33,893 nucleotides of DNA, from IMG/VR virus record IMGVR_UViG_3300017527_000444, positions 1-33,893 of that record; one strand, written 5' to 3'. This DNA comes from a virus. Both the position numbers and the translations under genes were made by a program. Of this stretch, positions 1 through 33,893 are shown piece after piece (the first letter of the stretch is position 1; each line of letters opens with the position of its first letter). The notes beneath the pieces were generated by a model. It ran no database searches and was not told where the DNA came from. It saw only the letters and a program-made list of their open reading frames with translations.

Positions 1-1
1 G

Positions 2-43
2 ACTGAAATTAATAGTGAGTATAAGGAGATAATGAAAAGCTAA
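2..43 (+). CDS. C-terminal end of an upstream gene (partial)
   Basis: One frame is open from the left edge and ends in TAA at 41-43, giving 13 codons ending in KEIMKS. The TAA shares its last base with the ATG of the next gene (TAATG), the same coupling used throughout the window, so this is most likely the tail of a longer rightward gene. An in-frame ATG at 32-34 behind AAGGAG could only encode three residues. Nothing can be said about function. Confidence 0.5.
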   Translation, partial: TEINSEYKEIMKS

Positions 44-246
44 TGAATCCCAAAATAGGACTAAAAATCTGCATTGCTTACTGCTTCATCTCGGAGCTAA
101 TCACAGCCTTTAGGTTTGGCTTCTTTAATCATGTAGTAACCGCATTTAAAAGGATAGACCATGCAGTTACTTACCTATTCTTTTACTGGATAATTCTTGT
201 GAGTGTTTGGTTTATTCTAAAAATAGGAGATATTAAAAATGGATAA
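43..246 (+). CDS. small membrane protein, unknown function
   Basis: A 67-residue protein with a hydrophobic N-terminal third (about residues 5-28) and a strong membrane segment near the C-terminus (about 43-60), separated by a short basic loop. A two-pass inner-membrane protein is likely. The ATG is coupled to the preceding stop by TAATG, with AAGGAG lying 14 bases upstream inside that gene. Its end overlaps the following lipoprotein gene by 8 bases. I do not recognise a family. Its place before the replication genes suggests an accessory early protein. Confidence 0.6.
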   Translation: MNPKIGLKICIAYCFISELITAFRFGFFNHVVTAFKRIDHAVTYLFFYWIILVSVWFILKIGDIKNG

Positions 247-526
247 AAGGTTAATCGTTACAATCATTTTGTTTGTGTTTTGTGGATGTTCTGTTGACAG
301 ACCGTCACGTAGGGCGTACAATGCTAGCATGTATCAAAGACAATCGAGCCCACCATCTCATGAGGTAATAGAAGAAAGCCCGAACGGAGACTTGAAAGTA
401 AGAGTTAATGGGATTGAAACAACTGGTCGCTATGTGAACGAAAACGACCCAGAAGAAAAAGAGCTTAGGCAAATCATCGAAAGTGATGGGTATATCGCAA
501 ATGGAGGAACCCCCGCAGCATGGTAA
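239..526 (+). CDS. small lipoprotein, unknown function
   Basis: A 95-residue protein with a typical lipoprotein signal: basic start (MDKR), hydrophobic core (LIVTIILFVF) and a Cys at residue 17 preceded by Gly, consistent with SPase II processing. The mature part is polar, with Ser/Pro near the N-terminus and charged residues afterwards, and no recognised domain. AGGAG at 225-229 lies 9 bases before the ATG. It overlaps the previous gene by 8 bases and the next, a membrane protein with a coiled-coil tail, by 7. The small-lipoprotein plus membrane/coiled-coil pairing resembles a spanin pair, but the location and gene order are atypical. Confidence 0.65.
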   Translation: MDKRLIVTIILFVFCGCSVDRPSRRAYNASMYQRQSSPPSHEVIEESPNGDLKVRVNGIETTGRYVNENDPEEKELRQIIESDGYIANGGTPAAW

Positions 527-732
527 CTTTTCTTACAACAATTTCGTTCTGCCTCAGTGTCGTTGCTCTTCTGCTTGTCGTGGGAGCAGGAACACTGGCG
601 AATCGGCACGAGGCTAGGATAAAGGAACTTGAAGACTTTAGGAATAATCTACAAGCCATCTCTAATAATATAAAGGAGATTATTAAGATACATAACCAAA
701 AGCAAAAACAGACAGACGAGAAATGGAACTAA
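520..732 (+). CDS. small protein with N-terminal membrane helix and coiled coil
   Basis: A 70-residue protein: one N-terminal transmembrane helix (about residues 4-26) followed by a charged helical segment with heptad-like spacing (about 31-62), probably a coiled coil. The topology is like an inner-membrane spanin or a small membrane-anchored coiled-coil protein. ATG overlaps the stop of the upstream lipoprotein gene (ATGGTAA), and its 3' end overlaps the helicase start by 10 bases. GGAGG at 502-506 is 13 bases from the ATG, so coupling probably helps initiation. No family is recognised. Confidence 0.55.
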   Translation: MVTFLTTISFCLSVVALLLVVGAGTLANRHEARIKELEDFRNNLQAISNNIKEIIKIHNQKQKQTDEKWN

Positions 733-2132
733 CATATAAAATAAAACCCTGGTCACACCAAAAGGAAACAATTGAAAGGTGCGAGGACAAGAACGCTTTC
801 GCCATTTTCCATGAAGTAGGAACAGGGAAGACCGCAACCATGATTAATATCATGCGACAGAAATTCTACCAAAACGGTCGTATGCTTAAGGTTCTTATCG
901 TTTGCCCCTTGGTCGTATGCGAGAACTGGCGCAGGGAGATAGTATTACATGCCGCCGAGAATCTCTCTAAGGGGGTTCTTGTCGCCACGGGAAACGACAA
1001 GGAAAAGATAAAGACCTTCGAGAATGATTTTAAAAGCATTTTTATTACGAATATCGACTCCCTTGCTCGCCCCTTAGTCTGGGAAGCAATAAAGAAACGA
1101 GATTGGGAAATGCTTATTTTGGATGAAAGCCATCAAGCAAAAACCCCCTCAGCTAAAAGAACTAAGAAGATAATAGCCCTATCCCGAAAGACTAAATACC
1201 GATTCCTTATGACGGGAACTCCAGCACCCAACTCACTACTCGATCTCTGGTCGCAATTCATGATCCTAAGTCCTGGCATTTTGGGAGATGATTATTTCTC
1301 CTTCCGTAATAGATGGTTTATGGATGAAAACAAAAACTGGAAGGGTAAGAAGTCTTTCCCCAAGTGGGTAATTAAACCAGGCTCGCAAGATAAGGTTGAC
1401 CGTTTAATCAACCCCCACTGCTCTAAAGTTAAAAAGAAAGACGTGCTAGACCTGCCTCCTTTGGTCTTCTCTAATCGCTTTGTTGAACTAACAGGACAGC
1501 AAAAGCAACATTATCAAGACATGGAGAGGGACTTCATAACTTACATAAACGACAAGGCTTGCGTTGCTGAATTGGCGATGACCAAACTTCAAAGGTTACA
1601 GCAAATCCTCTGTGGTATAGTCAAAACCGAAGACGGTAAAATCCATAAAATCCCTTGCGCTAAAAAAGTAGCAATCGAAGAACTCCTTGAGAGTATTACC
1701 ACAAGTGACAAAGTAATCATTTGGACTAACTTCATTGATACCTATACAGACCTTTTTGAAATCTGTAAGAAATTAAAAATAAAGTACAACTCTATCGTCG
1801 GTAAACAGTCCAACGAAGTAAGGCAGCGCAACATTGACCTCTTCAGCGAAGACGAAGAATACCGCGTGATGATAGCGAACCAACAAGCAGGGGGGATAGG
1901 TATCAATCTAGTTTCTGCCAGTTACATGATTTACTATGGGAAAACCTTTAACTCAGTTCACGATATACAAAGCGAAGGGAGGGCTTATCGTGGAGGGAGT
2001 GAAAGGCATAGTAAGATAACCCGTATCGACTTAATTACGAAAGGGACGGTCGATGAACAAGTAACAACCGCTTTAAGGGAGAAGGCAGAATTGAACAACT
2101 TTTTATTAACATTGAGGAAACATTATGGTTAA
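723..2132 (+). CDS. SNF2-type DEAD/DEAH-box helicase
   Basis: A 469-residue superfamily 2 ATPase of the SNF2/Rad54-like class, close to the usual 450-550 residues of phage members. Visible motifs in order: a Q-motif-like HQKETI at 12-17, Walker A GTGKT at 33-37, a Walker B variant DESH at 134-137, motif III TGTPAPNSLLDL near 180, and the C-terminal lobe with GGIGINL followed by QSEGRAYRGG (motifs V and VI, arginine finger). Such proteins use ATP to translocate on duplex DNA. In phages they sit in replication or recombination operons, as here beside a likely ssDNA-binding protein and a VRR-NUC nuclease. A specific substrate cannot be inferred. Overlaps the next gene by 8 bases. Confidence 0.93.
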   Translation: MELTYKIKPWSHQKETIERCEDKNAFAIFHEVGTGKTATMINIMRQKFYQNGRMLKVLIVCPLVVCENWRREIVLHAAENLSKGVLVATGNDKEKIKTFENDFKSIFITNIDSLARPLVWEAIKKRDWEMLILDESHQAKTPSAKRTKKIIALSRKTKYRFLMTGTPAPNSLLDLWSQFMILSPGILGDDYFSFRNRWFMDENKNWKGKKSFPKWVIKPGSQDKVDRLINPHCSKVKKKDVLDLPPLVFSNRFVELTGQQKQHYQDMERDFITYINDKACVAELAMTKLQRLQQILCGIVKTEDGKIHKIPCAKKVAIEELLESITTSDKVIIWTNFIDTYTDLFEICKKLKIKYNSIVGKQSNEVRQRNIDLFSEDEEYRVMIANQQAGGIGINLVSASYMIYYGKTFNSVHDIQSEGRAYRGGSERHSKITRIDLITKGTVDEQVTTALREKAELNNFLLTLRKHYG

Positions 2133-2613
2133 AAAACAAGACGAAACGTGGGGCGTAGGTAAAGAGGAACTGCATAAAAATGCTGACGAATACGAACTCG
2201 GCAATCTGGGAGAACTACTAAACACCATTGGAGAGCTTAAGATCAGGGAGAAGGAACTTAAGACCGAACTAGACGAGGTTAAAGAGAAACTAAAACCCTA
2301 TACGGCTAAGGCAAAAAGCTTCCTCGGTGAAATGGAAATTGAGCAATTGAGAAGCTCTAAGTGTTTGTTCACACTCAAGGAGGACATTAGCGTCTCTATG
2401 CCAACGGGTACAAATTGGGAAACCTTTGTCCAGTGGGCGAAGAAAGAGGGACATTGGGACGTTCATGCAACCATGAGCGCGGCTGCTGTAGGTGCTCTCT
2501 ACAAAAGCCTTAAGGAACAAGCAGAGCTAAAGGGCGAGTTAGACAACTTTGAAGTGCCAGGTATCAAGCCAGGGACTTTTAAGAAAATGACTATTACGCC
2601 AAAGGGAAAATGA
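2125..2613 (+). CDS. conserved phage protein with N-terminal coiled coil
   Basis: A 162-residue soluble protein. Residues about 25-60 form a Leu/Glu/Lys-rich heptad region. A compact C-terminal part follows, with aromatic and small residues (TNWETFVQWAKKEGHWDV, then a helix with ALYKSL) and a terminal strand ending KKMTITPKGK. From memory, this layout of coiled coil plus a domain describing a two-stranded element and a helix is common in phage operons next to helicases and SSB-like genes, where it is usually left uncharacterised. ATG overlaps the helicase stop, and its own stop overlaps the next ATG (ATGA). Role in replication or recombination is inferred from context only. Confidence 0.8.
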   Translation: MVKKQDETWGVGKEELHKNADEYELGNLGELLNTIGELKIREKELKTELDEVKEKLKPYTAKAKSFLGEMEIEQLRSSKCLFTLKEDISVSMPTGTNWETFVQWAKKEGHWDVHATMSAAAVGALYKSLKEQAELKGELDNFEVPGIKPGTFKKMTITPKGK

Positions 2614-2897
2614 GACGAGTCGATCACTGGATGAAACAACGACGACTGAAGATGGGGGTTCCATTAGAAGTCTTAGTTGAGAGGATAAGCAAGAGAAAGC
2701 AAGTTGGTGTCAAGGATGTTTTAAAAATCGAGCTAGGACAAGCAAGTACCGAGCTAGAATGCTTATACTGCCTTGCCCTGACAGACGATATTAAACCACC
2801 TGATCCACGACTTGTTAAGAAAAACAATAAAAAAGGAAAGAAAAAAAATGACAAAGAAACAAGAGGTCGCAAAAAAGGAACAAAACGAAGTGGCTGA
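2610..2897 (+). CDS. small basic protein, HTH-like core with AT-hook-like tail
   Basis: A 95-residue protein starting at an ATGA overlap with the previous gene. Residues about 8-55 look helical and weakly resemble an Xre-type helix-turn-helix (a leading basic helix, GVPLEVL, then short helices). The last 30 residues are strongly Lys/Arg-rich and include RGRKKG, close to the AT-hook core RGRP. A small DNA-binding protein is a reasonable guess. Its last 50 bases overlap the start of the next gene in another frame, and that gene's ribosome site lies in this lysine-coding tract. No family can be assigned with confidence. Confidence 0.6.
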   Translation: MRRVDHWMKQRRLKMGVPLEVLVERISKRKQVGVKDVLKIELGQASTELECLYCLALTDDIKPPDPRLVKKNNKKGKKKNDKETRGRKKGTKRSG

Positions 2898-3600
2898 AAT
2901 GGACATGGGATGGGGGGCTGCTGAAAACTTCGACCCTCAAGATTTGATGCTTAGTAAAATTTGGTTGATGCACCCATTGTCTGACATGGTGGAAAACGAA
3001 GAGGCCGTTTCCGGTGAACTTCGAGACTCCATCAGCAAGGAACTATTAGGAGATAACAAAACCCCCTTTGAGGTTGTTGTCTTCTCTATGTATAAGACAT
3101 TGTTGACACTACGTGGCGACAAGCGTTCCCCTACGAAAGTTGATATAGAACCCCTCACCGTGACTAATGCTGGACTTCCCTTCACTGGAACTGACGAGGA
3201 TGGGGAAGAAGTTCACAGAAGCCATTGCTATAATTTCTATGTATTGCCAGTGAACGAAATCGACATTGCGCTACCTATGGTTGTTACCATGAGGAACACT
3301 TCCGTAAAAGTGGCTAAACGACTAATGACCGACTTTAAGAGATTCGAACAAGTTGGTAGAAATAGCGCAGGGTTTATCGTCAAGTTAAAGAACGCTAAAG
3401 AAGAGAACAAAAAGGGCGACAAATACCTCGTTTTTGATTATGAAGTGGGGAGACAAACAACAAATGAGGAGCTTGCAATTGCTTTCAAATGGTACAAGAA
3501 CCTTAAAGACACAACCATTAAAGTAGATGATAGCGATCTCACAGGTGAAACACCAACCGAAACAGAGAACGCATCTACCGATGATGACCAACTTTATTAG
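2848..3600 (+). CDS. putative single-stranded DNA-binding protein
   Basis: A 250-residue protein. I chose ATG 2848 (MTKKQEV) because AAAGGAAAG lies directly upstream. The in-frame start at 2812 has no such site and lies deep in the preceding gene. The body alternates strands and helices, with a conserved-looking middle (residues about 75-110, FEVVVFSMYKTL, and about 135-190, NFYVLPVN then VTMRNTSVKVAKRL). The last 30 residues are acidic and end DDDQLY, reminiscent of the acidic tail of SSB proteins that recruits partners. In other phages, proteins of this layout sit between helicase and nuclease genes and are assigned as SSB-like. Here that assignment rests on memory and context, not on a motif. 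GAGGAAG at its end serves the next gene. Confidence 0.6.
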   Translation: MTKKQEVAKKEQNEVAEMDMGWGAAENFDPQDLMLSKIWLMHPLSDMVENEEAVSGELRDSISKELLGDNKTPFEVVVFSMYKTLLTLRGDKRSPTKVDIEPLTVTNAGLPFTGTDEDGEEVHRSHCYNFYVLPVNEIDIALPMVVTMRNTSVKVAKRLMTDFKRFEQVGRNSAGFIVKLKNAKEENKKGDKYLVFDYEVGRQTTNEELAIAFKWYKNLKDTTIKVDDSDLTGETPTETENASTDDDQLY

Positions 3601-3609
3601 GAGGAAGAA

Positions 3610-3783
3610 ATGAAATTGAATTTGTTGGAACCAAAAGCGGATAGAGCCGTAAACTTGCATGTGCAAGTACAGCAAAAGAATGACAATTACCTAAACAAGC
3701 TTAAAAAAGAAACAGGCTACAACAAAGGGGAGATTGTAGATATGCTTTTGAACGCTTGTCGAGAGGGTAAAATCAAACTGTGA
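3610..3783 (+). CDS. small ribbon-helix-helix-like protein
   Basis: A 57-residue ORF with an excellent ribosome site (AGGAGGAAGAA then ATG at 3610). It has the size and order of a ribbon-helix-helix protein: a short strand (NLHVQVQ, about 15-21), a first helix (NDNYLNKLKKETG, about 25-37), a turn starting with Asn, and a second helix (KGEIVDMLLNACREG). RHH proteins are dimeric DNA binders that act as repressors or antitoxins. No toxin gene is evident next to it, so a regulator of this operon is the simpler guess. The final CTGTGA gives a 4-base overlap with the GTG start of the nuclease. Confidence 0.75.
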   Translation: MKLNLLEPKADRAVNLHVQVQQKNDNYLNKLKKETGYNKGEIVDMLLNACREGKIKL

Positions 3784-4151
3784 AGCCAGAAACCAGGTTC
3801 ACAGATAGGGCAATGAAAGCTTTACGAGCGATTCCTGAGAGCGAATGGATTAAGATTCAACAGGTTGGCAAACGAGGCGATGCCGATGTCTTCGGCGTCG
3901 TTTCTGGTTTGTTTTATAGTGTTGAAATTAAGACAAAGCTACGACCCATAAAGCGTTACGAGAAGCTTCAAATGTATAAGCAACGAAGGATAGCGCAAGT
4001 AGGGGGCGCGGTCGTTTTAATGACACAAGATAATTGGAGACATCACATTGAACAAATCAGAAGAAGACAAAGATTACAAAAAGAATACGGCAAATTTGGA
4101 GCCAGAGAGTTTGAAAGAGTTGTGTCAGAGATTCGTTTGTTCCCTAGTTGA
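3780..4151 (+). CDS. VRR-NUC domain nuclease
   Basis: A 123-residue PD-(D/E)XK-type nuclease of the VRR-NUC family, the usual size for stand-alone phage members. Visible motifs: Glu4 in the N-terminal helix, GDAD at 33-36 with the catalytic Asp36 (GxPD in the family, Ala here in place of Pro), VEIKT with Glu49 and Lys51, and Gln64 in the following helix, then VGGAVVLMT. Family members cleave structured or branched DNA such as Holliday junctions in replication and packaging. GTG start overlapping the previous TGA. The last 104 bases also encode the start of the next gene in another frame. Confidence 0.85.
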   Translation: MKPETRFTDRAMKALRAIPESEWIKIQQVGKRGDADVFGVVSGLFYSVEIKTKLRPIKRYEKLQMYKQRRIAQVGGAVVLMTQDNWRHHIEQIRRRQRLQKEYGKFGAREFERVVSEIRLFPS

Positions 4152-4452
4152 AGCTATCCATTGTTGCCCCCTTTCGAATCCAACATCACTCAAGGGGGCA
4201 AAGGAGACAGCCGCCGAAGCCCTGGAAGAAATTCTTGTAACTGTTATGTTTGGAGAAGTCGAACCACAACGGTATCTCGTTTCCCTCAAAAAACGGGTGC
4301 ACGAAGGGGAGGCTGCTGGCTGGTCTGATTCTTTCTTGCAAATTGAAACAATAACAAACGATGTTGATGAAATCAATAAGATAATAATGGAAACATTCAA
4401 TCCAACTAGCAGTCGATATTATTTGATTGAAAAAGTCGAGCTAAAGCTATGA
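4048..4452 (+). CDS. hypothetical protein with long out-of-frame overlap
   Basis: A 134-residue protein, if translation begins at TTG 4048, which follows GGAGA (4037-4041) at a spacing of 6-7. That start lies 104 bases inside the nuclease gene. Content: an acidic N-terminus, a helical middle with two Cys in a row (CCPLS), and a C-terminal half of mixed strands and helices ending VEKVELKL. No family is recognised. Downstream coupling is clear: its TGA overlaps the next ATG (ATGA). A later start just after the nuclease stop would shorten it by about 35 residues, so the N-terminus is uncertain. Confidence 0.55.
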   Translation: MNKSEEDKDYKKNTANLEPESLKELCQRFVCSLVEAIHCCPLSNPTSLKGAKETAAEALEEILVTVMFGEVEPQRYLVSLKKRVHEGEAAGWSDSFLQIETITNDVDEINKIIMETFNPTSSRYYLIEKVELKL

Positions 4453-4634
4453 GAGAGAAGACACCAGAAAAGGATGTAATAATTTTCGAGATTCCTCATG
4501 CCCTATGGTATGTTATTAAAGTTGTGTTTTTTTGCGCCCTGATATTCGTATGCAGTTATTTCGGATCTCAATTTTACCTATCTCAACAAATGTCTAATCC
4601 CCATGAAGTATCTGAGCAAAATCTTACCCCTTAA
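4449..4634 (+). CDS. single-pass membrane protein, unknown function
   Basis: A 61-residue protein: charged N-terminus (about 10 residues), one strong transmembrane segment (about residues 18-42, rich in Val, Phe, Ile, with two Cys), and a short polar C-terminus. Starts at an ATGA overlap with the previous gene. Its last 32 bases overlap the start of the metalloprotease-like lipoprotein gene in another frame, so both are probably co-translated. No family is recognised. It could accompany that exported protein, but this is guesswork. Confidence 0.55.
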   Translation: MREKTPEKDVIIFEIPHALWYVIKVVFFCALIFVCSYFGSQFYLSQQMSNPHEVSEQNLTP

Positions 4635-5142
4635 GCTACTCCTTGTTTTCTTTGTCGCTTGTGGCACAGGCGACTCGGAGAAGCATGTCTCCGTGGTTAG
4701 CCGTTCCATACACAACGATTTAATCGAGGATGCTGTAAACTACTGCAATGAAATCTTTGCTTCTAATGGTGCAACGGTGACTTGTTATTTGGCAGAAAAA
4801 TGCGATGAGCATTGCGTTCAAATAGTCGATGGTAAAATATATCACAAGGGAAACCTAGTTGCTGGTTATGCAGACAATGGGGATGCGGTCGTGTCCACCT
4901 GGTGGCTTTCTAATTACCCCTACATCTCGCAACATGAATCATTAGGTGAAACAATTGCCCACGAAATGGGGCATATCTTCTACCTTAAGCATTGGGAATG
5001 CCCTTCAAGTAAAACAATTTGGGAATGCTGCATTGATGAGGATTATTATCGGAATCTAATGTGGAGAAGGCAACAGTGTGGATACCCTCACCGACCAAGA
5101 ACTGATTTAAACTTCCGACAATTATCAATTCTAGGGGGATGA
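4603..5142 (+). CDS. metzincin-like zinc metalloprotease lipoprotein
   Basis: A 179-residue predicted lipoprotein. A hydrophobic signal with FVAC places the lipidated Cys at residue 20. A zinc-protease signature follows: HEMGHIFYLKH (His120, Glu121, His124, His130), the HExxHxxxxxH spacing of metzincins but with Tyr where they normally have Gly. NLM at 151-153 could be the Met-turn, about 23 residues after the third His, as in matrixin-like enzymes. Eight or more Cys in the mature part (48, 61, 67, 71, 133, 142, 143 and later) suggest disulphides and thus an extracytoplasmic location. It ends the rightward operon. No clear ribosome site precedes ATG 4603. A host-envelope or virion-surface protease is plausible; the substrate is unknown. 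Confidence 0.75.
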   Translation: MKYLSKILPLKLLLVFFVACGTGDSEKHVSVVSRSIHNDLIEDAVNYCNEIFASNGATVTCYLAEKCDEHCVQIVDGKIYHKGNLVAGYADNGDAVVSTWWLSNYPYISQHESLGETIAHEMGHIFYLKHWECPSSKTIWECCIDEDYYRNLMWRRQQCGYPHRPRTDLNFRQLSILGG

Positions 5143-5274
5143 GCGTTTTCGCTTTTTAAATTTCTTAAACCCCTGCACTCCCTTTCGCCAAAGATAACGA
5201 AGGAGATAGAACAAGGGCTTAAGAGGAATTAAAGGCCTAGGGGGTTTCTTCCCTAAATCTTTAAAGCTACCCAT
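5131..5274 (-). CDS. small highly basic protein at end of the late operon
   Basis: A 47-codon ORF starting 2 bases after the stop of the holin-like gene (TAA TC ATG), so re-initiation is likely; there is no distinct ribosome site. It is rich in Lys/Arg, with a Pro-rich N-terminal stretch, an amphipathic middle (PLFYLLRYLWRKG) and a basic C-terminus (KKFKKRKRSSP). Its last 12 bases overlap the end of the convergent metalloprotease gene. A basic amphipathic peptide could bind membranes or nucleic acid. It could also be a chance ORF, as it fills the only non-coding gap between the two operons. Confidence 0.45.
   Translation of the reverse strand: MGSFKDLGKKPPRPLIPLKPLFYLLRYLWRKGVQGFKKFKKRKRSSP
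5142..5157. terminator. weak candidate terminator at the convergent junction
   Basis: AGCG-TTTT-CGCT (5142-5153) forms a 4-bp GC-rich hairpin followed by TTTTT on the + strand, starting at the last base of the rightward operon's stop codon. It is the only terminator-like element I see between the convergent operons. The stem is short, and the region is also coding on the minus strand. Confidence 0.3.
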
Positions 5275-5276
5275 GA

Positions 5277-5567
5277 TTAATCAGTTACGGCTTCGGGATC
5301 ATAGTGCAACTTTTTCAACCCTTTGTGGACCAATCCTGTAAGGGTAACTCCCAGACCAAGATTAAAAAGGTCGGCTGCTCCCATATCTTTAAGCATTTCA
5401 ATCAAGGCCAGCACGAGCGGAGTCGCGGGGTTATCGGGCCAAACTTGAGCCACTACCCCCAGAATCAAGAGTATTGCCCCTAGATATGTCTTCTTGTTAT
5501 TCGCAGGGAGCTTGTCGAGAAGCCCCTTGAGAAATTTAGTTACAATTAAGTTTTTTAACCAATTCAT
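5277..5567 (-). CDS. putative holin-like membrane protein
   Basis: A 96-residue protein with an amphipathic basic N-terminus, a membrane segment at about 28-44 (TYLGAILLILGVVAQVW) and a second hydrophobic stretch at about 50-80 (PLVLALIEML, then LFNLGLGVTLTGLV), ending in a short charged tail. The KKTYLGA start of the first helix and overall size resemble small phage holin-like proteins. Holins permeabilise the inner membrane at lysis. GAGG precedes ATG by 4-5 bases. It follows the tail-anchored protein gene with a 6-base gap. The coiled-coil/TM protein at 6545-6739 is the competing holin candidate. Confidence 0.5.
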   Translation of the reverse strand: MNWLKNLIVTKFLKGLLDKLPANNKKTYLGAILLILGVVAQVWPDNPATPLVLALIEMLKDMGAADLFNLGLGVTLTGLVHKGLKKLHYDPEAVTD

Positions 5568-5573
5568 GATTCC

Positions 5574-5876
5574 TCAGATGGCTAGTGTCATTAATAAACA
5601 AGGGGCACTGTAGTAAATAGCGAGACCAAGAATCACCCCTATCGCTAAACTCGCTACAAGTATCTTAGCATATTCTGAGCTAGACGACTTAGGAGAATTG
5701 TCGAGTTCGGTTTTTTCGGGGTCTAGATTCCCCTTTGAGTCCCTGACTGGAGTAACTCCCTTTCGAGGAGGTAATTTTAGTGGCTCTTCTTCTTTCCGCC
5801 GAGTTTTCGGCAAAATATAGGTATTGTCCCCGTCGAGACTACCTCCTGATTTACGAACAACCCCCACAGGAGGCAT
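5574..5876 (-). CDS. tail-anchored membrane protein, unknown function
   Basis: A 100-residue protein whose first 68 residues are polar, Pro/Lys/Arg-rich and probably unstructured (KTRRKEEEPLKLPPRKG). The last 30 form one strong transmembrane segment (ILVASLAIGVILGLAIYY) followed by a few hydrophobic residues, so it looks C-terminally anchored. ATG 5876 lacks its own ribosome site but shares a base with the stop of an 11-codon micro-ORF (TAATG) that does have one. It belongs to a run of small membrane proteins after the fibre genes. No family is recognised. Confidence 0.6.
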   Translation of the reverse strand: MPPVGVVRKSGGSLDGDNTYILPKTRRKEEEPLKLPPRKGVTPVRDSKGNLDPEKTELDNSPKSSSSEYAKILVASLAIGVILGLAIYYSAPCLLMTLAI

Positions 5877-5911
5877 TAAGGTCTACACCCATTCCGGACT
5901 AATTCTATCAT
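5876..5911 (-). CDS. 11-residue micro-ORF, likely translational coupler
   Basis: MIELVRNGCRP. ATG at 5911 overlaps the stop of the upstream small membrane gene (ATGA) and has GGAG 7 bases upstream. Its TAA shares a base with the ATG of the tail-anchored protein gene (TAATG), which has no good ribosome site of its own. The arrangement suggests it delivers ribosomes to the next gene rather than making a functional peptide. Confidence 0.4.
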   Translation of the reverse strand: MIELVRNGCRP

Positions 5912-6051
5912 GATGTGTCTCCTTGAAGAAAAAGCGTGATTAAATAAATGCAGAGGGGCAGGGTTGCGCCCAAGGTCAAGCCGAGGAGGAGTCCTTGAAG
6001 AAATCTCCAGGCTTCAATAAACTCCCCTATTTTTACAGGAAAATAAGACAT
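5908..6051 (-). CDS. 47-residue membrane protein
   Basis: MSYFPVKIGEFIEAW is followed by one long hydrophobic segment (about residues 18-43, with LLLGLTLGATLPLCIYLITLF). The ATG overlaps the stop of the lipoprotein gene upstream (TGATG), and the stop overlaps the micro-ORF start (ATGA), so it lies in a fully coupled chain. The small size and single helix (or a helical hairpin broken at the Pro) fit a holin, antiholin or similar lysis accessory. No family is recognised. Confidence 0.6.
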   Translation of the reverse strand: MSYFPVKIGEFIEAWRFLQGLLLGLTLGATLPLCIYLITLFLQGDTS

Positions 6052-6548
6052 CAATCTACTCTAGCCCAAGGCGTGGAAACTTGCCAAGCGCAATCTTGGG
6101 AACCATCGTTGCATACCAAAAGAGCAGGCGCAGCATAAGCACTGCCAGGTCTACTTGCTCGCCAGTGTTGTCTTTGTCCATTATGAACCCCCGCCCACGT
6201 TAAAGGATCAGCAACATAACCATCAAAGACCGTACAATACTCAAACTTCTTATGATAAGATTCTGGCAACAAGACTACTAAATTATAATTAGACTCGCTC
6301 TCCGGCTTCCACAAAAAACCATTAGCCCCATCAGGTGGAAAGTTAGTGCCTGAACAAGTGGGATTCGTGGGGTCGGGTTCGATGGTTGTCGTCGTTGTTT
6401 TTGTAGAATCGTTTAGGTCAACAATATCGATTGTATCCTCGATGACTGTTTCTGTATCCTCTAGTATTTCCTTTACTTCACCACAACCCCAGACCACCAA
6501 AGCAACGACCAATGTTATGACAATTTGTGCAAATTTAATATTTATCAT
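6051..6548 (-). CDS. lipoprotein with Thr-rich linker and C-terminal beta-rich domain
   Basis: A 165-residue predicted lipoprotein: hydrophobic signal ending VVWGC with lipidated Cys22, an acidic helical stretch (about 24-48), a Thr/Pro linker (KTTTTTIEPDPTNPT), then a Cys-containing domain of about 100 residues starting GFLWKPESES and containing VVLLPESY, NGQRQHWR and RPGSAYAAP. The latter resembles a small beta-sandwich found, from memory, in uncharacterised bacterial and phage surface proteins. Far larger than a usual outer-membrane spanin. ATGA overlap with the upstream coiled-coil/TM gene and TGATG overlap with the next. Outer-membrane display in the lysogen or a lysis role are both possible. 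Confidence 0.65.
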   Translation of the reverse strand: MINIKFAQIVITLVVALVVWGCGEVKEILEDTETVIEDTIDIVDLNDSTKTTTTTIEPDPTNPTCSGTNFPPDGANGFLWKPESESNYNLVVLLPESYHKKFEYCTVFDGYVADPLTWAGVHNGQRQHWRASRPGSAYAAPALLVCNDGSQDCAWQVSTPWARVD

Positions 6549-6739
6549 TTTAAAAACAGGTAAATTTCCCGTCCCACAATAAGACCAATTATTAAAACAG
6601 CAAACTCTAAAAACCTGATCCTCTTCGATAGACTTTTAATGTCGTCTTTGTTTTCCTTGACCTGATAGCTCCTAAGCGCCTGTAGTTCGCCCATTTCAAG
6701 ATCGATGTTGATGCCTCCTTCCTTAAGATTCGCTTTCAT
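6545..6739 (-). CDS. XhlA-like coiled-coil membrane protein (putative holin)
   Basis: A 64-residue protein. I chose ATG 6739 (MKANLKEG) because GCGAGGA sits 4-7 bases upstream. A longer in-frame start would lie further inside the PAS gene without such a site. Residues about 20-42 form a charged heptad helix (KENKDDIKSLSKRIRFLE), followed by one C-terminal transmembrane segment (FAVLIIGLIVGREIYLFL). This order matches the haemolysin XhlA-type holin family, which cooperates with phage endolysins. It overlaps the PAS gene by 17 bases and the next lipoprotein gene by ATGA. Best holin candidate in the window, though the family match is by topology. Confidence 0.6.
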   Translation of the reverse strand: MKANLKEGGINIDLEMGELQALRSYQVKENKDDIKSLSKRIRFLEFAVLIIGLIVGREIYLFLK

Positions 6740-7322
6740 TTTTCCTCGCTTTCTGAATCCACATACATCGTTCTTCGGCAGGTGCAAAACATTTAGGTCT
6801 TACGTCTCTCCCCACATAATAATGCACGTTGTGCCAATCTTTCAGAATCGGGAAAATAGAGACAAAGGTAACTATCTCTTGTCCTGATTTTTTTATGAAA
6901 ATCTTTTCCCACGTAGGGATAGACTCATTAGGTTTTAGACTTTTTAATTTGTCTCTTACTTCTTCGTGGAAACAGTGAGCCTCCACAAACTCTTGGTTGT
7001 GTTTAGTTAAGTCGGCAACCGTTTTCCCTATCAATTCCTCCTTGGAATAGCCAAGTAATTCGCAAAATTTTCCATTAACTTCTTTTATTTCGCTAAAGGG
7101 TCCAGTGATTATTTGCGCGATGTGGCTACAATGGAAAGCACGGAAAACCCTGAGTTTGGAATGCCTAAGTTCGGCCTCTTTTTGTTTTAGTTTATTCTCT
7201 AAATATTCAATGCGTCGCTTCCTCTCTTTGTCCGACTCGGGAAGCCTTACCCCTCTCGCTTGCAAAAATAGAGAAGTGTGCTCTAAGCACTCCTCGAATT
7301 TTAAAGCTATTGAGATAGTCAT
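6723..7322 (-). CDS. PAS-domain protein
   Basis: A 199-residue soluble protein with a recognisable PAS fold. N-terminal helices (1-25) and a charged coiled coil (about 30-58, ERKRRIEYLENKLKQKEAEL) lead into the PAS core at about 65-175: a strand (SHIAQIITG), then IKEVNGKFCELLGYSKEELIGKTVADL at 79-105 in pieces typical of PAS (VN..F..LLGYS.EELIGK), a middle helix, and closing strands (EKIFIKKSGQEIVTFVSIFP, then VHYYVGRDV). The C-terminus is basic with two Cys. PAS domains sense ligands, redox state or light and pass signals through coiled coils. No kinase, cyclase or DNA-binding domain is attached, so its output must be protein-protein. It lies between a fibre-side gene and the holin-like gene. 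Confidence 0.85.
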   Translation of the reverse strand: MTISIALKFEECLEHTSLFLQARGVRLPESDKERKRRIEYLENKLKQKEAELRHSKLRVFRAFHCSHIAQIITGPFSEIKEVNGKFCELLGYSKEELIGKTVADLTKHNQEFVEAHCFHEEVRDKLKSLKPNESIPTWEKIFIKKSGQEIVTFVSIFPILKDWHNVHYYVGRDVRPKCFAPAEERCMWIQKARKNESES

Positions 7323-7323
7323 T

Positions 7324-7596
7324 TTAGGTGTCCAAATCTAATTTTTCATAAGTAGCAGCCTCTTTTGAAGCCCTATCCCTCACTGAATTCACGCAATCTT
7401 TAATATGTTCTTTAAGCATCCTATTTGCAAATTGTTTCTTACTTTCAGGATTAGGGACAAGCTCGCCCGTCCCTTCATCTATGTTTTCTTGATAGCCAAA
7501 GTGAGAAACATAGTGATTCAGCATGTCTTGTTTTTTTGCAGTAGACCAAGACGCGATAGGTTCCACTGAGTTGAGATATCCGATAATATCAGCCAT
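7324..7596 (-). CDS. hypothetical phage protein
   Basis: A 90-residue soluble, mostly helical protein beginning MADIIGYLNSVEPIASW, with a charged C-terminal half (FANRMLKEHIKDCVNSVRDRA). GGAG lies 7 bases before ATG 7596, inside a 16-codon micro-ORF whose TAA overlaps this ATG. Its stop is one base from the PAS gene start. No family is recognised. Small helical proteins after a fibre gene are sometimes fibre chaperones, but nothing specific supports that here. Confidence 0.65.
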   Translation of the reverse strand: MADIIGYLNSVEPIASWSTAKKQDMLNHYVSHFGYQENIDEGTGELVPNPESKKQFANRMLKEHIKDCVNSVRDRASKEAATYEKLDLDT

Positions 7597-7646
7597 TAGG
7601 TTTCTCCAGAATGCTGTTCAGTTATTAAAGTTATTAAATTTTTCAT
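7596..7646 (-). CDS. 16-residue micro-ORF, likely translational coupler
   Basis: MKNLITLITEQHSGET. ATG at 7646 overlaps the fibre gene's stop (ATGA), with GGAG about 10 bases upstream. TAA shares a base with the next gene's ATG (TAATG), and that gene's GGAG ribosome site lies inside this micro-ORF. Same architecture as the 11-residue ORF at 5876-5911. Confidence 0.4.
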   Translation of the reverse strand: MKNLITLITEQHSGET

Positions 7647-9046
7647 GATGCTTTGACTCCTGAGAGAATAAACCAAGAAGAGCCGCTTGATACTATTTGA
7701 TAAAAATTTGTGTCGGCTCCATTGTCGTCAAGGTAGACCGTAAATCCTGCCCCTACGGTAGCAGGAGTTCCAAAGATAGCAGTAAGTTCTGCTTGAGTTG
7801 GAGGGTTAGAAACATTGCTTGTGTCTACGACGTGCTTTGTTGGCACGCTAAATTTGGCTTCTACTCCATCAATCCTGATTCTTTCTTGTTGGCCTGTTTT
7901 CAATACGAGGTCACTTCCGGTTCGAGTATCTATATTGAAATCACCGTCTAGGTAATTCAACCTCCCCCATCTTTTGGCACCCTCACCAGTATTCCATCCA
8001 TACACATACAGAGATGGCGTTTCGCCAGATGCTACATTTTGAAAATATGAACAATTATCTATTCCTTGGTCTTGTAGTGCTAGAGTTGTCCCTGGGGCTG
8101 CGGATATATAAGTGGCAGTATTTCCAGTCACCCAATTTGATACGTTTCCAGCCCTGTTAAATAATTGCATTCTGGCATTTGCATTATTACCCCTGATTCT
8201 AAATGCTGGGATTACCCCAGAAGTGACACCATCAAATTGCATCACATTCCCCGACGCTGTTACGTTTAACGCTCCTCCTGCGGTAGTTTGAAAATCTGTA
8301 TAATTAATTAAGTCGGTATGCGTCAATCTTAGTTGAGGGTCTATCGCGTCTATTATTTCTAATCGTCTATCTGCTGCTATTGATTTATTTATAGAAACAT
8401 AGCCAGTAGGACCGTCTACCCTCAAAGGTTTTGATGGTAAGAGAGATACTGTTCCTGCTCGTATATCTGCTGCTGTTTCTGACGCAATAGCAAAATACCC
8501 CGAATTGTCAAATATGTAATTTACACCGGATTGACCTGCAAGTAGCATCCCTACCCTACCATCAGTTCTATCAAGAGTTATCCCAGATCCTGTTCCTGTG
8601 TTTTTAAAATAACCGACTCCTTGGCTTACCCCATTCCCAATTATTTCTAGCGGATGCCTAGGCGAGTCCGTTCCAATACCCAATCTCTTATTTGTATCAT
8701 CCCAGAACAACTCGTCCTCTTCAGTATAAGTCCAAGTATTGCCCCCTGCATTCCAAAAAAGCATTTGCCCTTGAGCTGTTCCAGCGACAATGTTTCCACC
8801 GCCTGTTTCATCTTGCCAGCTGATGTCCGTCCCATCAGATTTCAATATTTGGTTTGCTGTCCCTCTTCCTAGTCGAGTAGTAGCATTGGCGGAATCGCGA
8901 TAAATGATATCTCCACGAGTTGTCATAGGGTCAGAGAAGCCTCCGCCGTTAGTCGCGCAAGCAGTTATGATAATGTAAGTAGGTTCAGGAATCCGAACGA
9001 CTAAAGGGCTACTGTCAACGACTATTATATATTCGCACTCACTCAT
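7643..9046 (-). CDS. tail fibre protein
   Basis: A 467-residue fibre. After a short N-terminal domain (MSECEYIIVVDSS) it carries a motif seen widely in phage fibres: DPMTTRGDIIYRD, NATTRLGRGTANQ and LKSDGTDISW (about 40-75). Next comes NKRLGIGTDSPRHPLEI, a repeat that recurs in fibre and spike shafts, then a long beta-rich Asn/Thr/Ser/Gly region and a C-terminal tip domain (VYLDDNGADTNFYQIV). Likely a trimeric receptor-binding or shaft protein. No S74-type self-cleaving chaperone is visible. No signal peptide, unlike several neighbours. It overlaps the BppU-like gene upstream by 4 bases. Confidence 0.85.
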   Translation of the reverse strand: MSECEYIIVVDSSPLVVRIPEPTYIIITACATNGGGFSDPMTTRGDIIYRDSANATTRLGRGTANQILKSDGTDISWQDETGGGNIVAGTAQGQMLFWNAGGNTWTYTEEDELFWDDTNKRLGIGTDSPRHPLEIIGNGVSQGVGYFKNTGTGSGITLDRTDGRVGMLLAGQSGVNYIFDNSGYFAIASETAADIRAGTVSLLPSKPLRVDGPTGYVSINKSIAADRRLEIIDAIDPQLRLTHTDLINYTDFQTTAGGALNVTASGNVMQFDGVTSGVIPAFRIRGNNANARMQLFNRAGNVSNWVTGNTATYISAAPGTTLALQDQGIDNCSYFQNVASGETPSLYVYGWNTGEGAKRWGRLNYLDGDFNIDTRTGSDLVLKTGQQERIRIDGVEAKFSVPTKHVVDTSNVSNPPTQAELTAIFGTPATVGAGFTVYLDDNGADTNFYQIVSSGSSWFILSGVKAS

Positions 9047-9393
9047 TTGACTGTAACTGTGTCTTTGAAATTAACTACTCCCCCTATTGGAGTGCTATCA
9101 AATCCCGCAAGGTCTGTTCTAAGTATGTCCCAAAATCCTTGCCTTCTTTCGATAGCCCCTGTTTGTGTATCAGTTAAAGACATTGAGATTTGTCCGTTTA
9201 CAGCATTTACAATAGTTACAGTGAAGGTTGCTATCAAAGTCGAACTTCTTGATTGGGATTCCCTGATTTCGGCTTTAAAAGTATTGTCTGTTATGTCTAT
9301 GGGATTTAAGCCAGCCGCATCCGTTGCAAATTGGAGATTTTGTAGAAAATCATTTCCTTTTAAAATATCTAAATCGTAAACCCCTGTGTTCAT
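9043..9393 (-). CDS. BppU-N-like baseplate/fibre adaptor protein
   Basis: A 116-residue beta-sandwich protein resembling the N-terminal domain of the baseplate upper protein family: YDLDILKGNDFLQNLQF, IDITDNTFKAEIR, IATFTVTIVNAVNGQISMSL, then GFWDILRTD and a final strand. In other phages this domain attaches receptor-binding proteins to the tail tip. Here it stands alone directly before the fibre gene it overlaps by 4 bases, which suggests it docks that fibre. GAAGG lies 7 bases before the ATG. A 57-base gap without any clear ORF separates it from the upstream gene. Confidence 0.75.
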   Translation of the reverse strand: MNTGVYDLDILKGNDFLQNLQFATDAAGLNPIDITDNTFKAEIRESQSRSSTLIATFTVTIVNAVNGQISMSLTDTQTGAIERRQGFWDILRTDLAGFDSTPIGGVVNFKDTVTVK

Positions 9394-9450
9394 ATCTCAA
9401 CCTTCCCCTATGATTAATTGAAACCAGCAAGATAGGCACTCTCGCTCGTT

Positions 9451-10038
9451 TTATGTAGCGTCTTGACAAATTTCAGAATTATAAAAAGTTGAATAATGAG
9501 CAGTTGCCTCTTCTGTCCTTACTCCGTAATACATCTGCAATTGAGATGTAGGAACGTTAGTGCTGATAGTCCCTTGCGTCGCTCCATCTACAAACCACTG
9601 AACTTCGGTATCGCTATTGAATGCAATGGAGAAAGTATGCAAGCTAGTATCTGCCACTGGCCCTGTATCGTCGCTTCCCCCTCCCCCGTAAGACTGTGTA
9701 AGTCTTAATTGGTTGCCCCCATTATCGTATATTTCAAGAGCATTTCTTGGAGCAGCACTAACACCTATCATTGCACCAGTGCCACTTTCTGTGATTATTA
9801 AATTTCCATTACTATCCGTCTGAAAATCAACTTGCTCAGTAAGCCCATCATTATACAAACTAAAAGTTTTAGTTAAATCATCCCAATGACCTTCAGGAAT
9901 GTGGCCGTGCGTGCTTGCGAGACTCTGCGCATGAAGAGAATTACAAATAAAGAATAAGATAATAGTAAGCTTGTAACTTTTTCCACTTAAGAAGCATCTT
10001 AACAAAGCTAATATAGGTCTTATCATTACAAGCCACAT
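9451..10038 (-). CDS. secreted concanavalin-like domain protein paralogous to the spike C-terminus
   Basis: A 195-residue protein with a long basic N-region, then a signal-peptide core (LTIILFFICNSLHAQ) with cleavage expected after AQ near residue 38. The mature start contains STHGH. Its last 55 residues align with the end of the 1778-residue spike: SDTEVQWFVDGATQG / SDTELEWFIDDVSQG, then TNVPT and GVRTE / AVRTE in the same spacing. A GGGGS-like loop precedes it. The domain is probably a concanavalin/LamG-type sandwich used in carbohydrate binding. ATG 10038 follows only a weak AAGAGA; a second Met at residue 5 is the alternative start. Confidence 0.7.
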   Translation of the reverse strand: MWLVMIRPILALLRCFLSGKSYKLTIILFFICNSLHAQSLASTHGHIPEGHWDDLTKTFSLYNDGLTEQVDFQTDSNGNLIITESGTGAMIGVSAAPRNALEIYDNGGNQLRLTQSYGGGGSDDTGPVADTSLHTFSIAFNSDTEVQWFVDGATQGTISTNVPTSQLQMYYGVRTEEATAHYSTFYNSEICQDAT

Positions 10039-10049
10039 GTTATCTCTTG

Positions 10050-10316
10050 TTATGCAGGGTCGTAGTTCTTACAATTACAAATAGGGCAAACTAGAGCCTT
10101 GGCTGGTTCACCCGTATGAGCGCCTATAGTAGCATCCAGGTTTGTCTTATCCTCTACACTTAAATCATTTGCATAGAGTGCAATTAGAACATCTCCCTCT
10201 ACTTTTATGCCTTGAAAATCCACAGGAAGTGATATTGCTATAGATTTATGTAATTCTCCAGGATCTATACTACCCAAAGAAGTATCCTCTGATACTGAAT
10301 ATTTATATTCTGCCAT
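10050..10316 (-). CDS. small fibre-locus protein with C-terminal CPxC
   Basis: An 88-residue protein. ATG 10316 was chosen because GGAGGG lies 8 bases upstream, and the ATG overlaps the stop of the upstream gene (TAATG); a TTG 15 bases earlier is in frame but has no site. Mostly beta/acidic (EDTSLGSIDPGELHKSI), with a helix near DKTNLDATIG and a C-terminal VCPICNCKNY. The three Cys could hold a metal or make disulphides. No family is recognised. It lies between two signal-peptide-bearing genes but has no signal itself. Confidence 0.65.
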   Translation of the reverse strand: MAEYKYSVSEDTSLGSIDPGELHKSIAISLPVDFQGIKVEGDVLIALYANDLSVEDKTNLDATIGAHTGEPAKALVCPICNCKNYDPA

Positions 10317-10915
10317 TATGGAACCCTCCAAAATTCTATACGGGCTTCCTTTATGTATGTAGTGTTCCCGTTGTTGTTAGCATAGTCTATGTCTATTGTA
10401 TGCGCAGCATTAGTCAAAACAACTTCTACGAAACCACTCTGATGATAGTAGACACCATTAGCATACTTCTTCTTTTGTCCAGTTGTTGTAGAATATATAG
10501 TAGTAGTGTCATCAACCTGAGCACGAAACTCAGAACTCTCGTTCTCATTATCAGAAGTATAATTAAAACTAATACCTATTCTATAATTACCCGCTGGAAC
10601 AATTGAAGTAGTCAATCGTAATTTTTGTTGAAATGTCGCACTAGTTGTAGAAGATTCACCAGCAGAATAAGCACTATCATATTCAGAACCAAATACAGTC
10701 GCGATAGTTATAGCGTCATCAACATATTTTTTATTAGGGATAATATCGTCACTGACTACTAGGCCCTCGTAGTCAGTGACTCCAGAAACATCTATTGCTC
10801 CATCTAGTTCAATCTTAACTCCATCGGAATGCCCGTGTGTCGTTACCGCTTGTTGAGCATACACGAATGTTGTTACTGAAAAAAAAAGAGAGAATGCGAC
10901 AATCGTTCTTTTCAT
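10316..10915 (-). CDS. secreted fibre-tip-like jelly-roll protein
   Basis: A 199-residue protein starting at ATG 10915, which has AGGAG 7 bases upstream. Signal peptide: MKR, then IVAFSLFFSVTTFVYAQ, with cleavage after residue 21. The mature protein begins QAVTTHGHSDG and contains NKKYVDDAI, the collar-helix motif common in phage fibres. The rest is a beta-rich domain (AGNYRIGISFNY, SGFVEVVL, HTIDIDYANN, ARIEFWRVP) resembling, from memory, a receptor-binding tip domain of phage fibres. A classical fibre tip behind a Sec signal is unexpected. Confidence 0.75.
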   Translation of the reverse strand: MKRTIVAFSLFFSVTTFVYAQQAVTTHGHSDGVKIELDGAIDVSGVTDYEGLVVSDDIIPNKKYVDDAITIATVFGSEYDSAYSAGESSTTSATFQQKLRLTTSIVPAGNYRIGISFNYTSDNENESSEFRAQVDDTTTIYSTTTGQKKKYANGVYYHQSGFVEVVLTNAAHTIDIDYANNNGNTTYIKEARIEFWRVP

Positions 10916-10917
10916 TA

Positions 10918-13900
10918 TTAACTCCTGTCTTGCCAAACTTTATCGTAATCAACATCCAAACTCTTCGCTGATGTGGTTTCTGTCCTCACCGCTATCCACG
11001 GTTGCAGATAGGCAGTTGGCACATTTGTGGTCACTGACCCCTGCGACACATCATCAATAAACCATTCCAACTCTGTGTCAGATGTAAAAACCCAAGAAAG
11101 TTTAGTAATGCTAGTTGTTGCATTTGCTCCAGCATCGGTAGTGCAAGTGCCTGCCGTACATGCTTCTAAGTTCCAAGCTGCCCCAGCGCTAGCATCAAAA
11201 TAAAAACGAATATAATCATCGTCACTTGCCCCACTTACTTCGATGAATCCGAGGTCTACTTCTATGTCAGCGATTGAAGGAAGCTGGACTCTGAAGCTTT
11301 GATTTGGTTGAGCAGTATTAACAAACTGGGCGACATCGTTCCAATCAATCGACTCCTCATCTGTCGAAGTTGCCCCAGTTGTCAAACGAAACCATCCATT
11401 AGATCGACCGCTAATCGGGGATCTACTTCCTGTTGTCGTTCTAGTAGCCCATTGAGACCCAAGGACTCCCCACATCTCATCTGCAAAAAGAACTCGAGTT
11501 GGGTTGAACTCAAGAGCAGAAACCCTACCCTCGTTGTCAACACTGAATTTACTAGTCCCGTTTACCTCCGCGTCGATTAGATATTGTGCGCCTGAGCCTA
11601 CTGCTGTTTCGGTGCGGTTGATTAGGAGGTCGGTGTTTGAGGCTGTGCCACTAGCTTGGTTATAGTTGGGGGTAATCGCCACTGAATTGCTTTGCCCAGA
11701 GGTATTGGCCTTATTCCAATTGCTGTTAAGTAAAAGACCATTACCCGCACTTCCACTACTGAAATTTCCATCTATAGACATCGAAGTTGAAGACGTATTA
11801 TCTAATATCTGATTCAGGTATGTTATCCCTGTGTTTGTAACCCTGAATTGGGTTCCTCCCCCCACCTGCGCATCAATTAAATTACTAACCCCAGGGCTTG
11901 CGGTATCAGTCATGTCAATCTGTAGCCCAGTGTCATTACCAGCAACTTTGTTAGTTGTGTAATTTAATTGAAGAGCTACTTCGTCACCAGCGGCGGCATT
12001 CAATGTAGTAGTCTGATTGATATCTACCGGGATTAAGTAAGGCAAAACAAAAGAATCATCTCTAAAAGATGCATCGCTTATAGTGAAACCATCAGCTATA
12101 TTGTCTCTAAAGTAAGCATTCTCAGCTAAGTCAAAATAATAAGTCTGCCTTCCTTCGTCATAAGAAAAAAGGTTGTTCGTAACGACCTGCGTTCCTGTTA
12201 AATTCTGGGAAGAATAAACAGCATATGGCTCTGCTGTTGCGCTTTCGCTCAATCGAACAAAGTTATTTGTAATAGTTGCATTATTTAGAGTATCGATAAA
12301 AATACCAATTCGTAAATCATCGCTCAAACCAGCATTCGTTGTGGTCACTACATCATCCAACTTGTTGCCCATGACAATTACATTATTCAAGTCAGCGTCA
12401 ATGCTCGCATTGAATACCGAATTATCTACGCCTAACCCTGTTTGAGTTGTTGATTGTATAGAGTTACTTAAGATCGAGCCAGCAAATGCCTCTGCGTAAA
12501 CTCCTCTCCCCGCGATATCATATACAGTATTGCCAACTATCGTCCCGTTAAAAACTCCTCCCTCGGTCCTGATGCCATCTCCTGCATTTACTCCACTAAC
12601 ATTATTGTCACTAATTACTAGATTAATAAAAGCGTAAGAAGTCCCAGCTAGGGCAGAGGCTAGAATCCCGTGACTGCCTGAGTTTCTAACAATATTACCG
12701 TCAACTATACCGTAATTATGCGCTGGTGATAATGCAGTTAATTGTAATTTAATTCCTTGAAGCACCGTTGTATCGACTGTATTTCCAGACATAGTAATTG
12801 AATCATTGTTGTCTGAATAAACTCCATGTTGGCCAACGGTGTTAATAATCGTATTTCCTGTCAGAAGGATGCTTTCATTTTCTCCTCCTAAAAAAACAGA
12901 AGTACCTGCGTCTGATATATCGTTATTAGAAATTGTTAATTTCTTAGTCGAGATGGTTGATGATAGTAAGTTAATCCCAAAGTTGTAGTTTTCGCCTGGG
13001 CTAATTACCCCTGAGCCTGGGCCTACGATTCTGTTATTTACAATCAGTGTATTATTGTTGTTATAAAGCTCAATTCCAGCATTACCAAAGTTTGAAATAT
13101 GGTTATTCCTTAATTCGGTATTCACTGAGGATAAAACATAGATTCCATCAGCCGCCGTTTGACCGAGTGGGTCAAAATCAGTGCCGAGTCCAACTAGAGT
13201 TAAGCCTTCAATTTTAATATTGTCGCATCCATTGACTAAGAAAGTTCTGGTGAGAGGTGCAGTTTGTGTGAAAATAGCTCCATACCCAAAAATATTAAGA
13301 TCATCTATGCCCGCAATAGTAAACCCTGTGGTTAGAGTGTAAGCACCTGATGCTATTGTTACATTTTGATTTCCTGAAAGGGACGCGAGGGTTTTCGTAA
13401 TTGCGGTTTCGTCAGCTCCCCACCACCCAGAAAAGACATCCGTAAAAGCGTAGGTAGTCGCTCCGAGTCCACTAAAAACAATGTCGTCCCCAGCCTCAAA
13501 ATCTCCATTGATTGTTAATGTTCTAGTTGCGGCGATACTGAAAGAACCACCTTTAACTACTTTTAATGTTATGTTGCTTGGGATAGTAACATTATTGGAT
13601 AAGGCACAAGCAACCGGTACGACTAGAGTTGTTTCGGTTGCCCCAATGCTAGAAATAGCAGAGTTCAAGAGAGCGTCAGTGCAAGGTGTCCCATATTTCT
13701 CTATCGTAATTTGGCCATGTAAGTTTGCGATAGCATAACCACTGTTATCGACACTGAATTTGCTTGATCCTCCCACTTGCGCGTCGATCAAATATTGAGC
13801 GCCTGAACCGACTGCGGTTTCGGTGCGGTTGATTAGGAGGTCGGTTGCTGCGGCTGTCCCTGTTTGATTATAAGTTGGAGCAATAGAGACGCCATTGAAC

Positions 13901-16254
13901 TGTCCGCTACTGTTTGTCACATCAGTTCCGACTAAACATTCAATCCCATTATCTGCTACAGTGAAATCACGCAACTGCAACCCAAGACTTACGTCATTTG
14001 CGGTTGTAAATATCAGGGGCGTTTGTAAAGATGCGCTCAAGAATCCCCCTCCTGTATTACGGACATAAAATTTAGGACTAGAAGCCACATTCGCTTTGAC
14101 CAAATAGCTCAAATCAGGACTGGCCGTATCGGTTTGGGTGATATGCAGACCAATATCATCTCCACTGGCTTTGTTTGTTGTATAGTTTATGGAAAATGCG
14201 GATTCCTCCCCGGTCGCTTCATTGAGTACATTTGTAGTTGAGCTTATAGCATCTACCCATTCGGTGCCATTATATACCCATCCAGTAGATTCACCGATGT
14301 TGGGTTCCGAATTGAGCACCATTTGCCCGATTGAAGGTGTGGTGTCTGTGGGGAGCTCGGTAGAGATTGCATAACTATCTAAATTCTTATTCCCGCTGGA
14401 GTCGATGATTGTTTTAATCCTGCTATTGCTCGGTGTATATATTCGTAACTCTTGTAGTGATAAGCTAGCATTCCCTCCAGTCACCCCAAGCCATACAGTT
14501 TCCATGTCTGGATGGAAAGAGACGTCGAATGTAACACGCCCATCATCTCCCCCTGGGTTCATGATGTCTCCCGCCCAAGCATATCTTTCCCCAGCTGCTA
14601 AATACTGAAATCCTTCGGGAACATAATCAGAGCCAGTTATCCTGGCCCCCAGATTGTCGAACGCGATAAAGACAATACCACCCCCTGTCGCGTCTATAGT
14701 TGCTTGAATAAATGCTTTTCTCATGAAATCTCGAGGCTCTTGGCTTAAATCTAATTTGATACCGAGCATCGTATACCCCAATAAGGGCATCTCTAAATAT
14801 GTAGATTGTAAGTCTATTCCAGCAAGGTTAGTGACCTGGTTAATCACATCAGTCTCCATAGCATACCAGGCATAACCAGGGGGGGCCCATACTCCGCTCG
14901 CGCTTTTGGTTAGTTGCTCTCTAGATATATGACTGACAAGGAAATGATCTCCTGATGTTTCAGTCATGTAGGGCGACTCAAATTTATTCTGGCTAAGAAT
15001 AGTCTTGCTCCCCGCATGGGTAGCAAGTACCAACTGGGTAGAGTCGTTCGCATTATGCAGCGTGTAGATATAAATAGAATTATTATTGAACCTTCCATCC
15101 CCCCCTAACATCCCCTTATTTATTGACGCACTTTCCCACCTCATGCCAAAGAAAAAGTTTCCACTAACAGACTTTGCCCCCGTGCTATATATAGCGACTG
15201 CGCCAGCGGCGTTGCTATTGTGGATTTGCAAAGAAGGGTTATAAAATACATTTTGATTCTGCTCGTAAGTCCCCGAACAGTTGAAAGTAATGCCCGAAAC
15301 AGTCGCTGCTAAATTCGTGGATAAGGCTGTAACAAAATCTCCGCCATAAAAAGTATTTTGATTTACAAAGCCCACACCAGAGGAGTCCAATATTAGCCCC
15401 TGAGCATTTCCCCTTACTGTGCCTAGCTCGATCTCGTTATATGCCGTCCCTGTGGCTACTTGGCTGACAAGATTAATCCCATAATAGAAATTATGAGCTG
15501 ACAATCTTCCTCTGAAATTTGTTATATCTTGTAATTTTAATCCTGAATAGACATCTGTATAGTCTATAGCGCTTCGCCTAACGTCTATAATAGAATTGAA
15601 CGTTTTTTTATAGTCTGTCCCTGTGATATTGCTCCCCCAAACAAAAGCATCTTCGCCGCTGCCAGTGAAGAGTAATATAGACTCACAGATAAAAGGAGTC
15701 GCATTCACATTAGTCAGCTGAGAAGCAAAATTATAAGTTCCAGCCCCGCCCGCGCAAAATGTCCTCTCACTAGTTGAGTCAATTGCTGCTTGAATTGCTG
15801 CGGCATTGTTCGTTGACCCATCGGCGAGAGCGCCAAACCAATCGATATAAGACTCTCTTAATCCCGAGACCGCCCCCGTTCCAGTAAGACTAAAAACTTG
15901 GTCTACCCCAGCTTTGAAATCTCCATTGATCGCAAGAGTAAAAGTATTACCAATAGAAAATTCCCCACTTTTATCTACCGCTATTGTGATATTATTGGGA
16001 ACAGTAACGTCGGCCCCAAGTGTGCAAGTTTGATTCACTAGGATAGTTTCTTCACTTGCCCCAATCGTTGCGATAAGCGCATTCAGAGTGACATCGGTAC
16101 AAGGACTAGTCGGGCAATTTACATCCGTTAAATCGCAAGTGGGAAAAGGGATTGGTCCCCCACCGCCCCCACTACCAGGCGAATAAAGATAATCTTGAGC
16201 TAGAGCCGTCGAACAACAAACAAAAAAAAGGATAAGAGCAAAAATGTGTTTCAT
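10918..16254 (-). CDS. giant tandem-duplicated beta-helix spike with signal peptide
   Basis: A 1778-residue protein. ATG 16254 (MKHIFALILFF) gives a signal peptide ending ALAQ at residue 20 and follows GGAG at 11 bases. A 57-residue longer start would lie within the upstream gene and bury the signal. Layout: Gly/Pro linker (about 25-40), module A1 (52-132), a pectate-lyase-like beta-helix (IDWFGA, AAAIQAAIDS at about 137-160), B1, C1, module A2 (about 853-930), a PbH1-type beta-helix (about 990-1340), B2, C2, and a concanavalin-like C-terminal domain (about 1585-1778). Parallel beta-helices in phage tails bind or cleave surface glycans; no catalytic residues can be assigned. At more than twice the usual spike length, it is explained by duplication. 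Confidence 0.85.
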   Translation of the reverse strand: MKHIFALILFFVCCSTALAQDYLYSPGSGGGGGPIPFPTCDLTDVNCPTSPCTDVTLNALIATIGASEETILVNQTCTLGADVTVPNNITIAVDKSGEFSIGNTFTLAINGDFKAGVDQVFSLTGTGAVSGLRESYIDWFGALADGSTNNAAAIQAAIDSTSERTFCAGGAGTYNFASQLTNVNATPFICESILLFTGSGEDAFVWGSNITGTDYKKTFNSIIDVRRSAIDYTDVYSGLKLQDITNFRGRLSAHNFYYGINLVSQVATGTAYNEIELGTVRGNAQGLILDSSGVGFVNQNTFYGGDFVTALSTNLAATVSGITFNCSGTYEQNQNVFYNPSLQIHNSNAAGAVAIYSTGAKSVSGNFFFGMRWESASINKGMLGGDGRFNNNSIYIYTLHNANDSTQLVLATHAGSKTILSQNKFESPYMTETSGDHFLVSHISREQLTKSASGVWAPPGYAWYAMETDVINQVTNLAGIDLQSTYLEMPLLGYTMLGIKLDLSQEPRDFMRKAFIQATIDATGGGIVFIAFDNLGARITGSDYVPEGFQYLAAGERYAWAGDIMNPGGDDGRVTFDVSFHPDMETVWLGVTGGNASLSLQELRIYTPSNSRIKTIIDSSGNKNLDSYAISTELPTDTTPSIGQMVLNSEPNIGESTGWVYNGTEWVDAISSTTNVLNEATGEESAFSINYTTNKASGDDIGLHITQTDTASPDLSYLVKANVASSPKFYVRNTGGGFLSASLQTPLIFTTANDVSLGLQLRDFTVADNGIECLVGTDVTNSSGQFNGVSIAPTYNQTGTAAATDLLINRTETAVGSGAQYLIDAQVGGSSKFSVDNSGYAIANLHGQITIEKYGTPCTDALLNSAISSIGATETTLVVPVACALSNNVTIPSNITLKVVKGGSFSIAATRTLTINGDFEAGDDIVFSGLGATTYAFTDVFSGWWGADETAITKTLASLSGNQNVTIASGAYTLTTGFTIAGIDDLNIFGYGAIFTQTAPLTRTFLVNGCDNIKIEGLTLVGLGTDFDPLGQTAADGIYVLSSVNTELRNNHISNFGNAGIELYNNNNTLIVNNRIVGPGSGVISPGENYNFGINLLSSTISTKKLTISNNDISDAGTSVFLGGENESILLTGNTIINTVGQHGVYSDNNDSITMSGNTVDTTVLQGIKLQLTALSPAHNYGIVDGNIVRNSGSHGILASALAGTSYAFINLVISDNNVSGVNAGDGIRTEGGVFNGTIVGNTVYDIAGRGVYAEAFAGSILSNSIQSTTQTGLGVDNSVFNASIDADLNNVIVMGNKLDDVVTTTNAGLSDDLRIGIFIDTLNNATITNNFVRLSESATAEPYAVYSSQNLTGTQVVTNNLFSYDEGRQTYYFDLAENAYFRDNIADGFTISDASFRDDSFVLPYLIPVDINQTTTLNAAAGDEVALQLNYTTNKVAGNDTGLQIDMTDTASPGVSNLIDAQVGGGTQFRVTNTGITYLNQILDNTSSTSMSIDGNFSSGSAGNGLLLNSNWNKANTSGQSNSVAITPNYNQASGTASNTDLLINRTETAVGSGAQYLIDAEVNGTSKFSVDNEGRVSALEFNPTRVLFADEMWGVLGSQWATRTTTGSRSPISGRSNGWFRLTTGATSTDEESIDWNDVAQFVNTAQPNQSFRVQLPSIADIEVDLGFIEVSGASDDDYIRFYFDASAGAAWNLEACTAGTCTTDAGANATTSITKLSWVFTSDTELEWFIDDVSQGSVTTNVPTAYLQPWIAVRTETTSAKSLDVDYDKVWQDRS
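11520..13700 (-). repeat. second unit of the spike's tandem duplication (A2-helix-B2-C2)
   Basis: Encodes residues about 853-1578. At DNA level the C modules keep a 29-base perfect direct repeat (11606-11634 and 13817-13845) inside a longer well-conserved stretch. The A and B modules are more diverged. The beta-helix part differs in sequence and length from unit one. Confidence 0.75.
13735..16101 (-). repeat. first unit of the spike's tandem duplication (A1-helix-B1-C1)
   Basis: Encodes residues about 52-840. Matching landmarks with the second unit: TIGASEETILV / SIGATETTLVV, NGDFKAG / NGDFEAG, NYTTNKASGDDIGLHI / NYTTNKVAGNDTGLQI, and an identical NRTETAVGSGAQYLIDA. Boundaries are approximate. 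Confidence 0.75.
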
Positions 16255-16258
16255 TCTC

Positions 16259-16639
16259 TTAAGGTCTCCTTGCGTAAGAAAAGCAAACTGAGCCAGTTGT
16301 AGCCGCCGCCCCTGATACGTATTTTCCATAAATGAAATATTCAGTTTCCCGACCGCCTTGATGCCAGATAGTCTGTGCTCTATGAACACCCGCAAAATAC
16401 ATATCTTCAACCGTCTTAACTGCATCAGTCATAGAAGAAATTTCTAAATTAGCATCAAGGTCGTTTTGGATGTAAATCTGTGTAGAATTAGAAACTGTTA
16501 CCGTGGTTAAAAGTACCCAGGTAGTGTCATTGAGATCCCCAAAGGCTTTACAAGAGAGAGGGCCATAGGGGATTGAACTAAATCCCGCAAAGCTAAAAAA
16601 AATGAACAGAATACAAAAAAGGCTTGTTAGTTTTCTCAT
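16259..16639 (-). CDS. small secreted protein, unknown function
   Basis: A 126-residue protein with a clear Sec signal: MRK, hydrophobic core LTSLFCILFIFFSFAG, likely cleaved near residue 22. The mature part of about 100 residues is beta-rich (LLTTVTVSNSTQIYIQND, ETEYFIYGKYV) with two Cys (CKAF and SVCFSYARRP) that could pair outside the cytoplasm. GAGG lies 6 bases before ATG 16639. It precedes the giant spike by 4 bases, so the two are probably translated together and might interact. No family is recognised. Confidence 0.7.
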   Translation of the reverse strand: MRKLTSLFCILFIFFSFAGFSSIPYGPLSCKAFGDLNDTTWVLLTTVTVSNSTQIYIQNDLDANLEISSMTDAVKTVEDMYFAGVHRAQTIWHQGGRETEYFIYGKYVSGAAATTGSVCFSYARRP

Positions 16640-16640
16640 T

Positions 16641-17198
16641 TTATTCCTCGTCTTTTAAGACCTGCTTATAGGCTCCATTGATCATCCAGCGTCTAACCAT
16701 CTCGGGATATTCTTGATTTCCTCCGCCATTGTAGCGCAAAAGTACTTTATCAAAAAGGGCTTTCTTATCTGTAACACCTTCGCTCTTAAATTTGTTAATT
16801 ATTTTTGCCACAAACCCACAACCCACTCTGAGATTATGGGTAGGTAGAAGTAAGCTACTTAGAAATACTTTATCAAACCCATTCTCCCTCGCCGTCTCTC
16901 CCATGATCTGCATCAAGCCCCAAGAAGTCGCTCTTGCCATTAACTCAGAAGAAAAGGTCGGAATTCTTCGAGGCATCATTCCAGGTAGTTGATCGGGAGA
17001 TTTTCCCTTTAAATATCGGTCAAAGAAACCTTGCTCATAACGAAATGCCCAAACATTTCCCCTAGATTCCTGATAGATTAAAGCGGAAATCATTTTGGGG
17101 TCTAAATGCAAGGCCGCGCACTGCCTCCGAATTTCAAAAGAAATATAATAACCATCTGTGATTAAACATTGGCTTGAGAAGTCAGGATTGCTGTTCAT
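16641..17198 (-). CDS. lytic transglycosylase (SLT-type), probable endolysin
   Basis: A 185-residue peptidoglycan-cleaving enzyme of the Slt/goose-lysozyme-like family. Catalytic Glu44 in IYQESRGN, the SWGLMQIMG motif at 92-100, and the RYNGGG motif at 155-160 are all present in the usual order. It cuts the MurNAc-GlcNAc bond, forming 1,6-anhydroMurNAc. No signal peptide or membrane segment, so as an endolysin it would need the holin. It could instead be a virion-associated enzyme, since it sits inside the fibre locus well away from the holin-like genes. GGGGA precedes ATG 17198; overlaps the upstream gene by 17 bases. Confidence 0.88.
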   Translation of the reverse strand: MNSNPDFSSQCLITDGYYISFEIRRQCAALHLDPKMISALIYQESRGNVWAFRYEQGFFDRYLKGKSPDQLPGMMPRRIPTFSSELMARATSWGLMQIMGETARENGFDKVFLSSLLLPTHNLRVGCGFVAKIINKFKSEGVTDKKALFDKVLLRYNGGGNQEYPEMVRRWMINGAYKQVLKDEE

Positions 17199-17553
17199 TC
17201 ATTCCCCTTTCGAGTCTCTCTCTCATTTGTTTCACTATTATCATCTGATTTATATTTGGCCTTATCTCATCAAAAGCGTCTAGCAATAAAAGTAATTGCT
17301 CAACTGTTAGACCAAAACACTCTAAACCATCCGTGTGAGCTTTAACTATTGCATCAAGAATACTTTCCAATCTAGCGAATATCCTTCTAGGTAATCCATT
17401 GGGAAAAAGATTATTAACTGCTACTGAAACCCACTCCATCCAGATTTCAAGTTCTGATCGAGTATCTGGCTCCAACCCTCCCACTAAGGATGCTCTTTTT
17501 AATGCAAAAATTATTCGTATCCCATTTAGATTCTCTTCTTTTTTTTGTTCCAT
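17182..17553 (-). CDS. hypothetical helical protein
   Basis: A 123-residue protein starting at ATG 17553 (MEQKKEENLNG), which has GGAG 7 bases upstream. Longer in-frame starts would overlap the end of the fibre gene. It looks all-helical: a helix with ALKRASLVGG, then LEIWMEWVSVAVNNLFP, a Leu-rich stretch (LTVEQLLLLLDAFDEI) and a charged C-terminal helix. No family is recognised. The position between a fibre gene and the lytic enzyme would suit a fibre assembly chaperone or lysis accessory, but this is only context. Confidence 0.6.
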   Translation of the reverse strand: MEQKKEENLNGIRIIFALKRASLVGGLEPDTRSELEIWMEWVSVAVNNLFPNGLPRRIFARLESILDAIVKAHTDGLECFGLTVEQLLLLLDAFDEIRPNINQMIIVKQMRERLERGMNEQQS

Positions 17554-17590
17554 ATATTGTCTCCAAACTACTTGTTTAAATGTTTCTTGT

Positions 17591-19015
17591 TTAGCCAGCA
17601 TACACGAACATAAATACATCGTTCGCATTGCCCTCCCTATCAAAATTGACATTAAAAGCCGACTTCCCGAGAGTTGTCGCCCTTACTATGTCATCACTTT
17701 GAGCTTTTAAACGACCAGGTTTATTTTCAGAGACACACAAAAGCGTTCCCGCACTTATCGCCCCTCCCTCGTCACAAACCTTCACCCCTGGGAAATCGCC
17801 TGATTCGGTATCCCCTAGAGCAATTATTTTTAATTCAACCCTATCCTGAAATCCCGTCTTTGTTACGATCTCAGTTCCCCCTTGTTCGTTTATGACTTCT
17901 TCTTCGACCTCAATTGGTTCAGGCGTGATTTGTTCTCCAGCATAAACACCGAAAACTGCGGGGTCATTATGATGTGCCCTCACTATCGTTTTATTATCTC
18001 CTGAATATTTCACGGGATCTCCAATTTTTACATCTTGAGCGCGATTATCCGCATTATGAATCCCTGAAAAAGAAGCATAGTTTGAGCAGGTGATTCCGTT
18101 AATTTTATAGGAGCTTGAGCCGAGGTTGATGCCATTATTCGTTAGAGTTCCTGCATTGTTAATCGGAAGCCAGAATGCGGAAGAGGCCAGTTGGAAACCC
18201 GCGTAACCTACCACATTACTGTAGATTTTGATTGCGCCACTACCTACTACGCCATATTGTAAATAGATATTTCCGATTCTCGAATTGGAACTATCAACCC
18301 CAAGGTTCTTGTAGGTTGAGGGATGCAAGGCTGCCCCAAAAGCTGAGGTATTGATTTTCCAGGCGACTGCCCCATTTTGATAAAGATTGAGTGTTGCATC
18401 AGACGACGGCCCGATGATCATACTACTGCTCCTTGTGAAGCTGCTACAATTCGTCATAGCTGTTATGTCGTTGTTGCTGCCTAGCATTGCTGCCCCTAAG
18501 TTCGTTCGTGCGTTAGAAGCACTCGAGGCTCCTGTTCCTCCATTTGCTATTGTTAGATCAGCACCCGACCAATTATCATTATTTATATTACTAAGTTGGG
18601 CTAAACTTCCTAAACCTAAATTCCCTCTAGCCGTTGCCGCATTTGCAACATCACTCAAGTTATTTGCAATTGCCAAAGCCCCAGCTTGGGAAGCAGTTAC
18701 GACGTGAGGATTTGAAACATTGTTAACATGAGCAGCATACGTAGCCAAGTCAGGAGCACCGACTTGAGCAGCAGTTACCGCATGAGGATTTCCAGTTACA
18801 TCGTTGATATGATTTGTGTAATCAGGTAAAGCATCTACCCAGGAAGCACCAGACTTTCTTTCAAACCTATTCGAGTTCCATCTTACTGCCCCATCAGGAA
18901 CATTGAAATCTGCCGAGAAGTCCATCTTTGCAATAGACTCATCTCTCTCTCTAAGCTCAGGAAGAACTTCCGTATTATAATTACTATCATTATCGGGTTT
19001 ATCCCAATCAACCAT
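17591..19015 (-). CDS. tail fibre protein with phage-fibre repeats
   Basis: A 474-residue fibre. After an N-terminal attachment region it has two tandem repeats at about 69-87 and 95-113 (NPHAVTAAQVGA / NPHVVTASQAGA), a common shaft repeat. Then come LSDVANAATARGNLGLG and ANGGTGASSASNARTNLGA, the Phage_fibre_2-type repeat. The C-terminal 150 residues form a distinct domain (DPVKYSGDNKTIVRAHH, VFGVYAG, then GISAGTLLCVSE-like strands) ending VFMFVYAG, probably a trimer tip or self-processing chaperone-like domain. No signal peptide. AGGAG lies 10 bases before the ATG. Confidence 0.85.
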   Translation of the reverse strand: MVDWDKPDNDSNYNTEVLPELRERDESIAKMDFSADFNVPDGAVRWNSNRFERKSGASWVDALPDYTNHINDVTGNPHAVTAAQVGAPDLATYAAHVNNVSNPHVVTASQAGALAIANNLSDVANAATARGNLGLGSLAQLSNINNDNWSGADLTIANGGTGASSASNARTNLGAAMLGSNNDITAMTNCSSFTRSSSMIIGPSSDATLNLYQNGAVAWKINTSAFGAALHPSTYKNLGVDSSNSRIGNIYLQYGVVGSGAIKIYSNVVGYAGFQLASSAFWLPINNAGTLTNNGINLGSSSYKINGITCSNYASFSGIHNADNRAQDVKIGDPVKYSGDNKTIVRAHHNDPAVFGVYAGEQITPEPIEVEEEVINEQGGTEIVTKTGFQDRVELKIIALGDTESGDFPGVKVCDEGGAISAGTLLCVSENKPGRLKAQSDDIVRATTLGKSAFNVNFDREGNANDVFMFVYAG

Positions 19016-19027
19016 CTTCTTATTCTC

Positions 19028-20014
19028 CTATATGGGCCTCTTGATTTTAACCTGGTCAGCACCGCAATCCCAGGCCGAACCCCTAGACTCCAGGTCGATG
19101 TCGTCATTAAAAAAATTTGATAAACCTACGCCTTGACTCCTTGCTACTGTATCGTTAGGATTAAGATGTAAATCATCATTTACCTCATCCACAAACGAAG
19201 GCACCCTCCCTTGGTGACTAGCTCCATCAGGACTTGATCTATCCGAAGTTACGTTGGCCGCAGTATTCACGGTAAAATCTGCTCCATCGTCGTAATAATC
19301 CTTATCGCCACTGTTGATTATGACGTTATTTTTAATGTTAGCAATAGCAATTTCTTCGCCACGCTTAGCAAGCTTGATGCCGTATCTATCAGCGTCTTTA
19401 ATCGTATTGTTAAAACAATTTATTGGAGAACTATCAGAAACGACTCTTTGGATTTCAATATTATCATTAAACCCCATGACTATAGAGTTTCGAATATAAA
19501 CCGCATGACCTCCTCCCATTGAGAGAGTATCTTGAATCCCTATACCCCCAGAGCCCACCGAACGGCGAACAATGCAAGCATTGATTACAATATCCCCCTC
19601 GTCCAAGTCCCCACTGATAACAATTCCACGAGCATCTTTATTAGTCCAGTATAGGTCACAATCAATCTGGATGCCCTCAATTAAAATATTACAAATTAAA
19701 ATCTCTAAAACAGTATCATCGAGACAGCTTAATCGGTAACAAGAATCGTCCCATTTGCCAGGATGTCTACCGCTAGACTTAATAGGATCTCCGAGGATTG
19801 ATATTGAATTTACATCCCATCCCCCCAAATCTACTCCTTGCGTGTCCTTGGTCGCACCGGAGCAATAGACATAGTGATCATGAATTGAGGTTTCACATTC
19901 GCCTGCATCCCATTCAGCTAAAGAACCATAAGCCCTGTCTTGACCCTCTGTCCCTCTAGTCTTGCCACTCCCGCCAGCAGGACTCTCTGTATTAACGTAC
20001 CTAATAATATCCAT
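19028..20014 (-). CDS. right-handed beta-helix protein, probable tail spike
   Basis: A 328-residue protein starting at ATG 20014 (MDIIRYVNTES), coupled to the previous stop by TAATG. Layout of a secreted-type parallel beta-helix: an N-terminal SPAGGSGKTRGTE segment, then rungs rich in Ile/Val/Asn (ILICNILIEGIQIDCD, GIVISGDLDEGDIVINAC, AVYIRNSIVMGFNDNIEI, AIANIKNNVIINSGDKD), and a closing NPNDTVARSQGVG followed by DCGADQ, typical of right-handed beta-helix proteins. Likely glycan binding or degradation at the tail tip. No signal peptide. It lies between a hypothetical gene and the fibre gene, 12 bases from the latter. Confidence 0.8.
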   Translation of the reverse strand: MDIIRYVNTESPAGGSGKTRGTEGQDRAYGSLAEWDAGECETSIHDHYVYCSGATKDTQGVDLGGWDVNSISILGDPIKSSGRHPGKWDDSCYRLSCLDDTVLEILICNILIEGIQIDCDLYWTNKDARGIVISGDLDEGDIVINACIVRRSVGSGGIGIQDTLSMGGGHAVYIRNSIVMGFNDNIEIQRVVSDSSPINCFNNTIKDADRYGIKLAKRGEEIAIANIKNNVIINSGDKDYYDDGADFTVNTAANVTSDRSSPDGASHQGRVPSFVDEVNDDLHLNPNDTVARSQGVGLSNFFNDDIDLESRGSAWDCGADQVKIKRPI

Positions 20015-20382
20015 TACAATTTCTTTATGTGATGTTCGATATCGTCGTAAGCAATATAAGCCTTTCTCCACTTAGTAAGCTTCTGTTTAATCTTTCCATC
20101 TAAATCTTCAACCGCAATTCTGTATTCCCTTTTTTTTATTGGCTTGCCATTGTCCTTCTTCGTTTTGACCATTTTGTTTAGGTCTTTTGCTTCAAAGTTA
20201 GTCACGCAAAGAAAGCCCACCTTACTACTAGAAGAAATATCCCACTTGTCAGGACTAGAATCATAATCCTTGTAAGCAAGGATATATCCATTTTTCCAAG
20301 CAAGCTCATTCTTCTTATCAACATAATTGAAAGAAGAAACAAGACATACGATTAAATCAACATCTACATATTCAGCAGCCAT
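20014..20382 (-). CDS. hypothetical protein of the fibre locus
   Basis: A 122-residue soluble protein: a hydrophobic beta-start (VDVDLIVCLVSSFNY), several Tyr/Asp-rich segments, and a basic C-terminal half (KKREYRIAV, KQKLTKWRKAY). Its ATG overlaps the stop of the previous gene by one base and its stop overlaps the next ATG, so it is firmly in the operon. No family is recognised, and no signal peptide or membrane segment is visible. Confidence 0.65.
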   Translation of the reverse strand: MAAEYVDVDLIVCLVSSFNYVDKKNELAWKNGYILAYKDYDSSPDKWDISSSSKVGFLCVTNFEAKDLNKMVKTKKDNGKPIKKREYRIAVEDLDGKIKQKLTKWRKAYIAYDDIEHHIKKL

Positions 20383-20879
20383 TAAACCTCTATATAAACA
20401 AGATGTCCGCTAGTTTGGTTACTACCACCAGCATTTAAAACGAGAGCTTCACCAACCGCCGTTTCGATTAAACCCAAAGGACAATGAGGGGAATTAACCC
20501 CCGATAGTGCATCTACACTCATGACCCCCGACAAAGCCGTAGATGCCCCACTCTTCCATGTTATCGTTTGTGCTACCACAACAATAAAGAGATATTGAAG
20601 CACCCGAATTTTCTTACCCCCAACAGCCGCAACAATAGTATTGTCACCTGAGCTTGCAAAGTCTATTTTCGCAAACTTAGGAGTGACCCCCACACCGTTA
20701 AGAGTGAGTTTGTCGGTAGATAAGTTTGAGCTAACAGGAAGTGGCGAAGCTTCGGTCGTATCGGTCGCGACCCCATCAACACCATGTGTTACTTTAACCC
20801 GTTGGTAAATTACACCACCAACGTCATCCCCCGCTATAGTTACCCCCGTTCCGGCGGTAATGGTAAAATTATCAGCCAT
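20382..20879 (-). CDS. tail-tip associated structural protein
   Basis: A 165-residue beta-rich protein whose start (MADNFTITAGTG, then GGVIYQRVKVTHGVDG and SPLPVS) matches a common phage motif found next to tail-tip and fibre genes. The rest is strands with a hydrophobic core (KIRVLQYLFIVVVAQTITW), small-residue loops and a closing HLVYIEV. Probably a small decoration or connector between the J-like protein and the fibres. AGGAG lies 8-9 bases before ATG 20879, and it is separated from the J-like gene by 12 bases. Confidence 0.75.
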   Translation of the reverse strand: MADNFTITAGTGVTIAGDDVGGVIYQRVKVTHGVDGVATDTTEASPLPVSSNLSTDKLTLNGVGVTPKFAKIDFASSGDNTIVAAVGGKKIRVLQYLFIVVVAQTITWKSGASTALSGVMSVDALSGVNSPHCPLGLIETAVGEALVLNAGGSNQTSGHLVYIEV

Positions 20880-20891
20880 CTTTCTTTCTCC

Positions 20892-23800
20892 TTATGAAAC
20901 AATTATACCCGTTGCTTTCCAGGTAAATTCACCTGTGACTCTAACCCCTGATTCATCAAGTAGCTTAACATAAAACTTTTGGTCAGCAGGAGCAGAAGCA
21001 AGATCATATAATAAATTTGTATAACGCTGTGTCCCAAGTGGTGTAATGGCGTCTGTGACTATGGTTACAATGTCCACAAAAGACCTATTGAAGTCCACTT
21101 GATTTCCGTATGTCGCAATATCCGTGCTGTCAGGATTTGTTCCTGATATCGTTGCATTCCCACGTCCCTCGTCGTCTGTTTTCTGAACCTTAAGGACAAG
21201 ACGCATAGAGCAAAGTTTTGTAATTGAAGTATCGTCAGCAGGTGTTTCGCCCGTGTAGGTCAAACCCAAAGGCCCCATTGCTTCGCCATCTTCATGAACT
21301 ACTGTTCCAAAGACAATAATTAAACGGATATACCTAAAGTTAGAAGCCAAAACTTCAAGCTCATTCTCTGGAAAAATTACCCAATCAACTCCATTGTCAG
21401 AAGCCGCCAAAGTAATCGTTTTAGAAACACTTCCTGCTATTACGGTTTCCAAGTAACTAAAGCTCACAATAGTTGCAGGTAAAACAGCTCCGAAATCCAC
21501 TACTTGAATATACATCCCATAACCAGGCGTCGGCTGAGAATAGATCGGATATCCTGCATCTACTTGGTCTTGTATCGTCGACCAGCCATTATTTACGAAA
21601 TGTTCACTCCAGGTTTCAGTAATATTCTGAGGAGAAATAATACAATCGTTCTCTTCGTCTATTTCTACGTTGACAGTTAAAAGCGCATCCTCTGGATCGA
21701 GATATTGATCGTCTCTTAAAATAAAATTGTCTGGATCACTTACATTTGTTTGAACAGAATTTGGAGTCCCTTCATTCCCCGCAGAGTCAATAGCAACTAC
21801 CCAGTACCTATAAGTTCCCCCCGTAAGCTCAAAATAGGTAAAGAATGTCCCAGGATTATCCACAAGTTCTTCGGTAGTAGCATAGACGTCGCCCTTCTTG
21901 ATTTTATACTTTTCAATTGGAACTGTGTGTTGAGCTGGTATCTCCCAATTAAGAAAAACATTATTATTACTTACTGCTGAATTTAGATTAACCACGGCAC
22001 TCGGAGTTTGGATACTTACCGTCGTGCTCCCAGGTGTTCCAAGGTTTCCCGCCACATCCCTAGCCGCAACCCAAAAAAGACGATCGTCTCCCCACTCTAC
22101 CTTGTCAGTGAATTTCGTTCCCTTGATATTGGCCAAAGGAATAGAGCCTGCCCAAGTTGGCCCGTAAGAAATCTCATATTCATCAATAGCAAAAAGAGAG
22201 ACAATGTTTTCCCAATTAAGAAAAACGTCACCACCTACTATTTGAGAGGTGATGACAGGAGAAGGAGGCGCAGGAATAACCGCCGTTTGAGGTGTGGCGT
22301 TTGTGCTATAATTACCAGAGGTGTCAATTGCCTTAATCCAAAAATTATAGGTACCCGCAGTTTGGATTCCCCATGTATAAGTTGTGGCACTAATCTTTGA
22401 AGCAATCGCCGTTCCTGTTTCCCAAGTCGCCCCTTCTCTAATCTCGTATTCCTTTACATCAATGTCAGTAACCTCGCTCCATTGAAGAAGGATGCCGTAT
22501 TTATTAACTGTGGCATAAAGAACTGAAACATCAGAAGGAGGCGCACTTTTTCCAAGTACTAAATGATTTGCTACTGTCTCCCAGATTAGAGAACGAACAC
22601 CAATCGCATTAACTGTTCTTATTCTTACGTCGTAATAATCCCCATCTTGAACATCTAGAAGACGAGTCCAGGTTTGCGTTGCTGGAACAGGAGTTGCGTC
22701 TTGCCAATCTGGATCAGCCGAACGCTTGTATTGAATCTCTATCTTACCAAGTTGAGAAATTGGGTCTGTGGGGATATCCCATGTTGCACGAATCGCCGAA
22801 AAAATTGTCCCATCCAACCGCTTGTAAAGTTCAGCCGTTCCACTGAAGATCTGCAAGTTCGTAGGATTGACCACCACGTTCGGACTAGGTAAGTCCGTAT
22901 TTGGGGCAAGGTCAACTTGAGTTTCAGAACCACCAGCCCAATCAAAGACACCTTCTGCCGTTTCACGTAAAGTTAAAGCTACCCCCAAAGTCGGAGCACC
23001 ACCTGAATTGTTTAAGGCAAGTTGAGTATTAACAACCTCAAATTCCTTTTGGCTCCAACCATATCGGTCTAAAGTGAGTTGAACATTGTCTCCAACCCTT
23101 AATTGATACGCAGAAAGCTTGCACACAATAGAAACCTGAATCCCTTGTCGAATCTTTTCTAAAGCTATTTTCGAGATACGTTGAGCCGTAGCACCGAATA
23201 CAGTTAGAGGATAATCCTTCTCTCTCCATATCTGTCGTCCATCTTGGTCTTGATAAGTGGCGTTTGTTATTGCAGGGTAGTCCGTTTCCTCCCAATTCTG
23301 CTCAGGGCTTTTGTATGTCCCTTTTATCGCATTGAAACTATCCTTAATGTCTATCTGGGTTCTTACGTCAATGCCCGATATTATTTCCCTAAGTGTAATC
23401 TCTACAGTGGGGGTTCTCCAAGCTCCAGGCATTATGATCCATTGACCATTCGTGTAAGCTACAAACCCCGCAATACAGCCTGCCATCGTTCTTAAAACAT
23501 CTTGATAACTTTGATCTGAGTCAAAAACTCCGTTTATCGTATATCGCGATTCGTAAACCTCGACTTGTTGAGCATTGGGAGGCGAAGCAACCAGAGTTCT
23601 TGTAAGCTTGACATAAACTTGACCCGCCCCGTCTGTAATCGCACTTTTCTCTACTTGATAATACTCAGTACCAAACTTCAACCATTGACCACTTTGGAGA
23701 ACCCGAGTGTAGGGTTGCCAGTAATGCAGCTTAATAACACTGCCAGTTTGACCACTTCCCCAAACACGAGCGTACCCAGAATCAGAATATTTATCCGAAA

Positions 23801-24806
23801 CATCCACAAGAATAGTTTCATCACAAATATCTGCTGCCTCAATCAAAGTGTCTTCATCTATCTGTGCATCATAATCCACCCCAAGACCGTAAGAGTCTTC
23901 TGCTGAAGTCATCAAATAGTTATTGATACAAAGAGCTGCATTATTTGTGTATGTCCAAGTATCAGGATCGTTATAACGATGGGTTCCAGTTCCTTGCCTC
24001 GAACTGTCCAACCTTGGATCGTAACATTGCCTCCCCCTTACTTCATAGAAAATTTCAGGGTACCCATTTGGATACCTATTCGCATTAAAATAGAGAATTA
24101 AATAAGCTAAGGCTCTGTTTCTTTGTCTATTAACCGCCGTCCATTTACCAGGGAATAAAACCGAACTTTGACCAACCGCATCTGAGTTCGCAGGTTGATC
24201 GGGATGGCCACGAGATTGAACAAAAGCCGAAGCGTAAGCGAGGAAAACTTCAGGTGTAACCGTACCAGGAAAGGCCCAATCATAGAACCCAAATTTACCA
24301 TCTCCAATCTCCGTTCCTATGTCCTGGTCTAACCATGTAAACCGAACCCCATCGATAAATATTTCATCGACACCGTGAACTTGATGCCCTGCGTAAGTAT
24401 CGATTATATGGAGCCAGTTACCCCCCTCGTTGATGTCTGTGGTCACAAAGGTAACATTGCCCTGAACTCGCGTTTCGCCGTATATGATTTGCCAGGGAGC
24501 TTTAGGAAGACGAACGGAAAGCTCTCGCCCCTTACTTTCTACTTCGGTTTTTTCATCGACGGGCGTAACACCATCAATCACTATGTCATTGGTCGGAAGT
24601 ATCGCCGTTTCCTCTTCCGAATCCCCCATAGCGATTTCTTCAAGCTCTTTATAAAAGGATACCGAATCTAGACCCCCAGATTCATAGGCATCAATCGCAG
24701 ACTGCTTTTCGTCTCCCCAACTGAAGGGATAACGAGTAACACCCCCAAATTCCGAAGCTCCTTTATCGACTGCTGATACAGGTTTTGTTCTATCGTCAGA
24801 CGCCAC
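20892..24806 (-). CDS. J-like tail-tip host-specificity protein
   Basis: A 1304-residue central tail-tip protein of the lambda gpJ type. After an acidic N-terminal region, the tail domain begins near residue 95 (RLPKAPWQIIYGETRVQG, IIDTYAGHQVHGV). The C-terminal half carries about four fibronectin-III-like repeats (about 650-1025; recurring YEIREG / YEISYG and FWVAARDVAGN / YWVVAIDSAGN), then a discoidin-like sandwich (about 1095-1170, ending FRYIRLIIVF). It caps the tail, contacts the receptor and opens during injection. GTG start with GGGGG 6-7 bases upstream, overlapping the previous gene by 11 bases. Confidence 0.88.
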   Translation of the reverse strand: MASDDRTKPVSAVDKGASEFGGVTRYPFSWGDEKQSAIDAYESGGLDSVSFYKELEEIAMGDSEEETAILPTNDIVIDGVTPVDEKTEVESKGRELSVRLPKAPWQIIYGETRVQGNVTFVTTDINEGGNWLHIIDTYAGHQVHGVDEIFIDGVRFTWLDQDIGTEIGDGKFGFYDWAFPGTVTPEVFLAYASAFVQSRGHPDQPANSDAVGQSSVLFPGKWTAVNRQRNRALAYLILYFNANRYPNGYPEIFYEVRGRQCYDPRLDSSRQGTGTHRYNDPDTWTYTNNAALCINNYLMTSAEDSYGLGVDYDAQIDEDTLIEAADICDETILVDVSDKYSDSGYARVWGSGQTGSVIKLHYWQPYTRVLQSGQWLKFGTEYYQVEKSAITDGAGQVYVKLTRTLVASPPNAQQVEVYESRYTINGVFDSDQSYQDVLRTMAGCIAGFVAYTNGQWIIMPGAWRTPTVEITLREIISGIDVRTQIDIKDSFNAIKGTYKSPEQNWEETDYPAITNATYQDQDGRQIWREKDYPLTVFGATAQRISKIALEKIRQGIQVSIVCKLSAYQLRVGDNVQLTLDRYGWSQKEFEVVNTQLALNNSGGAPTLGVALTLRETAEGVFDWAGGSETQVDLAPNTDLPSPNVVVNPTNLQIFSGTAELYKRLDGTIFSAIRATWDIPTDPISQLGKIEIQYKRSADPDWQDATPVPATQTWTRLLDVQDGDYYDVRIRTVNAIGVRSLIWETVANHLVLGKSAPPSDVSVLYATVNKYGILLQWSEVTDIDVKEYEIREGATWETGTAIASKISATTYTWGIQTAGTYNFWIKAIDTSGNYSTNATPQTAVIPAPPSPVITSQIVGGDVFLNWENIVSLFAIDEYEISYGPTWAGSIPLANIKGTKFTDKVEWGDDRLFWVAARDVAGNLGTPGSTTVSIQTPSAVVNLNSAVSNNNVFLNWEIPAQHTVPIEKYKIKKGDVYATTEELVDNPGTFFTYFELTGGTYRYWVVAIDSAGNEGTPNSVQTNVSDPDNFILRDDQYLDPEDALLTVNVEIDEENDCIISPQNITETWSEHFVNNGWSTIQDQVDAGYPIYSQPTPGYGMYIQVVDFGAVLPATIVSFSYLETVIAGSVSKTITLAASDNGVDWVIFPENELEVLASNFRYIRLIIVFGTVVHEDGEAMGPLGLTYTGETPADDTSITKLCSMRLVLKVQKTDDEGRGNATISGTNPDSTDIATYGNQVDFNRSFVDIVTIVTDAITPLGTQRYTNLLYDLASAPADQKFYVKLLDESGVRVTGEFTWKATGIIVS

Positions 24807-25365
24807 TATTAATCCCCCAATACCCTCGCCATTCCTGTAAATAACTCACATATTCAAACCCTCGGTCATCGGGATAAAAAGCCCTTTGGCCTTCGTGGGT
24901 ATATCTATGCTGTGGAGCATTCTTGAGTTTGTTTAATTTGCTTTCGTATTTGATGCTAATCGTCGAACTTTGGTCGGTTTCTTTGATGTCCGCTGTGCTC
25001 ATTTCACCAGCCAAAAGTTGAATCGGGTCGGCGATAAGCTGCAAACTACTGTCCAAAAGAGCTAACCAAAAATAACCAGGAAGATTTCTAGTTTGATTGC
25101 TGAGGATATTGGAAATTAAACTTAAAGGTAAACCAGAAAGTTCAACAGCAAATCCATTGGCTACAATTGCCTCGCTTTCCTGTATGGTTGGAAAACCTCG
25201 AAGCCAGCCATTCCCAACGAACCTTTTTCCATCCCAAAGAAGCTCTCCCACACCACTCCAGAGAAATAAATCTACCGCATCAAAATTACCCTGGAATAGA
25301 TAAGCAGGTCTTACTAGAGATTCCCCCAAGGCGGTAATCACAGCAGGCGTGAGGTTCCTACCCAT
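24796..25365 (-). CDS. tail-tip assembly protein, DUF2163/L-like
   Basis: A 189-residue protein starting at ATG 25365, preceded by GGAGG at a 6-base spacing; a TTG one codon earlier is possible. N-terminal FQGNFDAVDLFLWSGVGEL and WDGKRFVGNG, then LPGYFWLALLD, and a C-terminal motif RYTHEGQRAFYPDDRGFEY ending in an aromatic WRGYWG. This layout is familiar from phage tail-tip genes between the distal tail gene and the central tip gene and resembles DUF2163 or lambda gpL-position proteins. Overlaps the upstream gene by 8 bases. Confidence 0.75.
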   Translation of the reverse strand: MGRNLTPAVITALGESLVRPAYLFQGNFDAVDLFLWSGVGELLWDGKRFVGNGWLRGFPTIQESEAIVANGFAVELSGLPLSLISNILSNQTRNLPGYFWLALLDSSLQLIADPIQLLAGEMSTADIKETDQSSTISIKYESKLNKLKNAPQHRYTHEGQRAFYPDDRGFEYVSYLQEWRGYWGINSGV

Positions 25366-25990
25366 CAAACGCCTCCAATGCCGAAAAACCTAAACTATAA
25401 ACTCCACCAGGCCCCGACGTTGGCCCATACACTTCCCAAAATCTTTGAGTGTTGTTAGTGAGCCGAAATAGCCCTTTAGGCTCATTTAGAATCAAAGGGG
25501 CATTATCGGACGGGGATTCTTTAACTTTTGGAAATACGTCAATTACGGCATCCCCCGAAGCATCTGTGTCCACATCTTGTAAAGCCTTATGTAAACGATT
25601 CCCTACCTGGAACATATCACCAGCTTTGAGTATATCCGTAGCATTGGGAGTCCAGCCTTTAGTTACCAATTCTTCCCCAACTTGAGCAGCCCCGTCCACG
25701 GTTGGAACCCCTGTCCCTCTTCCCATTGGAGTTTTTGCATAAGGATCTCCAACCAAGAAAGTCCCTCTTTTGCCTCTCAGCTTCATCAAGAAAGTAATCC
25801 AAAGTTCCGCATCTGCCCTATGCATATTCGGAAGAGAAACATCCAAAGACCAAATTTCACCTAAATACTCTTGAGTTTGGGCCGCAAATGTAAAAGGAGA
25901 AAGAGTTTGAGCAACAGTAAACAGGCCCCCAAAGCCTAACCGAGTTTGTCCTGTATGCGTTGGCAAACTTAAAGGATAACTAATCGCCAT
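25358..25990 (-). CDS. distal-tail-like protein
   Basis: A 210-residue protein directly after the tape measure gene, the place of the distal tail or gpM-like component. Visible motifs: EIWSLDVSLPNMHRADAELW, a segment LRGKRGTFLVGDPY followed by PMGRGTG, and a beta-rich C-terminus with VWEVYGP-like strands. The LRGRxGTFLxGDP motif is recurrent in tail-tip proteins of siphoviruses. It probably forms the ring that links tube and tip. GGGGG lies 6 bases upstream of ATG 25990, which comes immediately after the tape measure stop. Confidence 0.75.
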   Translation of the reverse strand: MAISYPLSLPTHTGQTRLGFGGLFTVAQTLSPFTFAAQTQEYLGEIWSLDVSLPNMHRADAELWITFLMKLRGKRGTFLVGDPYAKTPMGRGTGVPTVDGAAQVGEELVTKGWTPNATDILKAGDMFQVGNRLHKALQDVDTDASGDAVIDVFPKVKESPSDNAPLILNEPKGLFRLTNNTQRFWEVYGPTSGPGGVYSLGFSALEAFDG

Positions 25991-28900
25991 CTAAAACCCC
26001 CTGCTTTGTGATGTCCGAACTGCATTGACCGCCCTCTTAACTGCATTATTTTCGGTGGTCTTAAGAGCCGCAATGATCCTATTCTCTACCCCAGGACTTG
26101 CCCCTCTTGCATCAATTGAAAGATAAATATTTCCTCCATCACCACCACCAACAGACTTGACCCCTAAATCTCCATTAATCCGAGTTAAAGGTAATATTGC
26201 TTCTGGACCCGCTTCACCCATGAGGCCGTTCCTCATTGCTCCACCAGCCGCAAATTGAAAAGCCGTTGGTTGATTTACTATTCCACCCTTAGCAAAAAAC
26301 GCCATACCCTGTGCCGATTCTGTCGTCCCGCCTCCCCCTGCGCTTACATCAATGTCAGGTAGATTATTTGCTTTTTCCGTGAGAGTGTCTAAGTTTCCCG
26401 TAGCTTCTGCCATCTTCTCAGAGAAGCCATCAAGGATATTAAAGATTGCAAAAATTTGATCAGAGCTTAAATTTGCGAAGTCCTCAAAACTGGAAACTCC
26501 AATGTCCTTCATCTTTTGAAATTCCGCAGCAGCCTCAGGTCCAAAATTTTGAGCAATAAAATCGGATACGGTTTGGAACTGATCCTCTCCTACCTCAGCA
26601 GCTTCTCTGAATGCAAATTCTAAACCTTTTAAACCCGCTCGTAGATTCCCATCTTCTCCAAGATTCTTAGACACAATATTAAAAGCATCTAATATAGAAC
26701 CTTCTCCAATTAGATCCTCTCTCGCCATCATGTTGACGGTACTTACCCCAGAACCAAATTCCTCTAAGCTAATTTTACCGTCCAAGAAAGCGTCCGTTAA
26801 CCCCTCTTTGACCTGCTCAGTGGAAACACCCATCCCTTCGAGAAGAGCACTTGTGTTCATTAGTACTTCGTTGAAGTCCTCAGCCCCTTCTAATAATCCA
26901 CCCGTGAGTAGCCCCGCCGCATCTTCAGCAATTTGTCCACTCGCCCCAAAACTTTGAGCAATGGCCATACCTATCGGGATTGCTTCGCCAGCTAGTTCGC
27001 CCCCTTCCTCTCCTGCGACTGGAAGACGATAATCGCCCTTTTGAAAAGAATAAGCCTCGCCAGTTGTCGCAGTTGTAAATTCAGCTTCAGCCCCTAAGCC
27101 CGTTTGCTCGAGGACATCTCTAAAAGCGTCCCTACTTCTCTGTCTTGGGTCTTTCCCAGAAGCAAAGTTTAGGTCTAGTGATTCTCCAGCCCAACCACCC
27201 CAAGCATCGAAATCGCCACCAGAGAGCAGAGTCATATTCATCACCTGGAACCATTCTTGTTGGAAAAGCTCTCCAAGGATCGGCATATCCTTAGTCGCGC
27301 TTCCCATCATATCACCCCATTTCTCATAGAGCGTTTCTTTGGTATCAAGAGCAAGCTTTCCAACAACAGTGTCTGAAAAACTACTGTCTGTCCACTTGTC
27401 AATCATCTCACCTAGAGCGAAATTTAGAGGTTTTGCTAGACTTGAATAATCTTCTCTGGTCGCTGTACCTGCCTCAAATTTTGGATTGAGGGCTTCATGT
27501 CTCTGAGACGTCATATACGCACCAGCAATAACCGCTAAAGGCCAAGCGGCAGCGGCCCCCGCGCCCGCACCGCTTCCACCAGCCGCGCCACCTCCTACAG
27601 CAGTTCCGCCAGCAGCCCCGCCTCCGGCAGTTCCAGAAAAAGCAAGAGTCGTTCCCCCCGCCGTTGCTCCAGCAGTACCGCCCGTACCAGCCGCAGCGGT
27701 TCCATAGGCTACCCCCGCAGTCTCCGCAGCGGCCGCTGAGGTAATTGTCGCACCTGCCCCAGCAACCGCAGTTTCGGCAGCCGCGGCAGTTAGCCCTGCC
27801 CATTCCGCCACGGATGCCCCGATGGTGGAAAGACTAACTTCCGAACCAGTTAAGTAGGTAGCCGCAGCTGAAATTCCTTCCCAGGCCGTTCCCACTGTGC
27901 TTGCCATTTCCCCCCAATCTTGACCACCTCCGCCACCTCCTGTTGCTCCAGTTCCTTTGTCTCCTTCTCCGCTAAAAATGGAGCTAACAAGACTTCCAAT
28001 CATTCCCCACAATCCACCACCACCGCCACTACCTCCACCTGCACTGCCACCACTACCCGCAAATAATTGACCAACACTTTGCAGAATTGAAGACATGCCA
28101 GACATTCCTTGGCCGCCATCTGTTCCAAAAACTTTAGATACAGCAGCAGAAAGAGCTCCCATGACGCCCCCGCCTTTCCCTGAAGTGAAGTTTGCCAAGA
28201 AATTCGCGGCAATCTCCATGCCTGTTTTCTTCATTTGGTCTTTCCAGTCTATGGAGATGTCACCCGTGGCAACTCCCATAGCTTCGCGCCAAAAATCAAC
28301 AGAGTCTTCATGAGCCTCCATCTGTGTCTTCTTGAGATGTTCTGCTCTCTCTTTGTTGACATCCTTCATCGACGCAAGCTCTAGGTCTGCTATCTTTTCA
28401 GCTTCGCCCTTGTCTATGTTAAACTTTTCTTGTGCTGCCTTTACGTGTACCGAACGAAGGGCATTTTGATAATTCTGTAAAGCCGATTCATACTCAGCTT
28501 GCGAAGCTCCCTTGAGAGATTCGTCTAAAGCCTCCTTCAACGAAGCTAGTTTAATATCTGTCTCTAGCTCCTCGACTGTTTTCTCGTATTCCTCTCTGAG
28601 CTTCTTGGCTTTATCCGTAGCCGTTTTCATCTCCTTGGAGACAGTTACCAAATTAGCAGCTTGTTCCTTGAACTTATGTTTAGATTTATCGGAAAGCTTC
28701 GTGAGGCTATCTAAGAGGATATTAAACTCAGTAAGACTAAGCTGCCCCTTCTTAACGCTAGTAACCCAATCCTCTATCTTCTCTTTATTCTGAACTAATG
28801 CCTTTTGTGATTCTTCTTGAGCAACTTTGTTTTTTACCTGCTCCGCAGTATCAACGACCCAAGCCTTAGCATTCTCGTATAGGGATTTTGTGGTTTCCTG

Positions 28901-30580
28901 AACTACATTTTTAATACTATTGAAGGTTTCTGTAGCCTGTTGCTGTGAAGCCTTCACCTCGCCATGCTTTCGTTTTACCTCTTCGAGCTTTGCGGAGTAC
29001 TGATCCATCTCCATCATCAAAGCTCCCATCCCTGGGATTACCGCAAGTGCTTGAGAGTTCTTTTTGAAAAAATCTATTGTATCCCCGATTAAGCCAAAAA
29101 AACTTTCAATAGATCTTACTAGCTCATCGAGTTTCATTTTTACGAAATCAGCAAAAGCTCCTATCACCTTGGAAGTAAGAGGGAACTGTTGCCTCAAGGT
29201 TTCCATAAGTATAGAAACCGTCTCGCTTAATTTCATAAAAGCACTGCCAGAGTCATCCCCCAACGAAACAAAGGCAGCAGCAAGGGCAGCAATAGCGGCT
29301 GTGACCAAGATGACTTTCCCTAAAAGAACCCCTCCGATAATTGCAACAAGCTTTCCAAGGAGTAATAAGACGGGGCCAATCGTACCTGCTAAACCCCCAA
29401 AAGTAAGAACAAAGGATTGAGTTTGCGCATCTAGCCCCTTGAACTTTTCAACCAAAGTAGTGAGATAAGTGGATAACTGAAGGACAACAGGAGCCAGCTT
29501 TTCTCCTATGACAATCCCAACATCTTGAACCCTATGCCAAAGAAGAGTCATTTGAGCTGTGAAGGACTTTAATTGCTTTTGTTCAACCTCATCCGTAATA
29601 CCACCCGCCGCCTTTGTGTCTTCTCCATACTGCCTCATAGCCTTTGAAGTCCCCAAAAGAACCTGCGTGAAGGCAATGGACTTGTCAGTTAAACCAAGAG
29701 TTAGGAGTAACTCTTTCTTCTTGGCATCACTGGTGTTTTTAAGTGCATTCTCTAAGTCAGCAACGACATCCGCCATCTTGCGAAATTCGTTATTTTGGTC
29801 AAAGACCGCAATCCCTAACTTCTTAAATGCTTCTTTATTTTGGAGAGCTTTAGTTTGTAAATCCCTTAAGACAATATTAAAAGCAGTTCCCGCATCTGCC
29901 CCTTTGATTCCCTGATCGGCAAATGCAGCAAGAACGGCAACGGTTTCCTCTACCTCCATACCGACCAAACGAGCAGCAGCAGCCGCCTTATTTGTTAGGG
30001 CTTCGGAAAATTGCTCAACAGAAGCATTCGCAACCGTGTTTGCTTTGACAAGGACATCACTAATCCTCGCCATGTTCTCTAGGTTTTGACCTGCATCTTT
30101 TACGGTAAGCCCTAATGCCGATTGAGCATCAGTTAAAAGGTCGGTAGCTCGTGCCATGTCAAAAGCACCAGCTTGAGCAAACTTGGCAGTCTGACCAAGA
30201 GCTTGAACAGATTGTGCAGCAGTTAATCCCGCACTAGCTAAAAAGTAATATCCCTCAGCCGCTTCTTTTGCTGAGATGGTCGTTGTTCTCGCCACTTCCC
30301 TAGCAGTATCAGACATCTTACTTTTCATTTCATTGGAAAGGTTGCCCATGATTGCCATCGACTTAGTCATGGCATCATCAAAACCCGCAAAGGCTTTTAC
30401 AGAAGCACCGCCAACAGCAGCAAGAGGAAGAGTAATTGAACGAGTAAGACTTGAGCCTATCCTTTGAAAATTCCTACTGACAGACTTCATGCGTCTGTCG
30501 AGTTGCTTCATCCCCTTTTCAAATCCAACGGTGCCCGCAACAATGTCAATCAGGATTGAGCCTACTGTTTTACTCGCCAT
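25991..30580 (-). CDS. tape measure protein
   Basis: A 1529-residue tape measure protein of the TP901-type family. The N-terminus has the core of the family (LTRSITLPLAAVGGASVKAF, GYYFLASAGLTAAQS, TDLLTDAQSALGL at about 50-170). Hydrophobic segments suitable for membrane insertion occur at about 390-440 (IGGVLLGKVILVTAAIAALAA). Long coiled-coil helices (about 540-760) are followed by a Gly/Ala-rich low-complexity block (about 925-1025). At the usual 0.15 nm per residue it predicts a tail of about 230 nm. It sets tail length and enters the host during DNA injection. Start follows GGGGG and overlaps the preceding stop. Confidence 0.95.
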   Translation of the reverse strand: MASKTVGSILIDIVAGTVGFEKGMKQLDRRMKSVSRNFQRIGSSLTRSITLPLAAVGGASVKAFAGFDDAMTKSMAIMGNLSNEMKSKMSDTAREVARTTTISAKEAAEGYYFLASAGLTAAQSVQALGQTAKFAQAGAFDMARATDLLTDAQSALGLTVKDAGQNLENMARISDVLVKANTVANASVEQFSEALTNKAAAAARLVGMEVEETVAVLAAFADQGIKGADAGTAFNIVLRDLQTKALQNKEAFKKLGIAVFDQNNEFRKMADVVADLENALKNTSDAKKKELLLTLGLTDKSIAFTQVLLGTSKAMRQYGEDTKAAGGITDEVEQKQLKSFTAQMTLLWHRVQDVGIVIGEKLAPVVLQLSTYLTTLVEKFKGLDAQTQSFVLTFGGLAGTIGPVLLLLGKLVAIIGGVLLGKVILVTAAIAALAAAFVSLGDDSGSAFMKLSETVSILMETLRQQFPLTSKVIGAFADFVKMKLDELVRSIESFFGLIGDTIDFFKKNSQALAVIPGMGALMMEMDQYSAKLEEVKRKHGEVKASQQQATETFNSIKNVVQETTKSLYENAKAWVVDTAEQVKNKVAQEESQKALVQNKEKIEDWVTSVKKGQLSLTEFNILLDSLTKLSDKSKHKFKEQAANLVTVSKEMKTATDKAKKLREEYEKTVEELETDIKLASLKEALDESLKGASQAEYESALQNYQNALRSVHVKAAQEKFNIDKGEAEKIADLELASMKDVNKERAEHLKKTQMEAHEDSVDFWREAMGVATGDISIDWKDQMKKTGMEIAANFLANFTSGKGGGVMGALSAAVSKVFGTDGGQGMSGMSSILQSVGQLFAGSGGSAGGGSGGGGGLWGMIGSLVSSIFSGEGDKGTGATGGGGGGQDWGEMASTVGTAWEGISAAATYLTGSEVSLSTIGASVAEWAGLTAAAAETAVAGAGATITSAAAAETAGVAYGTAAAGTGGTAGATAGGTTLAFSGTAGGGAAGGTAVGGGAAGGSGAGAGAAAAWPLAVIAGAYMTSQRHEALNPKFEAGTATREDYSSLAKPLNFALGEMIDKWTDSSFSDTVVGKLALDTKETLYEKWGDMMGSATKDMPILGELFQQEWFQVMNMTLLSGGDFDAWGGWAGESLDLNFASGKDPRQRSRDAFRDVLEQTGLGAEAEFTTATTGEAYSFQKGDYRLPVAGEEGGELAGEAIPIGMAIAQSFGASGQIAEDAAGLLTGGLLEGAEDFNEVLMNTSALLEGMGVSTEQVKEGLTDAFLDGKISLEEFGSGVSTVNMMAREDLIGEGSILDAFNIVSKNLGEDGNLRAGLKGLEFAFREAAEVGEDQFQTVSDFIAQNFGPEAAAEFQKMKDIGVSSFEDFANLSSDQIFAIFNILDGFSEKMAEATGNLDTLTEKANNLPDIDVSAGGGGTTESAQGMAFFAKGGIVNQPTAFQFAAGGAMRNGLMGEAGPEAILPLTRINGDLGVKSVGGGDGGNIYLSIDARGASPGVENRIIAALKTTENNAVKRAVNAVRTSQSRGF

Positions 30581-30972
30581 TATTGCCCCCTAGCTTTTTG
30601 CTCATTTTGTTTTTGGGTTTGCACTCTCAACATATCCCTTTCCCGCTGTTTTCTGTCTGCTATTTCGTTACCTCTTTCTTTGTTCTTGGCCTCTAGCATT
30701 GGATGCAGAATACCCTTAACAAAACTGAACAATTGCTGAGGAGTTCTCTCGGGAGCATTCTCCTTGGTGACTGTTAACAAAGCAAAATCAATCGGCTTAG
30801 GAGCAGGAGAGCCCTTCTTCCGATTTGGAGCAGCGATCACACAACGAGTATAACTAGCTTGTAAGTCCTCTAATCTCAGCCGTTCTTCATGCCTTTTAGA
30901 TATAGCAGAGAATTGAGCAGGAGTTAAGGTATAAAAATCATCTTTACTTAACCCAAAATCATACATCGCCAT
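30580..30972 (-). CDS. tail assembly chaperone T part, made by -1 frameshift
   Basis: A 130-codon segment resembling the T region of lambda-like tail chaperones (YDFGLSKDDFYTLTPAQF, then charged helices rich in Arg and Gln). It has no ribosome site before ATG 30972, and the same frame is open back to the slippery site at 31032-31038, adding 20 residues (NIFEETRDEDGRVDF and so on). It is therefore most likely made only as the C-terminal part of a G-T fusion of 270 residues, starting at 31391. In lambda the fusion recruits the tape measure protein during tail assembly. The stop overlaps the tape measure ATG. Confidence 0.85.
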   Translation of the reverse strand: MAMYDFGLSKDDFYTLTPAQFSAISKRHEERLRLEDLQASYTRCVIAAPNRKKGSPAPKPIDFALLTVTKENAPERTPQQLFSFVKGILHPMLEAKNKERGNEIADRKQRERDMLRVQTQKQNEQKARGQ

Positions 30973-30992
30973 CGCTAAAAGCTGAAGGAAAT

Positions 30993-31391
30993 CTACTCGT
31001 CCGTCTTCGTCTCTGGTTTCTTCAAAGATATTTTTTTTTCTGTACCCTCTTCTCCCTTTTTCTCTTTGCTTTCAGGATCTACATCGGGAGTAAGATTCTT
31101 AAAAGCCTCTTGAATTACCAGGGGAATCTTGGTCAACTCTTGGAACGGGATCGCCTTTCCTAGTTCGTCAATGTCCAAAGTGGGGTCATCGGTAATTAAA
31201 GCAGACCAAACAAAAGCTAATAAGTCTTCAGGGTTTGGCGTTCCTGTAAACAAGTCGCCCGTGAGGATGTTCTTCCCTGTCTTTTTTTGAAATTGGCAAA
31301 GTCCGAAGAAGTTAAATTTCAAGGTTCGGACTTTGCCTCCAATTTCGATCGATATATCGGGAACGACTTTTTCAGCGTTGATTTCTTTCAT
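30993..31391 (-). CDS. tail assembly chaperone G
   Basis: A 132-residue protein in the gpG position between the major tail protein and the tape measure. Features: KVVPDISIEIGGKVRTLKF, then a helical core (FGLCQFQKKTGKNI, EDLLAFVWSALITDD, AIPFQELTKIP) and a charged C-terminal tail. It binds and stabilises the tape measure as a chaperone and is absent from virions in related phages. A minority of ribosomes slip -1 near its end to make the GT form. Weak AGG six bases before ATG 31391. Confidence 0.85.
   Translation of the reverse strand: MKEINAEKVVPDISIEIGGKVRTLKFNFFGLCQFQKKTGKNILTGDLFTGTPNPEDLLAFVWSALITDDPTLDIDELGKAIPFQELTKIPLVIQEAFKNLTPDVDPESKEKKGEEGTEKKISLKKPETKTDE
31032..31038 (-). other. 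programmed -1 ribosomal frameshift site (G to GT)
   Basis: The minus strand reads GAA AAA AAA ATA in the G frame, giving an A-AAA-AAA heptamer within nine consecutive A. A -1 slip changes AAA-ATA to AAA-AAT, and the new frame is open for 151 codons through the T ORF to 30580. Frame arithmetic agrees on both sides (120 codons from 31391 to 31032; 20 codons from 31032 to the T ATG). The fusion of 270 residues and the 132-residue G match lambda gpGT and gpG closely in size. Confidence 0.85.
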
Positions 31392-31442
31392 TGTGTACCT
31401 ATTTAATGTTTCTTGTTATTATCCGCACAAACTAAAATTGAT

Positions 31443-32189
31443 TTATACGTCTCTTAATACTTGACCAGTTATGTCTATTGTTACATCCGCAGTAATCATG
31501 TCTGCCATTGGAACCGCAGGCGAAATGCCTGTAATAATACCCTCAATCTCCCAAACAGTATTGAGAATATCAGTCCAATGAATACGGAAATTTGACCTCT
31601 CCCTTGTTTCATACACTGCAAACAAGTTTTTGTGATTTGGGTTATCTACAAGAAAGTTCATACTGAATGTAAGCTGTCCAGCATCCAAGAAAGTAACAAG
31701 CTTTTCTCGATATGCGCCAGGAGACTCGTTATGAGTCGCATCTGCGATTTCAGATGTAAACGAACCAGGATTGATGTCTTTTACTTCTGCAACAGTAGTA
31801 AAAACCTCATCGACGCCATTCGCCAAAGGAGCTTGAGCAAAGGTAGCAACTGCACCTGAACCATCCCCTTGAAGAGTCGCACGAATTAAATCCCAAACCT
31901 CATCATCCGCATTCAGAGCTTCAACAATTTCCTTAGCTGTCGATGTCGGAACACCAATTGCACCAACAGGAACAACCGTGATGTCAGTCCCGACGACTGA
32001 AACCACAATCACAGACGATGCCGCAGCAGTATCAATTTCAAACTGAATACTATCTCCCGCAACCCCTGCCTCCTGTGCTATTAAATCGATCCCCGAAACT
32101 CCAGAACCAACCGCAAGCGTTGACGCTGTTCCGCCATCTGAAAGTTTAACCAGGGTTCCGAACCCCGTATTCCCTCTAGTGCGTGCCAT
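31443..32189 (-). CDS. major tail (tube) protein
   Basis: A 248-residue tail tube subunit, judged by position directly before G/GT and by the C-terminal half (residues about 130-248: FTSEIADATHNESPG, LVTFLDAGQLTFSMNFLVDN, NFRIHWTD, a closing ADVTIDITGQ), typical of tube folds. An extra domain of about 95 residues is inserted after the N-terminal strand (about 33-127, beginning LIAQEAGVAGDSI and ending APLANGVDE), a module also seen in contractile tail sheaths and some tubes and probably facing outward. GAGG lies 8 bases upstream of the ATG. Confidence 0.88.
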   Translation of the reverse strand: MARTRGNTGFGTLVKLSDGGTASTLAVGSGVSGIDLIAQEAGVAGDSIQFEIDTAAASSVIVVSVVGTDITVVPVGAIGVPTSTAKEIVEALNADDEVWDLIRATLQGDGSGAVATFAQAPLANGVDEVFTTVAEVKDINPGSFTSEIADATHNESPGAYREKLVTFLDAGQLTFSMNFLVDNPNHKNLFAVYETRERSNFRIHWTDILNTVWEIEGIITGISPAVPMADMITADVTIDITGQVLRDV

Positions 32190-32234
32190 AGTAATTTCCT
32201 CATAAATAAAGCTTAGTAAATATTAAAAAACTTC

Positions 32235-32263
32235 TTGCTATGTGCTACTAAGTAAGTTAAAAT
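32235..32263 (+). promoter_or_regulatory. candidate sigma70-type promoter for the RHH-HNH cassette
   Basis: TTGCTA (32235-32240), a 17-base spacer and TAAAAT (32258-32263) match the bacterial housekeeping consensus at 4/6 and 5/6. The RHH start codon is 20 bases downstream at 32283, with AAAGG in between. It lies in the only gap (32190-32282) between divergent genes. Confidence 0.5.
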
Positions 32264-32282
32264 AAATAAAAGGTAATATCTC

Positions 32283-32465
32283 ATGTCAAAAAATAAAGAA
32301 TTAGAAACTAAAACACTATCTTTCAAAGTTAAGCCATCTTTGTATGACGAACTACGCATCGTCGCAGAAGAACAGGACATCTCACTTAGTAAGCTCATAA
32401 AAAGATCAGCAAAATATTATATATGGAAATTATCACACGAAAAGACGCCATTGCACAAGGTTTAA
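32283..32465 (+). CDS. small ribbon-helix-helix protein
   Basis: A 60-residue protein of RHH type: strand KTLSFKVKP (about 10-17), helix A YDELRIVAEEQD, a turn (ISLSK) and helix B LIKRSAKYYIWKL. Similar to CopG/Arc-like repressors. Read rightward, against the late operon, from a promoter-like sequence. The last 43 bases overlap the start of the HNH gene in another frame, suggesting co-translation and possible control of that gene. Any toxin/antitoxin role is unsupported. Confidence 0.75.
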   Translation: MSKNKELETKTLSFKVKPSLYDELRIVAEEQDISLSKLIKRSAKYYIWKLSHEKTPLHKV

Positions 32466-33337
32466 AACATTATTTTACGAGTAAACCCTGTAAAAATGGA
32501 CACATCGCTCCCCGATTCGTGTCCAACAGTCGATGCTCTATTTGCTTACGCGAATATAAAACAAAATGGAGACAGGGAAATAAAGAAAAAACAAAGGCGC
32601 AATATAAAAGAGATAATGCAAAACGGCATGACAAAGAGTATAAAGAATCCCAAAATACTCTAAAAACGGAAATTGAAAAAGCGAAAAAAGAAGCTCTCCA
32701 GAAAGGATTGCCCACCTACAATATAAAAAACAAATGCGTAAATGGTCATTTATCACCCCGTCGCATTTATGATGATAAATGCTGTAAATGTGTTCATGAA
32801 AGACAAAAAAAATATAAAGAAAAGAATAAAGAAAAAACAGCAGAAGATAATCGTATTTGGAGAAAAAGAAATAAAGAAAGCCAAAAACAATACCACGGAG
32901 AATATTATCAAAACAATCGAGATTATTTAATTGAAAAACAAAAAGAAAACGACAAAAAAAGACGTCCCAAAATAAGAGAATATAATAAAAAATATCAAAA
33001 AATTTATAAAGAAAGATATCCAGAACGACTACGAAATCAGGGAAATAAAAAATATGCAAGAAGGAAAAAAGCAAAAATCAATACAATAGCATCAACCTCG
33101 ATTAAGCAAATGCTCATTTCCCAAAATTACAAATGTAACAACCCCCACTGCCAGAAAGACATCTCAACTGATTATCACATTGATCATATTGTTCCAATAG
33201 TGACAGGAGGAGAACATAAGATAGAAAACCTTCAATTGTTATGTCCTTTTTGCAATTGTTCAAAAGGAGCCAAGGATTGGGGGAAATGGCTTTTAGAGCA
33301 AAGAGAAGAATCTAAGGAATTGGCTTATGCCAAATAA
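32423..33337 (+). CDS. HNH endonuclease with two zinc-finger-like modules
   Basis: A 304-residue protein in which two N-terminal Cys/His modules repeat: Cys23, His27, Cys38, Cys41 (PCKNGH ... RCSIC) and Cys105, His109, Cys120, Cys123 (KCVNGH ... CCKC), with identical spacing. A very basic, Lys/Arg/Tyr-rich middle (about 125-225) follows. The C-terminal HNH nuclease at about 238-285 has YHIDHIVPI with His252/Asp254/His255, Asn269 and CPFCN with a second Cys pair. Such free-standing endonucleases behave as homing nucleases inserted between phage structural genes. It is read against the late operon and overlaps the tail terminator gene's end by 26 bases. Confidence 0.9.
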   Translation: MEIITRKDAIAQGLKHYFTSKPCKNGHIAPRFVSNSRCSICLREYKTKWRQGNKEKTKAQYKRDNAKRHDKEYKESQNTLKTEIEKAKKEALQKGLPTYNIKNKCVNGHLSPRRIYDDKCCKCVHERQKKYKEKNKEKTAEDNRIWRKRNKESQKQYHGEYYQNNRDYLIEKQKENDKKRRPKIREYNKKYQKIYKERYPERLRNQGNKKYARRKKAKINTIASTSIKQMLISQNYKCNNPHCQKDISTDYHIDHIVPIVTGGEHKIENLQLLCPFCNCSKGAKDWGKWLLEQREESKELAYAK

Positions 33338-33701
33338 TAAAATCCATTTCTCGGCCATAATTCTTCCCCTCAGTATCGTAAAACCCTCGTTCGTCATCAA
33401 GGAAGATGGCCCCAACTCTCTCCGTCCCTATGTCACCTCTAAAATTGTCCAAAATATCTTCTAATACTTCGGCAATCTCTCGGCATATCTTATTCGATTC
33501 TCCAATAATATTGAACTGAATCCTGGGATAAGCATACGTATATCCATCGATTGTCCTATCTCTTGGAGTCGAGATTCTTTCATACGTCACACTTGGTAAG
33601 GTCGGGTCTTGTGGAAACTTGTCAGGATATAACCTTGTTCCAGCCAAAGCGGTAAAGGAGGCCTGTGTCGTCACATATCCATAAATCGCATCTTCAATCA
33701 T
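33312..33701 (-). CDS. tail terminator/completion protein (DUF3168-like)
   Basis: A 129-residue protein resembling the DUF3168 family: N-terminal IEDAIYGYVTTQASFTAL, LPSVTYERIST, then AYPRIQFNIIGES and helix REIAEVLEDIL, and closing strands with GREMDFIIWHKP. Family members cap the tail tube before it joins the head. ATG overlaps the upstream stop (ATGA). In related phages the major tail gene would follow directly; here the HNH/RHH cassette lies between them. Downstream 26 bases are shared with the convergent HNH gene. Confidence 0.85.
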   Translation of the reverse strand: MIEDAIYGYVTTQASFTALAGTRLYPDKFPQDPTLPSVTYERISTPRDRTIDGYTYAYPRIQFNIIGESNKICREIAEVLEDILDNFRGDIGTERVGAIFLDDERGFYDTEGKNYGREMDFIIWHKPIP

Positions 33702-33893
33702 ATGAATTTAGCTCCTGGCATTTTGCTTCTTACGTATTGCTGAACACCTTTCTTGGTTGCAAAAGCGATGATTTGCTCAACGGCTGTCCTCCTCTGATCA
33801 AAAGCTGGACGCATAAAAGGGAAAGCCCTGGTTCTTCTCCCTATTTTCTTTGGTTTTCGTCTACCTAAACGAGCTGGTACCATTACGGTAATC
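33698..33893 (-). CDS. HK97-gp10-like head-tail protein, C-terminal part
   Basis: The frame stays open to the right edge (GTA ACC ATT before ATG 33883), so this is the end of a longer gene that starts outside the window. The visible 60 residues (RRTRAFPFMRPAFDQRR, then EQIIAFATKKGVQQYV) match the C-terminal region of HK97 gp10-like minor proteins, which end with a P/F-M-RPAF segment and a basic helix. These act in head-tail joining or tail completion. ATGA overlap with the terminator gene supports the operon order. Confidence 0.75.
   Translation of the reverse strand, partial: ITVMVPARLGRRKPKKIGRRTRAFPFMRPAFDQRRTAVEQIIAFATKKGVQQYVRSKMPGAKFI

Follow-up and report, generated by a model that had tools for sequence, protein, structure and literature searches.

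Fibre- and spike-type genes with predicted Sec signals form a run beside the endolysin gene in a siphophage-like late operon

The T5 protein Llp is exported, acts on the host outer membrane and is encoded beside receptor-binding and tail genes (PMC9586334), and Lom of phage lambda is the product of a signal-bearing gene located between the tail tip and side-fibre genes (PMC12309495). In the MAT proteins of Bdellovibrio, all 21 members carry one β-rich domain of ~130 residues directly after the signal (PMC10769870). The window analyzed here (the whole stretch of 33,893 bases, a partial IMG/VR record) holds, on its minus strand, a siphophage-like late region with four open reading frames at 16259-16639, 10918-16254, 10316-10915 and 9451-10038 that the original prediction took to begin with Sec signals. 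Like Llp and the Cor protein of T1-like phages, these proteins are phage-encoded, have export signals and come from genes beside receptor-binding and tail genes, but Llp and Cor are small lipoproteins, whereas the window proteins range from 126 to 1778 residues, have no lipobox, occur several in a row and lie next to an endolysin gene. They also differ from Lom, an outer-membrane β-barrel, in that the giant protein of the window contains a parallel β-helix and the others match no barrel family. With MAT proteins they have in common a Sec signal and a fibre-like architecture with variable tips; MATs, however, are bacterial genes with a common ~130-residue domain, and the window four have no common domain after the signal. 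A pair of pelagiphage proteins (HTVC202P gp24 and gp25, 'putative carbohydrate binding') resembles them in being late-region products with signals, encoded close to genes for fibres and small membrane proteins in phages whose J protein is related, yet the pair is not similar in sequence to the window proteins, has acidic repeat regions and lies beside packaging genes in HTVC202P. Finally, tailspikes and β-helix depolymerases are akin to the giant protein in its β-helix and spike-type repeats, but tailspikes have a virion-attachment N-terminus where the giant protein has a signal peptide.

The minus-strand genes follow the order major tail protein, tape measure, distal tail protein (Dit), J-like tail tip protein (20892-24806, our query for finding relatives), an ordinary side fibre (17591-19015), a transglycosylase SLT endolysin (16641-17198), the signal-bearing run, an LtfC-like gene (9043-9393, phrog_1084) and, directly preceded by the latter, a second ordinary fibre (7643-9046), while the plus strand in the left part of the window carries a helicase and other early-type genes. 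As the run lies in an unbroken late operon with same-strand tail and fibre genes on both flanks, contamination by host DNA is unlikely. The endolysin (SLT, 6.4e-8), which has homologues in the relatives L255, L225 and L283, is directly upstream of the run: the ATG of 16259-16639 lies one base past its stop codon, and the gaps between the successive genes 16259-16639, 10918-16254 and 10316-10915 are 2-4 bases. A small gene without a signal (10050-10316, 88 residues from its ATG, minus strand) also lies inside the run. We found no tRNA in the window and, in this partial record, no integrase among the family matches. Elsewhere in the window, lipoprotein-like N-termini are present in 4603-5142 (which also has a HEMGH zinc-peptidase-like motif), 239-526 and 6051-6548, and the C-terminal module of the last (minus strand) is common to a signal-bearing protein of 452 residues beside the L255 endolysin (4.2e-8).

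We scored the N-termini with a rule-based, hand-made Sec/SPI predictor (positive n-region, hydrophobic core, small residues at -3/-1), which accepted 16259-16639, 10918-16254 and 10316-10915 from their natural starts, each a well-placed ATG with a reasonable ribosome-binding site. Cleavage is predicted after MRKLTSLFCILFIFFSFA (next residue G) in 16259-16639, where the signal spans about residues 1-18 (16586-16639), after MKHIFALILFFVCCSTALA (next residue Q) in 10918-16254, with its ATG at 16254 and signal at residues 1-19 (16198-16254), and after MKRTIVAFSLFFSVTTFVYA (next residue Q) in 10316-10915, with the signal at residues 1-20 (10856-10915). For 9451-10038, with a signal of ~37 residues (9928-10038), a core ending NSLHA and predicted cleavage after MWLVMIRPILALLRCFLSGKSYKLTIILFFICNSLHA (next residue Q), the rule was satisfied only when an internal in-frame start (MIRP, for example) was taken, and the long n-region and weak Shine-Dalgarno sequence make this signal less certain. 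When residues 2-41 were shuffled 5000 times, equally high scores arose 0 times for 10918-16254, 4 times for 16259-16639, 10 times for 10316-10915 and 79 times for 9451-10038; on the basis of this last count and the internal start, we grade the 9451-10038 signal as probable only. All four sites are of the A-X-A type with short classical h-regions, three of them with Gln at +1, and inspection of the four N-termini by eye revealed neither a lipobox nor a twin-arginine motif. Thus, as far as sequence can tell, three of the four signals are textbook cleavable Sec signals, as had been predicted. Also in line with the original prediction, the rule was negative for both ordinary fibres (7643-9046 and 17591-19015), as it was for the J-like protein, Dit and the endolysin. 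The Gln residues at +1 had led us to consider a Bacteroidota host on the basis of the Q-rule (PMC5837995), an idea against which the frequent Shine-Dalgarno sites in the window argue.

Applied to fibre-bearing viral contigs, this rule was positive for about 1% of the ORFs of at least 150 residues (10 of 947). Sorted by position in the relatives, the rate was 1/417 for genes upstream of or at J (0.2%) and 12/350 for genes downstream of it (3.4%), and at the latter rate four or more signals in five consecutive genes have P = 6.7e-6. The rule also flags the J-protein N-termini of some relatives, which differ from those of the run in their long Gly/Ala-rich hydrophobic stretches. Hydrophobicity by itself is therefore no proof of export, and the argument is based on the form of the cleavage sites together with the occurrence of the signals in a run.

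The proteins behind these signals are built from fibre and spike modules. The giant protein (10918-16254, minus strand, 1778 residues) is spike-like and continues after its signal with a Gly-rich linker, two copies of a spike-type segment, a parallel β-helix (Pfam Beta_helix, 9.2e-12; NosD; TIGR03804), fibre-type repeats and a C-terminal domain common to 9451-10038. A repeat alignment places equivalent Cys pairs in both spike-type segments, which is suggestive only as an argument for export, and the ordinary protein 19028-20071 has more Cys. The 199-residue product of 10316-10915 (minus strand) is a truncated fibre in which an IPNKKYVDD fibre segment and a β-rich end domain follow the signal; its ~50 post-signal residues align to the segment preceding the C-terminal part in over 100 viral fibre ORFs, which identifies it, by sequence, as the terminal part of a known type of phage fibre, preceded by a signal. 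The last ~70 residues of 9451-10038 (minus strand, 195 residues) share 41% identity with the C-terminal end of the giant protein. It carries just the second half of the shared domain, fused to fibre-type sequence, and looks like a recombinant or decaying copy. The small 126-residue protein of 16259-16639 (minus strand) has a mature part that is probably β-rich and, like the others besides the giant protein, matched no family. Of the folds initially assigned to these proteins, the β-helix is thus borne out, whereas jelly-roll and concanavalin-like folds found no confirmation, with no family match and predicted structures at pLDDT 44.5 (10316-10915) and 40.1 (the shared C-terminal domain).

The N-terminal segment of the ordinary fibre 17591-19015 has homologues directly after J in many relatives (best 8.6e-12) and marks the virion-attachment end, and the same comparison returned no homologues for the N-termini of 9451-10038, 10316-10915 and 10918-16254. 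With the attachment N-terminus absent and a signal present, we infer that export signals occupy the place of attachment domains. Outside the window, tblastn of 10316-10915 and 16259-16639 against annotated phages gave no homologue, viral-contig searches with 9451-10038, Dit and the giant protein gave no match, and the giant protein had none among plasmids and only weak partial matches among annotated phages. All-against-all phmmer comparison found no post-signal domain common to the four, so that at most one of them could carry the MAT domain; Pfam S74 had no match in the window proteins (the NS74 subfamily of MATs is without S74 too), and PDB searches with two of the four gave no match. The proposed tie to the Bdellovibrio MAT proteins is accordingly not supported.

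A search with the J C-terminus yielded at least 80 loci, and the original prediction's proposal to look for signal-plus-fibre genes in related phages proved productive, although the counts are lower bounds from the matches listed and some source contigs are incomplete. Among at least ~120 viral IPNKKYVDD fibre ORFs, one besides that of the window had a convincing signal among the matches listed: in G001 (IMGVR_UViG_3300014913_000026), a signal-bearing fibre of 1087 residues has a Gly-rich post-signal stretch, as the giant protein does, and is flanked on both sides by signal-bearing genes. The fibre locus of this phage also includes sulfotransferase and APS kinase genes (L126 1256-2816) upstream of its signal-bearing run. 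In L236/G289, a phage lysozyme and a holin-like gene are followed by a signal-bearing protein of 131 residues and then by a signal-bearing β-helix-like protein of 416 residues, matching the order of 16259-16639 and 10918-16254. In G288, which is probably a complete circular genome since its two ends share an overlap of 26 bases, an SLT endolysin with 43% identity to that of the window, a receiver-domain protein and small membrane-protein genes precede a row of three signal-bearing proteins (636, 398 and 496 residues). That the G288 and G289 proteins are β-helix-like is our own reading of weak family matches (choice-of-anchor Q, 0.016; PelN, 0.0015). The gene for the signal-bearing 452-residue protein of L255/G290 overlaps that of the homologous endolysin, and in G290 an LpxR outer-membrane lipid A deacylase (3.5e-58) adjoins a signal-bearing subtilase (2.9e-52; L302 11061-12002 and 12017-13501). 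Pelagiphage-type loci (L168, L178 and L179) and published phages, including Pelagibacter phages, have a conserved pair of signal-bearing proteins encoded close to genes for fibres and small membrane proteins; the pair is also seen in L215 and L216, and one of its members is annotated as carbohydrate binding.

The signal-bearing proteins of different phages are mostly non-homologous to each other. No signal-bearing fibre was found in four published tail loci, and L135, the closest J relative among the matches listed, has ordinary fibres without signal-bearing neighbours. Besides the window, three phage contigs have, next to lysis genes, two or three fibre or β-helix-like genes with signals in a row. 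As judged from these loci, signal-bearing runs of the fibre type are a recurrent but not a general trait. We found no description of signal-bearing fibre genes in literature whose coverage is sparse for subscription papers. Omnitrophota were considered as a source of the fibre motif and rejected, with the motif in 1 of 285 sampled genomes. As a separate observation, a PAS-domain or response-regulator receiver protein is encoded near lysis or holin-like genes in four phages (window 6723-7322, L236 12544-13122, L225 13813-14361 and L126 7767-8141; PAS_9 3e-10 and 1e-7, Response_reg 1e-17 and 1e-4), and sensory control of lysis through such proteins is possible.

The explanation that we favour, with moderate confidence, is that late fibre- and spike-type proteins are exported to the periplasm, act on the host envelope and are freed at lysis. 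The four genes would be expressed late together with the endolysin, and their products, phage fibre and spike modules whose virion-attachment end has been swapped for a signal peptide, would be delivered by the Sec machinery into the host periplasm and trimmed by signal peptidase. The mature proteins would accumulate there, act on the envelope and leave with the progeny at lysis. Their most likely action would be to bind or cut the host surface glycans recognized by the virion fibres, a target that we infer because the modules are those that phages use to recognize and cut glycans. Such action could weaken the envelope or capsule and prevent progeny virions from becoming caught on debris, and the benefits to the phage may include easier release, protection of progeny from debris and exclusion of competitors. 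Because the run lies in the lysis region and relatives export a subtilase and LpxR, an envelope-directed late function is to be favoured among the adhesins, decoys or glycan-modifying proteins originally envisaged, a list that is still fair. On the other side, no enzymatic motif was demonstrated in the four proteins, and action beyond the periplasm before lysis would be hard to account for in proteins of such size.

A different use of the same export, which we consider unlikely, would be receptor masking or superinfection exclusion, the exported fibre tips binding the host receptor and thereby blocking further phages and the loss of progeny to debris, as Llp of T5 does with FhuA. Llp is encoded beside the receptor-binding protein gene and acts from the periplasm (PMC9586334), Lom has a signal peptide and lies between J and the fibres (PMC12309495), and 10316-10915 is a fibre end without an attachment domain. 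However, the small lipoproteins Llp and Cor are poor models for proteins without a lipobox, one of them 1778 residues long, and the ends of the signal-bearing proteins have no significant similarity to those of the phage's own ordinary fibres. It is improbable that the four are virion parts, either with an uncleaved hydrophobic start or exported for folding and then joined to extracellular particles: a tail operon with fibre and spike modules would suit this, as would the hydrophobic N-termini of the relatives' J proteins, but the short h-regions, the A-X-A type sites and the Gln at +1 in three of four argue for cleavage, three of the proteins have no detectable attachment domain, and the other ~115 IPNKKYVDD fibre ORFs, G001 excepted among the matches listed, lack a convincing signal.

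We deem it very unlikely that these are surface adhesins conferred on the host by lysogenic conversion and resembling MAT proteins. Signals joined to fibre modules and the β-helix and tip architecture are what such adhesins would have, yet the common post-signal domain and S74 are absent, the genes sit with lysis genes at late-expression spacing, no integrase was seen in the window and the fibre motif is nearly absent from the sampled Omnitrophota genomes. Neither virion use nor a role as MAT-type adhesins is as likely as the late envelope-directed function. That the signals are chance hydrophobic N-termini or reflect misjudged start codons is hardly credible: the prediction is rule-based and the 9451-10038 start is awkward, but the shuffles, the background rates, the good start contexts of the other three genes and the recurrence in independent phages all speak against it.

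Phage-encoded exported proteins directed at the envelope are of a known kind, and the fibre-type modules are the new element, which suggests that some phages export fibre-like proteins into the host envelope in a way not described before. We tentatively extend this, as a possibility on the doubtful side, to diverse tailed phages, which would export fast-changing, virion-free fibre-type proteins through Sec at lysis as soluble counterparts of receptor-binding proteins that mask or strip host glycans. Among cultured phages, pelagiphages that encode a comparable pair of signal-bearing proteins are related to it in sequence. Annotations routinely assign fibre and spike proteins to the virion, and host range is guessed from them; if a recurring subset is exported, such annotations are wrong for that subset. 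If the favoured late export is true, these genes would mark a late step in which the host envelope is remodelled by loose fibre-like proteins, and they may be a phage-side source of bacterial secreted fibre adhesins.
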